Origin: Lewinella sp. LCG006
GTDB lineage: Bacteria > Bacteroidota > Bacteroidia > Chitinophagales > Saprospiraceae
Direction: 5' to 3'
NCBI RefSeq assembly: GCF_040784935.1
Contig: NZ_CP160680.1
Location: 3,132,501 to 3,196,500 of the forward strand
Length of the DNA stretch: 64,000 nucleotides
The notes beneath the pieces were generated by a model. That model saw only the letters and a program-made list of their open reading frames with translations. It was not told the DNA's origin and ran no database searches. A program made the translations under genes and the position numbers. Positions 1-64,000 of the stretch are shown piece by piece (within the stretch, counting starts at the first letter, position 1; each line of letters opens with the position of its first letter).

Positions 1-281
1 TTTCCATTGCACGGGAGCTTTACAAGGATGTAGACTTCCTGTTTATGGACGAAGCAACTTCTGCCCTAGACTCTGAGACGGAGCGGGCTATCCAGGAGAA
101 TATCGATCTGCTTAAAGGGCAGTACACTATGCTAATTATTGCCCACCGTCTGAGCACCATCAAAAACGCTGATCGGGTGATAGTACTGAAGCAAGGGCGC
201 ATTGAACATGTTGGCCGCTACGAAGAATTAATTGAGAAGTCCGTTTCGTTTAAGCGGATGGTGGAGTTACAAGAGTTATAA
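1..281 (+). CDS. ABC transporter, C-terminal end of ATP-binding domain (partial)
   Basis: Only the last 93 or so residues are in the window; the reading frame is open from base 3 and the gene starts upstream. Visible are the end of the signature helix ([11 protein letters not shown]), the Walker B and D-loop ([16 protein letters not shown]) and the H-loop histidine (IIAHRLSTI), followed by the usual [16 protein letters not shown] tail. This is the layout of MsbA-type exporters, in which the nucleotide-binding domain is the C-terminal half of a membrane-fused half-transporter. Its position directly upstream of a polysaccharide locus suggests export or flipping of a lipid-linked glycan, but the substrate cannot be read from this fragment. 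The next gene starts 6 bases after the stop. Confidence 0.9.
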
Positions 282-287
282 AGACCA

Positions 288-683
288 GTGAAGAAAACAA
301 AAATACTCAATTTACCCCGTATCCAGGATCCCCGTGGCAATCTCACCTTTCTGCAAAATCAGGAACATGTACCGTTCGATATCCAAAGGGTATTTTGGAC
401 CTATGATGTGCCGGGTGGTGAACGGCGTGGTGGACATGCCTATTACCAACAAGAAGAGTTCATCATTGCGCTGAGTGGTAGTTTTGATGTGGTGATAACT
501 ACACCGTCCGGCGAAAAGCAATCCTACACCTTGAACCGGTCTTACTACGGGCTCTATCTTCCTCCATTAACGTGGCGGCATATGGAAAACTTCTCTACCA
601 ATTCGCTGAGCTTGCATTTGAGTAGCCAGCCTTTTGATGCGAAGGACTATATCCGCGACTTTAACGCCTATTGTAATGCGTGA
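288..683 (+). CDS. FdtA/WxcM-like sugar 3,4-ketoisomerase, first copy
   Basis: 131-residue single-domain cupin of the FdtA/QdtA/WxcM family, which isomerises dTDP-4-keto-6-deoxyglucose to the 3-keto sugar. The family core is clear: QRVFWTYDVPGGERRGGHA at residues 33-51, then a beta-rich barrel ending in YGLYLPPLTWRHM. In characterised FdtA/QdtA an HxH pair is at the active site; here the first histidine (H50) is present but the second position is tyrosine (Y52). The following gene is a paralogue with both histidines. It overlaps that gene by 8 bases. Family assignment is firm; catalytic competence is doubtful because of the H-to-Y change. Confidence 0.85.
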   Translation: MKKTKILNLPRIQDPRGNLTFLQNQEHVPFDIQRVFWTYDVPGGERRGGHAYYQQEEFIIALSGSFDVVITTPSGEKQSYTLNRSYYGLYLPPLTWRHMENFSTNSLSLHLSSQPFDAKDYIRDFNAYCNA

Positions 684-1101
684 TAGACATCAAACTACGG
701 TTTACGACTGCACTATCATACTACTGCCGGTGGTACATAGCGAAGCTGGGAATATTACCGCCATCAACAACTCACAAGAAATCCCCTTTAATGTGCAAAG
801 GGTTTATTATCTGTACGACGTACCGGGAGGTGAAAGCCGAGGAGGGCATGGGCACAAAGACCTACATCAACTGATATTGGCCGTTAGTGGCAGCTTTGAC
901 ATCACCGTAGATGATGGGGGTATCCGCCGGACTTTTCAGCTCAACCGACCCAATTATGGGTTATACCTACCACCAGGGTTATGGCGAGAACTCGATAATT
1001 TTTCGAGTGGATCAATTTGCCTCGTTATGGCTTCTGATGCTTATTCAGCAGAAGACTATCTAAGAACATACGATGAATTTAAAGCCTTTAAACAATTATG
1101 A
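676..1101 (+). CDS. FdtA-like dTDP-4-keto-6-deoxyglucose 3,4-ketoisomerase, second copy
   Basis: 141-residue paralogue of the preceding cupin, with the shared block QRVYYLYDVPGGESRGGHGH. Here both histidines of the HxH active-site motif are kept (H58, H60). I chose the ATG at 676, which overlaps the previous stop by 8 bases as is usual in this operon; an ATG at 634 would add an unrelated leader. The expected product is dTDP-3-keto-6-deoxyhexose, with galacto (FdtA) or gluco (QdtA) configuration; sequence alone does not decide this. The aminotransferase two genes downstream would act on that product and the acyltransferase in between would N-acetylate it. Confidence 0.85.
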   Translation: MRDRHQTTVYDCTIILLPVVHSEAGNITAINNSQEIPFNVQRVYYLYDVPGGESRGGHGHKDLHQLILAVSGSFDITVDDGGIRRTFQLNRPNYGLYLPPGLWRELDNFSSGSICLVMASDAYSAEDYLRTYDEFKAFKQL

Positions 1102-1649
1102 TTCACCAACTGGCTGATGTACAAACCCAGCATATTGGTCCGGATACAACTGTCTGGCAGTTTAGTATCATTTTAGAAGGAGCTCAAATAGGCAATCATT
1201 GTAATATTAACTGCCATACGTTTATTGAAAACAAGGTCACTATCGGCAATTATGTCACAGTGAAATCTGGGGTCTATCTTTGGGATGGGCTACAGGTAGA
1301 AGATAATGTTTTTATCGGCCCTAATGCGACTTTTACTAATGACAAACGCCCTCGCTCCAAACAATATCCATCAACATTCCAGAAAACGATCATAAGGCAC
1401 CATGCTTCTATAGGAGCTGGAGCTACTGTTTTAGGTGGTGTTACAATTGGAGAATATGCTATTGTAGGGGCTAACAGCTTGGTCACTAAGGATATTCCCC
1501 CCCGTAGCCTCGTTCTCGGACAGCCTGCACGCATTGTAGGGTGGATTAATGAGGATGGCAGCCCTATGGAATCTTTAGACGTAGATTTATTCCAAGATAA
1601 TCAGGGAAATACCTGGAAATTAATCGATAGCCAGATAAAACGTTTATGA
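1098..1649 (+). CDS. Left-handed beta-helix N-acetyltransferase, FdtC/QdtC-like
   Basis: 183-residue hexapeptide-repeat acyltransferase. Imperfect [LIV]-G-x4 repeats run from about residue 12 to 145 (IGPDTTVW, IGNHCNINCHTFIENKVTIGNYVTVKSGVYLWDGL, VFIGPNATFTNDKRPRSK), with the HxS/G acetyl-CoA site region at IRHHASIGAGATVLGGVTIG. The FTNDxxPRS segment is typical of WbbJ/FdtC/WlbB sugar N-acetyltransferases. Start and stop overlap both neighbours by 4 bases, so it is translationally coupled to the isomerase and aminotransferase. The likely reaction is acetyl transfer from acetyl-CoA to the 3-amino group of dTDP-3-amino-3,6-dideoxyhexose. The role is well supported by context; the exact sugar (Fuc3N or Qui3N) is not resolved. 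Confidence 0.85.
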   Translation: MIHQLADVQTQHIGPDTTVWQFSIILEGAQIGNHCNINCHTFIENKVTIGNYVTVKSGVYLWDGLQVEDNVFIGPNATFTNDKRPRSKQYPSTFQKTIIRHHASIGAGATVLGGVTIGEYAIVGANSLVTKDIPPRSLVLGQPARIVGWINEDGSPMESLDVDLFQDNQGNTWKLIDSQIKRL

Positions 1650-2755
1650 ATATCTCCTTCCTCAACTTCGCGCCTATGCACAGCGCCATACGGGCTGAAA
1701 TGCAGGCTGCTTTTGAATCAGTCTACGACAGCAACTGGTTCATAATGGGTAAACACCTGGAAGCTTTTGAAACGGCTTATGCGCAGTACAACGGAACCAG
1801 ACACGCCATAGGTGTGAGTAATGGCTTGGATGCCTTGGTACTGGGACTTAAAGCCTTGGGGGTGGGCGAAGGGGATGAAGTTATTGTACCCGCTCATACT
1901 TTCATTGCTTCTGTCCTCGCGGTATCTCATGTTGGTGCTAACCCGATATTTGCAGAGCCAGACCCTAAAACGTACAACCTAGACCCGGAGGCGGTAGAGC
2001 AGGTCATTACGCCACGTACCAAAGCCATCATGCCAGTACACTTGTACGGGCAAGCCTGTGAAATGGATCGTATTATGCAGGTTGCTCGGAGGCATGATCT
2101 TCTGGTGATAGAGGATAACGCTCAAGCCCATGGCTCTCACTTTAAAGGACAAGCTACTGGTACATTTGGAGATGTAGCAGGTATTAGTTTTTATCCTGGT
2201 AAAAATCTCGGTGCGCTTGGTGATGGAGGTATGGTTGTAACCAACAGAGATGATACAGCAGAACAGGTTAAAACTCTTCGTAATTATGGTTCCAAGATGA
2301 AGTACTTAAATGAATTAAATGGTTACAATATGCGATTAGATGAGCTTCAGGCTGCTTTTCTTCAAGTAAAGCTGAAATACCTGCCAGAATGGACGCTAGC
2401 ACGTTGTCAGATAGCCCAATGGTATACTAAACACCTTCAAGATATTCCCAATTTAATCTTACCGTATTGTCATTATGATGCAGGTCATGTCTACCATTTA
2501 TATGTCGTTCGTACAAATAGACGGGATTTACTCCAAAAACATCTAAAAAGCCTTGGTATCGAAACCCTAATACATTACCCAATCCCACCACATTTACAAC
2601 CAATTTATAAATCGTTAAAACTTGCTGGAAGCTTTAGCATTGCAGAGAACCTAGCAGAAACTTGTTTAAGTTTGCCTCTTTGGGTTGGCATGGATGAGGA
2701 GACGGTTGTCCATGTATCTTCAGCAATTAAAAATTTTTTTGAAAACAAAAATTAA
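1646..2755 (+). CDS. DegT/DnrJ/EryC1/StrS sugar aminotransferase, FdtB/QdtB-like
   Basis: 369-residue PLP-dependent sugar aminotransferase of normal family length. The Schiff-base lysine is K186 in SFYPGKNLGALGDGG, the pyridine-nitrogen aspartate lies in VIEDNAQAHGS, and the C-terminal substrate loop ends IHYPIPPHLQP, as in FdtB/QdtB/WlbE types. With the preceding isomerases and acetyltransferase it completes a cassette converting dTDP-4-keto-6-deoxyglucose to dTDP-3-acetamido-3,6-dideoxyhexose, using glutamate as amino donor. RmlA/RmlB, needed for the starting nucleotide sugar, are not in the window. The gene overlaps the previous stop by 4 bases. Confidence 0.9.
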   Translation: MNISFLNFAPMHSAIRAEMQAAFESVYDSNWFIMGKHLEAFETAYAQYNGTRHAIGVSNGLDALVLGLKALGVGEGDEVIVPAHTFIASVLAVSHVGANPIFAEPDPKTYNLDPEAVEQVITPRTKAIMPVHLYGQACEMDRIMQVARRHDLLVIEDNAQAHGSHFKGQATGTFGDVAGISFYPGKNLGALGDGGMVVTNRDDTAEQVKTLRNYGSKMKYLNELNGYNMRLDELQAAFLQVKLKYLPEWTLARCQIAQWYTKHLQDIPNLILPYCHYDAGHVYHLYVVRTNRRDLLQKHLKSLGIETLIHYPIPPHLQPIYKSLKLAGSFSIAENLAETCLSLPLWVGMDEETVVHVSSAIKNFFENKN

Positions 2756-2759
2756 GTTT

Positions 2760-3614
2760 ATGGGTAAGTTAGTCATACATTTAGGTCCTCCTAAAACAGC
2801 TACGACCTCCTTCCAACGGTTTTTTTCTACAAACAAAATAAATGGCATCATTTATCATGGTGTTCACCAGCCAAGGGTAACAAGTGATACTAGTTTATGT
2901 GCCGAAATTTATAATTTCACTACTTCTATCATTAGAGATGATGAACAATTAAAAAACCGGATTGAGCGATTGAGTTTTGATGATAACTGTATTCATTTAT
3001 TTTCTGAAGAAATGTTTTTAGTAGGATCGCGTGGGTTGACATGGGTCGATAAATTAAAACAGCTACGACCTGTTTTAGAGAATGTACAATATGAAATTCT
3101 AATCGTGATTAGAAATCCTGAAGATGCTATTCGGTCTCTGTATCAAGAAATATTCTTTCGAGTCCAAGACTCAGGTATTAATGATATCAACACTTTTGCA
3201 AAAAGTGTTCATTCTGAAATTTATATGTATGACCTCTTTGTAGATAAACTAGAAGAATTAGGCTTCGAAAACATCAAGATTTTAGATTATATGAAATTAA
3301 TCAACAATATTTATTCTTTAGAAGAGATATTTAACGTGCCTGTTGATATTCCACTTAGACTTAATCTAAGTAATCAATCAAAAAGAAAAAATCAAACTTA
3401 TTATGCAAATAACGCTGATTTGCGAATGATATTGAGAAGTAAAATGTTGAAATGTTTTGGATCTATCCTTCCGAGTGCTCTGAATAGGAAAATATATAAC
3501 TATTTACCAAGAATGAAGTTAAACCATGTCAAGCCTTTAGATGTCAATATTGAGAGTGAAGTTTTAAAACCCTTTGATTATTCTTATGCTGAAATTTTAA
3601 GTAAAGCAATATAA
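2760..3614 (+). CDS. Sulfotransferase-like protein
   Basis: 284 residues from the ATG at 2760; an ATG at 2685 lies inside the previous gene and adds a leader unlike the family. The N-terminus KLVIHLGPPKTATTSFQRFF matches the 5'-phosphosulfate loop of PAPS-dependent sulfotransferases (PKxxTTS), and VIRNPEDAIRSLYQE near residue 115 resembles the 3'-phosphate-binding strand-helix. The likely role is sulfation of a sugar of the surface polysaccharide. No signal peptide or membrane segment is seen. The coding sequence is clearly more AT-rich than the dTDP-sugar cassette before it, which suggests a separate acquisition. The family is moderately certain, the acceptor unknown. Confidence 0.7.
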   Translation: MGKLVIHLGPPKTATTSFQRFFSTNKINGIIYHGVHQPRVTSDTSLCAEIYNFTTSIIRDDEQLKNRIERLSFDDNCIHLFSEEMFLVGSRGLTWVDKLKQLRPVLENVQYEILIVIRNPEDAIRSLYQEIFFRVQDSGINDINTFAKSVHSEIYMYDLFVDKLEELGFENIKILDYMKLINNIYSLEEIFNVPVDIPLRLNLSNQSKRKNQTYYANNADLRMILRSKMLKCFGSILPSALNRKIYNYLPRMKLNHVKPLDVNIESEVLKPFDYSYAEILSKAI

Positions 3615-3689
3615 GTTGATGGTAATTTATGTAAGAATTGACTACTTATTTTAAGATTTGTTAATGTTTTTCGATAAAAAAATTATTAA

Positions 3690-4570
3690 GAGCCTGTTTA
3701 AAATTTTTGCCTTTTGGGTATTGAAGTCAAAAAGGTGGTCATCAGCTTATCTTTGAGTTGACCAAAACTTGGAGATATGCAGCCCAAATATGAGCGGCTC
3801 ACTGATGACCAGTGGGAAGTTATGAAACAGTTCGTCAATTGGCAAAGAAAACGCAAAGTTGATCTGCGGGCAATCTTCGATGCCATCCTATTTATAACTC
3901 GCACCGGCCTTCAATGGCGTAATCTGGAGCAGACTGATTTTCCGGATTGGCGGATTGTCTACTACTATTTCCGCAAGTGGAAAAATGATAATACCTGGCG
4001 AATGATAAATATTACGCTCAACCAATTGGAGCGCCTACAAAATAAGCGAGAAGCCTTGCCCAGCTTGGGTTTGGTAGATTCGCAAAGCATCAAACTCCTG
4101 CCGACGTTTTTTGAGAGTCGAGGTTTAGATGGCAATAAGAAAGTCAACGGTCGCAAACGTCACATATTGGTAGATGTATTGGGACGAGTCTATGCCTGCC
4201 ATGTGCACGCGGCTAACCTTCATGACAGCCCTCAAGGGGTACATCTATTTGACCACTGTCTGGATTTTGGTGACCGATTGGAAACCATAATGGGAGATAA
4301 CAGCTACCGCGGAACCTTCTGTGATGTTATAGAATACTGCGAGATGAATTTTGAAACACCAATCAGGCCAGAAGGAACAAAAGAATTTGCGGTGGAGGCC
4401 AAACGCTGGGTGGTCGAAAGAACCTTTGCCTGGTTAAATTTCTTCCGCAGGCTTGTTGTAGACTACGAAAGAATCCCCAAAAGTGCTGAAACATTCGTCT
4501 ATCTTGCCAATATCTCAATGGTTCTGTGGCGGATCGACTTCAGTGCAATATGAAATTTTTAAACAGGCTC
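3690..4570 (+). mobile_element. IS5-family insertion sequence, 881 bp, with intact ends
   Basis: Terminal inverted repeats begin GAGCCTGTTTAAAA at 3690 and end as the complement at 4570 (TTTTTAAACAGGCTC). The element is flanked by a direct TAA on each side (3687-3689 and 4571-4573), the TNA-type 3-bp target duplication of the IS1031/IS427 groups of the IS5 family. It carries one transposase gene on the + strand. It sits between the sulfotransferase and the next glycosyltransferase and interrupts no recognisable gene. Intact ends, target duplication and open frame suggest a recent insertion. Confidence 0.92.
3777..4553 (+). CDS. IS5-family transposase
   Basis: 258-residue DDE transposase, uninterrupted. 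The N-terminal DUF4096-like region (LTDDQWEVMKQFV ... TGLQWRNLEQTDFPDWRIVYYYFRKW) is followed by the catalytic core: LGLVDSQSIKLL carries the first aspartate, IMGDNSYRGTF the second, and VVERTFAWLNFFRRLVVDYER the glutamate. This motif set is diagnostic for the IS5/IS1031 groups. The gene fills most of the 881-bp element and probably uses a promoter within the left end. It is likely functional. Confidence 0.93.
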   Translation: MQPKYERLTDDQWEVMKQFVNWQRKRKVDLRAIFDAILFITRTGLQWRNLEQTDFPDWRIVYYYFRKWKNDNTWRMINITLNQLERLQNKREALPSLGLVDSQSIKLLPTFFESRGLDGNKKVNGRKRHILVDVLGRVYACHVHAANLHDSPQGVHLFDHCLDFGDRLETIMGDNSYRGTFCDVIEYCEMNFETPIRPEGTKEFAVEAKRWVVERTFAWLNFFRRLVVDYERIPKSAETFVYLANISMVLWRIDFSAI

Positions 4571-4672
4571 TAATTGATCTGACTTTATTAGGGTATGCGT
4601 CTCAGATAGGGTTGGGTGTGAAGATTTTGCACATTTTTTTGAATTTTTTAAAGAAAATCAAAACTTTCAGTA

Positions 4673-5821
4673 GTGGATATTCTAATAATTGGAGAATACA
4701 GTGGTTTCGCAAAAGAATTAAAAAAAGGGTTTGATACGCTTAATCATCGAGCTTGTATTGTGACTTCAGGCGACGGGTATAAGGAAATTCCTTTTGATCG
4801 AGATGACATCAAATTTAGAAAAGAAAAAACATTTTATATTAATAAAAGCCCAATTCCTTTATTGTTGAACATTGTTGCTTTTTGTAGTAATTTAGTATTG
4901 AATTTAAGATTGATTTTTAGGTTCAAGAGGTACAAATTGATTATTGTTATAAACTGCGAGTTTTTAACTGTTAAGATGTATAGGAAAGTTGGAGTATATT
5001 TCAGAATTCTTAATCTCCTGTTGAAAGATAAAGGGAAAATGATCCTATCAGCTTGCGGCGATGATACAGCGTTTTATGAATTTCCTAGCCATATGAAGTT
5101 TAACCCATACGCTAATAATCAAGCAAACTATTTACCTTATGTAGAAAATAAAGATTATGCAAGTCTTTACCATTGGACTGTTAAGCATTCAGACTTAATT
5201 GTACCTATTATGTATGATTATTATGCTCCATCCTGTAGTTTTGTCAAAGAGTATAAATATAACACTCCGGTAACAAAGCCAGTATTTTTGCCATTTAGTC
5301 TGCCTCATCTAGATTCTGAGATGAACTATGACAGTCCTCTGAAAAAAATTATAGTGTTTTATGGAGTCCCTCGTGCGAACAATAAAAAAAGATTAAAAGG
5401 GAGTAACTATATCTTAGAAGCTTTGGATATCATCCAAAAAAGATTTCCAAATTCTGTTGAAGTAAGAGTAGTTACGAATCTTCCTTTTAATGAATATATG
5501 AAGCAGCTTCAATCATCAAATATAGTACTCGACCAATGCTTCTCTCATGGTTTAGGTGTAAATGCGGTTATGGCAATGTCCTTCGGGAAAGTTGTTTTGG
5601 GAGGGAATAGTGAAAAAAATATCAATGTATTTGAATTAGATTCAATACCAGTAATTGATATAAAACCTAGTGTTGAACAAATACTTCATGAATTAGAGTC
5701 ATTGATTCGAGAGCCTGTAAAAGTGGGTATTTTAGGAAATCAGGCTAGGAAATTTGCAGAAAAACATTTTGAACCGTCATTAATTGCCTCAAAATATTTG
5801 GATATAGTCTTTAATACTTAA
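4673..5821 (+). CDS. Probable GT-B-fold glycosyltransferase
   Basis: 382 residues with a GTG start; no better in-frame start is evident and MDILIIGEYSGFAKELKKGF reads as the first beta-alpha unit of a GT-B Rossmann domain. The C-terminal half has a donor-domain pattern (KGSNYILEALDIIQKRFPNSVEVRVV, then SNIVLDQCFSHGLGVNAVMAMSFGKVVLGG), resembling GT4-type enzymes, although the usual E-x7-E motif is replaced by a G/N-rich loop. It is strongly AT-rich. It lies between two transposon-scarred intervals and so has no close operon partner. Glycosyltransferase is inferred from fold-like patterns and context; donor and acceptor are unknown. Confidence 0.65.
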   Translation: MDILIIGEYSGFAKELKKGFDTLNHRACIVTSGDGYKEIPFDRDDIKFRKEKTFYINKSPIPLLLNIVAFCSNLVLNLRLIFRFKRYKLIIVINCEFLTVKMYRKVGVYFRILNLLLKDKGKMILSACGDDTAFYEFPSHMKFNPYANNQANYLPYVENKDYASLYHWTVKHSDLIVPIMYDYYAPSCSFVKEYKYNTPVTKPVFLPFSLPHLDSEMNYDSPLKKIIVFYGVPRANNKKRLKGSNYILEALDIIQKRFPNSVEVRVVTNLPFNEYMKQLQSSNIVLDQCFSHGLGVNAVMAMSFGKVVLGGNSEKNINVFELDSIPVIDIKPSVEQILHELESLIREPVKVGILGNQARKFAEKHFEPSLIASKYLDIVFNT

Positions 5822-6182
5822 GTAGAGACTTAGTCTTGCTAATTTAGAATAATAAAAAAAGTAGTTCTTGGCCGGATTAGAGTGGGTTTGCCGATCTTTG
5901 AAAGATGACACAAATAGACCTCTTCACAACAGCATTAAATTTGAGAATTCCTTGGTGCATTAAATCTATTCGATTTGAGGCTAAGGAAGGTAATGGATAT
6001 GACTTACATATTGATTGAGATCATTCGACGCTACCTACGTAAAACAGCACGTAAAGAGGACGTTTTCAAACATATCAAATGGCAACTTTTCAAGCGACCG
6101 GAAAACTTATCAAAGGTTGAACGACAGTCCTTAGAACAGGCTTTGATCAGTAGTGATGAATTGCGTCAGATGGAAGATTTAC

Positions 6183-7563
6183 CAGCAATTCTCACTTTGG
6201 CTAAAATAGTTTGGAAAAGCCAATGAATGTTATCTTTTGGGTTGAAAACTCAAAAGTCCATTTCTCCCTGCAATTTTGATAGTTTATGAGCAGAGGTGTT
6301 GAATCCATTATTTACGAATCTCCCCGATGGTAGAGGGAGCTACTTGAGCTATTCACAGGCAGATGTTTTGCGTAGCGGTTTTGCTATGTATTCCTTAAAG
6401 AGTCCATCACTGTATTCGTTTCGCAAGCGTAGTCAAGCCGAGGATAGCAACTTGAAAAGCATATTCGAGATTCAAAAAATCCCCTCAGACAATGGTTTGC
6501 GCAAGATTTTAGATCAAGTCGACAGTAACGCTTTGAGAGCGGGTTTTGGCCAACTTCACAACCTGCTCAAGAAGAAGAATTACTTGTCACATTATCGTTA
6601 CTGGTCGGGGCACTTGGTCGTAAGTATTGATGGTGTGGAACATTTCTGTTCTAAGGAGATCAGTTGCTCACATTGTATGGTTCGTAACCATCGTGGAGGT
6701 AACACATCTTACTATCACTCTATGTTGAGTGCGGCAGTAGTTAATCCAGATCATCGAGAGGTGTTTATTTTGGACAACGAACCAATTGTTAAACAGGATG
6801 GTGCGCAGAAGAATGATTGTGAACGCAATGCCGCAAAACGACTATTGTCTAGCCTTCAACAGTCTGATAGTGAGACGAATATCGTCTTTGTAATGGATGC
6901 TTTGTATTCTTGTGGCCCGATCATTAGACAGCTTTCAGAGAACAAAAAATGGCGCTACATAATAGGTGTTACACCAGATGGACATACCTCTTTATTCCAG
7001 CAATTTGATGAGTTAGATGAAGCTAATAAAGTACACTGGCATAGTGTCAAAGCGGATGATGGTCAATATACTTATGCCTACGTTAATGACCTAAAACTCA
7101 ATGAGAGCAATGAAGACATCAAGAGCAGTATGCTCTACTGTATATGGCGAAATAAGAAAGGAGAAGAAAAGGTATTTACCTGGGTCACAAATATCGCTTT
7201 GAGCAAACGTAATGTGATGAAGGTAATGCAAATGGGGCGCAGCCGCTGGAAGATCGAAAATGAAGTTTTTAATACCCTCAAGAATCAAGGCTATCAGTTT
7301 GAGCACAACTTTGGTCACGGGCAAAAAAATCTCTGCACTAATTTTGCGTATCTGATGATGTTGGCCTTCTGTGTAGACCAGATTCAACAGTTTGTTAGTA
7401 CCTTGTTCCAGAAAATTTTGGCGGATCTGAAAACCAGATTAATTCTGGGAAGCGATTAGGGCCGTCTTTAAAATAGTGCCCTGTAAAAGCATGAAACAAC
7501 TCCATTTACACATCGTTGAAATGTATCAAATTCAGTTAGAATGAGCCAAAGTGAGAATTGCTG
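6183..7563 (+). mobile_element. 1381-bp insertion sequence inside the ISL3 remnant
   Basis: Perfect 20-bp terminal inverted repeats, CAGCAATTCTCACTTTGGCT at 6183-6202 and its complement at 7544-7563, with a 9-bp direct target duplication AAGATTTAC at 6174-6182 and 7564-7572. One transposase gene of 387 residues lies inside. The perfect ends and duplication mark an intact and relatively recent insertion. The transposase looks IS4-like, but I cannot assign a subgroup; a 9-bp duplication occurs in some IS4 relatives such as IS10. Confidence 0.92.
6296..7459 (+). CDS. DDE transposase, IS4-like
   Basis: 387 residues from a GTG at 6296; an in-frame TGA at 6287-6289 rules out a longer product. The catalytic core is recognisable: VVSIDGVEHF (first aspartate), IVFVMDALYSCGPIIRQL (second) and MGRSRWKIENEVFNTLKNQG, an R-x3-E stretch resembling the C-terminal YREK region of IS4-type enzymes. 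A CSHC-like cluster (SKEISCSHCMVRNH) follows the first aspartate. The start region NPLFTNLPDGRGSYLSYSQAD is a common N-terminus for these proteins. It is full length for its element and apparently functional. Confidence 0.85.
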   Translation: MLNPLFTNLPDGRGSYLSYSQADVLRSGFAMYSLKSPSLYSFRKRSQAEDSNLKSIFEIQKIPSDNGLRKILDQVDSNALRAGFGQLHNLLKKKNYLSHYRYWSGHLVVSIDGVEHFCSKEISCSHCMVRNHRGGNTSYYHSMLSAAVVNPDHREVFILDNEPIVKQDGAQKNDCERNAAKRLLSSLQQSDSETNIVFVMDALYSCGPIIRQLSENKKWRYIIGVTPDGHTSLFQQFDELDEANKVHWHSVKADDGQYTYAYVNDLKLNESNEDIKSSMLYCIWRNKKGEEKVFTWVTNIALSKRNVMKVMQMGRSRWKIENEVFNTLKNQGYQFEHNFGHGQKNLCTNFAYLMMLAFCVDQIQQFVSTLFQKILADLKTRLILGSD

Positions 7564-7930
7564 AAGATTTACGTAATGCCTTTCACCAAATATTCGACGA
7601 ACAAACCGAACACTGGTCAGCATTATTAAAACTCAACGAGTGGATCAAACGAGTGTAGCAATCAGCCGCTAGCAAATTTTGGGATTCCTTCCTCAATACC
7701 TTGATAAATTGGAAGGGCAACATCCTCAATTATGTCAATACAGGCTTGACTAATGCTGCAACCGAAGGGCTTAACAATATCATCCGGCACCTCAAGCGAA
7801 TCTCATTTGGCATCCCAAATTTTGAGTACTTGCGCCTCAGGGTTCTATGCTGGATGTATTAGTCCGCAAAAATTGTCAGAGAATCTTTCGCTTTTACCAT
7901 CATTTTATCGAACATATAAACTGGAAACAC

Positions 7931-8806
7931 ATGCAAATGTTTATAGAAAAACCCAAAGTAGTTGCCGAAATTGGCTGCAACCACAAAGGCGATTTTGAAA
8001 TCGCCAAAGAAATGATCAAAGTGGCCGCCAATATCGGAGCTGATGCGGTCAAATTCCAGAAACGGAACAATCGTGAGTTGTTGGGAAATGAAGGTTATAA
8101 CAAACCTCATCCAAACCCTGCGAATTCATATGGTAAAACTTACGGAGAGCATAGAGAATTCCTAGAATTTGATTTGGAACAGCACCGAGAGCTGAAAGCC
8201 TACTGTGAATCTCTAGGTATTGTTTATAGCACTTCTGTCTGGGACGTAACATCAGCCAAAGAGATTAGCAGTTTGAACCCGCAATTCATCAAAATCCCTT
8301 CTGCATCCAATCTGCACTTCGAGATGCTTGGTTATCTTTGCGAGTATTTCACTGGGCAGGTACAACTGTCTTTCGGTATGACTACGAAGGAAGAAGAAGA
8401 AGCCATTGTCTGTTTTTTTGAAGAAAGAGGGCGGGCCAAGGACTTACTGCTTTACAGTTGTACTTCAGGCTATCCAGTCCCTTTTGAAGATATTTGCTTG
8501 CTTGAAATTGTGCGTATGAAAGAAGCATACGGGCAGCGGGTGGGAGCAATCGGTTTTTCTGGTCACCACCTAGGAATCGCTGCTGATGTTGCTGCCATGA
8601 CGCTGGGGGCCGAATGGATTGAGCGCCACTTTACTCTCGACCGCACCTGGAAGGGAACTGATCACGCTGCTTCCCTAGAGCCAGACGGCATGCGCCGCTT
8701 GTGCCGCGATATCAAGAATGTGTATAAAGCGCTGCGCTACAAAAGCTCAGAAATTCTGCCCATTGAAGCAGTTCAGCGTGAAAAACTAAAGTGGAAGAAT
8801 CAATAA
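7931..8806 (+). CDS. NeuB-family nonulosonate (sialic-acid-like) synthase without SAF domain
   Basis: About 291 residues from the ATG at 7931 (7937 is an alternative; the ATG at 7847 lies in the ISL3 remnant). The NeuB TIM barrel is complete: VVAEIGCNHKGDFEIAKEMI, ADAVKFQKRN, FIKIPSASN, LYSCTSGYP, GFSGHHLG and the end of the active site ERHFTLDRTWKGTDHAASLE. These enzymes condense phosphoenolpyruvate with a hexosamine or hexose to make a nine-carbon 2-keto acid. Bacterial NeuB/LegI/PseI normally carry a C-terminal SAF (antifreeze-like) domain of about 60 residues, absent here. With the phosphatase domain in the next gene, a phosphorylated substrate (as for KDN-9-phosphate synthase) is plausible but unproven. 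Confidence 0.88.
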   Translation: MQMFIEKPKVVAEIGCNHKGDFEIAKEMIKVAANIGADAVKFQKRNNRELLGNEGYNKPHPNPANSYGKTYGEHREFLEFDLEQHRELKAYCESLGIVYSTSVWDVTSAKEISSLNPQFIKIPSASNLHFEMLGYLCEYFTGQVQLSFGMTTKEEEEAIVCFFEERGRAKDLLLYSCTSGYPVPFEDICLLEIVRMKEAYGQRVGAIGFSGHHLGIAADVAAMTLGAEWIERHFTLDRTWKGTDHAASLEPDGMRRLCRDIKNVYKALRYKSSEILPIEAVQREKLKWKNQ

Positions 8807-8989
8807 AATAAATTGAGCATTCTCCGTGAAGTCGGCTACTACACTAAGTAAGACTTACCTCCCATCCCTGCTTACAGCTATCATGGGCAGGTCAACAATT
8901 CAGTACTACATTTAATAAGTAGACATCTTTTATCTTTTCGACTTTAGAGTTGCAATAAAGGGGTTTTAAAAACTAGTCTAGAAGACAAC
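8807..8989 (+). other. Intergenic interval before the cytidylyltransferase gene
   Basis: 183 bases with no open frame of note. It is the largest gap inside the nonulosonate module, so a secondary promoter is possible, but I see no clear Bacteroidota promoter (TTG then TAnnTTTG) and no terminator hairpin with a T-tract. Confidence 0.4.
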
Positions 8990-10171
8990 ATGATCAGCAA
9001 TAAACCAATAATAACAGCGCTTATTCCCCTCCGCGGCGGAAGCAAGAGTATTCCTGATAAAAACATAAAGGATTTAGCTAACAAGCCCTTACTTTGTCAC
9101 GTAGTAGACGCAGCTCTAAGGTGCGAGCTAATTAGTACTATAGTCATAGCCACAGATTCGGAGAAAATTAAGGATGTTGTACGTCAGCATTATGGGCAGC
9201 AAGTCGAAATATTTGATCGCTCGCCGGATACCGCTACCGATACTGCACCGACGGAAGCAGTGGTGCTGGAATATGCTGAGTGCCATACTTTTGAGCATCT
9301 CGTCCTTATCCAAGCTACCTCCCCATTGCTCGAAGCAAAAGACTTGACGGGAGGTATCAACAAGTATCTGACTGGCAAAGCGCGCGGCTTGCTTTCGGTC
9401 GTGCGGCAGAAGCGTTTTCTATGGGAAGAAAGTGCAGGCAATGCTCATCCGCTGAATTATGAATATCAATACCGCCCGCGGCGCCAAGATTTTAGCGGTT
9501 TTTTGGTAGAAAACGGCGCTTTTTACCTGACCTCACGTGAAGCCCTCTTACAGTCTCGCTGTAGGATTTCTTCCCCAGTACTCACTTGGGAGATGCCTGC
9601 TGAGACTTACTATGAGTTAGATGAACCAGAGGATTGGTTTATTGTAGAACAGATACTTTTACACCGATTGAGCAAAGCCCCCGGTGAACTGGCTGCCCGT
9701 GCTGGAGATATTCGACTTTTACTGACCGATGTGGACGGAGTGCTGACCGATGCAGGAATGTACTACACCGAAAACGGGGACGAATTGAAAAAATTCAACA
9801 CCAGAGACGGGATGGGTATGGCAATGTTGCAGAAGCAGGGGATACGAATTGGCATTATCACTTCCGAAAATACCAAATTGGTCGAAAGGCGCGCTCAAAA
9901 ACTAGGGGTAGATTTTCTCTACCAGGGCAAACAAGATAAAGCAATTACGCTGGAAAAAATATTGACTGAAACGGGGCTAAAAACGCATCAAGTCGCCTAT
10001 ATCGGCGATGATCTAAATGATATTAAAATAATTAAAGCTGTGGGATTAAGTGCTTGTCCAAATAATGCGGTTGATGAAATAAAAAAAGGTGTTGATATTG
10101 TTCTAAGTGCAAAAGGAGGTGAAGGTGCTGTGAGAGAATTCGCTGAAATGATTTTAAAAAGCACTAAGTAA
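8990..10171 (+). CDS. CMP-nonulosonate cytidylyltransferase fused to KdsC-like HAD phosphatase
   Basis: 393 residues in two domains. Residues 1-228 are a NeuA-type cytidylyltransferase (ALIPLRGGSKSIPDKN at 10-25, LIQATSPLLEAKD, GFLVENGAFYLTSREAL, ETYYELDEPEDW). Residues 240-393 are a HAD phosphatase of the KdsC group, with nucleophile D247 and acid D249 in LLLTDVDGVLTDAG, IITSEN, and AYIGDDLNDIKI. The same fusion order occurs in vertebrate CMAS. The expected output is a CMP-activated nine-carbon acid, with the HAD part removing the phosphate left by a phosphate-dependent NeuB or acting as an oligomerisation domain. It serves the polysialyltransferase-like gene that follows. Confidence 0.9.
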   Translation: MISNKPIITALIPLRGGSKSIPDKNIKDLANKPLLCHVVDAALRCELISTIVIATDSEKIKDVVRQHYGQQVEIFDRSPDTATDTAPTEAVVLEYAECHTFEHLVLIQATSPLLEAKDLTGGINKYLTGKARGLLSVVRQKRFLWEESAGNAHPLNYEYQYRPRRQDFSGFLVENGAFYLTSREALLQSRCRISSPVLTWEMPAETYYELDEPEDWFIVEQILLHRLSKAPGELAARAGDIRLLLTDVDGVLTDAGMYYTENGDELKKFNTRDGMGMAMLQKQGIRIGIITSENTKLVERRAQKLGVDFLYQGKQDKAITLEKILTETGLKTHQVAYIGDDLNDIKIIKAVGLSACPNNAVDEIKKGVDIVLSAKGGEGAVREFAEMILKSTK

Positions 10172-10197
10172 TATTTAGCTTAATTCCAGTTACTAAT

Positions 10198-11238
10198 ATG
10201 AGTACTAAAATAAGTGCAATTGTTCATACGGAGTACCACCTGTTACTTTTTATTAATTACTATCTTCAAAATCCCGATTTAGAGTACACACTTTATTTGC
10301 TTCAACCAGAAGATAGAAGGTTTAAACAAGAGCTAAATTTCGAGGAGCTGAAAAACCTATGTATTGGTTATCTACCTCCTTTAAGTAAGGCAATTTATAT
10401 TACTCCGGCTGAAGAGGAGTTTGTTGTAAAAATAACTCACGAAAAGCCAGACATATTTATTTTTTTTCAAGAAATGAACTTGTTAAGCGTGATTATTTCT
10501 TCGAAATTAAAAGAAAAAGGAAGTAAAGTTTTTTTATTCCAAGATGGAACAAAAGCTTATTTTGAATTAAAGAAATTTTCTTTTGGCTTGTTTAAAGACA
10601 ATTTTAGGAGGAGAATGTTTTTATTGATGAATAAAGTGATAAAATTCAAAATCTACGACTATTTTAACTATTACAGGTATGCTAATTATGATTTTATTGA
10701 TGCCATATTTTTAACAAATCCAGAAATGTATGATAACTGGAATAATAAACAAATCTACAAAATTAAGTTTACTAATTTGGATGACTTAAGGGTGGCGTTG
10801 CAAAATATTTTTAATTGGGATAGTCGAATTCTACCTGTCAGCCAGAATGTCATCTTTTATATGACTCAACCTTTGCATAATGATGGAAATGCTGAATACG
10901 AAATGCTCACAGATATAGCATCCAGATACAGTAATACACTTTATATTAAGCCTCATCCCCTCACAAACAAAAAACTTTTAGAGCGATACCAATCAGATAG
11001 CCGTTTTAATGTCATTGATTCGAGTATTCCTGCGGAATTGTTTCTATTAAACTTGTCAGATTCTGTAGTGTTATCAGTAAATTCTACTTCCCAGCTGATT
11101 GAATATCCTACTTTAAAGTCCTACTACGTATATCAGTATCTTATTGGAAAAATTGCAAGATTAAAAAAGCTAAACTTCAAAGCAGTTCCCGCTAAGTACA
11201 TAAAAGTAGTAACCGATATCAACGAAATTACTTTCTAA
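10198..11238 (+). CDS. Polysialyltransferase/GT52-like glycosyltransferase (putative)
   Basis: 346 residues, AT-rich, with no signal peptide. It has the layout of capsular sialyl- and polysialyltransferases: an N-terminal HTEYHLLLFINYYL start, a central VFLFQDGTKAYFEL, then NTLYIKPHPLTNKKLLERY containing the HP motif of the CMP-binding half, and VVLSVNSTSQLIEYPTLK, the S/T-S segment after it. Its position 26 bases after the CMP-nonulosonate enzyme makes a nonulosonate transferase the best reading. Family membership is pattern-based; an alternative is an unrelated GT-B enzyme using the same KPHP loop. Confidence 0.6.
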   Translation: MSTKISAIVHTEYHLLLFINYYLQNPDLEYTLYLLQPEDRRFKQELNFEELKNLCIGYLPPLSKAIYITPAEEEFVVKITHEKPDIFIFFQEMNLLSVIISSKLKEKGSKVFLFQDGTKAYFELKKFSFGLFKDNFRRRMFLLMNKVIKFKIYDYFNYYRYANYDFIDAIFLTNPEMYDNWNNKQIYKIKFTNLDDLRVALQNIFNWDSRILPVSQNVIFYMTQPLHNDGNAEYEMLTDIASRYSNTLYIKPHPLTNKKLLERYQSDSRFNVIDSSIPAELFLLNLSDSVVLSVNSTSQLIEYPTLKSYYVYQYLIGKIARLKKLNFKAVPAKYIKVVTDINEITF

Positions 11239-11240
11239 TC

Positions 11241-12266
11241 ATGCAACTTTCAATAATTTTACCTACTTATAATGTAGAAAAGTACATTGAGCGGTGTATC
11301 AAAAGTATATTTATACAAAAATTAGTGTCCGGCAGCTTTGAAGTAATAGTAGTAGATGATGAATCTCCAGATAATAGCATCACTATAGTCAATGAATTAT
11401 CAAAATCTTTTAAAGAAATCAAAATCATTAGCCAAAAGAACAAAGGCTTAGCCGGTGCAAGAAATACAGGAATCAGAAATGCAAAGGGGAAATACCTACT
11501 GTTTTTAGATCCTGATGACTATATTGAGCCTAATTGTCTATCGAAGATGTTATCATATATGGATAATCTAGGTATAGAACTTGGTATGTTCAATCAAAAT
11601 TTGATAAAAAACGGGGAAAGACTACAAAGGGGGAATCCTCAATTGCCAGAAAATAGAATTTTAACTGGTTCAGATATGTATTTTGGACGTACAAGCGACA
11701 GTGCCTGCAAATATTTATTACAAACTGATTTTATTAAAATCAATAATCTATATTTTTTTGAAGAGGCTGTATATTTAGAAGATGCTGAATGGAGCGCACG
11801 AGTCTTTGCCACAGTGGATAAAGCAGCTTATAAGGATTTATATTTTTATAACTATGATTTAAGGGAATCGTCTTTAGTAACATCTGGTGTAGGGCTTACT
11901 TGGCCTGCTGTTGAAGGATACTTGAAATGTGCAAAAAACTTACATGCATTTAAATGCAGCTTAAGTCTTTCGCCTGCGCAAGCTAGTATTGTTAATAACG
12001 TTATTGCTAAATTTGTAACACTACCTATTACGCTTTTCGCAGCTAAGAAACGCCTAGTTTCTATGCCACTACTAATTAGATCTTTATCCGAAAATGGCTT
12101 TAATACGTTGGAATTAGAAGGGCTTAAAGGGCTGCGTTTAAAGCAAGCTAAAAGTTACAATATTTCGCCCTATTATTTATTCATAAATAGTCTTTTAGGA
12201 AATATAAAAAAAACGGGTTTGAAAAAAATGAAAAATCTTTTAGAAAGATTTTACCATGAGCTATAA
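11241..12266 (+). CDS. Family 2 glycosyltransferase
   Basis: 341 residues. The N-terminus is a textbook GT2 domain: LSIILPTYNVEKYIERCIKS, FEVIVVDDESPDNS, NKGLAGARNTGIRNAKGKYL and LFLDPDDYIEPN with the metal-binding DPDD, then EDAEWSARVFAT as the base-carrying ED motif. The C-terminal 100 residues are specific to this protein. It probably adds one sugar of the repeat unit on the cytoplasmic face. It starts 2 bases after the preceding gene and overlaps the polymerase gene by 11 bases. Confidence 0.9.
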   Translation: MQLSIILPTYNVEKYIERCIKSIFIQKLVSGSFEVIVVDDESPDNSITIVNELSKSFKEIKIISQKNKGLAGARNTGIRNAKGKYLLFLDPDDYIEPNCLSKMLSYMDNLGIELGMFNQNLIKNGERLQRGNPQLPENRILTGSDMYFGRTSDSACKYLLQTDFIKINNLYFFEEAVYLEDAEWSARVFATVDKAAYKDLYFYNYDLRESSLVTSGVGLTWPAVEGYLKCAKNLHAFKCSLSLSPAQASIVNNVIAKFVTLPITLFAAKKRLVSMPLLIRSLSENGFNTLELEGLKGLRLKQAKSYNISPYYLFINSLLGNIKKTGLKKMKNLLERFYHEL

Positions 12267-13473
12267 GCCTAGCACAGAAAAGTATTATTGGTTGCTGTTT
12301 TTGGTAACACCTGCTATAGGGTTCATAATTGCTATTTTAAACTTTAATAAGAAACCTCTTAGGAAATTTATTGTTTTATTCGGCTTGTTTTATGCCTTTG
12401 TTTTTATCCCCATACCTGGCTCAGATGCTACAAGAATTATCAGCTCCTATGAGGCTTATGATTTAAGTGATTATTTTACTGATATAACTAGTATCTATAA
12501 TGACAGGGGGAAAAAACCTGATTTATATATTTATACTGTCTATTCTTTATCTAAAGTATTTGATTTAAGTCCACGTGGTTTTAGAGTATTATTGGGTTTA
12601 ATATACTTTTCGTTTTTGGTGAAATTAATTGGGCAGTTGTACGATTTGTCTAGATCTCGCATGAGTAATGTCGCCAAGCTTTTCTTGTTAGGAGGTATTT
12701 TTGTCATAAGTATCTCTGCAGGTCTTAATGGAGTGCGCTGGCCATTAGCGTTTGTTGTTTTTTTATATGGAAGCTTGAAATATAATGTAAAGACTAAGTT
12801 TAAGTATTTTTTATTAGCTGGGCTTTCAATATTTATACATTTTTCCTTTTTACCAGCTGTTATCGTCTTTGGCTTACTAGTATTTATCCCTGCGTTAAAA
12901 AATGTAAGGATAATGTACGTTTTGTTATTGCTTGCTTTTTTTGGGGGGCAATTCGTGAGTAATTATGTTTTTAGTAGTGCTACGGAAATTGGTGGAGTTT
13001 ATGAAAGTAAGCTTGGCAACTATACTTCAGACGGTTATCTGGAAAAACGTGCATCGCGTCAGGCGAGTTGGAATTTTTATGTACCTATTGTTCGATATGG
13101 GAATTACTATTTTTCCATTTTTTCATTATTTATGCTATCGCTTTATCGAAAAAAAATTAATATAGATCCCACTGCTCAGCGCTTAGTTATATTTTCATTA
13201 ATTACACTCATTTTCTCATTTCTAGCTGGGGGAGTTCTGGATATTGCTACAAATAGATATATTCATATTGTAAGTTTCTCTACATTGGCGAGCCTATTTT
13301 ATTTAACTGGACAAAATAAAGGGATCAGTTTATTTAGGAACTTAGCGTTAATATATTTTCCTGTAGCATTTATTACTATATTTTCATTGCTTAGGGTTGA
13401 CATTCAGACAGTAGACATTAGTATTTTCTCTAATTTTTTCATTGAATTTATTCTCGGATCAAATAATGCATAG
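12256..13473 (+). CDS. EpsG/Wzy-like polysaccharide polymerase
   Basis: 405-residue integral membrane protein with about ten hydrophobic segments. The SAGLNGVRWPLAFVVFLYG element followed by FKYFLLAGLSIFIHFSFLP is the characteristic N-x-x-R...H-x-S core of the EpsG family, which polymerises lipid-linked repeat units in the outer leaflet. A long loop with YESKLGNYTSDGYLEKRASR precedes the last helices, as in Wzy proteins. It is the only polymerase candidate in the window and marks the locus as Wzy-dependent; a Wzx flippase is not seen. Function is inferred from topology and the EpsG-type motif. Confidence 0.8.
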   Translation: MSYKPSTEKYYWLLFLVTPAIGFIIAILNFNKKPLRKFIVLFGLFYAFVFIPIPGSDATRIISSYEAYDLSDYFTDITSIYNDRGKKPDLYIYTVYSLSKVFDLSPRGFRVLLGLIYFSFLVKLIGQLYDLSRSRMSNVAKLFLLGGIFVISISAGLNGVRWPLAFVVFLYGSLKYNVKTKFKYFLLAGLSIFIHFSFLPAVIVFGLLVFIPALKNVRIMYVLLLLAFFGGQFVSNYVFSSATEIGGVYESKLGNYTSDGYLEKRASRQASWNFYVPIVRYGNYYFSIFSLFMLSLYRKKINIDPTAQRLVIFSLITLIFSFLAGGVLDIATNRYIHIVSFSTLASLFYLTGQNKGISLFRNLALIYFPVAFITIFSLLRVDIQTVDISIFSNFFIEFILGSNNA

Positions 13474-14425
13474 TGCTTTTAAAAATATTCGCTATAAAGG
13501 ATCTATCTGTTTTTCCGTAGCCATATTTATCTATAAAGCTTATCTTCTCGTTCGGTATCAACTAGTTCCTGATGAGTATAGTATTGTTAAGAAATATAAA
13601 AGCACTTTTAACAGGAAATTAGACACACAGAATCCCTCATCATTAAACGAAAAAATTCAGTGGTACAAAACAAAAGGTAAAAACCCTTTAATGGTCAAAT
13701 GTTCTGATAAATATGCCGTGCGAGAATATGTGGGAAAAACTATAGGGGAAGAATATTTAGTGCCACTAATATTTCATACCCAAGAACCTGCTGAAATAAC
13801 TAAAGATAAATTTCCAGATCATCCCTTTATCATTAAAGCCAACCATACAGCGGGTACTAATCATATTGTTAGAAATAAGAGTAAAGTAAATTGGCACAAA
13901 ATAAGAGTTGATTGTAGATGGTGGTTGTCTTTAAACTATGCGCTTTTCGAGAAGGAATGGCAATATGCTCAAATTGAGCCAAGAATTGTGGTAGAGCAGC
14001 TTTTGTTAGACAAGGAAGGTAAAATTCCTTTTGATTATAAACTTCATTTCTTTAATGGAGAATTTGGTTTTACTCAAGTCGATATTGATCGATTTGGGGA
14101 TCGGCGCAGAAACCTCTATGATGAAAACTGGAATTTATTACCATTCAACTGGAGCAAATTAGATAAGGAAGGTTGTGTACTTTGGCCAAATGGAAAAGAA
14201 GTAAGCAGACCGCGTAATCTTAAGCAATTAATTCAATTGGGGAAAAAACTAGCAGCGCCTTTTCCTTATGTTCGAGTAGACTTTTACTTACTAGAGGATC
14301 GGATTTATTTTGGTGAACTTACTTTTCATCATGGAGGAGGTTTTGAACATTTTATGCCCAATTCTTGGGACGAATATTATGGAAAATTGGTACCTCTCGT
14401 AAAGATGTCTCGAAATGATATTTAA
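13466..14425 (+). CDS. TupA-like ATP-grasp protein
   Basis: 319 residues from the ATG at 13466, which overlaps the previous stop by 8 bases; a TTG at 13442 is a weaker choice. The TupA-like ATP-grasp family is recognised by LNEKIQWYKTKGKNPLMVKCSDKY, HPFIIKANHTAGTNHIV (nucleotide-binding strand), PFDYKLHFFNGEFGFTQVD and the metal-binding end VDFYLLEDRIYFGELTFHHGGG. Such genes are common in capsule and teichuronopeptide loci, where they are thought to ligate an amino acid or similar group to a uronic acid. The exact substrate here is unknown. Confidence 0.85.
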   Translation: MHSAFKNIRYKGSICFSVAIFIYKAYLLVRYQLVPDEYSIVKKYKSTFNRKLDTQNPSSLNEKIQWYKTKGKNPLMVKCSDKYAVREYVGKTIGEEYLVPLIFHTQEPAEITKDKFPDHPFIIKANHTAGTNHIVRNKSKVNWHKIRVDCRWWLSLNYALFEKEWQYAQIEPRIVVEQLLLDKEGKIPFDYKLHFFNGEFGFTQVDIDRFGDRRRNLYDENWNLLPFNWSKLDKEGCVLWPNGKEVSRPRNLKQLIQLGKKLAAPFPYVRVDFYLLEDRIYFGELTFHHGGGFEHFMPNSWDEYYGKLVPLVKMSRNDI

Positions 14426-15074
14426 GAGGATCCTCATGGTATTCATTTTACTGGTTCATTATCTACTATTGCAAATAAAATTGTTTAATGGTAATAAGCT
14501 TATAATAGGGAAAAGCGTCTTGTTTTGGTTCTCAAAAATCAAGGTTCGAGGAACTGCTAATTCGATTCATATTCAAGATGGTGCCAGTTTACAAAAGACT
14601 AAAATTGAAATAAATGGTAACCATAACCGACTTATTCTAGCCAAAGGAGTTCGGATTTATGAAAGCTGTAACTTCTGAATTGAAGGTAATAATTGCACCC
14701 TGATTATTGATGAAAGAACAACTATCGGTAGTGCTCATATATTTTGTGGTGAAAGTGACAGTTCTATTGTTATTGGCGAAGACTGCATGTTGAGTAGAAA
14801 AGTATTTATAAATACGAGTGACTTTCATTCAATAATTGATCAATCAACTAATCAAAGAATAAACCCGCCTCAAAGCATAAAGTTAGGCGATCATGTTTTG
14901 TTGGGTTTTAAGACTACTATTAATAAAGGGACTTCTTTGGGCCCAAATACTATTGTAGCCTCAAGGACATTGGTAGACGAAAAGAAATATCTTAGTAATA
15001 TGCTACTAACTGGTTTACCGGCTAAAATAATAACAGAAAATATATCTTGGAGTAGAGAAAAGCTACCCTGTTAA
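14415..15074 (+). pseudogene. Hexapeptide acyltransferase interrupted by one in-frame TGA
   Basis: Residues 1-87 (MIFKRILMVFILLVHYLLLQ ... GVRIYESCNF) end at TGA 14676-14678, and the same frame continues without a gap as IEGNNCTLIIDERTTIGSAH, then IVIGEDCMLSRKVFINTSD and a normal end GLPAKII. Homologous capsule acetyltransferases have an aromatic residue, often tryptophan, at this place (SFWFEDxNC-like), so TGG to TGA is the simplest explanation. The full product would be about 219 residues of left-handed beta-helix with an N-terminal hydrophobic stretch. Either it is a true pseudogene removing one acetylation step or it is a single-base sequencing error. It overlaps the TupA-like gene by 11 bases. 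Confidence 0.8.
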
Positions 15075-15084
15075 ATACAATTAG

Positions 15085-16215
15085 ATGCTATCATTCAAAG
15101 AAAAGCTAACTAAAAACTACATAAATGCACGCGGATGGCGGAGCAATAGAAAACTCTTACTTATAGAAAGTGATGACTGGGGCAGTATAAGAATATCTTC
15201 CAGGGAAGTCTACGAAATGCTATTAGACTCTGGTATCCCCGTAGATAAATTTCATTTTGATAAATTTGATTCTTTAGAGTCGACTGAGGATTTAGAAGCA
15301 CTTTTTCAAACACTTGAAAAGTTCCAGGACTTTAACGGTAATCATCCTGTTCTAACGGCGTACCATCTCGTAGCAAACCCGAATTTTGATAAGATAGAAG
15401 TCTCAGGAAGAAAAGAATATCATTATGAAACCGTACTCGAAACTTATAGTCGCTTTAAACATACCGAAGGGGTATTTCAGCTAATAAGAGAAGGTATAGA
15501 CAAAGGAATATATATTCCACAATCTCACGGCCGAGAGCATATCCATGTGAAACGTTGGATGGAGGCCATCAATTCTGATTCAGAAAAAGAGCAAATAGCT
15601 TTTGAAAACAGGGCTATTATTTCTTCTAAATCATCAAGCTGTAATAAGCCTTATGCCAAAAACTATTTTGCAGGTCAGGATTATTCTAGTGTAGATGAAT
15701 TTAGTGAAATTGAAAGTATTCATGCTGATGGATTAAAACTTTTTGAAGAAATTTTTGGCTACAAATCATTATCTTTTACAAGTCAAGGGAGTTTTTGGGG
15801 AGATCATTTATTAGAAACTTTTTCTAAAAATGGTGTAAGACTCATTGGTGGTCGTCAGTTTCACCCTGTAATAGGTTCCCAGCATAAATTTGTTAATCGC
15901 TATTGGGGTCAAAAAAACCAATGGGGACAATTACATTGGCGTAGAAATTGTATGTTCGAACCTGCTAGGAATCAGAATTTTGATTGGGTTAGTAAATGTT
16001 TACAAGAAATAGAAGTCGCTTTCCGTTGGGGTAAGCCAGCTGTTATCAGTTCGCACAGAGAGAACTTTATTGGAACCATCTTTGACTCTAATAGAGAACA
16101 ATCCTTAAAAAAGCTATCGGTCTTATTAGTTGAAGTACAAAAGAAATGGCCAAAAACAGAATTTATTAGTACTCATAGACTTGGGGAGCTTATGTTGCCT
16201 TCCGAGGTAGAATAA
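15085..16215 (+). CDS. CE4-like polysaccharide deacetylase, copy 1
   Basis: 376 residues related to proteins annotated as polysaccharide (de)acetylases in Bacteroidota. NodB-type metal motifs can be placed: LLLIESDDWGS with D30/D31, PQSHGREHIHV giving H148-x3-H152, and a late histidine in PAVISSHRENF (H324). There is no signal peptide, so it would act in the cytoplasm on a nucleotide- or lipid-linked sugar, unlike secreted chitin-type deacetylases. A second copy lies at 16747 with an acetyltransferase between them. Fold and metal site are inferred from motif spacing. Confidence 0.65.
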   Translation: MLSFKEKLTKNYINARGWRSNRKLLLIESDDWGSIRISSREVYEMLLDSGIPVDKFHFDKFDSLESTEDLEALFQTLEKFQDFNGNHPVLTAYHLVANPNFDKIEVSGRKEYHYETVLETYSRFKHTEGVFQLIREGIDKGIYIPQSHGREHIHVKRWMEAINSDSEKEQIAFENRAIISSKSSSCNKPYAKNYFAGQDYSSVDEFSEIESIHADGLKLFEEIFGYKSLSFTSQGSFWGDHLLETFSKNGVRLIGGRQFHPVIGSQHKFVNRYWGQKNQWGQLHWRRNCMFEPARNQNFDWVSKCLQEIEVAFRWGKPAVISSHRENFIGTIFDSNREQSLKKLSVLLVEVQKKWPKTEFISTHRLGELMLPSEVE

Positions 16216-16228
16216 ACTATTTAGAATA

Positions 16229-16750
16229 ATGAGGAAATTTTCGTTGTTTCTATACTATTTAATCCTTAATAAACTTCCACACTCATCGGTACCTTTAATC
16301 GGTTTACCATGTGAAAGATTAAAAGAATTTTTTGCAAAACGAATGTTTAGTTATTGCGGTACCAATGTGAATATAGGAAAAGGGGCCCGCTTTGGTAATG
16401 GAAAATATATAAGAATAGGAAATAACTCTGGGATTGGTATGAACGCAAAAGTGCCAAATAACATTCAAATTGGAGAGGATGTGATGATGGGACCTAATGT
16501 GACAATATTTGGTGCTAATCATGAGTTTTCAAGAACGGATATCCCCATGCGTAAACAAGGGATGAAGACATATCCACCAGTGGAGATTGAAGATGATGTG
16601 TGGATAGGAAGCAACGTTATTATTATGCCCGGCCTAGTCATTAAAAAAGGAACAATTATAGGAGCGGGTGCTGTCGTAACTAAGTCTTTTCCAGCCTATA
16701 GTATTATTGGCGGCAATCCTGCTAAATTTATTAGAAGTCGGAAAATGTGA
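16229..16750 (+). CDS. Maltose/galactoside-type O-acetyltransferase (LbH)
   Basis: 173 residues. Hexapeptide repeats run from residue 44 to about 160 (GTNVNIGKGARFGNGKYI, IGNNSGIGMNAKV, IGEDVMMGPNVTIFGANHEF). The catalytic histidine of the NodL/LacA/WcaF group is in GANHEFSRTDIPMRKQG, and the closing coil IGAGAVVTKSFPAYSIIGG is standard. It probably O-acetylates a sugar of the repeat unit with acetyl-CoA. It sits between two CE4-like deacetylase genes, overlapping the second by 4 bases, which suggests coordinated setting of the acetylation pattern. Confidence 0.88.
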   Translation: MRKFSLFLYYLILNKLPHSSVPLIGLPCERLKEFFAKRMFSYCGTNVNIGKGARFGNGKYIRIGNNSGIGMNAKVPNNIQIGEDVMMGPNVTIFGANHEFSRTDIPMRKQGMKTYPPVEIEDDVWIGSNVIIMPGLVIKKGTIIGAGAVVTKSFPAYSIIGGNPAKFIRSRKM

Positions 16751-17862
16751 AAGAGTATGTGAAAAAACATATCATCAACTTAAGAGGTATATCGGTTAAG
16801 AAGAAATATTTAGTTGTAGAGTCGGACGATTGGGGAGCGATAAGGATACCGGACAAAAAAACAAGAGAGGCGCTTCTTAATAAGGATCTAATTAATGCCA
16901 ATGATCCTTTTTCTCATTATGATACCCTTGAGAGTAGAGATGATCTTGAAGCTCTTACTTCTGTTCTAAAGTCGCATAAAGACGCTGTAGGCAAGCCTCC
17001 TGTAATTACCGCTAATACGGTAATGGCCAATCCGGATTTTGAGAAAATAGCAAAAACTAATTTCCAAACTTATTGCTATGAAGATTTTGCCCAGACCTAT
17101 GTGCAGTATTTCCCCAATCAGAATGTACTTGGGGCGTTTAAGGAAGGCATCAATCTAGGCCTTATTTATCCACAGTTTCATGCGCGGGAGCATTTGAATG
17201 TAAATAGGTGGTTAAATAGACTGCAAAATGAGGATAAAGCATATTTGTCGGCCTTTAACTACAAGTGTTTTGCAATAAAGGATGATAGTATTGATAATGA
17301 CAGGTCAAATTTAATGGCCACTTATGATTACCAAAGCCAGCAGGAATTATTATTCATCAAAAAAAGTATTCAGGAGGGGCTTACCCTTTTTGAAAAAGAA
17401 TTTGGCTTTCAGTCACAGACAACCATTGCTCCTTGTTACGTTTGGAATGAGCATATCGAGTCTATTTTCAACGACTTGGGAGTTAAACATTTTCAAAGCT
17501 CTAAATTTCAGCAATACAGTAGACCAACTCAAAAGACCTTGGTTTCTAAATGGCGGATTATGGGGCAGGTCAATGATTTAGGACAAACCTACAGCATTCG
17601 AAATGTAGTATTTGAACCAGCTTTTAACCCTGAAATCAATTGGGTTGATAAGGCGATAGAAAGTATTCGTATCGCTTTTTTTTGGGGCAAACCTGCGATT
17701 TTGTCTTCGCATCGCATAAACTATGTATCAGGCTTAAGTAAAGATAATAGCACCAGTAGTCTTGAGCAGCTTGATGAATTGTTGGCAAAAGTATTGAAGA
17801 AATGGCCAGAAATAGAATTCATAAATTCAGCTCAATTGGCAGAAATAATTAGAGATGTCTGA
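16747..17862 (+). CDS. CE4-like polysaccharide deacetylase, copy 2
   Basis: 371 residues from a GTG overlapping the previous stop by 4 bases. It is a diverged paralogue of the gene at 15085: YLVVESDDWGAIRIPDKKTR (D27/D28), YPQFHAREHLNVNRWL (H145-x3-H149), FFWGKPAILSSHRINY (late histidine) and a shared KKWPEIEFINSAQLAEI tail. The metal ligands are kept in both copies, so both could be active, perhaps on different sugars. There is no export signal. Confidence 0.65.
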   Translation: MKEYVKKHIINLRGISVKKKYLVVESDDWGAIRIPDKKTREALLNKDLINANDPFSHYDTLESRDDLEALTSVLKSHKDAVGKPPVITANTVMANPDFEKIAKTNFQTYCYEDFAQTYVQYFPNQNVLGAFKEGINLGLIYPQFHAREHLNVNRWLNRLQNEDKAYLSAFNYKCFAIKDDSIDNDRSNLMATYDYQSQQELLFIKKSIQEGLTLFEKEFGFQSQTTIAPCYVWNEHIESIFNDLGVKHFQSSKFQQYSRPTQKTLVSKWRIMGQVNDLGQTYSIRNVVFEPAFNPEINWVDKAIESIRIAFFWGKPAILSSHRINYVSGLSKDNSTSSLEQLDELLAKVLKKWPEIEFINSAQLAEIIRDV

Positions 17863-18925
17863 GATATGCATCATTTCTCCTTCATTAAAAATTGGAGGTA
17901 TAGAAAGAGCCTTAGTTACTTTTGCTAATTATTTTTCTGAGCAAGGTCATGTAGTTACTTTTATCTCTTGTCTATCAGGTGACTATTTTTATAAATTGAA
18001 TGAGGACATACGATTGCTTGAACCCTCCTTTACACATCGAGGAGGTCTGATAAGTGCACTGAAGTTTTACCCGCGATTATTATTGTACTTGAGGCAAACA
18101 ATCAAAAAAGAGAATCCCGAGGTAGTACTTGCTTTTGGAGATTGGTTCTGTCCCCTTGTTTTATTGGCGCTTTATAAAACAGAATATCCTGTTTATATCT
18201 CAGATAGAACCAGTCCCGATTATAAATTTAAGTTTCCCATCCCAATTTTGAAGAAGTGCTTGTATCCGACTTCCAGTGGATTTATCGCTCAAACCGTTAA
18301 AGCTGCGAATTACAAGAAGGAAAGATTTGGAAACCGATTGAATATCGAAATTATTCCGAATGCCATTAAGCACTTTGCTTGCAAGGAAACTAACAAAACC
18401 AATACCATTTTATACGTAGGCCGGTTTGCCTGGGAAAAAGCACCAGAGAGATTGGTAAAAGCCTTTGCCGCTATCGAAGAAAAAGGAGACTGGCGGCTGA
18501 AGATGGCTGGAACAGGGCCACTGCTAGCGGAAGTTAAGGCGTTAGCAGAGCAACTAAGTTGTAGCGATAGGATTGATTTTTTGGGCCAAGTCTCTGATGT
18601 TCAGCAACTCTACTGTGAAGCTTCTATCTATGTTCTTCCTTCGGTATTAGAGGGTTTTCCTAACGCTTTATGCGAAGCTATGACGGCTGGCTTAGCTTGT
18701 ATTTGTTTTGAGACAATACCTTACGAGGCTATACTGGAGAATGGAGAGAGCGGTATTGTTGTTGAAGATGCTAATACAGAAGCATTGACTCTAGCAATAG
18801 CTCGATTGATGAACAAGCCAGAAGAAAGAGAGCGACTTGGAAGGAATGCTAGAATAGCTAGTCAGTGCTTTAGACTGGAAAATGTTGGCGAAAAAATGTT
18901 AGATTTTATTTTAGATCGTAAGTAA
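17855..18925 (+). CDS. Family 4 glycosyltransferase
   Basis: 356 residues with both GT-B halves. The N-terminus ICIISPSLKIGGIERALVTF has the glycine-rich acceptor loop; the C-terminal donor domain has ILYVGRFAWEKAPERLVKAF, KMAGTGPLLAEVKALAEQL, IDFLGQVSDVQQLY and the E-x7-E motif in PSVLEGFPNALCEAMTAGL. This is a retaining enzyme of the GT4 family, probably a hexose or N-acetylhexosamine transferase in repeat-unit assembly. It overlaps the preceding deacetylase by 8 bases and the following gene by 1. Confidence 0.92.
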   Translation: MSEICIISPSLKIGGIERALVTFANYFSEQGHVVTFISCLSGDYFYKLNEDIRLLEPSFTHRGGLISALKFYPRLLLYLRQTIKKENPEVVLAFGDWFCPLVLLALYKTEYPVYISDRTSPDYKFKFPIPILKKCLYPTSSGFIAQTVKAANYKKERFGNRLNIEIIPNAIKHFACKETNKTNTILYVGRFAWEKAPERLVKAFAAIEEKGDWRLKMAGTGPLLAEVKALAEQLSCSDRIDFLGQVSDVQQLYCEASIYVLPSVLEGFPNALCEAMTAGLACICFETIPYEAILENGESGIVVEDANTEALTLAIARLMNKPEERERLGRNARIASQCFRLENVGEKMLDFILDRK

Positions 18926-19881
18926 TGAACACATTATATAGGTTATATTTTTTCCTTCCAAATTTTGACTTTATGGGCAAATTTGGAAAAGGACTTAACA
19001 GGGCAATGAGTATTGTATTAAAACATGTTTTTGATGCTTTTGTACCTCGCTATTTCGAAAAAACAAAGGATTCAGCAGGTCCCGGTTTGAACACCAGTGA
19101 AAGATCTAAAAGATATATTGTCTCTCTGACATCTTTTCCTGCGCGCATTGATAATATCTGGATTACCATAGAATGTTTATTGAGGCAATCTTTCAAGCCT
19201 GATAAAATTATACTTTGGTTAGCAGAAGAGCAGTTTCCTGATAAAAAATTGCCGACTAGTTTACTAGCATTGAAAGAGAGAGGTTTAGAAATAAAATTTT
19301 GCAGGGATCTGAGATCGCACAAAAAATATTTCTTTGTTTTTCAAGAATATCCAAATGCCAATATCATTACATTCGATGATGACCTCTATTATGATGATAA
19401 TGCTATTGCTAACTTAGTAAATCTGCACCAACGTTATCCTGAAAATATCGTTACGAATAGAGCTCATCGAATTGTTTTTGATAAGAAAACAGGGGAAATA
19501 CTGCCTTACAGGAAATGGAAACATAACATTTCAGATAAGGAGCCATCTTACCTGATTGTACCTACGGGAGGTGCGGGTACCTTATACCCACCGGGAAGTA
19601 TGCACCCGGAAGTATTGAATGAAAAGGTTTTTATGGACGTCTGCAAATACGCTGATGATCTGTGGCTAAAAGTGATGTCTCTGATGAATGGAACACTCGT
19701 CAGTACCAACAGTACCTATAACAAAGATTTTTTTACCATACGGAATTCTCAAGACGAAAAATTAGTAAATACAAACGTCATAGGGGGAGGTAATGACACC
19801 CAGTTATCTAATGTTTTAGAATACTACAACTTTGATCTAACAAAGCTAAACACGTCAGGCTCATCAGAAAGAAAAAACTAA
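18925..19881 (+). CDS. GT-A-type glycosyltransferase (putative)
   Basis: 318 residues. The core YIVSLTSFPARIDNIWITIE, ECLLRQSFKPDKIILWLAEE and ANIITFDDDLYYDDNAIANL gives a nucleotide-binding strand and a D-D-D metal motif typical of GT-A enzymes. A YADDLWLKVMSLMNG segment near residue 246 is a plausible catalytic-base region. I know such proteins from O-antigen and capsule clusters, where they are listed only as glycosyltransferase. The family is likely; donor sugar unknown. Confidence 0.7.
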   Translation: MNTLYRLYFFLPNFDFMGKFGKGLNRAMSIVLKHVFDAFVPRYFEKTKDSAGPGLNTSERSKRYIVSLTSFPARIDNIWITIECLLRQSFKPDKIILWLAEEQFPDKKLPTSLLALKERGLEIKFCRDLRSHKKYFFVFQEYPNANIITFDDDLYYDDNAIANLVNLHQRYPENIVTNRAHRIVFDKKTGEILPYRKWKHNISDKEPSYLIVPTGGAGTLYPPGSMHPEVLNEKVFMDVCKYADDLWLKVMSLMNGTLVSTNSTYNKDFFTIRNSQDEKLVNTNVIGGGNDTQLSNVLEYYNFDLTKLNTSGSSERKN

Positions 19882-21011
19882 TCATCGGGATCACTGCTCC
19901 AAGCAGTGTTGTCCTCATCAAAGGACAATTAAAGTACTTTACAGATTTGGGGTACAAATGTTATTTAATAGCCCCCGATGACGAGCGTACCAGAAATTAT
20001 TGTCAGGAAGAGGGAGCGATACTTTTACCCGTCGCGATCCATCGAGAGATTTCTATTTTCAATGATCTAAAGTCTTTATGGGTAATCATTAAGCATTTTT
20101 ACCGCATCCAACCTGATATTGTTAATGTAGGCACGCCCAAAATGGGGCTCTTGGGAAGTTTAGCGGGTAAGATGACAGGAGTAAAGACAAGAATCTACAC
20201 GTGTAGAGGTTATCGTTTTGAGCACGAGAAAGGAGCTATGCGGAAGGTTCTTATCGCTATGGAAAAATTGACCTCTTGGGCGGCTCATAGGGTAATTTGC
20301 ATAAGTTTATCTGTACAGGAACTAGGAGTGCAGCATGCTATATTTTCCAGAGAAAAAAGCAAAGTAATAAATAAAGGTAGCAGTAATGGGATAGAGCTGG
20401 ATCAGTTTTCTGCGAACCAGGTGCCCAAAGCAGCTACTGCTAGTTTGCGGGAAGCACTTGGTATCAATGATACGGATTTCGTTTATGGTTTTGTAGGAAG
20501 ACTCATTGATCGTAAAGGGATCAAGGAGTTGTATGATGCTTTTGAACGATTATCTCTGGTGCTCCCTAATATTAAATTGGTTGTTGTGGGCCCTGTCGAA
20601 AAAAGTCAAATTTCAGATTTGACCATTTTAGAAAAATTAGAGGAGCATAGTAACATCTTGATGGTGGGCAAACAAGCAGACGTACCACTATATTTATCAT
20701 TAATGGATGTCTTTGTTTTACCCGCTTGGTGGGAGGGATTTGGCAACGTACTGGTGCAAGCAGCGGCTATGGGAGTCCCCGTAATTAGTACCACGGGTAC
20801 AGGAAGCAGAGACGCGGTAAATGATAATTACAATGGGATATTAGTCCCTCCAAAAGATACACAAGCATTAGTAGAGGCCATGAAGCATTTGTATCAGAAT
20901 GAATCACTAAGAGAGCAGCTGGGTGAGAATGGGGTGGCCTGGTCGAAGCATTTCAAAAATACGACTATTTGGGAGGGGATGCGCGAATTATACGAGGAAC
21001 AAAATGTATAA
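19863..21011 (+). CDS. Family 4 glycosyltransferase with a non-canonical start region
   Basis: GT4 enzyme; donor half FVGRLIDRKGIKELYDAFER, VVVGPVEKSQ, LMVGKQADVPLYLSLMDVFV and WWEGFGNVLVQAAAMGVPVI with E-x7-A/E. The first canonical start in frame is a TTG at 19947, but the frame upstream reads RKKKLIIGITAPSSVVLIKG, the conserved first strand and glycine-rich loop of GT4 enzymes, and is open back to a stop at 19833. No ATG, GTG or TTG lies in that stretch. I therefore place the start near the ATC at 19863, giving an 18-base overlap with the previous gene. Either an ATC start is used or a base error removed the start codon. Confidence 0.85.
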   Translation: MRKKKLIIGITAPSSVVLIKGQLKYFTDLGYKCYLIAPDDERTRNYCQEEGAILLPVAIHREISIFNDLKSLWVIIKHFYRIQPDIVNVGTPKMGLLGSLAGKMTGVKTRIYTCRGYRFEHEKGAMRKVLIAMEKLTSWAAHRVICISLSVQELGVQHAIFSREKSKVINKGSSNGIELDQFSANQVPKAATASLREALGINDTDFVYGFVGRLIDRKGIKELYDAFERLSLVLPNIKLVVVGPVEKSQISDLTILEKLEEHSNILMVGKQADVPLYLSLMDVFVLPAWWEGFGNVLVQAAAMGVPVISTTGTGSRDAVNDNYNGILVPPKDTQALVEAMKHLYQNESLREQLGENGVAWSKHFKNTTIWEGMRELYEEQNV

Positions 21012-21636
21012 GAACTTAGTTAAACCAGCGTTGGATATGATGATAGGCATTATTGCCTTGATTTTATTATCTCCAGTAATGCTAGTAGTAGGGATTATGT
21101 TGGCCGTAGCAAACGGAGGAAGCCCGTTGTTTTTTCAACAGCGTCCTGGTAAAGATGGCAAGCTATTTCGTCTGGTCAAGTTTAAAACCATGACGGATAA
21201 AAAAAATGCTACTGGTCAGCTTCTGCCTGATAAGGATAGAATTACAAAAATTGGGGGATTGGTGAGAAAGACATCGCTGGATGAATTGCCCCAACTTGTT
21301 AATGTCGTCAAGGGAGATATGAGTATTGTAGGCCCTAGGCCCCTATTGGTCCAGTACCTTGAGTTGTACAATGATTTTCAGCACCAACGGCACTTGGTTC
21401 GGCCCGGAATAACGGGTTGGGCACAGATCAATGGCCGTAATGCGGTATCTTGGGAAGAGCGGTTTGAGCTGGATGTTTGGTACGTAAATCATATCTCCTT
21501 TCGTTTAGATCTTGTTATTCTCTTCAAAACCGTAGGTAAGATTTGGAAACAAGAAGGTATCAATGCTCAACCTGGAGCCACCATGACTGTTTTTACAGGA
21601 ACAAAAGAACAAAATCAACTCACTAAAAATAACTAA
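21004..21636 (+). CDS. Monotopic phosphoglycosyl transferase, PglC/WcaJ-like initiating sugar transferase
   Basis: 210 residues from the ATG at 21004 (8-base overlap with the previous gene). One N-terminal hydrophobic re-entrant helix (IIALILLSPVMLVVGIMLAV) is followed by the catalytic domain: LFFQQRPGKDGKLFRLVKFK, RKTSLDELPQLVNVVKGDMS with the catalytic D-E pair, VGPRPLL, and RPGITGWAQINGRNAVSWEE. It transfers a phospho-sugar to undecaprenyl phosphate and so starts the repeat unit. It is the short PglC form without the extra membrane helices of WcaJ. With PglE-, PglD- and PglF-like genes in the window, a bacillosamine-type first sugar is a reasonable inference. Confidence 0.93.
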   Translation: MYKNLVKPALDMMIGIIALILLSPVMLVVGIMLAVANGGSPLFFQQRPGKDGKLFRLVKFKTMTDKKNATGQLLPDKDRITKIGGLVRKTSLDELPQLVNVVKGDMSIVGPRPLLVQYLELYNDFQHQRHLVRPGITGWAQINGRNAVSWEERFELDVWYVNHISFRLDLVILFKTVGKIWKQEGINAQPGATMTVFTGTKEQNQLTKNN

Positions 21637-21638
21637 AA

Positions 21639-21866
21639 ATGGAAGAACAATTCTATGAAGCGTTTAGAGATGTCCTTGATGTTGAAGAAAAGGAATTTAA
21701 CAAATCGGACACCTTCAGGGATTATGAAGAGTGGGACTCTCTTGCGAACCTGTCGTTAATAGCCATGTTGGATGAAGAATATGGAATCATCATTCCAAAT
21801 GATGAATTCAAGAACATTGCGACCATAGGAGAATTAATTGCGGAAATAGAAAAGAGGAAAGGCTAA
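21639..21866 (+). CDS. Acyl carrier protein 1
   Basis: 75-residue acidic four-helix ACP. The phosphopantetheine serine is S34 in YEEWDSLANLSLIAMLDEEY; WDS replaces the DSL of fatty-acid AcpP, as is common in ACPs dedicated to secondary or polysaccharide-linked pathways. It starts 2 bases after the phosphoglycosyl transferase and 7 bases before a reductase, so it is translated with them. It probably tethers a short acyl chain for the enzymes encoded downstream. A holo-ACP synthase is not encoded in the window and must come from elsewhere. Confidence 0.9.
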   Translation: MEEQFYEAFRDVLDVEEKEFNKSDTFRDYEEWDSLANLSLIAMLDEEYGIIIPNDEFKNIATIGELIAEIEKRKG

Positions 21867-21873
21867 CTAAATC

Positions 21874-22620
21874 ATGAATAGTCCATTTAGTTTAGCTGGT
21901 AAAAACATTTTGGTGACAGGAGCCTCTTCCGGAATAGGAAGAGCACTGGCTATTGAGTGTTCGCTACAAGGGGCGGCAGTGACCATTTCTGGCAGAAATA
22001 GTGATCGACTAGCCGAAACCTTGGAATTGTTGTTCAAGGGCCCTGATCACCAGTGTTTTATCGCTGATTTGGATGTCGATGAAGAGGTCTATGCCTTGGC
22101 AGATAGTCTCTCACGCCTGGATGGGCTAATTCTAAATGCTGGTTTAATCAAGTCAATGCCTGCTAAATTCACCAAACGAGAGCACATTGATCAAATATTC
22201 AATGTTAATTTTTACAGTACTGCTCTTTTGGTGCAAAGGCTCTTGAAAGGTCGAAAGCTTAACACAGGTGCATCCATTTGTTTAATTTCATCGGTAGCCT
22301 CTCAGTATGTTTCGGTCGGTAACACTATTTATAGTGCTTCAAAGGGTGCTGTGAACTCTTACACCAAAGCGCTTGCCCTTGAGCTATCCAGTAAGCAAAT
22401 CAGGGTAAACGCGATTCTTCCAGGGTTCGTCAATACGAACCTGCTGAGTGATAGCCATGTTACTGCAGAAGAACTTGCCGTGCACGAAGGAAAATACCCC
22501 ATTGGGCGGTTTGGGACGCCCCAGGATGTTGCCTATCTAGGAGTTTATCTATTGTCGGATGCTTCTTCCTGGATGACAGGAAGTTTGTTGACTTTGGACG
22601 GAGGCTTTTCTTTAAGATAA
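21874..22620 (+). CDS. FabG-like short-chain dehydrogenase/reductase 1
   Basis: 248-residue classical SDR. Cofactor loop LVTGASSGIGRALAIE, LILNAGL (NAG motif), catalytic serine in ICLISSVASQYVS, YSASKGAVNSYTKAL with Y-x3-K, and LPGFVNTNL. The length and the end SWMTGSLLTLDGGFSLR are those of FabG-type 3-ketoacyl-ACP reductases. It is flanked by an ACP and a PglD-like acyltransferase and is one of two SDRs in the block. A role in reducing a 3-ketoacyl-ACP fits; a sugar 4-keto reductase is a possible alternative. Confidence 0.85.
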   Translation: MNSPFSLAGKNILVTGASSGIGRALAIECSLQGAAVTISGRNSDRLAETLELLFKGPDHQCFIADLDVDEEVYALADSLSRLDGLILNAGLIKSMPAKFTKREHIDQIFNVNFYSTALLVQRLLKGRKLNTGASICLISSVASQYVSVGNTIYSASKGAVNSYTKALALELSSKQIRVNAILPGFVNTNLLSDSHVTAEELAVHEGKYPIGRFGTPQDVAYLGVYLLSDASSWMTGSLLTLDGGFSLR

Positions 22621-22626
22621 ATATTG

Positions 22627-23259
22627 ATGAAGAATTTAGTAATTATTGGTGCTGGTGGATTCGCTAGGGAGATTTATGACTTAGCGAATTTTTGTTTTCA
22701 GGATGATTCCACATTTAAGGTGAAAGGCTTTCTTAGTGATGGCCCATCTACTATCCAGTCAATGGGGTACCCTCCTGTTCTTGGTACAGTAAGTAACTAC
22801 CAACTTGAAGAAGGTGATGTGTTTTTTTGTGGCATTGGGAATGTGAACGACCGTAAGAAAACGGTTGAAATTATTCTTGAAAAAGGTGGAGCGTTCATTA
22901 ATTTGATTCATCCTACTGCAATGATTTCTCCCAGTGTAAAAATTGGAAAGGGGGTTGGAATAAAAGCTTTTTCGGTGCTTGCCAGTGATGTCTCGATTGG
23001 AGACTTTTCTTTTCTACAGAGCTCTGTAATTATGGGGCATGATGTTAGCATCGGTAGGTTTTGTCATGTCAATTCATTTGCCTTTTTTGCCGGATATGCC
23101 CGGGTTGAGAATTTGGGCGTAGTTAATGCAGGTGCCAGATTAATACAAAATGTCAAAGTAGAGGAAGGTGCGGTAGTTGGTGTAGGTAGTGTCGTCTTAA
23201 AGCGAGTGAAAGCAGGGACTACAGTTTTTGGAAATCCAGCAAGAGTAATTCCGTCATAA
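22627..23259 (+). CDS. PglD/NeuD-like sugar acyltransferase
   Basis: 210 residues from the ATG at 22627. The N-terminal Rossmann-like sugar-nucleotide domain (MKNLVIIGAGGFAREIYDLA ... FFCGIGN) leads to a left-handed beta-helix with the PglD-type active site SVIMGHDVSIGRFCHVNSF and the closing GVGSVVLKRVKAGTTVFGNP. In bacillosamine synthesis PglD acetylates the 4-amino group of UDP-4-amino-2-acetamido sugars. Here it is embedded among ACP, SDR and ketosynthase genes, which suggests it may accept a longer acyl donor from the ACP rather than acetyl-CoA. The family is firm, the donor is inference. Confidence 0.85.
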   Translation: MKNLVIIGAGGFAREIYDLANFCFQDDSTFKVKGFLSDGPSTIQSMGYPPVLGTVSNYQLEEGDVFFCGIGNVNDRKKTVEIILEKGGAFINLIHPTAMISPSVKIGKGVGIKAFSVLASDVSIGDFSFLQSSVIMGHDVSIGRFCHVNSFAFFAGYARVENLGVVNAGARLIQNVKVEEGAVVGVGSVVLKRVKAGTTVFGNPARVIPS

Positions 23260-23301
23260 GCAGCTGTAATCTAGTTTATTCTCTGCGCAATACTTAATCT
23301 A

Positions 23302-24360
23302 ATGCCACAAGTAAAAATTAAAAATATCCATATTGAAGCTATGGCGGCGGCTGTTCCCGATCGCCAAGCCGCTACTAGTTCTTACGCGGAGAGTTTAGGT
23401 AAAGAAAAGGTGAGCTTGTGGGAAGATACCAATGGGATTTCAAGCAGATATCTTTCAAGCGAAGAGCAAACCGCTAGTGACTTAGGATTTGTTGCAGCTA
23501 ATGCTATTCTAGCAGATAAACAGATCGATAAGGAAGAAATTGGAGTAATCATCGTCGCTACGAGTACACCAGATTACAGAGGTCCGGCCACCGCTTGCGT
23601 TTTACACGGCCGTTTAGGATTGTCTATCGATTGCATTGCCTTCGATCTTAATTTAGGAGATTGCGGATTTGTTATTGGATTACAGACGGCAAGCTCCATT
23701 TTAGCAACGACGAACAAGCAGTATGCACTTCTAATTACAGGCGATACGACGAGTATGCAATTGGATTATTCGAAAGATTCTTCCTTGTTTTTTGGAGATG
23801 CAGCAAGCGCAGTATTATTAAAGAAAGATTTGGGGGCTAGGGAGGAGATTATAGTTGAGACAGGAGTTGAGTCAACGGGTTATGATGCTTTCATGTTAGC
23901 AGAAGGAGGGTTTCGAGATGATGCGCGAAAGAATAATCAGGGATATTTACAATTCTCAGAAGAGCATTGGTGGAGCTTTTTGAATAATCAATTCACGCGC
24001 CATCTTAATCATTTTTTGAGCAGCAATAAGCACGCTTTTTCGAAGGAGTCAGTATTAATATTGCCTCAAATGGGAAATAGGACAAATGTTGCTTTTGTAG
24101 AGGGAGTTGAAAGCCGGTTTAGCAATGTCCCGCGTGTTTTTGATCTTTTCGCGAATACCAGGGGAGCAACAATCCCTTTGGTTCTTGCACATTTATATGG
24201 AAAAGATACAAGCGATAAGGAGCTGGAAGTTGTAGGAACAGCCTTAGGAGAGGGAATGTCCTGGGGATTGACGCTATTTTCAGTGACGGCATCAGCAATA
24301 TTGCCAATAATTATTACTGCTGAGGTTTTTGCAGAAGGGAGTGTAGCTCGCGAAATTTAA
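23302..24360 (+). CDS. KASIII (FabH)-like protein lacking catalytic Cys and His
   Basis: 352 residues of thiolase fold, clearly FabH-related (VIIVATSTPDYRGPATACV, SLFFGDAASAVLLKK). Aligned with the adjacent KASIII, the active-site cysteine in NLACSGFVYG is replaced: this protein reads NLGDCGFVIG, with D120 at the cysteine position and a cysteine one residue later. The histidine in ALHQANV is replaced by proline (ILPQMGN, P255). Only the asparagine is kept (N285 in FANTRGATIPL). Such a protein cannot condense by the usual mechanism and is best read as a structural partner of the next gene, as PqsB is for PqsC. The gap to that gene is 10 bases. Confidence 0.85.
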   Translation: MPQVKIKNIHIEAMAAAVPDRQAATSSYAESLGKEKVSLWEDTNGISSRYLSSEEQTASDLGFVAANAILADKQIDKEEIGVIIVATSTPDYRGPATACVLHGRLGLSIDCIAFDLNLGDCGFVIGLQTASSILATTNKQYALLITGDTTSMQLDYSKDSSLFFGDAASAVLLKKDLGAREEIIVETGVESTGYDAFMLAEGGFRDDARKNNQGYLQFSEEHWWSFLNNQFTRHLNHFLSSNKHAFSKESVLILPQMGNRTNVAFVEGVESRFSNVPRVFDLFANTRGATIPLVLAHLYGKDTSDKELEVVGTALGEGMSWGLTLFSVTASAILPIIITAEVFAEGSVAREI

Positions 24361-24370
24361 AATAGGAATA

Positions 24371-25444
24371 ATGATCGTTCATAGTTTGATTGATAGTGTT
24401 TCGATAGAGGGTGTTTCAGTAGCACTACCTACTCAGCGTGTACCTGTATCAAGCTTTTATCCACTCTTTGGAGAGGATGTCGTTGATAAATTTTCAGATG
24501 TTACAGGCGTAAACAGCTACCATCGTTCTATTCCTCAACAAACGGCTGCAGATTTAGGATTTGAGGCCGCTTTGGACTTAATTAGTAAAAGTGATGTTGA
24601 TACCGATGAGATAAAATACCTGGTATTTGTTACCCAGAAACCTGATTTTCGAGTACCATCTACTGCTTTTCATTTACACCAGCGGTTAAAATTGAAGGAA
24701 GATTGCCTGTGCTTCGATCTAAACTTAGCCTGTTCCGGGTTTGTCTATGGCCTACAGGTCGTATCATCACTTTTACAGAACGCAGGGAAGGGCAAGGCAC
24801 TATTAATTACCGGAGATACTTCGCACCGGACCTTTTCGCCTGTTGACCGAACGCTGATAATGTTATTTGGCGATAGTGGTACTGCAACACTCATTGGTAA
24901 TGATCCTGCCTCTGAACAAATGCATTTTGCCCTCAGGACGAATGGAGAAAAATTCAAGAGTATCATTACGCCATCAGGCGCTTACCGCAATAGAAATGCT
25001 CCCGTTGAGAGGGTAGAATGGAACGATGGCATTGAACGTTCTGATTATGATACCCATATGAAAGGAATGGATGTCTTTAGTTTTTCCATTACAGATGTAC
25101 CTCGGCTACTGAAGGATTTTATGGCATCACTAGACACAACTCCTGATGATTATGACTGCTTTGCTTTGCATCAGGCTAATGTTTATATTTTAAAACAAAT
25201 CGCTAGAAAACTTAAGATGTCCATGGAGAAGATTCCGATTGCGCTTGATCGCTTCGGAAATAATAGTAGCAACTCTATTCCTCTGGTCTTGGCGGATCAT
25301 TTTGGTGGTCAAAATCAAGGTGAGAAAAGAATTATGATGAGCGGTTTTGGTGCTGGACTTTCTTGGGCTTGCTGTGATATTCATTTATCAACAAAGGTGA
25401 TTCATCCAATTATTTTTACAGATAAGTTCTTTTCTCCAGTCTAA
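24371..25444 (+). CDS. 3-oxoacyl-ACP synthase III (KASIII) with intact catalytic triad
   Basis: 357 residues. Cys121 in FDLNLACSGFVYGLQ, His267 in CFALHQANVYILKQIARK and Asn297 in RFGNNSSNSIPLVLADHF form the complete KASIII triad; LFGDSGTATLIG is the conserved dimer-core loop. KASIII condenses an acyl-CoA starter with malonyl-ACP to a 3-ketoacyl-ACP. Immediately upstream is a paralogue that has lost Cys and His, so the active form may be a heterodimer. In this operon the product would be handed to a FabG-like reductase on one of the two ACPs. Confidence 0.92.
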   Translation: MIVHSLIDSVSIEGVSVALPTQRVPVSSFYPLFGEDVVDKFSDVTGVNSYHRSIPQQTAADLGFEAALDLISKSDVDTDEIKYLVFVTQKPDFRVPSTAFHLHQRLKLKEDCLCFDLNLACSGFVYGLQVVSSLLQNAGKGKALLITGDTSHRTFSPVDRTLIMLFGDSGTATLIGNDPASEQMHFALRTNGEKFKSIITPSGAYRNRNAPVERVEWNDGIERSDYDTHMKGMDVFSFSITDVPRLLKDFMASLDTTPDDYDCFALHQANVYILKQIARKLKMSMEKIPIALDRFGNNSSNSIPLVLADHFGGQNQGEKRIMMSGFGAGLSWACCDIHLSTKVIHPIIFTDKFFSPV

Positions 25445-25513
25445 AGGAAGAGAAGAAAAGAAGCGGTAGGCCGCAGGAAGCCTGCTAACTAAAAATATAA
25501 TCAAAAGACAAAT

Positions 25514-25753
25514 ATGAGTAATCTGGAAAAATACAATCAAGCCTTTACAAAAGTCTTCGAAGTGGATGAGCATTTGCTAAACGAGGACTTTAATGCGGAC
25601 AGCTTAGATAAGTGGGATTCTATCACCCAGTTGAGCTTAGTGACGGAGTTGGAAGACACCTTTGATATTATGCTGGATTCAGAAGATCTTTTAAATCTCC
25701 GGTCGTACGAGGAAGGGAAAGTAATTCTTGGAAAATATGAAGTAAGTATCTAA
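25514..25753 (+). CDS. Acyl carrier protein 2
   Basis: 79 residues, acidic, four-helix ACP. Phosphopantetheine attachment at S36 in LDKWDSITQLSLVTELEDTF. Like ACP 1 it has WDS instead of DSL, but the two differ through most of their length, so they probably serve different partners. It lies 69 bases after the active ketosynthase and 3 bases before the second SDR. Two ACPs in one small cluster suggest one for chain building and one for loading by the ligase; which is which cannot be told. Confidence 0.9.
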   Translation: MSNLEKYNQAFTKVFEVDEHLLNEDFNADSLDKWDSITQLSLVTELEDTFDIMLDSEDLLNLRSYEEGKVILGKYEVSI

Positions 25754-25756
25754 TTA

Positions 25757-26518
25757 ATGGAAAAGGACGATAGAAGACTACTTACGAATAAAGTCGCATT
25801 AATAACCGGAGCAAGTAAAGGTATAGGTAAGGCTATAGCTGAACGTTACGCCGAAGAAGGAGCTACGGTATACGCTAATGCAAGAGAAGAAGGAGGCATA
25901 GATGAGTGGGCGAAAGTGCTTAGTGAAAACCATGGTGTACCCGTAAACCCTCTTTATTTTGATGTTCGTGACGAAAAAGCGATTCGTGAGAACATTATGA
26001 AGATTAAAAAGCAAAGCGGAGGTATTGATATTCTCGTGAATAACGCAGGAGTTGTAAGCTACGAGATGTTGGCTATGATTAATGCTAATCATTTTCGAGA
26101 AATGTTTGAAGTTAATGTAGTAGCGGTTATTCAGCTTATTCAACTCGTTTCCCGATTAATGCAAAGGCAAAAAAGCGGATCCATCATCAATATTTCCAGT
26201 ATTGTTGGTGTAGAAGGAGTGAGTGGACAATTGGCTTATTCAGCTACAAAAGGAGCGGTAATTTCGCTTACCAAATCTGCCGCAAAGGAACTGGCAGTTA
26301 ATAACATTCGTGTCAATGCCGTTGCTCCGGGGATGATTAATACAGAACGATTAAGTCAAGTCTTGACCGAAAAATTCAGTGATCGTGTGAATAGCATCGG
26401 CATGGGGCGTTTAGGTGAGCCGTCTGAAGTTGCTGATACTTGTGTCTATCTGGGGTGCGATCTTTCAAAGTATGTCACAGGCCAGATAATCAAGGTAGAC
26501 GGAGGCACAATTATCTGA
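25757..26518 (+). CDS. FabG-like 3-ketoacyl-ACP reductase (SDR 2)
   Basis: 253 residues, classical SDR: ALITGASKGIGKAIAERYAE, ILVNNAGVVSYEML with the NNAG motif, INISSIVGVEGVSGQLAYSA with catalytic serine, YSATKGAVISLTKSAAKELA with Y-x3-K, and RVNAVAPGMINTERL. It is closer to housekeeping FabG than SDR 1. It directly follows ACP 2 and very likely reduces the 3-keto group made by the KASIII pair to 3-hydroxyacyl-ACP with NADPH. No dehydratase or enoyl reductase gene is present, so a 3-hydroxyacyl end product is the simplest prediction. Confidence 0.9.
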   Translation: MEKDDRRLLTNKVALITGASKGIGKAIAERYAEEGATVYANAREEGGIDEWAKVLSENHGVPVNPLYFDVRDEKAIRENIMKIKKQSGGIDILVNNAGVVSYEMLAMINANHFREMFEVNVVAVIQLIQLVSRLMQRQKSGSIINISSIVGVEGVSGQLAYSATKGAVISLTKSAAKELAVNNIRVNAVAPGMINTERLSQVLTEKFSDRVNSIGMGRLGEPSEVADTCVYLGCDLSKYVTGQIIKVDGGTII

Positions 26519-26534
26519 TCAATACGCTGAATAA

Positions 26535-27917
26535 ATGTTTTTAGGACTAAACGAAAAAAACAGTACATCAACGGCCATTATTGATGACAGTAAGGCGAGT
26601 GTGACATATGGTGAATTATGTACGTTTTCACAAACCTTTTCTTCTTTTGTAAAAAAAAGGACACTGGCGTTCATTCTTTGTGATAATGAAATTGGAGCTA
26701 TTGCCGGATTTATTGCAAGCCTTTCCAATGCTGTTGTTCCTTTGTTGCTGAGTAGTAAAATAGATAAAGTATTACTCGATCAGCTTATAGAAAAATACCA
26801 TCCTACCTACTTCTGGCAAAGTAGTGATACCGAATTTGATTTTAAGTCGGAGCCTATATTTAGCGCTTATGGATATGAGCTTTTAACAACAGGTCTGACT
26901 CCTTATAGTTTGCATGAAGACCTGTCAATGTTGTTATCTACCTCTGGTAGTACGGGAAGTCCTAAATTGGTACGGCATAGCTACAAAAACGTAGAACGTA
27001 ACGCGGAAAATGTAGCCCGATTTTTTGAATTATCAACAGAAGATCGCCCAATTGCTGCTTTGCCAATACACTATACAATGGGGCTTTCTGTCGTTGTGAG
27101 CCACCTCTATGCAGGTGCCACTATTCTTTTGACAAAGAGAGGCCTACTTGATCCAGCATTTTGGCAATTTCTTAAAGAACAAAAAGCAACCAGTTTTACG
27201 GGAGTTCCTTACAACTTCGAATTACTGCACAAGTTGAGGTTTTTCAGGATGGATTTGCCATCCTTAACCTTACTTACCCAAGGAGGAGGAAAGCTTTCGG
27301 AGCAGTTGTTTAAAGACTTTGCAGACTTTGCGGATCGAACCGGTAAAAAGTTTATTGCTACGTATGGACAAACAGAAGGCACCGCGAGAATGGCTTACCT
27401 ACCCGCACATCTAGCCACCCAAAAGACGGGGAGTATAGGGTATGCTATTCCTGAAGGGAGATTGTACGTGGTAAATGACAAAGGAGAAGAACTACTAGAT
27501 AGAGAACAGGTAGGAGAGATGGTATACGAAGGGCCTAATGTCACAATGGGATACGCTACAGAAGGAGTAGATTTGAGCAAAGGAGACGAAAACCACGGGG
27601 TTTTATATACCGGAGATATAGTGAAACGAGATGAAGATGATGCTTACTATATCATAGGGAGAAAAAACAGGTTTCTTAAGTTATACGGTTTGAGAATAAG
27701 TTTAGACGAAATTGAACAAATGATAAAATCCAACTTCAAGGTTGATTGTGCTTGTTCAGGGGATGATCAGAAAATGATAGTTAGGATAACTGAGGAAGAT
27801 ATCATTAAGGAAGTAAGTAAATACATTGCCGATAAAACGCAGCTGTATCATCAAGCTTTTGAAGTTGTTTATGAGGAGACAATTTTAAGAAACGAAGCAG
27901 GGAAAATAATGTATTAG
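26535..27917 (+). CDS. AMP-forming acyl-CoA/acyl-ACP ligase
   Basis: 460 residues of the ANL superfamily. A3 phosphate loop LLSTSGSTGSPKLVRH (about 133-148), A5 ATYGQTEGTARM, A7/A8 LYTGDIVKRDEDDAYYIIGR and KLYGLRISLDEIEQ, and a C-terminal lysine in RNEAGKIMY at the A10 position. It is shorter than typical acyl-CoA synthetases (about 520), mainly in the N-terminal half. In a cluster with two ACPs it probably activates a free carboxylic acid and loads it on an ACP (or CoA), supplying the starter or an alternative acyl group. The substrate is not predictable from sequence. Confidence 0.88.
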   Translation: MFLGLNEKNSTSTAIIDDSKASVTYGELCTFSQTFSSFVKKRTLAFILCDNEIGAIAGFIASLSNAVVPLLLSSKIDKVLLDQLIEKYHPTYFWQSSDTEFDFKSEPIFSAYGYELLTTGLTPYSLHEDLSMLLSTSGSTGSPKLVRHSYKNVERNAENVARFFELSTEDRPIAALPIHYTMGLSVVVSHLYAGATILLTKRGLLDPAFWQFLKEQKATSFTGVPYNFELLHKLRFFRMDLPSLTLLTQGGGKLSEQLFKDFADFADRTGKKFIATYGQTEGTARMAYLPAHLATQKTGSIGYAIPEGRLYVVNDKGEELLDREQVGEMVYEGPNVTMGYATEGVDLSKGDENHGVLYTGDIVKRDEDDAYYIIGRKNRFLKLYGLRISLDEIEQMIKSNFKVDCACSGDDQKMIVRITEEDIIKEVSKYIADKTQLYHQAFEVVYEETILRNEAGKIMY

Positions 27918-27940
27918 TTTTCACTTGAGCACCTTTTTTG

Positions 27941-28561
27941 ATGTATAAAATCAAGAAATTCGTTAACGCTTATCGTAGTTCTAATACCTACATTCTATCA
28001 AATGATACGGATAATGCCATTATGATAGATGCAGGAGGCCCTGACGTAGATGTCGTTAATACATGGTTAGAAAATAACAATAAACAACTGGTTGCAATAT
28101 TACTTACGCATGAACATGCGGATCATTGCTTAGGGCTGCCACAGTTTTACCATCAGCATAAATGTGATATTTATTGCACACCAGAATGTGCTAAGAATAT
28201 TGGTATTAGCAAGCAAAATATGTCATTTTACATAGATGAGATCACTACTTTTGAAATCGATTTACCAGTTAAATATGTTGAGGATAATCAATCGTTAAGT
28301 ATTGGAGGATTTGAGCTAAAGGTGTTAAAGACACCAGGTCATAGTCCGGGTGGATGCTGTTTTTATACCCAAGACCTAATATTTACGGGTGATACTATTT
28401 TAAATGGAATCAAATCCCCTGTTACATTTCCTCACAGTAGTCGAAAAGCCTACAAAGCGTCCATTGATAAAATACTTGACGTATTACAACCCAAAATGTT
28501 GATTTGGCCTGGGCATGGTGAAGCATTTAGCTATGTTGATAAGGCTCAATTAGTATTTTAA
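27941..28561 (+). CDS. Metallo-beta-lactamase-fold hydrolase (glyoxalase II-like)
   Basis: 206 residues from the ATG at 27941. Metal-binding motif LLTHEHADHCLG (HxHxDH), TPGHSPGG with the next histidine, FTGDTIL with the bridging aspartate, and WPGHGE with the last. This is the glyoxalase II/YcbL pattern, and such enzymes hydrolyse thioesters. As the last gene of the ACP/ketosynthase block it could act as an editing or release thioesterase on acyl-ACP or acyl-CoA. That role is inferred from position; a general lactonase or thioesterase is equally possible. Confidence 0.85.
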   Translation: MYKIKKFVNAYRSSNTYILSNDTDNAIMIDAGGPDVDVVNTWLENNNKQLVAILLTHEHADHCLGLPQFYHQHKCDIYCTPECAKNIGISKQNMSFYIDEITTFEIDLPVKYVEDNQSLSIGGFELKVLKTPGHSPGGCCFYTQDLIFTGDTILNGIKSPVTFPHSSRKAYKASIDKILDVLQPKMLIWPGHGEAFSYVDKAQLVF

Positions 28562-28667
28562 GTGCTTTTCACCTCCTCTTCGTAATCTACTGTATAAATT
28601 CCCCCTTTTTTCTTCCAAGCAGTAAGAACAAGTGGAGGGAAAGCAAAAGGTCTACTAAAATTAATCA

Positions 28668-29396
28668 TTGCACCCTCTCCCCCAAAATACCCTAGAACGC
28701 ATCATCCCCGACCTATTAGCTACGGGTGAAACTACAGGTCGGGATACTTTGGCGCTGCATGTTGCGCGGTATGAATACGCTGCTAAGTTTGCTTATGGTT
28801 ACGTACTAGATGCCGCATGTGGTGTTGGCTATGGTAGTGCATTGTTGGCTAAAGCTGCCCGTATTGATACCGTTGTTGGGATTGACATGGAGGAAAGAGC
28901 AATCGCTTATGCAAAAGAAAAGTACAACGCACCGAATATCTCCTATTTGGCTACCGATGTTTATTTGTACAAGCCTACAGTATTTTTTGATTGCATTGTG
29001 TCACTAGAAACTATAGAACATCTGCCCGATCCTGAGGGGTGCATTAGGCATTTTTACAAGCTACTTCGGCCTGGCGGTATGCTCATTGCTTCCGTTCCTA
29101 TCACTCCTTCGATGGATGCTAACCCTCATCATCTTACTGATTTTAGTGCTAAATTATTTATCCAGTGTCTGGAATACGCAGGCTTTGTGATTGAAGATCA
29201 GTACCTGCAAATCCAATCCTATAATCCATTCAAATTATGGAGGGGCAAGGAACAACGAGGGAAAAATATCAGGTCTGGATTATTAAGATGGTACTGGCGT
29301 CATCCCGACAAGTTTTGGCTTCGAATTACATCCTTGCTGTCACATGGTTTTCAAAATCGCTATTTGACAGTAAAAGCTAAGAAACAGGGTGCTTGA
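28668..29396 (+). CDS. Class I SAM-dependent methyltransferase
   Basis: 242 residues from a TTG start. Rossmann methyltransferase core: VLDAACGVGYGSALLAKA (motif I), VVGIDMEERAIAYAKEKY (acidic loop), DCIVSLETIEHLPDPEGCI (motif II) and LLRPGGMLIASVPI (post-II). It resembles methyltransferases of O-antigen and capsule clusters, where they methylate a sugar or cap a chain. It overlaps the following glycosyltransferase by 4 bases, while 106 bases separate it from the acyl block, so a new transcription unit may begin here. Confidence 0.88.
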   Translation: MHPLPQNTLERIIPDLLATGETTGRDTLALHVARYEYAAKFAYGYVLDAACGVGYGSALLAKAARIDTVVGIDMEERAIAYAKEKYNAPNISYLATDVYLYKPTVFFDCIVSLETIEHLPDPEGCIRHFYKLLRPGGMLIASVPITPSMDANPHHLTDFSAKLFIQCLEYAGFVIEDQYLQIQSYNPFKLWRGKEQRGKNIRSGLLRWYWRHPDKFWLRITSLLSHGFQNRYLTVKAKKQGA

Positions 29397-30328
29397 ATAC
29401 ATCGATTACCAATTCTTCTACTCCTCTTATTGTTATACCTTCCTACAATGAGGCACCGGCCATACTCCTTAGCACGGTTACGGAGGTACTAGCCCTCGGT
29501 TATCGGGTGCTTGTCATTGATGATGGTTCTGATGCACCTGCACTGGATGGCTTCATTCACCAGTGCCTTACAGTGGTACGGCATAGTATCAATTTAGGTC
29601 AGGGGGCCGCTTTACAAACAGCCATCACTTTAGCTACTTTCAGAAAAGAAGCTATAATCGTAACCTTTGATGCCGATGGGCAGCACGATGTTTGCGATAT
29701 AAAAAAGATATTATGTCCTCTACAGGAGGGCCATGCAGATGTCGTTTTGGGTAGCCGTTTCCTAAATGAAGCTTACCATTCATCAGTACCCTTAAAGCGG
29801 CGAATACTCTTGCGAATGGGTATAGTATTCAATCATCTTCTCTGTGGTGTAAGGATGAGTGATGCTCACAACGGCTTGCGTGGCCTCAACTTGCATGCCA
29901 TGCAGCAAATACGTCTGCGAGAAAATCGGATGGCGCATGCTACAGAGCTAATTTGGCAAATCAAACAATCAACATTGCGATGGCAGGAAGTACCCGTAAA
30001 TATTACCTATTCGGCCTATTCTATGCAGAAAGATAATGCTTGGTGGCGTGCTCTTCGAATCATGCGAGATGTGCTTACTCGGCGTATGTTACCTGATGGG
30101 CAGCCTATTCCAGGAAGTACGCTGCTCTTTTGGTCTTTGGTACTTATATTGTTAGGTGTGTCTCTGCGTACTTATGGCTGGCTCTTCTGTCTTACAGGGA
30201 GCTTGTTTTCAATAGGAGCTCTTCTTGTTTATCGTCATCATCGAAGAAAATTGTTAGAGAAAACCATTGAGGTCAGACGATCGGCACTACAACACCATTT
30301 GGATGTAACTGAAAAACAGTTGCCATGA
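29393..30328 (+). CDS. Dolichol-phosphate-mannose-synthase-like family 2 glycosyltransferase
   Basis: 311 residues from a TTG. GT2 core: LIVIPSYNEAPAILLSTVTE, VLVIDDGSDAP, HSINLGQGAALQTAI, IVTFDADGQHDVCDI with the DADGQH metal motif of DPM1 types, and VVLGSRFL. Two hydrophobic segments at about 242-280 anchor the C-terminus. DPM1-like enzymes make polyprenyl-phosphate sugars used by membrane GT-C transferases; the next gene is a multi-spanning protein of that kind, which fits a donor-acceptor pair. Confidence 0.88.
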   Translation: MNTSITNSSTPLIVIPSYNEAPAILLSTVTEVLALGYRVLVIDDGSDAPALDGFIHQCLTVVRHSINLGQGAALQTAITLATFRKEAIIVTFDADGQHDVCDIKKILCPLQEGHADVVLGSRFLNEAYHSSVPLKRRILLRMGIVFNHLLCGVRMSDAHNGLRGLNLHAMQQIRLRENRMAHATELIWQIKQSTLRWQEVPVNITYSAYSMQKDNAWWRALRIMRDVLTRRMLPDGQPIPGSTLLFWSLVLILLGVSLRTYGWLFCLTGSLFSIGALLVYRHHRRKLLEKTIEVRRSALQHHLDVTEKQLP

Positions 30329-31770
30329 TTGGACAAAGACTTGTCGTATTTACCTCATTATTGTCGTGGCTACCATTTTTGCTTCTTTGCCTGTTTGTAC
30401 ATCCTTTGGGCACGCACGAGTGGGATTGGATCAGTAATTGGGGAGGAGTGTACGACGGATGGGACTACTTCGCTATTCAACAGCATTTGTATGATACTTT
30501 AGGTGGGCGTTACAGCAGTAATTTTTTGCTTTCGCTGACCAGTAGTTGGTATAGTCTTGCGGCGTTTCGTTGGCTTTTTGTGGGCAACCTACTATTGTTG
30601 TTGGGTTCCACGGTCTATCTGTTTCGTCAGGTGTTCCCATTTTTGCACGTGGGTACATTGGTTGGATTGGCAGCTTTGTCTTGGAGCCTATACTTCGAGG
30701 CTTCCACTAGTGTGTACGAAGATATTTACCGTTTCACCGTAGTAGTCATCTACCAGTTTGGGTTGGCGGGTAACTTGTTGGCGGCAGCTTTACTTATTCG
30801 ATTGCGACAACAAGGTTCGCTTTCGAAGATGGGCATCTTTCTATTATTCGTTCTTTTCGGGTTTACAGCTGGGCTGAACGAAATAAGTCTTGTTTTTTTG
30901 ATCTTGTCATTAGGTGCCTACATCGTCGCACAGTGGGCAGACCAAAAAAAGGTGCCGCTTTTTATCTGGGGGCTGACTGTTTTTTTGGCCGTTTGTGCTT
31001 GGGTGATCGTCGCATCACCAGGAAATGTGCTGCGGGCAGAGGCCACCGGAGTAGTTCGAGACTTAGGAAAGACACTGATCGCCACAACAGGAGCCAGCGG
31101 TTTTCTGTGGGCGCAGTGGCTTGGTAGCACCTTGTTGATTCCTTCGGCAATCCTGCTGCTTCCTTTTGTTAGGAGCTACCAAGCGGAATTGGCTGCCACG
31201 CGTCTTTTTGGCCGTCCCTGGCTTTGGCTTGGGGTACTTCTGCTGTTGTTGCCAATGGTGTGGTTACCGGTGTTTTATGGGTCCGGCCTTACCTTATTCC
31301 CCGAGTACATCGTGGATATGCTTTACTTCGCCTTCCAATTTTGCTTTTTCGCTACCCTGACAAGTTTTATGTTGTTAAAAAAATGGCAATTGCATACGGA
31401 AACGAAAGCCATGCCATTATTATCCATCCTCGTAGGAGCTTACCTCTTAATCAGGCTTTTTGCCGGGGATGTTTATTTCGATAAGACTAATAGGGACCCG
31501 TCTAAATCCCACTGGTCACGTATCCAGCTATCTTCCAACATAGGAAACGCCTGGCTGAGTTTGTTAGGAGGTGATGCAAGTGCTTATTCATCCGATATGC
31601 AGCAGCATTATATTGCCGTGGCGCAGTGCAGAAGTGATACCTGTCAAGTAGCTAAGCCAGGTAAGCTCCCCTTTCCGCTTTATGATCCGCTTTATGATCG
31701 GCGCGATGATGGTGGAGACCCTTTTATGTGCTGGTATTTCCAGGGTCGTCCTTGCCTAGTGAAGTATTGA
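30325..31770 (+). CDS. Multi-spanning membrane protein, DUF6056-like, GT-C candidate (copy 1)
   Basis: 481 residues with about ten hydrophobic helices. After helix 1 comes HPLGTHEWDWISNWGG, an acidic periplasmic motif of the sort GT-C glycosyltransferases use to bind polyprenyl-phosphate donors. The C-terminal hydrophilic tail ends in a cysteine-containing stretch, QCRSDTCQVAKPG, and YDPLYDRRDDGGDPF. A paralogue at 39637 shares both ends (HEWDW and YDPLYDR). It overlaps the DPM1-like gene by 4 bases. GT-C activity is inferred from topology, the acidic motif and the neighbour. Confidence 0.6.
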   Translation: MIGQRLVVFTSLLSWLPFLLLCLFVHPLGTHEWDWISNWGGVYDGWDYFAIQQHLYDTLGGRYSSNFLLSLTSSWYSLAAFRWLFVGNLLLLLGSTVYLFRQVFPFLHVGTLVGLAALSWSLYFEASTSVYEDIYRFTVVVIYQFGLAGNLLAAALLIRLRQQGSLSKMGIFLLFVLFGFTAGLNEISLVFLILSLGAYIVAQWADQKKVPLFIWGLTVFLAVCAWVIVASPGNVLRAEATGVVRDLGKTLIATTGASGFLWAQWLGSTLLIPSAILLLPFVRSYQAELAATRLFGRPWLWLGVLLLLLPMVWLPVFYGSGLTLFPEYIVDMLYFAFQFCFFATLTSFMLLKKWQLHTETKAMPLLSILVGAYLLIRLFAGDVYFDKTNRDPSKSHWSRIQLSSNIGNAWLSLLGGDASAYSSDMQQHYIAVAQCRSDTCQVAKPGKLPFPLYDPLYDRRDDGGDPFMCWYFQGRPCLVKY

Positions 31771-32165
31771 AATAGGCTCATAAACTTGAGGAATACCAGC
31801 TGTAATGATCCCAAAAAATCTCCATCGTGAGGGAGACGTCCGCCAGGACAGAAAGAAACCCCCTATTTGGTGCGGAGTGCGAGGTGCGGGAGCGTTTCCT
31901 CCATTCAATTAATGATTTAACCCTTACACCTAGGCTGTACAATCTGGTGCTTTTCTGACGCGACGGATTTAGCGCTTTCTTGGCAGGCTAAATTGCTATG
32001 AATAAGGTCTACTTAGCCAGGTTACACGGGCTTCAGTACGCACTTATTGAACGGAGAAAACTCGTGGCGGGCTAAAGCCACGCGCAACCTAATTTGCCAC
32101 CAGATTGAACACCCTTACACTCTTACACCCTTACACTTTTCCACCCTTCCACCAACTTCCTAACC
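31771..32165 (+). other. 395-base intergenic region
   Basis: No gene is seen. It contains a copy of a dispersed repeat of about 200 bp (31921-32120) and, just before the next gene, a short C/T-rich stretch with repeated ACCCTTACAC-like units. The first 150 bases hold nothing I recognise. Confidence 0.6.
31921..32120 (+). repeat. Dispersed intergenic repeat, copy A
   Basis: About 200 bp, closely similar over its whole length to 43752-43960. Landmarks are TAGGCT-TACAATCTG at the left, GCTTTTCTGA-GCGACGGATTT, AGGCTAAATTGCTA, and GGGCTAAAGCCACGCGCAAC-CTAATTTGCC at the right. The GGGCTAAAGCC part is a small palindrome. It has no coding capacity. Confidence 0.85.
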
Positions 32166-33323
32166 ATGCATCAACCAAAAATCTGGCTTTCCTCCCCCCA
32201 CATGTCGGGCCGCGAGGAGGTCTACGTGGCCGAAGCTTTTGCTACCAATTGGATAGCGCCGCTGGGCCCTCACGTCAATGCTTTTGAAGAAGTACTTGCC
32301 CAACGCGTAGGCGTGGCCCATGCTGCTGTGCTAAGTAGTGGTACGGCGGCGATTCACCTGGCACTTATCTTGTTGGAGGTAGGACCGGGTGATGTCGTCT
32401 TGTGCCAGAGCATGACCTTCTCGGCTTCTGCCAACCCCATCAAGTACCAGGGTGCCGAACCTGTTTTCATCGACTCCGAAGCGGACACCTTCAACATGGA
32501 CCCTCAGGCCCTGGAAGCAGCGATCATCGACCAAAGGGCCCAGGGCAAGCAGATCAAAGCGATCATTCCGGTACACCTCTACGGCCTTTCCGCCAAGATG
32601 AAAGAGATCATGGCCATTGCCGAAAAGTACAGCATCCCCGTCGTCGAAGATGCTGCCGAAGCACTGGGGGCCAGCTTGGATGGTCGCCCCTGTGGCAGCT
32701 TCGGGAAACTGGGCATCCTCAGTTTCAATGGCAACAAGATCATTACCACCAGCGGGGGAGGAGCCCTGGTGGGCAACGACAAAACCCTCATCGCCCAATC
32801 CCGCTTCCTGGCTACCCAGGCGCGTGATCAGGCTCCCCACTATCAGCATTCGCACGTGGGCTACAATTATCGCCTCAGCAATGTACTGGCCGGTATTGGT
32901 CGCGGCCAAATGGAGGTGCTCGACGAACGTATCGCCCAACGTCGCGCTAATTTCGAGCGTTACCGCGCCTACTTCCAGCAATGGAACGAGCAAGGCTTCC
33001 ACATCCAGTTTCAGGAAGAACAAGAAGGCATGTTCAGCAACCGCTGGCTAAGCTGCATTCTCGTAGATCCCGAGAAAAACAAAGGGCTCACCCGCGAAAC
33101 CATCCGCCTCACCCTGGAGGCCGACAACATCGAAGCCCGCCCCCTGTGGAAGCCCATGCACCTCCAGCCCGTCTTTCAGGATTGCGCCTACTACGGTGGC
33201 ACCACCGCTGAGCACCTCTTCGATATCGGTCTCTGCCTCCCCAGCGGCTCCAACCTCACGGAGGATGATTTTGAGCGCATCTTTGCGAGTTTGGGGAGGG
33301 TGTTGGAGGGTAGGTTAGTGTAG
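32166..33323 (+). CDS. DegT/DnrJ/EryC1/StrS aminotransferase, PglE-like
   Basis: 385 residues, full family length. The Schiff-base lysine is K191 in LSFNGNKIITTSGGGAL, typical of PglE/PerA UDP- or GDP-4-keto-6-deoxy sugar aminotransferases (SFNGNK type) rather than of the FdtB type seen at 1646. EDAAEALGAS and GYNYRLSNVLAGIGRGQME are also conserved. The N-terminus SSPHMSGREEVYVAEAFATN is that of PglE. With the FlaA1/PglF-like dehydratase at 36123 and the PglD-like enzyme at 22627 it would form UDP-4-amino-4,6-dideoxy-GlcNAc. GC content is visibly higher than in the acyl and assembly blocks. Confidence 0.9.
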   Translation: MHQPKIWLSSPHMSGREEVYVAEAFATNWIAPLGPHVNAFEEVLAQRVGVAHAAVLSSGTAAIHLALILLEVGPGDVVLCQSMTFSASANPIKYQGAEPVFIDSEADTFNMDPQALEAAIIDQRAQGKQIKAIIPVHLYGLSAKMKEIMAIAEKYSIPVVEDAAEALGASLDGRPCGSFGKLGILSFNGNKIITTSGGGALVGNDKTLIAQSRFLATQARDQAPHYQHSHVGYNYRLSNVLAGIGRGQMEVLDERIAQRRANFERYRAYFQQWNEQGFHIQFQEEQEGMFSNRWLSCILVDPEKNKGLTRETIRLTLEADNIEARPLWKPMHLQPVFQDCAYYGGTTAEHLFDIGLCLPSGSNLTEDDFERIFASLGRVLEGRLV

Positions 33324-33359
33324 TAATAAAGTGGTATTCTGACCACTAGCGGTTACCAA

Positions 33360-34410
33360 ATGTGTCCCTCCCGAGGAGGACATCGTTTAGAGATGTTGTG
33401 CTGTTTGCGGTTAAGGTTTTTGTTTCCTCTAGTGTGATCAAAAGTGTCCCTCTGGAGGGACCGATCCAGAGGATTGAGGGAAGAGAGAGATCGCTACTAG
33501 CTGGTGTTATCGTGTTTGCGGATATATGCTTGTTTGGGCGAGGGCTGTCCACCTCCGCCCTGCGGGCACCTCCTCTAGAGGAGGAGATCGTTTAGGGATG
33601 TTGTCCTGTTTGCGGATAGGTTTTTGTTTCCTCTAGTGCGATCAAAAGTGTCCCTCTGGATGGACCGATCCAGAGGATTGAGGGAGGAGAGAGATCGCTA
33701 CTAGCTGGTGTTATCGTGTTTGCGGATATATGCTTGTTTGGGCGAGGGCTGTCCACCTCCGCCCTGCGGGCACCTCCTCTAGAGGAGGATATCGTTTAGG
33801 GATGTTGTGCTGTTTGCGGTTAAGGTTTTTGTTTCCTCTAGTGTGATCAAATGTGTCCCTCTGGATGGACCGATCCAGAGGATCGAGGGAGGAGAGAGAT
33901 CGCTACTAGCTGGTGTTATCGTGTTTGCGGATATATGCTTGTTTGGGCGAGGGCTGTCCACCTCCGCCCTGCGGGCACCTCCTCTAGAGGAGGAGATCGT
34001 TTAGGGATGTTGTCCTGTTTGCGGATAGGTTTTTGTTTCCTCTAGTGCGATCAAAAGTGTCCCTCTGGATGGACCGATCCAGAGGATTGAGGGAGGAGAG
34101 AGATCGCTACTAGCTGGTGTTATCGTGTTTGCGGATATATGCTTGTTTGGGCGAGGGCTGTCCACCTCCGCCCTGCGGGCACCTCCTCTAGAGGAGGACA
34201 TCGTTTAGGGATGTGCTGTTTGCGGATAGGTTTTTGTTTCCTCTAGTGCGATCAAAAGTGTCCCTCTGGATGGACCGATCCAGAGGATCGAGAGAGGAGA
34301 GAGATCGCTACTAGCTGGTGTTATCGTGTTTGCGGATATATGCTTGTTTGGGCGAGGGCTGTCCACTCCCGACCTTCGGCGACCCCTGCGAACGGGGACA
34401 TGAGCGGGCC
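33360..34410 (+). repeat. Tandem array of five units of about 204 bp
   Basis: A direct-repeat array. The marker CGTGTTTGCGGATATATGCT begins at 33511, 33715, 33920, 34124 and 34325, giving periods of 204, 205, 204 and 201 bases. Each unit carries two perfect or near-perfect palindromes, CCTCTGGATGGACCGATCCAGAGG-like and CCTCCTCTAGAGGAGG. Copies differ by scattered substitutions and small indels. Short frames of 60-77 codons are open on both strands merely because of the unit length and repetition. It fills the gap between the aminotransferase and the Wzi gene. Confidence 0.93.
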
Positions 34411-34447
34411 GTGGCCCGAGCGATCCATTAAAAATCTAAATAAAATC

Positions 34448-36106
34448 ATGAAATCAAAAAAACACGCTCACGGAGCTCATCCCCTGCGTAAATCTATGCG
34501 CGTGGTTACGCTGTTTATATTGGCAGCCTGCCTGCAGCTCCCCCTCTCTGCCCAATTTTCCACCATCCAGCTCAATCAGGCAGAACGGGCCTGGTACGAG
34601 AACGATCTCTTGCGCAGCGAGCACAATATCCATACCGCCATCTTGCCCTGGCGCAGCTCCGAGGTGAGCCCCTACAGCCGTAAGGTGGAATTGCTTGCCG
34701 ATACCATCGCCAAGGCACCTGGCTTCAACAACTGGTTTGACCGCAAAGCTTTTCAGGAAAACCTGCTTTCTTTTCAGGGCGAAGACTACTGGCTCACCAT
34801 CAATCCCGCCGTCTATTTTGAATATGGGCAGGAAAGCGAATCCCCGGATTACGAAACCACCTACCGCAACAGCCGTGGCCTGCGTGTGGAAGGGCAGCTG
34901 GGCAAGCGTTTTACCTTTTATACGTCGCTGGTAGAAAGCCAGGCTCGCTTTGCGGCGCACGTCAACCGACAAGCAGGTACCTCCAGGGTGGTGCCCGGTT
35001 ACTGGCTTAGAAAAGGCTTCCGTGATTTTGCTTCCGATTTTGCTTATGCATCGGGAGAAATCGCCTATACGCCCGCAAAGTTTTTCCACCTACGGCTGGG
35101 GCGTGGCAAGCAGTTTCTGGGGGAAGGCTACCGTTCCATGTTGATGTCGGACAACAGTGTCAACTATCCTTTCTTTCGGATGGAGACGACGGTGGGTAAG
35201 CTCAAATACGTCAACCTGTGGGCCGTCATGAATGATATTCGCCCGGAGGTAGAGCTGGCCGACGAAGTGTTTGCCCGCAAGTACCTTTCCATGCACTACT
35301 TGAGTGTAAACATTGGCCAACGTTGGAACATGGGCGTATTTGAAGGCATCATGTGGGGCGATGAGTTGAATCGCTACGGTTTTGATGTTAATTTTCTCAA
35401 CCCGGTCATACTGTACCGTCCGGTGGAATTTTCGGTAGGTGCCAATGGTGGCAATACCCTCATGGGCATCAATACCAGCTACCAGTTTAGCCGCGGCATC
35501 AAAGCCTACGGACAGGTGGCCATTGATGAGTTTACCTTTTCTGAAATCCGTGACTGGAGCAAGGGACCTTGGCAGAATATGCTGGCCTGGCAGCTGGGGG
35601 TAAAATGGGGCGATGCCCTGGGCATCCGCAACCTCTTTTTGCGGGCCGAATACAACGCTGCTCGCCCACATACCTACAGTCACCGTGATGTGATCACCAA
35701 TTGGGGGCACTACAACCAGCCATTGGCGCACCCCTTGGGGGCCAACTTCCGGGAAATTTTAGTACAAACCAATTACCGCAAAGGTCGCTGGCAAGGCCAG
35801 GCTGCCGTGCATACTGCTTTGCTGGGGCGTGATGAAAACAAGGAAGCCAACTGGGGTGGAAATATTTACAAGTCTTTTGATGTACGCTCCGCAGATACCG
35901 GGCTATTTCCTGGCAGTGGGGTAGAGAGCAAGCTCCTTTACTGGCGAGCAGAAATTGCGTACCTTGCCAACCCTGTTTACAACCTACGCTTGCAACTAGG
36001 TATACAAAGCCGTACCGAGGATGTACCTGCTTTGGGCTTACCCAATAGCCAGCACATCTACTTTGGCCTGCGTACCAATATGTATGAATTGTATCAGGAC
36101 TATTAG
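34448..36106 (+). CDS. Capsule assembly Wzi-family outer-membrane protein
   Basis: 552 residues from the ATG at 34448; an earlier ATG at 34340 would begin inside the repeat array. A hydrophobic signal segment (VVTLFILAACLQLPLSAQ) ends in an AQ cleavage-like site. The body is beta-rich, alternating aromatic strands with short turns, e.g. GRGKQFLGEGYRSMLMSDNS, FFRMETTVGKLKYVNLWAVM and FLNPVILYRPVEFSVG, the pattern of Wzi-type 18-strand barrels. In E. coli K30 Wzi binds capsule at the cell surface. It is followed at 16 bases by the FlaA1-like gene, tying it to the polysaccharide locus. Confidence 0.85.
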   Translation: MKSKKHAHGAHPLRKSMRVVTLFILAACLQLPLSAQFSTIQLNQAERAWYENDLLRSEHNIHTAILPWRSSEVSPYSRKVELLADTIAKAPGFNNWFDRKAFQENLLSFQGEDYWLTINPAVYFEYGQESESPDYETTYRNSRGLRVEGQLGKRFTFYTSLVESQARFAAHVNRQAGTSRVVPGYWLRKGFRDFASDFAYASGEIAYTPAKFFHLRLGRGKQFLGEGYRSMLMSDNSVNYPFFRMETTVGKLKYVNLWAVMNDIRPEVELADEVFARKYLSMHYLSVNIGQRWNMGVFEGIMWGDELNRYGFDVNFLNPVILYRPVEFSVGANGGNTLMGINTSYQFSRGIKAYGQVAIDEFTFSEIRDWSKGPWQNMLAWQLGVKWGDALGIRNLFLRAEYNAARPHTYSHRDVITNWGHYNQPLAHPLGANFREILVQTNYRKGRWQGQAAVHTALLGRDENKEANWGGNIYKSFDVRSADTGLFPGSGVESKLLYWRAEIAYLANPVYNLRLQLGIQSRTEDVPALGLPNSQHIYFGLRTNMYELYQDY

Positions 36107-36122
36107 TGATCAGTATCCCCCC

Positions 36123-38036
36123 ATGAAATTCAATTCCCAAAAATCAATCTTAGGCGCTAGCCCCATGGCCGGTTACGTCACCAAGCTGTTTATCTTTGGC
36201 GTGGATATGGTGTATGCGCTCATTGCCATCACCATTGCCCTTTTACTGACGGGGAATTTTGAGTTCGAGCGGCTGAATCTTTTACTCACCTGGGGGCCCG
36301 TCTTGTTGTTGATCTTCCGAGCCATTTCCTTTATCGTCTTTCGCACTTATCTCCTGATCGTTCGCTACGTAGGGGAGAAAGATTACAAAAACGTCTTTTA
36401 CGCCGTCAGTCTTTCCTCGGCGGTCTTCTTTTTGTTGCTCAAATTTCTGGCTACCCCCTTTAAGCCTAAGGAGGTTTTACCCATTGTTCTGGTCGACTAT
36501 TTCGTGCTGCTACTTCTGGCGGGCGGCTCGCGCATTGTCCTGCGCTTGCTGTTTGACCGTCTTCGCTTGCAGGGCGCCAATCGTTTGAATACGGTCATTT
36601 TTGGTGCAGGAGAGCTGGGGGCCATGCTCTACAATGTGCTCAAACAGAATACGACCCACAATTATCGGGTCATGGCCTTTTTTGATGACAATCCCAGGGT
36701 TCATAAAAAGTACCTCAATGGCGTTCGGATTTATAATGCTGAAAAATCCTTTGCTTCGGTTGTCAAAAAGTACAACATCAAGTACGCGATCATTGGTATC
36801 AATCAGTTGCCGGAAGCGCGTAGAGTAGCCTTTATCAATGAGTGTCTGGAGCACCAGGTGAAAGTGCTAAAGGTACCCCCTACGGAAAACTGGTTGAACA
36901 GTACGCTGAACTTGGGCCAATTGCGTAAAATTCGTTTTGAAGACTTGCTGAGCCGGCCTCCGATCATTTTGGATCAGGAAGGTATCAGTCAGAGTATCAA
37001 AGGAAAAGTCGTTTTGGTGACCGGTTGTGCAGGGTCGATTGGTAGTGAAATCGTGCGGCAATTGCTGCCTTACGGACCCCGTTTGCTAGTGGGCTTGGAC
37101 CAGGCGGAAACGCCGCTGGCACAACTGGAGCTGAGTTTGAAAAAAGCAGTAAAGAATAAATTGTTCTTGCCCGTTATTGGCGATGTACGCAACCAAGCGA
37201 TGTTGGAGCAATTGTTTGCGACCTACCAGCCGGAATACGTTTTCCACGCGGCAGCCTATAAGCACGTCCCGATCATGGAGCATTTTCCTGCCGAGGCCAT
37301 CCGCACCAATGTCGTAGGGACGATGCACCTGGCGGATTTGGCAGTAGCCTACAAGGTGCAAAAGTTTGTCATGATATCGACCGATAAAGCCGTCAATCCC
37401 AGCAACGTCATGGGCGCTTCGAAGCGGATTGCCGAAATCTATGTCCAGGCACTCAGCAGCAGAGGCGATCATCAGACCCAGTTTATTACGACCCGTTTTG
37501 GGAATGTTCTGGGCTCTAATGGTTCGGTGATTCCTATTTTTAAGAGGCAAATAGAACAAGGCCAGGCCGTAACCGTTACGCATCCGGAGGTCACCCGTTT
37601 CTTTATGACCATCCCTGAAGCATGCCAGTTGGTACTGGAAGCGGGCGCGATGGGCAAAGGCAGTGAAATTTTTATCTTTGACATGGGCGAGTCGGTCAAA
37701 ATTGTGGACCTTGCCCGTAAGATGATCCAGATGGCCGGGCTGGTTCCGGGGCAGGACATCGAAATTCGCTTTACCGGACTGCGCCCCGGCGAAAAGCTCT
37801 ACGAAGAGTTGCTCGATGATGGTGAGGGGGTGATTGCTACCCACCATCCCAAGATTCAAAAAGCAGCAGTAAGGGCCAATGATTACGAGGAAGTAAAAGC
37901 AGAAATGGAGGCCCTTGTGAAGCTGATGGATCAAAAAGATGTGTTGCAGCTGGTAAGCAAGATGAAGGATATTGTACCAGAGTTTACCAGTCGCAATTCG
38001 AAATTTTCTGTTCTTGACAACAGCGAAATAAACTAA
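36123..38036 (+). CDS. FlaA1/CapD/PglF-like membrane-anchored UDP-sugar 4,6-dehydratase
   Basis: 637 residues from the ATG at 36123. Four hydrophobic N-terminal helices (to about residue 130), a CoA-binding-like Rossmann domain (LNTVIFGAGELGAMLYNVLK) and then the extended SDR: VLVTGCAGSIGSEIVRQLLP, DVRNQAML, FHAAAYKHVPIMEHFPAEAI, MISTDKAVNPSNVMGASKRI and RFGNVLGSNGSVIPIF. The usual YxxxK tyrosine is methionine in MGASK, a feature of this inverting and retaining dehydratase group. It converts UDP-GlcNAc to a 4-keto-6-deoxy sugar, the first step towards bacillosamine or related amino sugars, and feeds the PglE-like aminotransferase at 32166. Confidence 0.93.
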   Translation: MKFNSQKSILGASPMAGYVTKLFIFGVDMVYALIAITIALLLTGNFEFERLNLLLTWGPVLLLIFRAISFIVFRTYLLIVRYVGEKDYKNVFYAVSLSSAVFFLLLKFLATPFKPKEVLPIVLVDYFVLLLLAGGSRIVLRLLFDRLRLQGANRLNTVIFGAGELGAMLYNVLKQNTTHNYRVMAFFDDNPRVHKKYLNGVRIYNAEKSFASVVKKYNIKYAIIGINQLPEARRVAFINECLEHQVKVLKVPPTENWLNSTLNLGQLRKIRFEDLLSRPPIILDQEGISQSIKGKVVLVTGCAGSIGSEIVRQLLPYGPRLLVGLDQAETPLAQLELSLKKAVKNKLFLPVIGDVRNQAMLEQLFATYQPEYVFHAAAYKHVPIMEHFPAEAIRTNVVGTMHLADLAVAYKVQKFVMISTDKAVNPSNVMGASKRIAEIYVQALSSRGDHQTQFITTRFGNVLGSNGSVIPIFKRQIEQGQAVTVTHPEVTRFFMTIPEACQLVLEAGAMGKGSEIFIFDMGESVKIVDLARKMIQMAGLVPGQDIEIRFTGLRPGEKLYEELLDDGEGVIATHHPKIQKAAVRANDYEEVKAEMEALVKLMDQKDVLQLVSKMKDIVPEFTSRNSKFSVLDNSEIN

Positions 38037-38052
38037 AAAAGGTGTCCTTCGC

Positions 38053-38514
38053 ATGCAGCTTCCTTTAAAAAAGTTGTACCTCAGAACCATCGGCCGTTGG
38101 CTGACCTCTGACCTGTTTGCCTACCGGATGCCCGTTTCCGTAAAGGGAATATGTTTTATTGACGGCAAGGTGATCCTCTTGAAAAATGAGCGCAACGAGT
38201 GGGACCTGCCCGGCGGGAAAATTGGCCGCAGAGAAACCGTAAAAGCAGCCCTGAAGCGCGAAATCAAAGAAGAGCTGGGCATCGAAGTGAAAGTGGAAGA
38301 GCTGCTGGAGGTGTTTACCGCCAGGATGAACCATCAGGTGGATGTCCTGATAGTGGTTTATCGATGTACGACGAAAGCGACGATGCAAGATTTAAGAATA
38401 AGTTCGGAGAGTTTTGAGATAGGTTGTTTTTCTAATGGTCAATTATTAAATTTGAAATTGAACCCCAGATATCTCTACTATTTAGAAAAAACGTTGTCTT
38501 CGCCAGACGCTTAA
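38053..38514 (+). CDS. Nudix hydrolase
   Basis: 153 residues. Complete Nudix box GGKIGRRETVKAALKREIKEELGI (G-x5-E-x7-REhxEExGh; residues about 52-75), preceded by VKGICFIDGKVILLKNERNE and followed by a beta-strand region. It begins 16 bases after the dehydratase stop. The substrate is probably a nucleoside-diphosphate or a nucleotide sugar; embedded in a sugar-nucleotide locus it may be a house-cleaning enzyme. The last 40 residues are not family-typical. Confidence 0.88.
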   Translation: MQLPLKKLYLRTIGRWLTSDLFAYRMPVSVKGICFIDGKVILLKNERNEWDLPGGKIGRRETVKAALKREIKEELGIEVKVEELLEVFTARMNHQVDVLIVVYRCTTKATMQDLRISSESFEIGCFSNGQLLNLKLNPRYLYYLEKTLSSPDA

Positions 38515-38524
38515 AGAAACGACC

Positions 38525-39640
38525 ATCCAAGCCTCCATCCTCCTCGTCTCTAATTCTGCATTTAACATCTTCCACTTTCGGAAGAGTCTATGGAAAATGC
38601 TCTTAAAGGAAGGGTATGAGGTGATTGCACTGGCACCCGCCGACGGCAAGGAACAGGGGCTAAAAGATGCAGGGCTCCGCTTTGTTGATCTACCCAGTTT
38701 GCAGCAATATGGCAATGGCCCCGTGAGTGATGTGCTGCTGTACCGAACCCTGGTGAGTAAGTACCAGGAATTACAGCCCGACCTCATTCTTCATTTTACC
38801 ATCAAGCCCAATATTTACGGCAGTGTAGCCGCCAAAAAAGTAGGCATACCTTCTATTGCAACCATCACAGGGCTGGGGACTACCTGGCTCAATGGCGTTC
38901 TGCTCAGGAAGATCACCCAAATGCTTTATCGTTATAGCTTGCCGGCCTCTAACGTCATTGTCGGGCAGAATGCACATGACCTGGAATCCCTGCAAAAAAT
39001 CGGTGTGAAAGCCAACGAGTGGCAATTGATCCCGGGCTCGGGTATTGATGTCAACGAGTTTGCGCCAACCGCTCCAGTTGTAGCCGCTTCCGCCAAGCAA
39101 TTCCTTTTTTTAGGTCGCATGCTGATTGATAAAGGGCTCGAAGAGTTGTTCAATGCCTGGCACCAAATTCACCATCTTCTGCCCGATGCTCATTTGCTCT
39201 TGGTAGGAGAACTTGACCCGCAGCATCCGCGCTGTATTCCCGAGAAAATTTGGCAAGCAGGGATCGCCTTGCCCCGGGTGGTTTACCACGATTATCAGGA
39301 AGATGTGCGCACTTATATTGATCGTAGCCAGGTCGTCCTCTTGGCGAGCTACCGCGAAGGAATACCTCGGAGTCTGCTCGAATCCATGTCAATGGGCAAA
39401 CCCATCATAGCTACCGATGTTCCGGGCTGCCGCGAGCTGGCCCTCCCCCGCAAAACTGGCTGGCGGGTTCCTTCCCGCTCTTCAGCCGCACTGGCAGAAG
39501 CCATGCTACAAGCCTACCGCAGCAAACCCGAAGAATTGACCCAACTGGGAAACAATGGCCGCAAATTGGTCTGCGAAGGATACAGTGAAGCAATTGTCAC
39601 GCAGCAGTATTTGGAGATTATTAAAGAGCTATTAAGGTGA
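38525..39640 (+). CDS. Family 4 glycosyltransferase with a non-canonical start region
   Basis: GT4 enzyme of the PglA/WbpH-like group: FLGRMLIDKGLEELFNAWHQ, LLLVGELDPQHPR, VVYHDYQEDVRTYIDRSQVV and SYREGIPRSLLESMSMGKPI with E-x7-E, then DVPGCRELA. The first canonical start is the ATG at 38597, but that would remove the first Rossmann strand. The same frame upstream, open from 38486, reads IQASILLVSNSAFNIFHFRK, the classic GT4 N-terminus, and contains no ATG, GTG or TTG. I place the start at the ATC 38525 (371 residues). An ATC start or a base error are both possible. It overlaps the membrane-protein gene that follows by 4 bases. Confidence 0.85.
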   Translation: MQASILLVSNSAFNIFHFRKSLWKMLLKEGYEVIALAPADGKEQGLKDAGLRFVDLPSLQQYGNGPVSDVLLYRTLVSKYQELQPDLILHFTIKPNIYGSVAAKKVGIPSIATITGLGTTWLNGVLLRKITQMLYRYSLPASNVIVGQNAHDLESLQKIGVKANEWQLIPGSGIDVNEFAPTAPVVAASAKQFLFLGRMLIDKGLEELFNAWHQIHHLLPDAHLLLVGELDPQHPRCIPEKIWQAGIALPRVVYHDYQEDVRTYIDRSQVVLLASYREGIPRSLLESMSMGKPIIATDVPGCRELALPRKTGWRVPSRSSAALAEAMLQAYRSKPEELTQLGNNGRKLVCEGYSEAIVTQQYLEIIKELLR

Positions 39641-41103
39641 ACCGAAAGTATCTGCGAATAGTTACGGTCACCTTCGCTACGCTGCTGTTTTTAGGGGCGT
39701 TTCCTTTTGCTTGGATTACGCAATTCCTTTATCCACTGGGCATTCATGAATGGGATTGGTTGGGGAATTTTCCCTCGATGACCTCGGGGCTGAATTATCA
39801 GGAGACCCAATGGTTTTGGTGCCAAAATACAGGCGGCCGATACACCAGTACAGCGATATTAAGCAGCCTTCCCTATTGGTATAATTTAGCCGCTTTTCGG
39901 TTAGTAGTGTTGATTTTTCTATTGCTGATTCCTTTAAGCCTTATCTACTTCTTTGTAAAAATCACCCGGCCACTACCGGGTTTTTTCTTAGGTGGAAGCT
40001 GTTGGTTACTATTTCTCGATCAAATTACCAATACTTACGACAGCTTACTTCGTTTTACTTGTCTCCCTATTTATCACTTGGGCTTTGCATTAAGCCTTTT
40101 GCTTGCAACGGTCTGGTGGCGAGTGATCAACGAAGATTTTAAAGGACGAAAATCCTATTTTATACTTGCATGTTTAACATTCCTGGCGGTGGGAACCAAC
40201 GAAATCACCATGGTACATTTGTTGGTCTTAATCAGCAGCATAAGTTTTTTCTGTTATCGAAAGCATGGCCGGATTTCAGCAGGAGTAGTTTTCGTACTTT
40301 TGGTGACTTTAGTAGGGTGCTTTTTAGCACTTGCTGCTCCAGGTAACTATGCTCGTATGGAGCTCTATCCTGCTGGGAAATCATTCTTACGTGCAGGCGG
40401 ATTAAGCGCAGGCGTAAGTGTTTTTTTAATCATTGAATGGTTAACCAACAGCATGCTAATGCCTGTAGGAATCTGCTTGCTAGTCATTCATCATTTTTTG
40501 TTCAAGGATCAATATTTTACCATTTTTACCAAGCCTTGGCTTTGGTTAGCCAGCGTGGGGCTTATCCCCTTGTCGCTCTTTCCGCTGATGTACGGTACGG
40601 CAGGTACTTCGCTGCCTGAAAGAGTGGTAGATTTATTGTTCTTGATTTTTTGTATTTCTGTTATCGGTTGGTTATTTGCTTTGTACCAATCTCACCTTTC
40701 CAAAGGAAAAGGCGGGATACCGACGGGTTTAGGTGTCGCTTTAGGGCTTGCACTTGCTATTTTCGTTGGGCTGAATTTTTTCCTTGGGGGGCTAAGCTTA
40801 GATCGAAATCTTGAGAAAAGAGCTGGTACTTATCTGGAACTTGTCAAAGTGGAAGCAAATATAGGTAGGGCTTATTTGCAACTCCTACAGGGGATTCCAC
40901 AAAAATACGCCAGCGAAATGCAGGGTATTCAACAACAATTACTGACTTGCCAAACGGATACTTGTGAGGTCAAGCCTTTGTCGGTTACTGCCTTTGTCGG
41001 TTATGATCCTCTTTATGACCGGATGTGGAACAAGGGAGAAAGTGGGATGAATTATTATTGGTCGCTGCGCCCAGGGACAAGAGCTGTTTATAAAAAAGAA
41101 TAG
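39637..41103 (+). CDS. Multi-spanning membrane protein, DUF6056-like, GT-C candidate (copy 2)
   Basis: 488 residues from a GTG overlapping the previous stop. Paralogue of the protein at 30325: FLYPLGIHEWDWLGNFPSMT after helix 1, a GGRYTSTAILSSLPYWYNLA loop, about ten hydrophobic helices, and a C-terminal hydrophilic domain with TCQTDTCEVKPLSVT and YDPLYDRMWNKGES. The conserved HEWDW acidic motif and paired cysteines suggest a periplasmic catalytic or binding face, as in GT-C transferases that decorate glycans from polyprenyl-phosphate sugars. Function is inferred. Confidence 0.6.
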   Translation: MNRKYLRIVTVTFATLLFLGAFPFAWITQFLYPLGIHEWDWLGNFPSMTSGLNYQETQWFWCQNTGGRYTSTAILSSLPYWYNLAAFRLVVLIFLLLIPLSLIYFFVKITRPLPGFFLGGSCWLLFLDQITNTYDSLLRFTCLPIYHLGFALSLLLATVWWRVINEDFKGRKSYFILACLTFLAVGTNEITMVHLLVLISSISFFCYRKHGRISAGVVFVLLVTLVGCFLALAAPGNYARMELYPAGKSFLRAGGLSAGVSVFLIIEWLTNSMLMPVGICLLVIHHFLFKDQYFTIFTKPWLWLASVGLIPLSLFPLMYGTAGTSLPERVVDLLFLIFCISVIGWLFALYQSHLSKGKGGIPTGLGVALGLALAIFVGLNFFLGGLSLDRNLEKRAGTYLELVKVEANIGRAYLQLLQGIPQKYASEMQGIQQQLLTCQTDTCEVKPLSVTAFVGYDPLYDRMWNKGESGMNYYWSLRPGTRAVYKKE

Positions 41104-41827
41104 GCATGCGCCATCTCCTTCTGTCCTCCGCTGGAGTTAATCTCCCTACACGACTTTATCAAGCACATCCTTTGAATTGTTAAATATTCGCTATCAATTG
41201 ATTACCAAATATAGACAATACAATATTCGACCTCTCCGAGGTCAGGCAAAGAATTTGCATCATTTTTCTACCAATATTCGACCCTGTCCGGCAAGCCTTG
41301 GCCAGACGGACTCTCCGAGGTCACCCGAAAGCATCTCGGAGAGATGCCCTATTGGTAGAAAAACGACGTTGAAATACCAAAACGACCTCGGCGAGGTCGA
41401 ATATTCCTCCCTGTATTTGCCATGATGTGTGCAAGTTTTCCACGGCTTTGCCACGGGCTACCCCGAAGAGATTATAATGACAATAGATAGAGATGGAAAA
41501 AAGCGGAAGGCTCCTGTCCGACTAACCAGGCGGGCTCTACAACTTTTGCCAAATGGAGTAAGTCCAATTTATTGAACCGCTCGTTGCTTAAAAAATCATA
41601 TTTTTGGAATATGGCAGAAGAAGCAATGAAGAGCGTACCTGATATGGCGGATTTATAGGGGGCTAAACCATGGTCTTGGATTTAAAAAAGAAAGATTTTA
41701 GATGCTATATAGGGAAACCGTCTCATCCAAGCTTTTGGCATTTTTAGAGGTGAAGACCGCTATTCAGCAAGCAGTAAGCCAGGTCAGTGGTTTCTAAGGA
41801 AAGACATATCACCGTACTTTAATAACC
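41104..41827 (+). other. 724-base intergenic region with repeats
   Basis: No gene is supported. It holds a GACCTC/GAGGTC palindrome cluster (41223-41407). The remaining 400 bases contain stops in all frames I followed; nothing else is recognised. Confidence 0.6.
41223..41407 (+). repeat. GACCTC-GAGGTC palindromic repeat cluster, locus 1
   Basis: Units such as ATTCGACCTCTCCGAGGTC (41225-41243) and GACCTCGGCGAGGTC (41384-41398) flank a block containing CCTGTCCGGCAAGCCTTGGC followed by CAGACGG, and both orientations of TTCTACCAATA occur. The same block, nearly identical, is at 59737-59772 in a second cluster. It resembles a REP/BIME-type intergenic element. Confidence 0.8.
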
Positions 41828-43114
41828 ATGCACTTCCTCCTCCTAGCCTATAAGTACCCTCCCGTCAGCCATCCCGGTAGCTTGCGGTGGTACCATATTT
41901 CCAGGCAATTGGCCAAAAGAGGCATACCTTATTCGGTACAGACTTCCGCGAATCAGTCCATTTTTCCTCAGGACGCAGCGTTGAGCCCAGATGCTTCTGC
42001 ACCCATCCAACGAATCCCCACCAACGATCTACGCAGCTGGCGAGCAGGCCGCAAGGAAGAGGCCGCTCACTTGCCAATCAGCGAAAAAAGCGGCAAGGTG
42101 CATACCTTCTTCCGCTCCCTCTACCACGCCTATCCCTTTGTCCTGTTTACTGGCGACGGCGGTTATACTTATATTAGGGAAAGCTATCGCGCCGCTGTAA
42201 AGCTTATTGAGGAGGAAAAAATCACCCATCTCTTCAGTTCTTTCCGCCCCTGGGCCGACCATCTGGTGGCCTATCGCCTGAAGAAAAAACACCCTCACCT
42301 CGTCTGGATCGCTGATTTTCGCGACTTGCCCGTAGATCCCGTCCGGCGCGATGTATGGTGGCCTGGTTTGCAAAGCTGGTGGCAAAAACGCTTACTCAAA
42401 CGGGCCAACATCGTAACGACCGTTTCTGACGGGCTGGCCAAGCGCTTAGGCCGGGATCATCAGAAGGTGGTTGTGGTAAGAAATGGCTTAGCTAGTTTGC
42501 CCAATGGCTTCCTTACCGCTCCGGCATCTGCGCATTTTACCATCACTTATACGGGTTCCTTATATCCTGGTTGGCAATCGGCAGAGCCCTTACTACAGCT
42601 GTTGCGGGAGCTTATTAACGAAGGTGAGCTCAATCCCGCCCACCTCGAGCTGCACTACGCGGGCAAAGACGGTGCCCTTTGGCAGGAATGGACAGCGCGC
42701 CATACCCTCAGCTACCTGAGCATCGATCACGGCATGGTGCCTCTAGCCCGGGCGCAAGCAATGCAAAGCAATAGCCAGCTCAACTTACTACTCTCCTGGT
42801 CGGCCAAAGATTATGGGGGCATCATGACCGCCAAACTAGGCAGTTACCTTTCAGCAGGCCGCCCCATCATTGCCCTCCTACACGGACCATCCGACCCCGA
42901 ACTCAGCCAAGTGGTACAACAGACTGGCGCGGGTTTTGTCTACGCTAGCGAAGACCCACAAAGTAACCAACAGCTACGTACCTTCCTCCTTCACGCCTAC
43001 CGCACCTGGGCTTTCTCCGGTGCCCTCCCCTGGCGAATTGATCCTCCCCAGCTTCAAGCTTATACTTGGGAGAAACAAGTAGAGTTTCTTCTAAACCAAC
43101 TACAAGATTCATAG
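41828..43114 (+). CDS. Family 4-like glycosyltransferase
   Basis: 428 residues. The N-terminus HFLLLAYKYPPVSHPGSLRW has the acceptor-side loop of GT-B enzymes that begin with a Y/FPP motif, followed by WIADFRDLPVDP, a strong marker of this group (ADFRDxW). ANIVTTVSDGLAKRLGRDHQ starts the donor domain and TAKLGSYLSAGRPIIALLHG occupies the place of the usual E-x7-E. It stands alone between two repeat-rich gaps, with GC content like its downstream neighbours. It probably acts in the same polysaccharide pathway; sugar unknown. Confidence 0.8.
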   Translation: MHFLLLAYKYPPVSHPGSLRWYHISRQLAKRGIPYSVQTSANQSIFPQDAALSPDASAPIQRIPTNDLRSWRAGRKEEAAHLPISEKSGKVHTFFRSLYHAYPFVLFTGDGGYTYIRESYRAAVKLIEEEKITHLFSSFRPWADHLVAYRLKKKHPHLVWIADFRDLPVDPVRRDVWWPGLQSWWQKRLLKRANIVTTVSDGLAKRLGRDHQKVVVVRNGLASLPNGFLTAPASAHFTITYTGSLYPGWQSAEPLLQLLRELINEGELNPAHLELHYAGKDGALWQEWTARHTLSYLSIDHGMVPLARAQAMQSNSQLNLLLSWSAKDYGGIMTAKLGSYLSAGRPIIALLHGPSDPELSQVVQQTGAGFVYASEDPQSNQQLRTFLLHAYRTWAFSGALPWRIDPPQLQAYTWEKQVEFLLNQLQDS

Positions 43115-43122
43115 TTTTTTGT

Positions 43123-43144
43123 TATAGTATCGGTAAATACTATA
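43123..43144 (+). promoter_or_regulatory. Perfect 8-bp inverted repeat upstream of a small gene
   Basis: TATAGTAT-CGGTAA-ATACTATA, with no following T-tract, so it is less like a terminator than an operator or RNA hairpin. It lies 58 bases before the start at 43202 and just after the glycosyltransferase stop. Confidence 0.4.
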
Positions 43145-43201
43145 AATAAAAAGATATGGGTCATTTCCCCCATCTTTGCGTTGTTATTAAAAACAATAGC
43201 C

Positions 43202-43489
43202 ATGCAAGATCAACAACTTACATTAATCAACAGTACTTACGCTCCTCAACAGGCACGTGAGGTATTGTGTTCTTTGCTCAACGACAAGATCAAATTTTTG
43301 AACCATCAGATTTTGAGCACCTTCGAAAGGTTCGGAAGCGATACCTCTCACCTGGAAAGACGCCTGGAAGAGATCAAAGCAGAAAGAGACCAATTGACAC
43401 GCCAGCTCAAAGCACTCGACAACGAGGAGTATTTGCTGGAAATCGATTGTCGCATCAACATTAAAGTGACTACACCAGAGATGGCGTAA
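43202..43489 (+). CDS. Small conserved coiled-coil protein of unknown function
   Basis: 95 residues from the ATG at 43202 (43181 would add seven residues with no support). It is predicted to be almost wholly helical: NSTYAPQQAREVLCSLLNDK, IKFLNHQILSTFERFGSDTS and HLERRLEEIKAERDQLTRQL with heptad spacing in the second half. I recognise the N-terminal pattern (NSTYxPxxAxEVLxxLxNxKIxF plus ERFG) as a small protein found in many Bacteroidota with no assigned role. It appears to be a single-gene unit, preceded by a palindrome. I do not know the function. Confidence 0.75.
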   Translation: MQDQQLTLINSTYAPQQAREVLCSLLNDKIKFLNHQILSTFERFGSDTSHLERRLEEIKAERDQLTRQLKALDNEEYLLEIDCRINIKVTTPEMA

Positions 43490-43505
43490 TCTTTATTGCC
43501 TATAT

Positions 43506-43740
43506 GATTGACGCTAGTAGCATCAACTATTTCCGACCTCCGCTTTCCCACTTCCGACTTTGGAAAGTGTAAAAGTTTGAAAAGTATAAGGGTGTAAGAG
43601 TTGGGTGATTGACGCTAGTAGCATCAACTATTTCCGACTTCCGCTTTCCCACTTCCGACTTTGGAAAGTGTAAAAGTTTGAAAAGTGTAAGGGTGTAAGA
43701 GTTGGGTGATTGACGCTAGTAGCACCAACTACTTCTGATG
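43506..43740 (+). repeat. 101-bp direct tandem repeat, about 2.3 copies
   Basis: GATTGACGCTAGTAGCATCA begins at 43506 and 43607, and with one change at 43708, giving exact 101-base spacing. Each unit contains CCGCTTTCCCACTTCCGACT and TGTAAAAGTTTGAAAAGT. The two complete units differ at only a few positions, so the duplication is recent. Confidence 0.92.
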
Positions 43741-43751
43741 ACTCCCCCTGA

Positions 43752-43960
43752 CACCTTTACACTTAGGCTATACAATCTGATGCTTTTCTGATGCGACGGA
43801 TTTTAGCATTTTCTTGACAAGCTAAATTGCTACGTAAAGGTGCACTTAGGCAGGTTGCGCGGCTTCAGTCCGCACTCATAGAAAGGAGAGAACTCGTTGC
43901 GGGCTAAAGCCACGCGCAACCTAATTTACCATCAGATTGTACAACCTACCTTTACACCCT
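43752..43960 (+). repeat. Dispersed intergenic repeat, copy B
   Basis: Matches copy A (31921-32120): ACTTAGGCTATACAATCTGA, TGCTTTTCTGATGCGACGGA, ACAAGCTAAATTGCTACG, GGGCTAAAGCCACGCGCAAC. A reverse-oriented partial copy is at 63451-63535 and a fragment at about 45190-45225. Confidence 0.88.
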
Positions 43961-44062
43961 TACACTTTTACACCCTTACACCCCCTTACCCCCCTTTTTT
44001 CCGACTTCAAAAAAACCTCCTTACCTTAGTGGTTAATTTTTATCAACGTATTTATTAGCTTC

Positions 44063-45142
44063 ATGCAAGATCAACACACTTACGTAGCCATCATGGCGGG
44101 TGGGGTCGGTTCCCGTTTCTGGCCTGCCAGCCGGGAGGAACGCCCTAAGCAATTTTTAGATATTCTCGGTACGGGCAAGAGCCTGCTAAGACTGACTTTC
44201 GAACGTTTTTTACGCCTCACCTCTGCAGATCGAATTTTCATTGTCACCAACGCACAGTACAAAGCGCAGGTGCTGGAACACCTCCCGGAGCTGACGGAAA
44301 ATCAGATCTTGTGCGAGCCTTCCCGCAACAATACCGCCCCTTGCATTGCTTATACGGCTTTCAAGCTTCAGCAGCTTGATCCCGAGGCTAACCTGGTGAT
44401 TGCGCCAAGTGATGCGCTCATCAACAACGAGCCACTTTTCGTTGATAACATCCGCAAAGCACTGTCTTTTACCGCTGCGAACGATGCCTTGGTGACGCTC
44501 GGGATTGCGCCCGATAGCCCACATACCGGCTATGGCTATATCCAATTTGGCGATGGTGGCGATGGTGTTTACCCCGTAAAACGATTTACTGAAAAACCCG
44601 AATTGCAGGTGGCTCGCGAGTTTCTTGCCAGCGGTGATTACCTCTGGAATGCGGGTATTTTTGTTTGGCGTGCTGCTACGGTCTTGGCCGCTTTCAATAC
44701 CCACGCACCGGAAATTACGGCGCTCTTGGGGCAAAATCTGGCTTGTTACAACACGGCTGATGAACAGGCCTTCATCGACGAAGTCTATCCGCAGACGCCA
44801 AAAATATCGGTTGATTACGCGATCATGGAAAAGGCAACCAACGTCTTCACCATCCCCGCCCAATTTGGCTGGAGTGACCTCGGCGCTTGGGTTAGTCTGC
44901 ACCAGGAAATGAAGCAGGACGAAGATGGCAACGCCGTCCAGGGCAAAAGCATCCTTTTGCACGATACCCACAATACCCTGGTACGCATTACCGGCAACAA
45001 ATTGGCCGTCATTGCCGGCCTGGATGACTACATCATTGTCGATGAAGGCGATGTCTTATTGATCTGCCCAAAATCCCGCGAGCAAGAAATAAAAATGCTC
45101 CGCACCCAGGTAGAGGAAGTATTCGGCCCGGAGTTTGTTTAA
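44063..45142 (+). CDS. manC: Mannose-1-phosphate guanylyltransferase
   Basis: 359 residues; the GMP-transferase domain alone, without the C-terminal phosphomannose isomerase of the bifunctional type. Signature loop VAIMAGGVGSRFWPASREER with PKQFLDI, then CEPSRNNTAPCIAY, FTEKPELQVAREFLASGDYL with WNAGIFVW, KISVDYAIMEKATNVFTIPA and FGWSDLGAWVS. It makes GDP-mannose, which supplies mannose, fucose, perosamine or colitose for the polysaccharide. It lies downstream of a repeat-rich gap and so may be transcribed separately. Confidence 0.93.
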   Translation: MQDQHTYVAIMAGGVGSRFWPASREERPKQFLDILGTGKSLLRLTFERFLRLTSADRIFIVTNAQYKAQVLEHLPELTENQILCEPSRNNTAPCIAYTAFKLQQLDPEANLVIAPSDALINNEPLFVDNIRKALSFTAANDALVTLGIAPDSPHTGYGYIQFGDGGDGVYPVKRFTEKPELQVAREFLASGDYLWNAGIFVWRAATVLAAFNTHAPEITALLGQNLACYNTADEQAFIDEVYPQTPKISVDYAIMEKATNVFTIPAQFGWSDLGAWVSLHQEMKQDEDGNAVQGKSILLHDTHNTLVRITGNKLAVIAGLDDYIIVDEGDVLLICPKSREQEIKMLRTQVEEVFGPEFV

Positions 45143-45189
45143 CGCGAGTAAGAGTTAGAAGGCTGGTTTTTTGGGGTAAAAGTTGGATA

Positions 45190-45225
45190 AGTGTAAGGGT
45201 AGGTTGTACCATCTGATGCTGTCTA
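45190..45225 (+). repeat. Fragment of the dispersed repeat (copy D)
   Basis: A short stretch (GGTTGTACCATCTGATGCT) similar to the left part of copies A and B, followed by CTACCTTTACACCCTTACAC. It is only a fragment, immediately before the IS3 element. Confidence 0.5.
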
Positions 45226-45293
45226 CCTTTACACCCTTACACCCTTCCATGACCTTCCCTAAATAACGTTGACAGGTTTATCAATCATTCTAC

Positions 45294-46316
45294 TTAAAAG
45301 CTAAGTGCTAGTTGTCCATCTTCTTTTGGCAAACCAAGCTTAACAAATGCGGGCAGAATCTGACTTGTCCCATCAAAAGCTCCGCTACTGGGATAAGTCA
45401 GATTCTGAGCCGCCATTGGCTGGTATTCCAACTCTTTTGCTTCGCCGTCTCGTATCAACAACGATGGTGGTCTTTGCCCCTTACTCTCCTCAAGATAACA
45501 TTCAAATCCCAAAGGTGCAATTCGCAGCGGTAACTGACTATGGTGACGCACTTTGTTGTAGTTCTCTACAGCCCTCTTCACGTACCTTCTCAGTGCTCTA
45601 TAATCTCTGATTGGCCAGTGCTCAAGGTATTCATTCTTGATCACATCATTGAGCTTCTCTGCGTACGCATTGTCCAATGCTGTAATGCACATGCTAGAGC
45701 TGATTCCTCGTGACCTCAATACTTCTATAAAGTCATTGCTGCGATACTGGGAGCCCCCGTCACTGTGGAAGATCAGTTCACTCAAATCCATACCACGACG
45801 CAACCGCAAGGCCATTTTCAGAGCCTCTATGTTTGCTCTAGCTCGGAGGTTATCACTTACGCTATAGCCCACTATAAGCCGGGAATACACATCTATGATA
45901 AACGTCAGATAGTAATACTTGTCCTCTAGGCGATAGTAAGTCGTATCCGATTGCCAAACTCGGTTTAAACCTATGATAGTAAGTAACTTAACTAAATTAG
46001 GATACCGTAAACCACCACTCTTCGTAGTTCTAACATAGCTCCTTTTTCGTTCCAGCGAATGACCCAATAGAGTCATCTCTCGAATAAATGCATCGCGACC
46101 TAGTCCTTCTGGCTGGATCATATAGTAGGCCTTTTCAAGACCCAAACCTCCGTGATCTGCACGGTGTGTCAACAGCATTGCTTCCGCTGAATACACCCCG
46201 TCCTGATAATCCGCTCGCCGACGTAAATATTGCGACAGCGATTGACGCGAAGTACCTAGTGCAGCATATACTTGTTCATTACTTGGACTCTTCATTTCTG
46301 ATCTGTATTTCGACAA
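45294..46316 (-). CDS. IS3-family transposase OrfB
   Basis: 340 residues in the independent frame. Contains the HTH_21-like region and an rve integrase core: RVWQSDTTYYRLEDKYYYLT (first D), ELIFHSDGGSQYRSNDFIEV (second D) and NAYAEKLNDVIKNEYLEHWP (E), then NYNKVRHHSQL. It overlaps OrfA by 25 bases in the -1 frame. The frame is open upstream of its ATG through the OrfA slippery site, reading KWFYDSLVRLLSKYRSEM, so the active enzyme is probably the OrfAB fusion. Confidence 0.93.
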   Translation of the reverse strand: MSKYRSEMKSPSNEQVYAALGTSRQSLSQYLRRRADYQDGVYSAEAMLLTHRADHGGLGLEKAYYMIQPEGLGRDAFIREMTLLGHSLERKRSYVRTTKSGGLRYPNLVKLLTIIGLNRVWQSDTTYYRLEDKYYYLTFIIDVYSRLIVGYSVSDNLRARANIEALKMALRLRRGMDLSELIFHSDGGSQYRSNDFIEVLRSRGISSSMCITALDNAYAEKLNDVIKNEYLEHWPIRDYRALRRYVKRAVENYNKVRHHSQLPLRIAPLGFECYLEESKGQRPPSLLIRDGEAKELEYQPMAAQNLTYPSSGAFDGTSQILPAFVKLGLPKEDGQLALSF

Positions 46317-46699
46317 GAGCCGGACAAGGGAGTCGTAAAACCACTTTTTTTTTCAACATCTATTCCTGCTTCACGAAGCTCCTCTATAAAGCTCTCATAG
46401 TAGTCCAATTTAATTTGTTTTTGACCTAGAGAACGTTCTAGTTCAGCCACCCGCTTTTCCAGCAATTTAACCTTCTCCGTCTGGGAATTTGGTACTTCCA
46501 CTATTATCGCTTTTTGTTGATCGTACGAGCTGTACTTACTTATCCAGCGGTACAGAATATTTACATGGATGCTGTATAAACGACCTATCTGGGCCACGCT
46601 AAAGGTACCTTCTTCATAGTCCTTAACTCGCGCTTTTTTAAAGGTTTCACTGTAATTACGACGCCTTTTGGGCCGATTAACCTTATTCGTTGACTTCAT
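46292..46699 (-). CDS. IS3-family OrfA (helix-turn-helix)
   Basis: 135 residues: KRRRNYSETFKKARVKDYEE, FSVAQIGRLYSIHVNILYRW (helix-turn-helix) and a leucine-zipper-like tail KVKLLEKRVAELERSLGQKQ. Near the end the - strand has a run of nine A residues (complement of 46345-46353), a typical A-rich -1 slippery site; slipping there continues directly into OrfB. The unshifted product ends 50 or so bases later as a DNA-binding regulator. Confidence 0.92.
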   Translation of the reverse strand: MKSTNKVNRPKRRRNYSETFKKARVKDYEEGTFSVAQIGRLYSIHVNILYRWISKYSSYDQQKAIIVEVPNSQTEKVKLLEKRVAELERSLGQKQIKLDYYESFIEELREAGIDVEKKSGFTTPLSGSCRNTDQK

Positions 46700-46773
46700 T
46701 TTTAACTAAATTTGTTGTCAACGTATTTCAGGGATAGTCACCAACTAACAATCAACAATCAACCATCAAACCA

Positions 46774-48534
46774 TCAAACCATCAACCTAAACCTAATCAT
46801 CATATCACTCTGCAACATCTTGACCCTCACCTTGTCGCCTTTCTTGACTTCAGGGTGTTGAGGGAAGCAAAAAAGAGCCTGGCCCCAGTGTTCCAACTCC
46901 CCCTCGGGGCGAGAGGAGACGATGATGTCATCATCCAATTGGAGATCAAACCAAAAGACGAGGGCTTGTAAGCTGCCATTGTGCTCGATGGAGAACTCGT
47001 GGAAAGTTTCCATGGGGCGATCATCTGGATACGCGGGCGGGAGCTTGTAGAAATCTACCTTCATCAGAGGAATGACGGGAGAAAGCACCTGGTAATTTTC
47101 TGCTTTGAGGATGATTCTAAAATATTCATCGGATATTCGAAACTGCTCAAAAGGAGAAAGATCAAAACCTGCGATCTCCTTTACGGGCGCAATCCTGCTG
47201 CGGAACGGAATTTCAATCAGCTGCCCGAACAACTGCAATCCTGCTGGAATAAGCTTCACTTCCGGCTTCGCCAGGTTTTGCACGGCGTGCCGGATCGAAG
47301 GCAAGACCCCTTCTCCGAAGGCACCCACATCCAGGATTTCTGAAATGATCAAATCCACTTTCTCTTTTACTTCTTTCCCTACTTTCAGTTGGGTCGACTT
47401 TTTTGAGAAAAGATCGATTTGTTGGTCGTAGCCATTAAGGGCAATGATTTCATCGGCGGTAGCTGCCAGTCGCTCATTCATCTCGCAGGCGACGATGCGT
47501 TCGGCGCCTGCGCGGGCGGCCATCATGGACAGCAAACCCGATCCCGTGCCAATATCCAATACGCGGGTAGCTGGAGTCACGGCCTTTTCAATGGCGGCTT
47601 GATAGGCATTGTTGCGCTCGCTGTCGGCCAGCATCTCAAAATGCCAATAGGGTATTTTACTACTCATCAAACGCCGGAAATTGCTGAGTGCGCCAGGATC
47701 GTCGGGGCTGATGTCTAAAGCTTGTCGGTAAAACTGTTCGGCCTGGTCAGTGCGGCCGAGTTCATTGTTGGCATTACCCAGTAGGATATTTACGTTGAGA
47801 TCCCCGGGATGAAGGGAATAAGCTTTTTCCAGCGTAGCTAGCCCTTCGTTGTTTTTTCCAAGATCGAGATAGAATTTCCCCATTAGGGCGTACCCCAAAA
47901 AATGATCAGGATGAGCCTCAATGGTGCGTTGGAACATGGTGGTAGCAGCAGCCGTCTGTCCGGTATCTGCCAGGAGGTTACCCAGGGTGGTCAGCAACTT
48001 GAGGTCATTGGGCTCAATGAGCAGTGCTTGTTCATAGGTTTGTTGGGCGATATCTGTCTTTTGGAGGTAATGGTAGACGGCCCCCAAGGTATCGTAAGCT
48101 TGTAGAAAATCAGGCTGTTGTTCGATGATCGCGTGTAAAACCTGAATGGCTTCAGTAAACTGTTGTGTTTCCAGCAGTACATTGGCGAGGTTGTAAGCAA
48201 TATCGGGCCGCTGTGGCGCAAGTTGACTGGCCTGTTGGATAGCCGCAATGGCTTGTGGTGTATTTCCACTTTGTTGAAAGGCAATACCCAAATTAAGATA
48301 GGCATCGGGATTGGCAGCATTCAGCTGTATGGCTTCCTGAAGTAGTTCAATGCTTGTCGCAATCTGACCACTGGCCAGTAGTACGCCCCCTAGTGTGGTC
48401 ATAATGCCATCATGGGTGGGGATTTCTACCAGAATAATTCTCAGCAGTTGTTCAGCTTCCACCAGCTGCCCGGCCTGGTAAGCGGTCATCGCGCGCTGGA
48501 ATACAGCTTCGGCATCAAAAGAATTGGGTTCCAT
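46774..48534 (-). CDS. TPR protein with protein-arginine-methyltransferase-like domain
   Basis: 586 residues from the ATG complement at 48532-48534. Residues 1 to about 290 are about eight TPR units (e.g. PDAYLNLGIAFQQSGNTPQA). A Rossmann methyltransferase follows: YWHFEMLADSERNNAYQAAI, motif I VLDIGTGSGLLSMMAARAGA at about 325, VACEMNERLAATADEI, then IISEILDVGAFGEGVLPSIR with glutamates at 399 and 408, and a C-terminal beta-barrel-like region. The two-glutamate loop and the ExLDxGxxGEGxLPS pattern are those of PRMT7/PRMT9-type enzymes; human PRMT9 also begins with TPRs. There is no signal peptide. The protein target is unknown; small-molecule methylation is an alternative. Confidence 0.75.
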   Translation of the reverse strand: MEPNSFDAEAVFQRAMTAYQAGQLVEAEQLLRIILVEIPTHDGIMTTLGGVLLASGQIATSIELLQEAIQLNAANPDAYLNLGIAFQQSGNTPQAIAAIQQASQLAPQRPDIAYNLANVLLETQQFTEAIQVLHAIIEQQPDFLQAYDTLGAVYHYLQKTDIAQQTYEQALLIEPNDLKLLTTLGNLLADTGQTAAATTMFQRTIEAHPDHFLGYALMGKFYLDLGKNNEGLATLEKAYSLHPGDLNVNILLGNANNELGRTDQAEQFYRQALDISPDDPGALSNFRRLMSSKIPYWHFEMLADSERNNAYQAAIEKAVTPATRVLDIGTGSGLLSMMAARAGAERIVACEMNERLAATADEIIALNGYDQQIDLFSKKSTQLKVGKEVKEKVDLIISEILDVGAFGEGVLPSIRHAVQNLAKPEVKLIPAGLQLFGQLIEIPFRSRIAPVKEIAGFDLSPFEQFRISDEYFRIILKAENYQVLSPVIPLMKVDFYKLPPAYPDDRPMETFHEFSIEHNGSLQALVFWFDLQLDDDIIVSSRPEGELEHWGQALFCFPQHPEVKKGDKVRVKMLQSDMMIRFRLMV

Positions 48535-48589
48535 GATAAGGTGTGGTCTTTTTTTAAAAGGCGGAAGATACACCGTATTCTACGGAAAT

Positions 48590-49492
48590 TTACAACACCG
48601 AAGATTCTTCATCATCATTATCAATGGTGGGCAAATTCAGGAGGTTGCCACAATATTTGCAGTAGGCAGCATCATCATCATGCCCTTCTTCGCCACAATA
48701 GCGGCAAGCCTGGGTATTGTTGCGGGTATCACGCGCTTGCTTGATCAACTCGCCAGTAACAATGCCGGTAGGTACGGCAATGATCGCGTAACCCAAAACC
48801 ATCACGACGGCAGAAAGCATCTTCCCTATAGCAGTAGCAGGAGTAATGTCGCCATAACCTACCGTGGTGAGGGTTACAATGGCCCAGTAAATAGAACTGG
48901 GAATGTTGGAAAACCCTGAATTGGTACCGCCTTCAATCAAGTACATGAAGGCCCCCAAAATGGTCACCAGGATGGAAATAAAAAACAGAAAAACAGTGAT
49001 TTTCGTGAAGCTGGCCCGTAGTGCGGAAGCAATGTATTGCCCTTCCGAAAGGAAATGACCCAACTTGAGAATCCTGAAGATACGCATCAGCCGTAAGGCG
49101 CGAATGACCAAAAAAGCCTGGGCACCACCAAAGAAAAACGCGATATAAGTAGGCAAAATAGCCAGTAAGTCGATGATTCCAAAAAAACTCCGGGCGTACT
49201 TCCATGGATGATAGACCGACCACAAGCGTAGGATATATTCTATCGAGAAAATGACCGTTAGTACCCATTCGATAATAACGAGAACTTTGCGGTGACTAGC
49301 TTGAAAGCTGTCAATACTCTCCAGCATCACCAGCAGGATACTGAGCACAATCAGGACCAACAAAACGATATCAAAAGCCTTCCCTATGGGCGTATCTGCT
49401 TCGAAAATGATTTCATGTAGTTTATCCCGCGTAGGATTGAAGTGTGGGGGATGCGCTGCTTTGCGCTTTGGTTTATTCTGCGGTTTGCTCAT
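48590..49492 (-). CDS. Voltage-gated potassium channel with C-terminal zinc ribbon
   Basis: 300 residues. Six hydrophobic segments; S4 carries regularly spaced arginines (IRALRLMRIFRILKLGHFLS) and the pore has the selectivity filter TLTTVGYGDITPATAIGK. The cytoplasmic tail ends with CRYCGEEGHDDDAAYCKYCG, a CxxC-x11-CxxC zinc-ribbon-like element not usual in Kv-type bacterial channels. It is likely an inner-membrane K+ channel with a metal-binding tail. It reads in the same direction as the TPR-methyltransferase gene with a gap of 55 bases. Confidence 0.93.
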   Translation of the reverse strand: MSKPQNKPKRKAAHPPHFNPTRDKLHEIIFEADTPIGKAFDIVLLVLIVLSILLVMLESIDSFQASHRKVLVIIEWVLTVIFSIEYILRLWSVYHPWKYARSFFGIIDLLAILPTYIAFFFGGAQAFLVIRALRLMRIFRILKLGHFLSEGQYIASALRASFTKITVFLFFISILVTILGAFMYLIEGGTNSGFSNIPSSIYWAIVTLTTVGYGDITPATAIGKMLSAVVMVLGYAIIAVPTGIVTGELIKQARDTRNNTQACRYCGEEGHDDDAAYCKYCGNLLNLPTIDNDDEESSVL

Positions 49493-49539
49493 ACACTAAG
49501 TGTTTTCGAAGCCAAAAATAATACTTACATTTGCTTTAG

Positions 49540-49616
49540 TGACGGAGAAAAAATAAGTGTAACAGCTTTCGATTTTTAAAAATTTCAAAAGAAAGTTGTT
49601 TTACTTATTTCCGTCA
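49540..49616. repeat. TGACGG-ended inverted-repeat element (MITE-like), 77 bp
   Basis: Starts TGACGGAGAAAAAATAAGTG and ends TTTTACTTATTTCCGTCA, imperfect inverted repeats of about 20 bases. The ends match those of the larger element at 54766-54919. It lies between the divergent channel and LytTR genes, just upstream of the channel start. Confidence 0.75.
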
Positions 49617-49658
49617 AATAGTTCAGTGGCTAAATCGCTCAATTTAAGTGATTAGGCC

Positions 49659-49685
49659 AAGCATACCAAGCATACCAAGCATACC
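49659..49685 (+). repeat. Three tandem copies of a 9-bp unit
   Basis: AAGCATACC repeated three times without change. It is probably a slippage product in the divergent intergenic region upstream of the LytTR regulator. Confidence 0.85.
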
Positions 49686-49784
49686 ACGAGAAACTACCAC
49701 TGTATACTTACCTACTTATCTTTTCCTGCGCGTTCAGCACCGTAACCGTGTTGGCGGGTAAGAGGAAACCAAAAACTAGTAAAC

Positions 49785-50546
49785 GTGATTAAAGCTGTTA
49801 TCATTGAAGATGAGATTAATGGATTAAATAATCTTAAGAGTCTCTTGGCAGAACACTGTGAAGACGTAGAAATCATAGGTACTGCCGGATCGGTGGATGA
49901 AGGCTATAAGCTCCTTTCTAATCCACGGATTACCCCCGATGTAGCCTTTTTGGATATTAGTCTGCCAGACGGCTTGGTCTTTCAGCTCCTGAATCGCTTA
50001 AAACCCGTAGATTTTGACGTCATTTTTGTGACAGCCTACGAAGACTACGCCATTAAAGCTTGTGAGTACAGTTCTATCGGTTACGTGATGAAACCCATTG
50101 ATCCTGATACTTTGGTAGAAGCCGTGGAACGTATTCAGCCTGATAAACAAAATGAGATCGACAAGCGTCTGGATATCTTCCAGAACTACATGAATAACCC
50201 GAATGCTTTTACCAAGATGAGCATTTCGGCACTGGATGGCATCTATTTTGTCAACATCAAAGATGTCGTGCGCTTTGAAGCAGAAGATAATTATACCCAT
50301 ATTTTTCTCGAAGGAGGAGAGCGGATAACCGCCTCGAAAACCATCAAAGCTTACGAGGATATGCTGGCTCCTTTCAACTTCTATCGGGTACATAAAAGGC
50401 ATGTGATCAACCTCAACTATATGCGGAAATTTGTCAAAGGGGACGGAGGATATTTAATCATGGATGATGATATTAAAATTGAAGTTTCCCGTCGGCGCCG
50501 CCCTGCGTTTATGGAGCAGATGAAAAGGCTGCAAAATGGCTTGTAA
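49785..50546 (+). CDS. LytTR-family response regulator
   Basis: 253 residues from a GTG. Receiver domain: VIIEDEINGLNNLKSLLAEH with the acidic pair, VAFLDISLPDGLVFQLL with the phospho-acceptor aspartate, VIFVTAYEDYAIKA and GYVMKPIDPDTL with the conserved lysine. The LytTR DNA-binding domain follows: KMSISALDGIYFVNIKDVVR, FEAEDNYTHIFLEGGERITA and FYRVHKRHVINLNYMRKFVK. The cognate kinase is probably the LytS-type TPR kinase at 51189. A small GG-leader peptide gene lies between the two. Targets are unknown. Confidence 0.95.
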   Translation: MIKAVIIEDEINGLNNLKSLLAEHCEDVEIIGTAGSVDEGYKLLSNPRITPDVAFLDISLPDGLVFQLLNRLKPVDFDVIFVTAYEDYAIKACEYSSIGYVMKPIDPDTLVEAVERIQPDKQNEIDKRLDIFQNYMNNPNAFTKMSISALDGIYFVNIKDVVRFEAEDNYTHIFLEGGERITASKTIKAYEDMLAPFNFYRVHKRHVINLNYMRKFVKGDGGYLIMDDDIKIEVSRRRRPAFMEQMKRLQNGL

Positions 50547-50742
50547 GCGGTTGGCTAAAGCTGAATTACGGTTGTGTTAATATTGGTATGCTAATTATTT
50601 ATCTTCGAATCCGTTGATGATCCGGTAGTTAAGAAGCAGGAAGAGGTAGGTTAAGTCGATTATTTTAACTATCTTTATTCCCGCTTAGTGCATTGAGAGG
50701 CACTTGCATACATTGAAAACGTTTTTCCTTAAATCGAGAACC

Positions 50743-50889
50743 ATGGCCAAAGACAAAAACTCTGGCATTGATAAACTCAAAAAAGATAAGGATTTAAAAC
50801 CATTGCCAAAAAAAGAAATGACCCAGTTCAAAGGCGGCCGTAAAAAGCGGCGTTGGAACAAAGGTTGTGGCGGCATTTTGCCTCAGTAG
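50743..50889 (+). CDS. Small peptide with GG leader, putative secreted peptide or RiPP precursor
   Basis: 48 residues from the ATG at 50743 (50704 would add 13 residues). Residues 1-32 are a lysine/aspartate-rich leader ending LPKKEMTQFKGG, the L-x3-EM-x-x-hxGG double-glycine motif of the Bacteroidota natural-product precursor families. The remaining 16 residues, RKKRRWNKGCGGILPQ, are strongly basic with one tryptophan and one cysteine. Cleavage after GG by a peptidase-domain ABC exporter would release it, but no such exporter is in the window. It sits between a LytTR regulator and a histidine kinase and is followed by its own terminator. A pheromone or bacteriocin role is inference; a basic nucleic-acid-binding protein is the alternative. 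Confidence 0.6.
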   Translation: MAKDKNSGIDKLKKDKDLKPLPKKEMTQFKGGRKKRRWNKGCGGILPQ

Positions 50890-50952
50890 TTTTACCGAAG
50901 TGGTCTCCCTTAACTTTGCTGTACTTATCACCAGCAGCTACAAAAATCAAAT

Positions 50953-50994
50953 AACAGGATTACTTGCCTAACCGCATGGTAGTCCTGTTTTTTA
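50953..50994 (+). terminator. Rho-independent terminator after the small peptide gene
   Basis: Stem AACAGGATTAC paired with GTAGTCCTGTT (one mismatch) around a 15-base loop, followed by TTTTTTATTT. It lies 64 bases after the peptide stop and insulates the kinase gene. Confidence 0.8.
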
Positions 50995-51017
50995 TTTCAC
51001 CATTCTTTGTACCTTAG

Positions 51018-51039
51018 TGACGGAACACAAATAACTTAG
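51018..51039 (+). repeat. Single arm of the TGACGG element
   Basis: TGACGGAACACAAATAACTT matches the left end of the element at 54766. No matching right arm is found within 200 bases, so this is a solo end or a coincidence with a regulatory site upstream of the kinase gene. Confidence 0.45.
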
Positions 51040-51188
51040 TCTGATCTATCGACCAAAACACTTTAAGATCGGTAGATTATCTCTTCATCCCTTTTTATAG
51101 TCTGTCAACGGATATGCCACTCAAAGTAGTTTAGGCAAAAGCCGACCCCTATGTAGTAAAAACCCATACTTTCTGTCCACCAAACTCT

Positions 51189-53120
51189 GTGACAACTATG
51201 TTCGCGGCATCTGAAAGAATTGTAATCCAACCAGGGCTGTGGGAGCAGAAACTCGCCCAGCAGCAAGACCCTCTCCAGCGATTGGCGATCATTGATCAGC
51301 TGGCTGGCCACTACGCCTATACCAATGTTTTGCGCGCCCAGCAATTGTTGCTCGAACAGTGGAAGCTCCTGGCGCAACACGAGGTGGAAGACTTCATGTT
51401 CAGGTATTTTCTCAACAAAATGGTCGTTCAGAACCAATTGTATGATTTCACAGGAGCAGCGGAAACAGCCCGGCAAGGGATAGATTATCTGGAGGCTGCC
51501 GGCTCCATCAAGCAACTCACTGAGCTACAAATCGAATATGCGGGCATCTCCATCAACCTTGGTGACCTGGAGGCAGCAGAGCGCTTTTTGCAAAAAGCAC
51601 TGAAGGTATTAAAGAATTTTCCTGACCAGCAGCTTCATTCTCGGATTGCTTGTCGAAAAGGTTACTTGTACCTGCATGCCGGCAACCACTCGATTGCTAC
51701 GGAGCAATTTCTCAATGCCATTTCTATGCTGGAAGTGAAGGAGGAGTCGCTGCCACTGCGCGACGAATACTTCCGTTCGCTGGCATTTGCGGGGCTTGGA
51801 CAAGTTTATGAACACAACGAAGAATACGAAAAAAGCGTTCGGGCCTTTCTGCGGGTAGTCGACCTGTGCGAACGCCTGGGCATGTCCAACCGGCTGGCCT
51901 GGCATTATCTCAACGTCGGTCGGGCCTACATTGGACTAGGAGATGTGGCATCCGCAAAGGACTTTCTCCAGAAAGTGATCGATACCCGTGATGATCTTAG
52001 CCTGGAAGCACGGGCCAGTGCTTACGCCAATCTGGGATTCTGTACCTTTGAAGAAGGCGATTTTACCGCAGCATTGGAACTGCTGCACCGGGCCGAACAC
52101 CTCCATCAGGAGCTGAATCCTAATGATTTTAGCAACCTCTGTGTCATCGCCTCCTGGCGGGGACGTATCCAAACGGAACAAGAGAATTACGAAGCAGCAC
52201 AAGCCTCGTTTACGGAAGCTTTACGCTATGCCGAAGCTGAAGAGGATTACAAAATGCTGGCGGAGGTGCACAGTGATTTTGCTGCTCTTTACGCAGAAAT
52301 CGAAAATTACCAACTGGCTTACGAGTACCAACTTGAGCACGATCGTTTCCTGGAGATTTATCTCGAAGACCAGGATCGTCGGCAGCAGCAGGAACTGGAA
52401 ATGAAATACCAGGCTGCGCGTAAACAACAGGAGACAGAGTTGTTGGAACTCAAGGCGACCCGCTTACAGTTGAAAGCACTCAGGGCGCAGATGAACCCAC
52501 ACTTTATCTACAATGCCCTGAATTCCATCCAGCATTTTATCACCTCTAATAAGGGAGCCATTGCCTCGCGTTACCTGGCCAAATTTGCTAAACTGATGCG
52601 CCAGAGCCTTGATTATTCCGATGAAGAAAGTATTTCCCTGGAAAAGGAGATAGAGTTTCTTCAGGATTACCTTTATATCAATGAAAAACTGCGCTTTGAA
52701 GATCGGTTGTCGTATCGCGTAGTGGTGGATGACGACCTGGAGGAGGATATCCTCGGCGTGCCTACCATGATTGTGCAACCTTACGTGGAGAATGCCCTGG
52801 AGCATGGCCTGCGTTCCCGTAAAGATGGCTTGATCACCGTACAGTTTAAACTATGGGATGATGATACTATCTGCTGCATAGTAGAAGACAATGGCATTGG
52901 GCGGAAAAAAGCCCTGGCTCAGCAGCATAACGATCCCAATCGCCAGAATTACCGCTCCCGCGGGACACAGATTACCGAAAAAAGGCTAGAGTTGCTGCGA
53001 AGAACCAAAAAGCAAGAAGTATCAGTACGTACCATCGACCTCTACGATGAAAAGACCGGCCTAGCTACTGGTACCCGCGTCGAAATTATGATTCCGATTG
53101 TGGAAATTCAGGTGAAGTAA
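51189..53120 (+). CDS. Cytoplasmic TPR-containing LytS-type histidine kinase
   Basis: 643 residues. Residues about 10-410 are TPR-like helical repeats (e.g. RDEYFRSLAFAGLGQVYEHN, SAYANLGFCTFEEGDFTAAL). A coiled coil (QQQELEMKYQAARKQQETEL) leads to the His_kinase domain with the phospho-acceptor histidine in LRAQMNPHFIYNALNSIQHF, then the HATPase: IVQPYVENALEHGLRSRKDG (N box) and CIVEDNGIGRKKAL (G1). No membrane segment or signal peptide is seen, so it must sense an internal or partner-borne signal. It most likely phosphorylates the LytTR regulator at 49785. Confidence 0.93.
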   Translation: MTTMFAASERIVIQPGLWEQKLAQQQDPLQRLAIIDQLAGHYAYTNVLRAQQLLLEQWKLLAQHEVEDFMFRYFLNKMVVQNQLYDFTGAAETARQGIDYLEAAGSIKQLTELQIEYAGISINLGDLEAAERFLQKALKVLKNFPDQQLHSRIACRKGYLYLHAGNHSIATEQFLNAISMLEVKEESLPLRDEYFRSLAFAGLGQVYEHNEEYEKSVRAFLRVVDLCERLGMSNRLAWHYLNVGRAYIGLGDVASAKDFLQKVIDTRDDLSLEARASAYANLGFCTFEEGDFTAALELLHRAEHLHQELNPNDFSNLCVIASWRGRIQTEQENYEAAQASFTEALRYAEAEEDYKMLAEVHSDFAALYAEIENYQLAYEYQLEHDRFLEIYLEDQDRRQQQELEMKYQAARKQQETELLELKATRLQLKALRAQMNPHFIYNALNSIQHFITSNKGAIASRYLAKFAKLMRQSLDYSDEESISLEKEIEFLQDYLYINEKLRFEDRLSYRVVVDDDLEEDILGVPTMIVQPYVENALEHGLRSRKDGLITVQFKLWDDDTICCIVEDNGIGRKKALAQQHNDPNRQNYRSRGTQITEKRLELLRRTKKQEVSVRTIDLYDEKTGLATGTRVEIMIPIVEIQVK

Positions 53121-53327
53121 GCACAGCCCACGCTGAACTCACTCTTTCGAAGCCACGCTCAGGGCGCTCCACTAGCTCACTTCAACTTTAACGTTTCCTT
53201 TACAAGACTTGAGCAAGGGGGCACGTTTACTTCCCACATCATCTATTTGAAACCAATTGAGAACCAATACAAGAATGGCCAAAACTATTCTTGCACCTTT
53301 TGTTCTCCACACCAAAACAACCAAAAA

Positions 53328-53921
53328 ATGAAAACATTGAAGTTCGCAGCCCTGGCCCTGAGTTTGTTTTTTACCACCCAGACCCTGATGGCTCAGGTTC
53401 GTGTATCACCCAAAGTGGGGGTCAACTTATCTGCACTGGACGCTAAGTTGAATGATTTTGACGCCGAAGCACGTACGGGCTGGCACGCCGGCCTTGATTT
53501 CCGGATGGGCGATGGAGTCTTGTTCCTCAATCCCGGCGTTCAATACCAAAGCTATACCGCGCGCTTGATGCAGGATATCAATCAGAATACGGAGGTGAAT
53601 TTTTCGGAAGAGACCACTATTCAAAGCCTCAAAGTACCGCTCAATGTAGGTCTTCGAGTGATTGGCGATAATGGTTTATTGGGCCTTCACCTCAAGGGAG
53701 GTATCGTTCCTACTTATGTCATGGGAGTGAAAGAAGTGGATAATTTTGACTTTTCTATTGATGAGCTCAATCGCCTTACCTGGGGCGCTAATATGGGAGT
53801 AGGTATCGACCTGCTGTTCTTCACGGCTGACCTGACTTACGAGAAAGGGCTGACCAATTTCTTCGAGAACGGAGAAGGTAAAAACAATATCCTCAGCTTA
53901 AGCGTTGGCTTGAAGTTTTAA
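53328..53921 (+). CDS. Outer-membrane beta-barrel protein, PorT-like
   Basis: 197 residues from the ATG at 53328, just ahead of a clear signal peptide (TLKFAALALSLFFTTQTLMAQ). The mature part begins VRVSPKVGVNLSALDAKLND, the standard opening of small Bacteroidota barrels (PorT/OmpW-like), with alternating strands such as GWHAGLDFRMGDGVLFLNPG and a C-terminal aromatic end ILSLSVGLKF typical of BamA-inserted proteins. It is 207 bases after the kinase gene. Function is unknown beyond outer-membrane location. Confidence 0.85.
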   Translation: MKTLKFAALALSLFFTTQTLMAQVRVSPKVGVNLSALDAKLNDFDAEARTGWHAGLDFRMGDGVLFLNPGVQYQSYTARLMQDINQNTEVNFSEETTIQSLKVPLNVGLRVIGDNGLLGLHLKGGIVPTYVMGVKEVDNFDFSIDELNRLTWGANMGVGIDLLFFTADLTYEKGLTNFFENGEGKNNILSLSVGLKF

Positions 53922-54303
53922 AGAAAAGTATTTAATCGTAAAAAGGGGAGCGGCACAGCATAAGTGAGCGTATAAAAATAAGGTGATCCAATTTGGGTTT
54001 AGTAAAAAAAGATAAGCAACTGAGTGAAATGAAGTTGCGTTCTTTTTCTTACTAAGCCTTGAAACAAATTGGATCATCTTATTTTAGCTCGAATACTAAG
54101 GCTAGTGTCGCTCCTCTTTTTTTATAGAAAGTTCTAAACAGATTGTTAAAGTTGAGCCAGTTGTATCATTAAAAATGGGTAAAAGAGGGTAGAGAAGATC
54201 AAAATGTATACCTTTAAGATACCCGATTTTTGTAAAAAAAATAGATCGTTGCTTACGCATCAGTTTTCATGATGCGTAATGAGCTATCTCACAAATCAGT
54301 ATT
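53922..54303. other. 382-base intergenic region with a long palindrome
   Basis: No gene is seen. About half is taken by an imperfect palindrome of about 184 bp (53940-54124). The rest is AT-rich and presumably contains the promoter of the secreted-protein gene at 54304, though I cannot point to a convincing promoter. Confidence 0.6.
53940..54124. repeat. Imperfect palindrome of about 184 bp
   Basis: Nested arms: AAAATAAGGTGATCCAATTT (from 53975) pairs with AAATTGGATCATCTTATTTT (to 54085); inside, GGTTTAGTAA pairs with TTACTAAGCC and GCAACT with AGTTGC; outside, GGGGAGCGGCACAGC pairs loosely with GCTAGTGTCGCTCCTC. The outer arms are more diverged than the inner ones. It could be a decayed MITE or a strong bidirectional terminator. 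Confidence 0.75.
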
Positions 54304-54768
54304 ATGGAAAAGCTATTTGTACTTACCGTATTGTTACTGACCCTGTTTTCGAGTTCTCTGGCTGCGCAGTGCAATTCAAAAAAAGCACTTTCTAATCCAG
54401 CTTTCTTTCGTCAGGATCCTTCCGCGAAAGCGGCCATGATTGCTGCTGCTGATGAAACCATCGAAGAACGGATTGATCGCAAGACTGGTGAAATTTACTA
54501 CGTTCGCCCGTACACAAGTCCCTGGAGTGGTGAAAAAGGCTACCACGTTTTGACATTTGACCCAAAATCAGAGCAGTTTGTAGAGCGTGAGGACTACGCC
54601 GCACACGGCGACCAGGAGGAAGATAAAGGAAGCAGAACACCCAGTTGCCAGGAGCAGAGTGATAGCACCAACCTCCAGCAGCGCAAGCTGTTACCTGACC
54701 AATCAGCACCTTCTAACAAGCAGCCTCGTCGGTCATCAAGGGTTAAGCTAGCTGCTGATTTTAGATGA
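54304..54768 (+). CDS. Small secreted protein of unknown function
   Basis: 154 residues. N-terminal signal peptide (LFVLTVLLLTLFSSSLAAQ) with cleavage probably before or at CNSKK, so a lipoprotein is possible. The first half of the mature part, AFFRQDPSAKAAMIAAADET and IEERIDRKTGEIYYVRPYTS, resembles a recurrent Bacteroidota secreted-protein motif in which an AAxxDxxIExR helix is followed by xxxGxxxYxR. The second half is low-complexity, rich in S, Q, R and P. Its TGA stop is the first part of a TGACGG inverted-repeat element, so the original C-terminus may have been altered by that insertion. Function unknown. Confidence 0.75.
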   Translation: MEKLFVLTVLLLTLFSSSLAAQCNSKKALSNPAFFRQDPSAKAAMIAAADETIEERIDRKTGEIYYVRPYTSPWSGEKGYHVLTFDPKSEQFVEREDYAAHGDQEEDKGSRTPSCQEQSDSTNLQQRKLLPDQSAPSNKQPRRSSRVKLAADFR

Positions 54769-54919
54769 CGGATCAAAAATAACTTATTCCATTCCTGCCT
54801 GCGTACCGCAGGTAGGCAGGTTTGATTCGCTAAAATTTTCTAAGCAAGCAACTAAAAGGAGCTTGTGTGAAAATATTCGCGAATCGTTGGAAAAAATGGA
54901 ATAAGTTATTTCCGTCATA
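54766..54919. repeat. TGACGG-ended inverted-repeat element (MITE-like), 154 bp
   Basis: Left end TGACGGATCAAAAATAACTT followed by ATTCCATT; right end AATGGAATAAGTTATTTCCG followed by TCA, a near-perfect terminal inverted repeat of about 25 bases. An internal hairpin CCTGCCTGCGTACCGCAGGT-AGGCAGG lies at 54796-54822. It has no coding capacity. The ends match those at 49540-49616. It spans the whole gap between the secreted-protein gene and the convergent Nudix gene. Confidence 0.85.
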
Positions 54920-54922
54920 TTA

Positions 54923-55357
54923 CTAGGTAGTTTTACTGCTCATTTCAGAGTAAAAGATGCCTTTACGATAGCATTTCAGTACCTGCTGAATGGTAGGGGT
55001 GATGTTGGTGGGTAGCCGATCCAGGTCATACCAGTGAGCAGCTTTGAATTTTTCTTTCTCACGAGCCCTTAATTTACCTTCCCAGCGCGATGCTTTGAAA
55101 AACAAACCGATGCGGTGTTCGGTCTTGGAGCGCTTGTGCATGACGTGTACAAGGGTCAAGTCTTTTTGCTCTAATGTGATGCCTGCCTCTTCCTTACTTT
55201 CCCTGATAAGTGACTGAATAGCAAACTCTTCTGCTTCAACTGTGCCTCCTACCAGGGTGTAGTTACCTCCGTTAGGTTTGGTTTGTTTTAGTAACAAAAT
55301 GCGGCCGTGATCATAGAGAATAACTCTTGCCTTAATAACAGTATTTACAGTGGGCAT
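54923..55357 (-). CDS. Nudix hydrolase
   Basis: 144 residues. Nudix box GGTVEAEEFAIQSLIRESKEEAGI (G-x5-E-x7-REhxEExGh) at about residues 36-59, preceded by VNTVIKARVILYDHGRILLL and followed by THVMHKRSK-like strands and RIGLFFKASRWEG. It resembles MutT/ADP-ribose-type family members, with no domain fused. It is transcribed divergently from the cysteine-synthase-like gene. Substrate unknown. Confidence 0.9.
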   Translation of the reverse strand: MPTVNTVIKARVILYDHGRILLLKQTKPNGGNYTLVGGTVEAEEFAIQSLIRESKEEAGITLEQKDLTLVHVMHKRSKTEHRIGLFFKASRWEGKLRAREKEKFKAAHWYDLDRLPTNITPTIQQVLKCYRKGIFYSEMSSKTT

Positions 55358-55486
55358 GGAAAATAAAGTTTGTGATCGGGCTAATTTTCGCCGAGCTTTT
55401 TAATTTTGCAGTAGAAATAAGGATGAGTATTCGGAATAACGAAGCAATATCGATTTATTTTCTGGAATGATTCAAGCAAATTCTAT

Positions 55487-55494
55487 TATCTTTC
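55487..55494 (+). promoter_or_regulatory. Candidate -7 promoter element
   Basis: TATCTTTC matches the Bacteroidota -7 consensus TAnnTTTG at seven of eight positions and lies about 20 bases before the tiny leader frame at 55515. No convincing TTG -33 element is seen, so the call is weak. Confidence 0.35.
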
Positions 55495-55514
55495 GCTAAA
55501 GATTACTGAGAGAC

Positions 55515-55583
55515 ATGGTTTTTGTCTGTTAGGCATTCTTGTCTAAAAAGAACAATGCCAGTAAGAATCTTGTTCTTTTTTTT
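55515..55583 (+). promoter_or_regulatory. Attenuator-like leader with a five-codon frame ending in Cys
   Basis: ATG at 55515 encodes MVFVC then TAG. The stop overlaps GGCATT (55532-55537), which can pair with AATGCC (55554-55559). That 3' arm overlaps AAGAACAA (55548-55555), which can instead pair with TTGTTCTT (55570-55577) followed by a long T-tract, a rho-independent terminator. The two hairpins exclude each other. The arrangement sits 58 bases before a cysteine-synthase-like gene. It is consistent with transcription attenuation, though a ribosome stalled on the Cys codon would cover the GGCATT arm, which is not the classical geometry. Confidence 0.5.
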
Positions 55584-55640
55584 GTTTTTTTTGCCCAAGG
55601 GCTGGTTAAACGGCCTATTGCTTGATTAAATAAAGCGCCT

Positions 55641-56729
55641 ATGCATCACGAAAATGTAGTAGCAACTATTGGAAATACTCCTTTGATTAAGTTGTCCAAC
55701 ATCACTCAAGGAATAATTCCCGCCCAGGTTTATGCTAAGGTCGAGGCCTTTAATCCTGGCCAATCTGCTAAAGATCGGGTCGCAAGATACATGATCGAAC
55801 AAGCAGAGATCAAAGGTATTTTGAAACCTGGTGGTACCGTAATTGAAGCTACCAGTGGCAACACGGGCTACAGTCTCGCAATGGTCTCCGCCTTGAAAGG
55901 CTATCGTTGTGTGCTTACAGTGACCAGTAAAGCTGGCCAAGAGAAACTATCCCTCCTTCGTAGCCTGGGGGCAGAAGTAGTGATCTGCCCGGCAGATGTA
56001 GAGCCAGAAGATCCTCGTTCCTACTACTCGCGGGCGGAGCAACTGGAGAAAGATATTCCCAATTCGGTTTATTTACGCCAGAACTGGAATAAAAACAACC
56101 AGCTCGCTCACTACCACTCTACCGGCCCTGAAATTTGGGAACAGACCGAAGGAAAGATTACCCACTACATTTGTTGTGCGGGTACCGGTGGAACCCTTTC
56201 GGGAACGGCCCAATACCTCAAAGAAATGAACCCCGATATCAAAATTGTTGGGGTAGATGCTTACGGCTCCGTCCTCAAAAAGTACTGGGAGACGGGTGTT
56301 TTTGATAAAAATGAAATCTATTCCTACAAGGTCGAAGGGCTCGGGAAGACGATTATCCCTGATAATGTTGATTTTGATGTCATTGATGACTTTATCAAAG
56401 TCACCGACCGCAACAGTGCATTACGCGCACGCGCCCTGGCTCGCAAAGAAGGTCTGATGGTAGGCTATTCCAGCGGATCAGCCATGGATGCGGTCTTCAA
56501 GCTCCGCCATCAGCTAAAGCCTTCCGATGTCGTTGTGGTGCTTTTCCCTGACCATGGTAGCCGCTACCTGGGGAAAATATTCAACGATGAATGGATGAAG
56601 CAACAGGGCTTTCTTTCTCCACAAGGAGAGGATGTCAATCCATATAGTTACCATCACATGAAGCGGGTTTACCGCGTATACCGCCGTAAGTACGGTCGTT
56701 ATATTCGTAAAACGCTGTTGTTGGAGTAA
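55641..56729 (+). CDS. Cysteine synthase / cystathionine beta-synthase-like PLP enzyme
   Basis: 362 residues of PLP fold type II. Opening ATIGNTPLIKLSNITQG, PLP lysine in EAFNPGQSAKDRVARYMIEQ, the substrate loop EATSGNTGYSLAMVSALKG, the phosphate-binding CCAGTGGTLSGTAQYLKE, and GLMVGYSSGSAMDA with the pyridine-nitrogen serine. The long EGLGKTIIPDNVDFDVIDDF segment is typical of CBS-like proteins rather than CysK. There is no C-terminal Bateman (CBS-pair) domain. It makes cysteine from O-acetylserine and sulfide, or cystathionine from serine and homocysteine. It is preceded by an attenuator-like leader and followed by a terminator. Confidence 0.9.
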   Translation: MHHENVVATIGNTPLIKLSNITQGIIPAQVYAKVEAFNPGQSAKDRVARYMIEQAEIKGILKPGGTVIEATSGNTGYSLAMVSALKGYRCVLTVTSKAGQEKLSLLRSLGAEVVICPADVEPEDPRSYYSRAEQLEKDIPNSVYLRQNWNKNNQLAHYHSTGPEIWEQTEGKITHYICCAGTGGTLSGTAQYLKEMNPDIKIVGVDAYGSVLKKYWETGVFDKNEIYSYKVEGLGKTIIPDNVDFDVIDDFIKVTDRNSALRARALARKEGLMVGYSSGSAMDAVFKLRHQLKPSDVVVVLFPDHGSRYLGKIFNDEWMKQQGFLSPQGEDVNPYSYHHMKRVYRVYRRKYGRYIRKTLLLE

Positions 56730-56756
56730 TTTCAGATTAGTTCCTAATAATCTGTT

Positions 56757-56801
56757 AACCCCCTTTTGGTAGCAAACAAAACTACGGAAAGGGGGTTTTT
56801 C
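56757..56801 (+). terminator. Rho-independent terminator
   Basis: AACCCCCTTTT pairs with AAAGGGGGTT across a 20-base loop and is followed by TTT and then CATTG. It lies 28 bases after the stop of the cysteine-synthase-like gene. Confidence 0.85.
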
Positions 56802-56904
56802 ATTGATTGCGCTGAAAAAAGCGAAAATTTTATTCATCGGGAAAAATTGCTGGCTGACGAAAGTCTAATCCTGATACCAATCTTAATCACTCGAAGACTA
56901 GATA

Positions 56905-59397
56905 ATGAAAACACTTACTTTCTGGCTAACAAGCTTGCTCTTTTTCCCTTTGTTTGTTTTTGCTCAACCCCCAGGTGGCGGCCGACCAGGCGGAGGCCCT
57001 CAGCTAGAGCTAGCGGATGGTACGGGAGCCCTCCTTGGTAGGGTTGCCGATGGACAAACGGAAGAAGCTATTCTTTTGGCCAATGTGCTGGTTTATCAAG
57101 CAGGAACAACGGATTTGCTGACCGGAACGACCACCAATGAACGTGGTTTGTTTGTCGTCAAAGATTTGCCTTACGGTGATTATGATATAGAAATCAGTTA
57201 CTTGGGTTACGAGAGCTTCAAGCAAACTGGTATCCTCCTGAGTGCGGAACAGCGAATGGGTAGACTGGGCCAGGTTTTACTGGGGGTAGGCGCCAACAAC
57301 CTCGATGAAATTGAAGTAACAGCTGAACGAGCAGCCGTAGAGTTTGGCCTGGACCGTAAGGTGTTCAATGTTGAACAGGATATGGCCAGCAGCGGAGGAA
57401 CGGCAGAAGACCTCCTGCGAAATATCCCTTCCGTTACCGTCGATTTGGATGGTAACATCAGCTTGCGAGGCAGTGCCAATATCCGTATCCTCATCAACGG
57501 AAAGCCCTCGGCACTGACAGGGCTCGACCGGCAGGGCTTTTTGCAGCAGTTGGCTGCAGGAACCATTGAAAGTATTGAAGTACTGACCAATCCTTCCGCA
57601 AAATATGACCCCGAAGGAATGGGAGGGATCATCAATATTATCACCAAGCAACAAAATAAGCAGGGTTTCAATATCCAGAGTTCCATAAATATCGGTACCA
57701 ACGATAAATACAATGGCAACCTGAACCTGAACTACCGGGTGGGTAAGTTCAACTTCCAAACGGGCTACAGTTATAACAATGATGACCGCTGGTTTCGGGG
57801 TGCGCTTTACCGGACCACCATGACGGCAGATACCTCCTGGGTGCAGGACCAGGATATCAACGGGGATCGCAATCGACTGAGCCACACTTTCCAGGGAGGG
57901 GTGGAATATTTTGTGAGCTCACGTGGTAGTATTTCCTTACGGGGAAACTATTCTGATCGTTCCGGGAGCAATACCTCCAACCGGAATAATCTCTTTTTAG
58001 ACGGCAATGATGATTTTCTCTATCGCAGCTTACGCCGGGAAGTTGGTGAAGAAACCAGCGATTCATGGGAGCTCAACCTGGATTACCGCCAGCGTTTCCG
58101 TGAAAAAGGACGGGAGCTTACCCTCAGTGCCCAGCATTCGGAGCAGGACGAGATGGAGAATGAGAATTTCTTCGAAGATTTCTTCGCCGAAGATGGTTCC
58201 ATTTTTGCGATGGACCGTCAGTTGAATCCCCAGCCTCAGCAAAATGATGTATGGTTGTTTCAAGGCGATTACACCCATCCGCTGAGTGAAAAAACCACCC
58301 TTGAAACGGGTAGTCGGGTAACCCTACGCGGGGTATCTATTGACAACCAACTGTTCGATTTTGACCCAGATATCAACGATTTTGTCTTCCTGCAGAGCTT
58401 CAGTAATTTGTTTAGCTATCAGGAAGATGTCTACGCAGCATACGGCATCTTGAAAGGGAGTTTTGCCGAAAAGTGGGAGTGGCAAGCTGGTTTAAGAGCA
58501 GAGCAAACTTATACCACGGCAGAGCTGATTGAGCCCACTAAAGAGGCCTATCCCAATGATTATTTTAGCCTTTTCCCCAGTGCTTTTTTGACGTACCAGA
58601 TGAGCGACCGTTCAGGGCTGCAATTCAATTACAGTCGCCGGATCAATCGCCCCAGCTTTAGGTCGTTAAATCCTTTTATTGATTTTGATGACCCGCTGAA
58701 TCCACGTGGGGGCAATCCTTTCTTATTGCCTGAGTACACGAATAGTTATGAGTTCAATTACTTGCGAAGTGCAGAGAAAGGATCGCTTACCTTGGGTGCT
58801 TATTGGCGGGAGACAACCGATATGATTACCCGCATCACTATTCCCGACCCCGTCACCGGCGTGAATCTTAGAACCACGGCCAACTTGGCCAGCGGAAGAA
58901 ATTATGGGGTTGAGATCATCGGCACGATCCGCCCGGTCGATAAGTTGCAGTTGGTGATCAGTGGCAATGGCTACCGTACCGAAGTAGATGACAACAACCT
59001 GGAGTCGGATTTGAATGCTGCTGGCTACCAGTTCTCGGGAAGAATGCAAGCGAGTTATACCCTGTTCAAAGACCTTGGTGTACAGCTTACTGGTTTCTAT
59101 CGTTCTGCTGGCGTGCGTCCGCAGGGAGAGATGAGAGCGTTTGGTTCTATTGACCTTGGATTTCGTAAGCCAGTGTTGAAAGGCAAAGGAACCATCACTT
59201 TGCGAGCCTCGGATTTGTTTAAAACCCGCAAGTTTAGCTTCCTGACCATCGCTGATGGTATTACCTCCGATGCAACCTACCAGCGCGAAAGCCGGATTGT
59301 TTACCTGGGCTTCAACTACAGTCTACGCCAGGATAAGCGCCAACGCAACCGTGGTGAGCGCGAAGGTGGTGGTGGTATGGATGATGACGATTTTTAG
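56905..59397 (+). CDS. TonB-dependent-receptor-like outer-membrane beta-barrel protein (OMP_b-brl_3)
   Basis: 830 residues. Signal peptide (TLTFWLTSLLFFPLFVFAQ), a G/P/R-rich linker, a carboxypeptidase-regulatory-like beta-sandwich (NVLVYQAGTTDLLTGTTTNE ... GDYDIEISYLGYESFK), a plug domain (SSGGTAEDLLRNIPSVTVDL, GNISLRGSANIRILINGKPS, IESIEVLTNPSAKYDPEGMG with GIINIITKQ) and a large barrel. It ends in a low-complexity NRGEREGGGGMDDDDF tail instead of an aromatic barrel terminus. This family is abundant in Bacteroidota; ligands are mostly unknown. No SusD-like partner is adjacent, so polysaccharide uptake is not supported. Confidence 0.9.
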   Translation: MKTLTFWLTSLLFFPLFVFAQPPGGGRPGGGPQLELADGTGALLGRVADGQTEEAILLANVLVYQAGTTDLLTGTTTNERGLFVVKDLPYGDYDIEISYLGYESFKQTGILLSAEQRMGRLGQVLLGVGANNLDEIEVTAERAAVEFGLDRKVFNVEQDMASSGGTAEDLLRNIPSVTVDLDGNISLRGSANIRILINGKPSALTGLDRQGFLQQLAAGTIESIEVLTNPSAKYDPEGMGGIINIITKQQNKQGFNIQSSINIGTNDKYNGNLNLNYRVGKFNFQTGYSYNNDDRWFRGALYRTTMTADTSWVQDQDINGDRNRLSHTFQGGVEYFVSSRGSISLRGNYSDRSGSNTSNRNNLFLDGNDDFLYRSLRREVGEETSDSWELNLDYRQRFREKGRELTLSAQHSEQDEMENENFFEDFFAEDGSIFAMDRQLNPQPQQNDVWLFQGDYTHPLSEKTTLETGSRVTLRGVSIDNQLFDFDPDINDFVFLQSFSNLFSYQEDVYAAYGILKGSFAEKWEWQAGLRAEQTYTTAELIEPTKEAYPNDYFSLFPSAFLTYQMSDRSGLQFNYSRRINRPSFRSLNPFIDFDDPLNPRGGNPFLLPEYTNSYEFNYLRSAEKGSLTLGAYWRETTDMITRITIPDPVTGVNLRTTANLASGRNYGVEIIGTIRPVDKLQLVISGNGYRTEVDDNNLESDLNAAGYQFSGRMQASYTLFKDLGVQLTGFYRSAGVRPQGEMRAFGSIDLGFRKPVLKGKGTITLRASDLFKTRKFSFLTIADGITSDATYQRESRIVYLGFNYSLRQDKRQRNRGEREGGGGMDDDDF

Positions 59398-59520
59398 GCA
59401 GCAGATACCAAGAGATTCAAGACGATGGCATCGCCACTTTGAGTAGCCCCGGAGGGCTAGGGAATCCGCATATCTTTACGTGCAAATAAACTAGTGCCTT
59501 CAGCACTAAGTGTCCGTACT

Positions 59521-59580
59521 AACCGTAGCTTGGGCTTCAGCCCGAGCGTGAAGATTACGCTCGGGCTGAAGCCCTACGGT
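59521..59580. repeat. CCGTAG/GGGCTGAAGCCC hairpin, long form
   Basis: ACCGTAG-CT-TGGGCTTCAGCCCGAGCGT pairs with ACGCTCGGGCTGAAGCCC-TACGGT around a short loop. Each arm also contains its own GGGCTTCAGCCC-type palindrome. It resembles a REP-type element near the stop of the outer-membrane gene. Confidence 0.85.
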
Positions 59581-59603
59581 TGGGACACATTTGTGTCTTT
59601 GTT

Positions 59604-59833
59604 GACCTCGGTAGAGGTCATCTATTGGTAGAACCTTATTGATCAGCGTTAATGCGACCTCGGATGAGGTCGAACATTAATTCCAATTGTCTTAAATTCA
59701 ACATAAATCAATGAGGAGGTCGATATTTTCGATTGTTCGACCCTGTCCGGCAAGCCTTGGCCAGACGGGCTCATCCGAGGTCGTTTCCTTGTTTATTCGT
59801 TCTTTTCTACCAATATTCCACCTCTCCGAGGTG
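59604..59833 (+). repeat. GACCTC-GAGGTC palindromic repeat cluster, locus 2
   Basis: GACCTCGGTAGAGGTC, GACCTCGGATGAGGTC and CACCTCTCCGAGGTG units around the block CCTGTCCGGCAAGCCTTGGC-CAGACGG, which is shared almost base for base with 41282-41309. CTATTGGTAGAA and TTCTACCAATA occur in opposite orientation, as in locus 1. Confidence 0.82.
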
Positions 59834-59877
59834 TTTTTTCTTGATCCCACTCCTGATTATGGTCGAGATGTGTCCCA

Positions 59878-59905
59878 ACCGTAGGGCTGAAGCCCAAGCT
59901 ACGGT
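59878..59905. repeat. CCGTAG/GGGCTGAAGCCC hairpin, short form
   Basis: ACCGTAGGGCTGAAGCCCAAGCTACGGT: a 28-base version of the element at 59521 with the central arms missing, in inverted orientation relative to it. Confidence 0.8.
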
Positions 59906-60238
59906 CAAACCTTCAAAGACGCTTATTTCCTGCCGAAGGCATTATAGCACGTTTAGAATGGGCGTGTCCTCTCGCGAAAAGTAGCTGTTTAAGTAGCGTT
60001 TTTTGTAGCGAGCATGAGTGTTGAATCTTCTTTTTACCTTACGGTGATGACCTTCGGTGATTAGCTTCGCTGATCGTCGCAAGCTCCTCAGAGTTGTCAC
60101 TTCGTTCCTCGGAGTTGTCGTTCCTCCTCAGCGTTTTAAGAACGCAATAGCAACAAGTCCTAAACATGCTCTAATCGTTTGCTATCCCTCTACCTTCTAC
60201 CCTGAGGGCGCGGAGCAAGCCCTAATCCCTCTACGACT

Positions 60239-60679
60239 TTACCCTTCCCGCAATTTTTTGGGCAGGTGATCTTCAATCTCCAGGTACTTCTTTTGTGGTA
60301 TCTCCAGGTAGGTAGTACTTGGAAACCCTATGTACAAGCGTACGCGTTTCATGAAAAGGAAGTCTCGGCGTTCAGGTGTTTGGAAAACCTTCCAGGGAAT
60401 CAGCAGGTTGGGGGTGTTGCCCAGGAAAAACAGGTACTGCGTGAGGAATAATCCTTCTTTGGTTTTATAGCCTTTGACCATGTTCTTCATATTGAGCCCA
60501 CCGACATTGATTTCCCCAAAATGGATGCGTTCGCCATCTATTTGCGAAGGCTTCAAGGATGTGCTGTAGCGTTCAGCCAAAGTCCGCCAACCTCCCAGTC
60601 GGGGAAAGACATACCGAAAGAGGACAAAAAAGACAATAAAAACGAGGGGAATACCCAAGAAGGGTAAGAACTGCTCCAT
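60239..60679 (-). CDS. Small membrane-anchored protein of unknown function
   Basis: 146 residues with one N-terminal hydrophobic segment (FLPFLGIPLVFIVFFVLFRYVF) and a cytoplasmic part: GGWRTLAERYSTSLKPSQID, HFGEINVGGLNMKNMVKGYK and LFLTQYLFFLGNTPNLLIPW. The pattern (xGWxxLAxxY, then VGxxxYxxxxxxxxxxxGLYL and LxIPW) is that of a widespread uncharacterised bacterial family in which a short beta-domain follows one helix. It is a single gene convergent with nothing recognisable. Function unknown. Confidence 0.75.
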   Translation of the reverse strand: MEQFLPFLGIPLVFIVFFVLFRYVFPRLGGWRTLAERYSTSLKPSQIDGERIHFGEINVGGLNMKNMVKGYKTKEGLFLTQYLFFLGNTPNLLIPWKVFQTPERRDFLFMKRVRLYIGFPSTTYLEIPQKKYLEIEDHLPKKLREG

Positions 60680-60820
60680 AGCTTAAGGTTTCACCAAAGA
60701 AAGCATTTTTTTCTAACATTTAACAATAGTTAATGCTTGCCGATTTTAGCTGAAATGGGCGTTCATATCTCAAACGAGCCTCAACGGGCCTAAGAAACAC
60801 GACGCTCAAAATATGCTATT

Positions 60821-61522
60821 ATGATATCAACGACTCGCTTTCTACTCTTTTGTTTACTGGTGACCTTGGGGTTTTCTTTGTGCGCGCAATCACCCTCTGC
60901 TGGTACTCGTAATTGGCAAATTAGCGCTGGTGCTCAATATGCTCAAAGTGTAAATACCCTTACCTATTCCGCTTCGGCGGTTGATGCATTCTGTTTCGGA
61001 GCCAATCTCGAATACGTAGTTACGCTTCCTCGTATTAAAATAATCTATGCTGCGCATTTGGGCTTCCAACAAATAAGGGGGGAAGGCGATAAGGTTTTGT
61101 ACAGTAACGATTTTGGCTTGGATGAAAACCTGCGTATAGATAACATCCGTACGGGCGCAGGTTTATCGTTAAAGTTGAATAACAAGGGGAAGTATCATCC
61201 TTTACTGGGGGCACAAGCTTATCTGGGATTTCCGGTTAATTCCGAATATACTTTCCGAAATGTCGGAATGGATGAACAGTATAACCTGCCTGCATTTTAT
61301 TCCGCAAAGGGTGGTGCAGGTCTGTACAATAGTGGGCATTTCTTTGCTGGCTTAGAAAGAGAGCTTGGCGCAAAAACGCAGCTCCGGTTAAAGGCTGCTT
61401 TAGGCCAGCACTACCAATATGCATCTTGGGAGCTTCCTTTCCTTTTTGAAACTTACTCGAAGGCACAACTGGCTAAAGGGGGTTATTGGCAAGCGAGCTT
61501 AGAGGTCGTTCACCGGTGGTAA
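60821..61522 (+). CDS. Secreted or outer-membrane barrel-like protein, tandem paralogue 1
   Basis: 233 residues. Signal peptide FLLFCLLVTLGFSLCAQ, then NWQISAGAQYAQSVNTLTYS and alternating strand patterns (LSLKLNNKGKYHPLLGAQAY, AGLERELGAKTQLRLKAALG, YASWELPF) ending YWQASLEVVHRW, consistent with a small outer-membrane beta-barrel. The next gene, 30 bases on, is a clear paralogue. I do not recognise a named family. Confidence 0.75.
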   Translation: MISTTRFLLFCLLVTLGFSLCAQSPSAGTRNWQISAGAQYAQSVNTLTYSASAVDAFCFGANLEYVVTLPRIKIIYAAHLGFQQIRGEGDKVLYSNDFGLDENLRIDNIRTGAGLSLKLNNKGKYHPLLGAQAYLGFPVNSEYTFRNVGMDEQYNLPAFYSAKGGAGLYNSGHFFAGLERELGAKTQLRLKAALGQHYQYASWELPFLFETYSKAQLAKGGYWQASLEVVHRW

Positions 61523-61552
61523 AATATTAAGCTCATGATCATCTTGGACCGT

Positions 61553-62272
61553 ATGATTTTCACAACTCGTTTAGCACTTTCTTGCTTAATGGTAGCTTTG
61601 ACTGTTGCTTTATGCGCTCAATCGAACCCACCCTTTTCTCGTTATTGGCAAATCAGTATTGGTGCCCAATATGCACAGGGGAGGAAGACAATTTCATATG
61701 CCGCCCAACCACTTGAGTCATTTCATTATGGGGGCAATCTTGAATATGTGCTGATCCTACCTAAATTAACCATGACCTGTTTTCTGCACGCGGGTTTTCA
61801 GCAACTAAGGGCCGAAGGCGAGGATGTAATTGTTGATCGCATCTATGGTTTGGAAGAAACCTTACGAATTGACAATATTCTGATGGGGCCTGGTTTGGAG
61901 CTGAAACTGAACAACGGGGGCAAATACCATCCCTTATTGGGGGGACAGGCTTTTTTGGGTTTTTCCGTAAACTCGGAGTATAGTTTCGATAATATCGGTA
62001 CGAGCCTATTGCTCGTAAATCCACTACCTATCATTTACGAGGTAAAAGGAGGGGCAGGCTTATACAGTGGGGCGCAGGTTTTTGCAGGACTAGAAAGCGT
62101 CTTTACCGAAAAAATCCAGCTCCGAATCAAAGCGTGTTTGGGGGAGCATTTTCAATTTGCTTCCTGGCAGCTTCCTGAACCGCTTAATCTTCTTCAGCCC
62201 GATAGCAACAATGCTCAACTGATCAAAGGTGGCTATTGGCAAGCCAGTCTGGAAGTTATTCACCGGCTGTAA
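61553..62272 (+). CDS. Secreted or outer-membrane barrel-like protein, tandem paralogue 2
   Basis: 239 residues from the ATG at 61553, aligned with the paralogue's start (MIFTTRLALS against MISTTRFLLF); an ATG at 61535 would add six residues. Shared blocks include YWQISIGAQYAQGRKTISYA, LELKLNNGGKYHPLLGGQAF, LRIDNILMGPGLE and YWQASLEVIHRL. The signal peptide ends ALCAQS. Overall similarity to paralogue 1 is high along the entire length, so this is a simple tandem gene duplication. Function unknown; outer-membrane barrel is likely. Confidence 0.75.
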   Translation: MIFTTRLALSCLMVALTVALCAQSNPPFSRYWQISIGAQYAQGRKTISYAAQPLESFHYGGNLEYVLILPKLTMTCFLHAGFQQLRAEGEDVIVDRIYGLEETLRIDNILMGPGLELKLNNGGKYHPLLGGQAFLGFSVNSEYSFDNIGTSLLLVNPLPIIYEVKGGAGLYSGAQVFAGLESVFTEKIQLRIKACLGEHFQFASWQLPEPLNLLQPDSNNAQLIKGGYWQASLEVIHRL

Positions 62273-62299
62273 TTACTAAACTGCCCCAGCAGAACAAGT

Positions 62300-63274
62300 C
62301 TACTTCTCACGCTCCACCACGAAATTCACCAAATCTTCGAGCGACTCCCGGGCGGGAGAGGTCGGAAAGGTATGCAGGATTTCAAAAGCATCGTCCCGGA
62401 ATTGGAACATCACCTTGCGAGCATATTCCAGGCCACCACTCTGGCGAACAAATTCGATGACTTCGCGGATGGTTGCAGGTTCTTCACTGTGCCGCTTGAT
62501 TTTGCGGATAATGCTTTTTCTGTTTTGTTTGTCGGTCTGCTGTAGTGCGTAGATCAGCGGCAGCGTCATTTTCTTTTCCTTGATGTCGATCCCTAGTGGC
62601 TTGCCCACGTCACTGGCACCAAAATCGAAAAGATCGTCTCGGATTTGGAAGGCCATACCGATGGTTTCACCAAAGAGACGCATCTTTTCAATGACTTCTT
62701 CGTCGGTAGTGGTAGAGGCTGCTCCGGCAGCACAGGCCGAGGCAATGAGACTGGCCGTCTTTTTTCGGATCACCTCGTAGTAAACTTCTTCGTCAATATC
62801 CAGTCGGCGAGCTTTTTCCAGCTGGAGCAGTTCTCCCTCCGTGATAGCTTCGAAGGCGTTGGAGACAATCTGAAGAAGCTGGTATTGCTTTTTCTTAAGA
62901 GCCAGTGCCAAGCCGCGGGTGAGCAAAAAATCACCGACGAGAACCGCCGCTTTGTTTTTCCACAGGGCATTGATAGAGAAGAAGCCCCGCCGTTCGTTGG
63001 CATCATCCACAACGTCATCGTGCACAAGGGAGGCCGTGTGAAGCAGCTCCACCAGAGAGGCTGCGGTGTAGGTGGCGTCAGTGATTCCTTCACAAAGTTT
63101 GGCGGTAAGGAAGATAAACATGGGCCGCACCTGCTTTCCCTTGCGGCGAACAATATAAAAAGTAATGCGGTCAAGTAAAGGGACTGGGCTACGCATCGAA
63201 TCTCGAAACCGCTGTTCGAATTCTTGTAGTTCCTCCACTATAGGAGCCTGAATTGTTCGCAAAGACTTGACCAT
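62300..63274 (-). CDS. Polyprenyl (trans-isoprenyl) diphosphate synthase
   Basis: 324 residues of the IspB/octaprenyl synthase type. The first aspartate-rich motif is in LLHTASLVHDDVVDDANERR (DDxxD), the second in AFQIRDDLFDFGASDVGKPL (DDxxD), with GKQVRPMFIFLTAKL upstream as the isopentenyl-diphosphate site. It elongates farnesyl or geranylgeranyl diphosphate by cis-independent head-to-tail addition, most likely to make the menaquinone side chain. It is transcribed alone in the opposite direction to its left neighbours. Confidence 0.95.
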   Translation of the reverse strand: MVKSLRTIQAPIVEELQEFEQRFRDSMRSPVPLLDRITFYIVRRKGKQVRPMFIFLTAKLCEGITDATYTAASLVELLHTASLVHDDVVDDANERRGFFSINALWKNKAAVLVGDFLLTRGLALALKKKQYQLLQIVSNAFEAITEGELLQLEKARRLDIDEEVYYEVIRKKTASLIASACAAGAASTTTDEEVIEKMRLFGETIGMAFQIRDDLFDFGASDVGKPLGIDIKEKKMTLPLIYALQQTDKQNRKSIIRKIKRHSEEPATIREVIEFVRQSGGLEYARKVMFQFRDDAFEILHTFPTSPARESLEDLVNFVVEREK

Positions 63275-63450
63275 ACCAGAATAGATGTTCGGGCAAAAAT
63301 AGTTTATTGTTAGCTAACAATCCAATTCTCACATGGTTAACCCAAAGCCAACCTTTTCTGGGGAAGCTTGGCTTTGGGGCTCTGCACCTATTTGCAAAAG
63401 TGCTGTCTTATTAATTTCCTTGCTGAACGCTCCGATAAAAACGCCACATT

Positions 63451-63535
63451 GCTAAGTGCACCTTTACGTAGCAATTTAGCCTATCAAGAAAGTGCTAAAA
63501 TCCGTCGCATCGGAAAAGCATCAGATTGAACAGCC
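63451..63535 (-). repeat. Dispersed intergenic repeat, partial copy C
   Basis: The complement of this stretch reads TCTGATGCTTTTCCGATGCG, ACGGATTTTAGCACTTTCTT and AGGCTAAATTGCTACGTAAA, the middle of copy B (43752-43960) in the opposite orientation. The right half with GGGCTAAAGCC is missing. Confidence 0.85.
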
Positions 63536-63563
63536 CTACCCTTACACTTTTCCAACCTTCATC

Positions 63564-64000
63564 CTACTCCTTCTTCGCCCGAAAATCACCATTCGGCTGG
63601 TGCGATACCAATGCGGTAGCTTTATCGCCTTCCATGATGAATTCCATGGTAAAGCCCTGTAGCGAATTCAGCTTGAAGGAGGTGCCCTGGTGTGGCTCCA
63701 GCGTGTATGTGGGTTGGCCCACAATGTCTGCTTTTAGTTTGGTTCCTTCCAGGCTAATCTTGATTTCAATGCTGTTGTCGAGAACGTAAGTACCGGTAAG
63801 GGTTTCCAGAAAATCGGGATCGCTCAGCTTTTCTCCGGGTTGTTTGGCAAAACGAATTTCAGGAACGCTCGCGTCGAGAAAGGAATAGAGGGCTTCAATC
63901 TGCCCATTGCGGTCGGTTACAAAACGCACATCCAATACAATGTCCTCTCCTTCGGTCTTTCCTTTGAAGGTGTCGTATTGCTGGTGTTCCATTTTTCCAC
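63564..64000 (-). CDS. C-terminal part of a probable serine-hydrolase-type protein (partial)
   Basis: At least 142 residues; the window ends just before the ATG at 63990-63992, which is probably internal. The segment LETLTGTYVLDNSIEIKISL, TYTLEPHQGTSFKLNSLQGF and MEFIMEGDKATALVSHQPNG is the beta-rich C-terminal domain (DUF3471-like) often found after beta-lactamase-class-C-type serine hydrolases and some peptidases. The catalytic domain is outside the window, so the family call is tentative. Confidence 0.5.
   Translation of the reverse strand, partial: GKMEHQQYDTFKGKTEGEDIVLDVRFVTDRNGQIEALYSFLDASVPEIRFAKQPGEKLSDPDFLETLTGTYVLDNSIEIKISLEGTKLKADIVGQPTYTLEPHQGTSFKLNSLQGFTMEFIMEGDKATALVSHQPNGDFRAKKE

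Follow-up and report, generated by a model that had tools for sequence, protein, structure and literature searches.

A nine-gene acylation cassette behind an initiating transferase

The stretch of DNA analyzed here (the window; 64,000 nucleotides of Lewinella sp. LCG006, contig NZ_CP160680.1) carries nine + strand open reading frames at positions 21639..28561 (Table 1). As described in a first-pass annotation, they are closely spaced behind a gene for an initiating phosphoglycosyl transferase (PGT), and, from the PGT stop onward, neighboring genes are 2-69 bases apart; the PGT start was set within an open reading frame that begins at 20923. Downstream of the cassette lie PglE-like and PglF-like genes that would make a 4-amino sugar, the former scoring 382 bits against TIGR04181, under the cut-off of 420.

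Table 1 Features of the cassette and the associated sugar genes.
Feature	Coordinates	Strand	Basis
PGT, PglC/WcaJ-C-terminal-type, initiating sugar-1-P transferase	20992..21636	+	PF02397 206.9 bits
ACP1	21639..21866	+	PF00550 40.4 bits; W-D-S invariant
KR1, SDR ketoreductase	21874..22620	+	FabG-like SDR; Ser/Tyr/Lys in three orthologues
PglD/VioB-like sugar N-acyltransferase	22624..23259	+	TIGR03570 173.8 bits (cut-off 160.8)
KAS-A, catalytically degenerate KASIII (Cys->Asp, His->Pro)	23302..24360	+	PF08545/PF08541
KAS-B, intact KASIII (Cys-His-Asn)	24371..25444	+	PF08545/PF08541
ACP2	25514..25753	+	PF00550 19.8 bits, below cut-off 20.8
KR2, SDR ketoreductase of ligase module	25757..26518	+	TIGR01830 228.1 bits, below cut-off 297.75
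AMP-forming ligase, probably acyl-ACP ligase	26535..27917	+	PF00501 141 bits
MBL-fold hydrolase, candidate thioesterase	27938..28561	+	PF00753 77.4 bits
PglE/LegC-type aminotransferase (sugar chassis)	32166..33323	+	PF01041 319 bits
PglF/CapD-type UDP-GlcNAc 4,6-dehydratase (sugar chassis)	36021..38036	+	PF02719 392.7 bits

The closest solved relative of the PglD-like protein is VioB (7txp), PerB and PglD (3bss) being others, and its GHD motif is invariant in seven of seven aligned sequences. Across the three cassettes of this type described below, W-D-S (carrier serine included) is invariant in ACP1 and ACP2, and alignment shows Ser, Tyr and Lys retained in KR1 and KR2, including three rows skipped by the pattern search. 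The ligase motif TSGSTGSPK and the MBL motif HxHxDH are likewise present in 3/3; the ligase patterns YTGD and C-terminal lysine matched the window copy only, and the MBL pattern GHxxG matched the window and Gelidibacter copies only. No dehydratase family occurs among the Pfam/NCBIfam matches listed for the nine proteins, which bears out the earlier annotation on this point. Its core idea is supported as well: next to the initiating PGT, an acyl-ACP system of its own supplies a PglD/VioB-type N-acyltransferase.

A degenerate ketosynthase beside an intact one

The two ketosynthase genes had been annotated as a KASIII pair. Both are indeed of the KASIII family, but KAS-A lacks the catalytic Cys and His, so that only KAS-B, with its ACP_syn_III domains and Cys-His-Asn triad, is intact. 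An identity as a type II PKS KS-CLF (KASII type) was rejected, both proteins being ACP_syn_III rather than KASI/II. The catalytic positions of KAS-A read D/P/N in the window (two of three triad residues lost, Asn kept) and N/N/Q and H/S/- in its two orthologues (all three lost as aligned, although the copy from the MAG L126 shares no more than 24-27% identity with either of its counterparts, which makes its residue-by-residue alignment uncertain). In contrast, the triad is kept in 180/180 other distinct KASIII proteins against 0/3 KAS-A (186 proteins of 290-412 aa and >30 bits, with 3 duplicates removed for the distinct counts). Without length or score limits it was found in 60/60 and in 126/128, where the two lacking it were the KAS-A orthologues, and a smaller alignment (37 rows) gave 36/36 besides KAS-A. 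A frame error or relocated nucleophile at the window's GDCGF was also considered; the orthologues read GNAGF and GHISV without the shifted Cys, which is therefore not a conserved relocated nucleophile.

In a 39-sequence tree the KAS-A trio and the KAS-B trio each formed a clade (UFBoot 100), and independent duplication in each genome was rejected (p-AU 2.9e-6); the tree gave no clear sister relation between KAS-A and KAS-B. The KAS-A reading frame is open in all three genomes, and identity between the window and Gelidibacter copies by codon position is 0.48/0.61/0.32, the second position ranking above the first and the first above the third. Neutral drift simulations (100 runs each) produced a mean of 7.3 stops (minimum 1) at 60% identity and 3.85 (minimum 0) at 80%. 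At the codon level, this comparison shows KAS-A to be under purifying selection. All three KAS-A retain 11 of 38 near-invariant KASIII columns, and the AF2 model of KAS-A (pLDDT 91.5) has a KASIII fold, as is partly expected from an input alignment of mostly intact KASIII. KAS-A residue 94 (T-P-D-Y-R-G-P-A) aligns with Asp87 of PqsD (S-P-D-H-H-D-P-S), which comes from the second monomer and lines the channel, its FabH equivalent setting primer size; at this position the trio has G/G/S, and 14/180 other KASIII proteins have a small residue.

Given its open frame and purifying selection, we read KAS-A as having a structural role in partnership with KAS-B, comparable to that of PqsB with PqsC but of separate origin. 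In P. aeruginosa PqsBC, too, an active KASIII is paired with a KASIII-like subunit that lacks the catalytic residues, and the pqsABCDE pathway includes a ligase (PqsA) and a thioesterase (PqsE), although it is CoA-based and yields quinolones (PMC4807248). Like the partner subunit there, KAS-A is without the FabH catalytic triad. KAS-B, however, is far closer to ordinary KASIII (E=3.3e-53 to 4efi vs 1.2e-6 to PqsC), and PqsB was absent from the KAS-A matches listed (60 of 65 by sequence, the first 50 by structure); these comparisons show no kinship to PqsB/PqsC beyond general KASIII. The lipstatin synthase LstAB, also an adjacent divergent KAS-III pair, is a heterodimer, but is described as condensing long acyl-CoAs with catalytic roles for both subunits (PMC12141560, in part).

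Distribution and exchange of the cassette

The identical nine genes occur in identical order in Gelidibacter mesophilus (L125) and in a MAG labelled Chitinophaga (L126), so the arrangement is not due to chance; three nine-gene cassettes were found in all, one of them in a MAG. The orthologues are 60% and 50% identical to the window KAS-B, and 57% and 46% to ACP2. Both sets were recovered by a KAS alignment search, for which the best 80 of 559 matches were kept. Related loci, whose co-occurrence the first-pass annotation had suggested surveying, turn up often: among the 80 best named loci matched by a KAS query, the DNA retrieved around 46 also encodes PglD-, ACP- and KR-like proteins. As sole query, KAS-A gave nothing confirmed in genome contigs or viral contigs, probably because it diverges fast. 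Among 248 genomes of the order it matched 31 besides the source genome, and KASIII ORFs >250 aa were all intact in the regions from 19 of these 31. In searches for additional nine-gene cassettes, the L125 KAS-B gave 1 and 0 matches in 80 and 92 genomes (the single match at 40%) and the L126 KAS-B 0 in 329, samples that contained no positive control, so these nulls bound little. Against plasmids, KAS-B matched 54 records, every one at <60% identity.

One congener (L093/L209) has PglE and PglF 92% and 91% identical to those of the window, yet a different, shorter acylation cassette of four genes, ACP-KAS-KR-PglD. Since the chassis is kept while the cassette differs, the latter looks like a swappable R-group unit, exchanged on a conserved sugar chassis in this one case; of three congeners, one showed the swap, the contig of G580 was too short and G1050 gave no match at the cut-off.

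The ligase search at 1e-30 matched 19/395 genomes, and ACP2-KR2-ligase or ACP2-ligase runs were found at other loci. A ligase and ACP2-like carrier adjoin one KAS and a KR in L148, L151 and L195, and one of two KAS in L142. Ligase relatives away from KAS genes (L105-L113, with the surroundings of L110-L112 inspected up to ACP2) leave room for the ACP2-KR2-ligase half to act separately: L107, L108 and L113 have the three genes without a KAS, then LuxE and LuxC genes, and the ligases of L105, L106 and L109 lie outside sugar loci within the DNA inspected. An IucA_IucC siderophore-type gene lies near the L109 ligase. This module, recurrent on its own, probably supplies the primer, and plain 3-hydroxybutyrate is therefore not the safest guess for the product. 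Neither the separable module nor the pseudo-ketosynthase featured in the first-pass annotation.

Known systems, proposed route and alternatives

The general scheme, in which a dedicated ACP/KAS/KR set serves a PglD-like transferase for N-acylation of a bacillosamine-type sugar, is well supported and not new. The earlier remark that no described system with this full gene set was known is not supported: both F. psychrophilum wfpC-G and the viosamine island of P. syringae are systems of this kind, though with fewer genes. In F. psychrophilum, the R-group genes wfpC-wfpG for 3,5-dihydroxyhexanoyl lie in an O-polysaccharide locus and, like the window, comprise KAS, ACP, KAS, KR and a PglD homologue together with PglE/PglF; the acyl group is on Qui2NAc4N and the R-group genes vary by strain, as proposed for the window cassette. 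That account, as far as available, names neither a ligase nor an MBL protein, nor another ACP or KR (PMC6519341). The window has this full set in a polysaccharide locus, but with KAS-A at D/P/N differs from a pair of intact KAS, as we assume wfpC and wfpE both to be. The P. syringae genes vioS/vioB/vioR/acp also provide KASIII, ACP, KR (its role backed by mutant mass spectrometry) and an N-acyltransferase acting on a 4-amino-6-deoxy sugar, but with one KAS, one ACP, a dTDP-sugar, a flagellin glycan and no ligase mentioned in the portion available (PMC3927599). The window version is set apart by the conserved KASIII copy without catalytic residues beside a working one, together with an extra acid-activating branch.

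We favor, with slightly better than even confidence, an exchangeable R-group cassette that is ligase-primed and uses a KAS-A/KAS-B heterodimer; we infer each reaction, the heterodimer and the product. PglF and PglE would give UDP-QuiNAc4N. The ligase would load a free carboxylic acid onto ACP2, where KR2 may reduce it, and KAS-B would extend this primer once with malonyl-ACP1, while the dead KAS-A would complete the dimer and close the KAS-B acyl pocket. After reduction of the 3-keto group by KR1, the product of a cassette without a dehydratase would remain 3-hydroxyacyl-ACP1; a 3-hydroxyacid as primer would instead give 3,5-dihydroxyacyl. Next, the PglD/VioB-like enzyme would move the acyl group from this putative acyl-ACP donor to the 4-amino group of the sugar, the MBL protein may clear dead-end thioesters and the PGT would initiate the repeat unit with the acylated sugar.

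The 3-hydroxybutyryl product of the first-pass annotation is possible but gives the ligase no role. We regard as unlikely a route in which KAS-B condenses acetyl-CoA with malonyl-ACP, a KR reduces and the resulting 3-hydroxybutyryl is transferred by PglD, leaving recycling or repair as the sole tasks of ligase and MBL. It fits the single intact KASIII, the lack of a dehydratase among the matches listed, the 3-hydroxybutyryl bacillosamine known from Pseudoalteromonas and the P. syringae synthesis with one KAS, KR, ACP and VioB (PMC3927599, in part). Four-gene cassettes such as that of the congener already resemble the P. syringae set, however, so the retention of ACP2, KR2, ligase and MBL in 3/3 nine-gene cassettes needs another reason, and KAS-A is left unexplained.

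Iterative action is unusual for a KASIII, which counts against KAS-B acting twice. Two malonyl extensions from acetyl-CoA to 3,5-dihydroxyhexanoyl are improbable: two KRs are present and the precedent has two KAS, an ACP, a KR and a PglD homologue (PMC6519341, in part), but catalytic residues occur in one KAS only and the ligase is unexplained. (The same acyl group made from a ligase-supplied primer belongs to our preferred route.) We give equally little credence to two independent pathways, KAS-B/ACP1/KR1 serving the PglD-like enzyme and ligase/ACP2/KR2 another acyltransferase or glycan. KAS-free modules (L107, L108, L113) and other acyltransferases nearby (e.g., 16229-16750) are compatible with this, but ACP2-KR2-ligase lies between KAS-B and MBL in 3/3 cassettes, with a single PglD-like gene per block.

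That KAS-A is a decaying remnant without a role would agree with its catalytic positions having drifted differently and with its identity, which ranks last among the nine genes in two of the three genome comparisons and shares last place with MBL in the other; its open frame and constant position in 3/3, the codon-position ranking and the retained columns make this quite improbable. Passage of the acylated sugar nucleotide into a legionaminic-type nonulosonate, rather than PGT-loaded QuiNAc4NR, is very improbable. A NeuB-family gene and a CMP-transferase lie within the window, LegC is the best model for PglE and Flexibacter maritimus offers an example of an N-acyl nonulosonate, but no Epimerase_2 (PF02350) was found in this 99.78% complete genome (control positive in 11/14) and the CMP-transferase carries a fused KDN-9-P-phosphatase-type domain (185.7 > 180 bits). 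Least credible is KAS-A as a KSQ/MadB-like malonyl-ACP decarboxylase making the acetyl primer: there are Cys-less ketosynthase homologues of this activity, but His is expected to drive decarboxylation and is lost in 3/3 KAS-A, with Asn lost in 2/3 as aligned.

Returning to the ligase-primed heterodimer, we tentatively suggest that KAS-A may act as a "chain-length factor" of the KASIII type, retained although dead for the sole purpose of pairing with the active KASIII and opening its pocket (Gly/Ser at FabH-87) for a bulky, ligase-derived, KR-tailored primer, in a mini-PKS for a polysaccharide N-acyl group converging on PqsA/B/C/E logic. If a conserved dead KASIII works this way here, KASIII heterodimers, known from PqsBC and LstAB, would reach into polysaccharide chemistry, and the role of a non-catalytic ketosynthase partner could be studied in a compact setting. 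Bacillosamine-type N-acyl groups contribute to the antigenic distinctness of polysaccharides, and F. psychrophilum LPS antigenicity, according to the abstract of that study, differs between strains whose loci are unlike in the predicted R-group synthesis genes. That the ligase module is separable suggests that bacteria mix primers and extenders, diversifying their surface glycans.

Conservation of the nine-gene cassette

The gene order from ACP1 to the MBL-fold hydrolase (MBL) was identical in two named loci, one in Gelidibacter mesophilus DSM 14095 (L125) and one in a MAG labelled Chitinophaga pinensis (L126), and the reading frames of the nine genes are intact throughout the three genomes. 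PGT-like genes lie 3' of the cassette in both loci, not 5', and six genes upstream of the L125 cassette are also common to the window (51-62% identity). The holo-ACP-synthase-like gene (AcpS-like phosphopantetheinyl transferase) beside the L125 hydrolase is consistent with ACP-dependent chemistry. The nine ORFs have the coordinates and strand reported in the first-pass annotation, which also assigned them to the families found here by Pfam and NCBIfam and had noted the absence of a dehydratase; no such family occurs among the matches listed for the nine genes. ACP2 scored slightly below the Pfam cut-off and retains the carrier serine, and PF13561, a model named for enoyl reductase, matched both KR1 and KR2, which are FabG-like with Ser/Tyr/Lys intact.

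Features of the cassette and its surroundings (window positions unless marked), with protein identity to the counterparts in L125 and L126
Feature	Position	L125 (%)	L126 (%)	Remark
IS5-family and DDE transposase genes	3777-4553, 6296-7459			Upstream, low-G+C part of locus
Nonulosonate branch	7847-11238			NeuB family, CMP-transferase/KDN-9-P-phosphatase-type fusion, polysialyltransferase-like protein
PGT	20992-21636			Heads order PGT-ACP1-KR1-PglD-like-KAS-A-KAS-B-ACP2-KR2-AMP ligase-MBL
ACP1		54	46	
KR1		52	39	
PglD-like		68	57	
KAS-A	23302-24360	34	26	L126 value scored against KAS-B
KAS-B	24371-25444	60	50	
ACP2		57	46	
KR2		56	42	
LIG (ligase)		48	41	
MBL		44	28	
DegT-type aminotransferase (PglE-like)	32166			Downstream of cassette; LegC family is the top NCBIfam model (382 bits; cut-off 420)
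204-bp tandem repeat	33373-34366			4.9 copies, 96% matches, between PglE-like and 34340 genes
PglF/CapD-type dehydratase	36021			Downstream of cassette
Holo-ACP-synthase-like gene	L125:14114-14455			Directly after MBL; TIGR00556 70.1 vs cut-off 45.35 bits

KAS-A as a predicted pseudo-ketosynthase

Judged by its active-site positions, KAS-A is predicted to be a pseudo-ketosynthase. KASIII proteins of 290-412 aa scoring >30 bits were compared (186 proteins, 183 distinct), and Cys, His and Asn were present in 180/180 distinct sequences other than the three KAS-A. The KAS-A proteins carry D/P/N at these positions in the window, N/N/Q in L125 and H/S/gap in L126, the last in an uncertain alignment (24-27% identity to the other two). 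The AlphaFold2 model of KAS-A, built from an input alignment of mostly intact KASIII, shows a KASIII fold with high confidence (pLDDT 91.5, pTM 0.92; best match 4efi, TM 0.88).

Since the three KAS-A and the three KAS-B each formed a clade (UFBoot 100 each) and independent duplications were rejected (p-AU 2.9e-6), the pair is older than the ancestor that the three cassettes share. In the FastTree tree KAS-A fell next to KAS-B and a further locus, L128 (support 0.783), a grouping that would fit a tandem duplication; IQ-TREE did not recover it. KAS-A also evolves fast yet is maintained, because its identity is the lowest among the nine in two genome pairs (tying with MBL in the third), identity at codon positions 1/2/3 is 0.48/0.61/0.32 between window and L125 (0.39/0.51/0.34 and 0.40/0.51/0.32 in the other two pairs), and its frame is open, whereas 100 runs of neutral drift each to 60% and 80% identity produced means of 7.3 (minimum 1) and 3.85 (minimum 0) stops.

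KASIII heterodimers have been described previously: in PqsBC, the PqsC subunit pairs pseudo-symmetrically with PqsB, from which all three catalytic residues are missing (PMC4807248), and LstAB is another (PMC12141560). Residue 87 of FabH sets primer size, with bulky Phe for acetyl and small Thr for long chains, and its counterpart in PqsD, Asp87 of the second monomer, is part of the channel lining (PMC3734052). As T-P-D-Y-R-G-P-A of KAS-A aligns with S-P-D-H-H-D-P-S of PqsD, KAS-A residue 94 would be the equivalent of 87. The three KAS-A carry G, G and S at this position, where a G, S or A occurs in 14/180 other distinct KASIII; the small size of the residue is a hint that KAS-A may have a role at the channel of its partner KAS. 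Any likeness of the pair to PqsBC would be convergent because KAS-B is no relative of PqsC (E 1.2e-6 to PqsC vs 3.3e-53 to 4efi).

Predicted acceptor sugar and cassette exchange in a congener

From their sequences, the PglE-like, PglF-like and PglD-like enzymes and the PGT would constitute a UDP-QuiNAc4N route followed by N-acylation. The PglD-like enzyme exceeds the TIGR03570 cut-off, and its closest solved relatives are VioB, PerB and others including PglD. The window also carries a CMP-transferase that bears a KDN-9-P-phosphatase-type domain, as well as a NeuB-family gene. Since Epimerase_2 (PF02350) was not found in the whole genome (control positive in 11/14), the acylated sugar is unlikely to enter a legionaminic route.

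The congener G616 (loci L093/L209) shares PglE (92%), the 34340 gene (92%), PglF (91%), a glycosyltransferase (86%) and a NUDIX gene (80%) with the window, and between PGT (56%) and PglE it carries ACP-KAS-KR-PglD instead, at 33-48% identity. Nucleotide homology begins at 32163, at the PglE start, upstream of which the sole match is a 337-base PGT stretch (65%); G+C rises from 0.40 in the cassette to 0.57 in PglE. The swap was seen in this one congener of three: the G580 contig is too short to judge, and a PglF match was not found in G1050 at 1e-150. For the 204-bp repeat an Rfam match was not found, and the corresponding L209 stretch is a single copy in the alignment.

The ligase branch and known systems

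ACP2-KR2-LIG occurs without KAS in three loci (L107, L108, L113), each time followed by LuxE- and LuxC-family genes, and these modules may possibly perform acyl-reductase chemistry on sugars. ACP2-LIG was found in L109-L112, with siderophore-type genes near L109. The ACP-SDR-ligase and LuxE/LuxC modules of L108 and L113 sit in polysaccharide loci. In Bacteroidales MAGs the ligase and an ACP2-like carrier adjoin KAS, ordered PglD-ACP-ACP-LIG-KAS-KR in L148 and L151 (the first L151 ACP seen in one of two analyses), PglD-ACP-LIG-KAS-KR in L195, and KR-KR-LIG-ACP-KAS in L142, with a second KAS further along. A recurrent PglD-KR-ACP-ACP-ligase-KAS order, then MBL and PglE, was observed in Prevotellaceae/Bacteroidales assemblies (L184, L189, L202), whose ligases are only 24-26% identical to that of the window.

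None of the 25 NCBIfam models among the matches listed for the window ligase reaches its cut-off. On the simplest reading, the ligase would load ACP2 with a primer acid, KR2 would reduce it and KAS would then extend it. An attractive candidate route would combine a C4 3-keto- or 3-hydroxyacid primer with one malonyl extension to give 3,5-dihydroxyhexanoyl, the ligase standing in for the first condensation.

In F. psychrophilum, wfpC/wfpD/wfpE/wfpF/wfpG encode KAS/ACP/KAS/KR/PglD homologue, and synthesis and attachment of 3,5-dihydroxyhexanoyl on Qui2NAc4N was proposed for them in addition to NMR structures (PMC6519341). The P. syringae viosamine island contains vioS (KASIII), vioB, vioR (KR) and acp, and the modified sugar is absent in the vioR mutant (PMC3927599). 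Reviewed amides of bacillosamine-type sugars include (S)-3-hydroxybutyryl, 3,5-dihydroxyhexanoyl and 2-hydroxyglutaryl (PMC3210612). When fetched DNA of the best 80 named loci from a KAS-alignment search was scored (matches >22 bits), 49 had a PglD-like gene, 46 had PglD-, ACP- and KR-like genes jointly, and two KAS were likewise present in 46; ligase-like genes occurred in 18 (at least 40% identity in 6) and MBL in 14.

The first-pass annotation had proposed a 3-hydroxyacyl-ACP system for PglD-like sugar acylation, with no described system known to it that has the full gene set. The kind of system was recognized correctly; its novelty gives way to the F. psychrophilum and P. syringae precedents, and the mechanism was incomplete. 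A description of the full nine-gene set was not found among the matches listed by searches of open-licence papers for such sets. As far as searched, what appears to be new is a conserved nine-gene variant that combines a ligase branch with a KASIII partner predicted to be catalytically dead.
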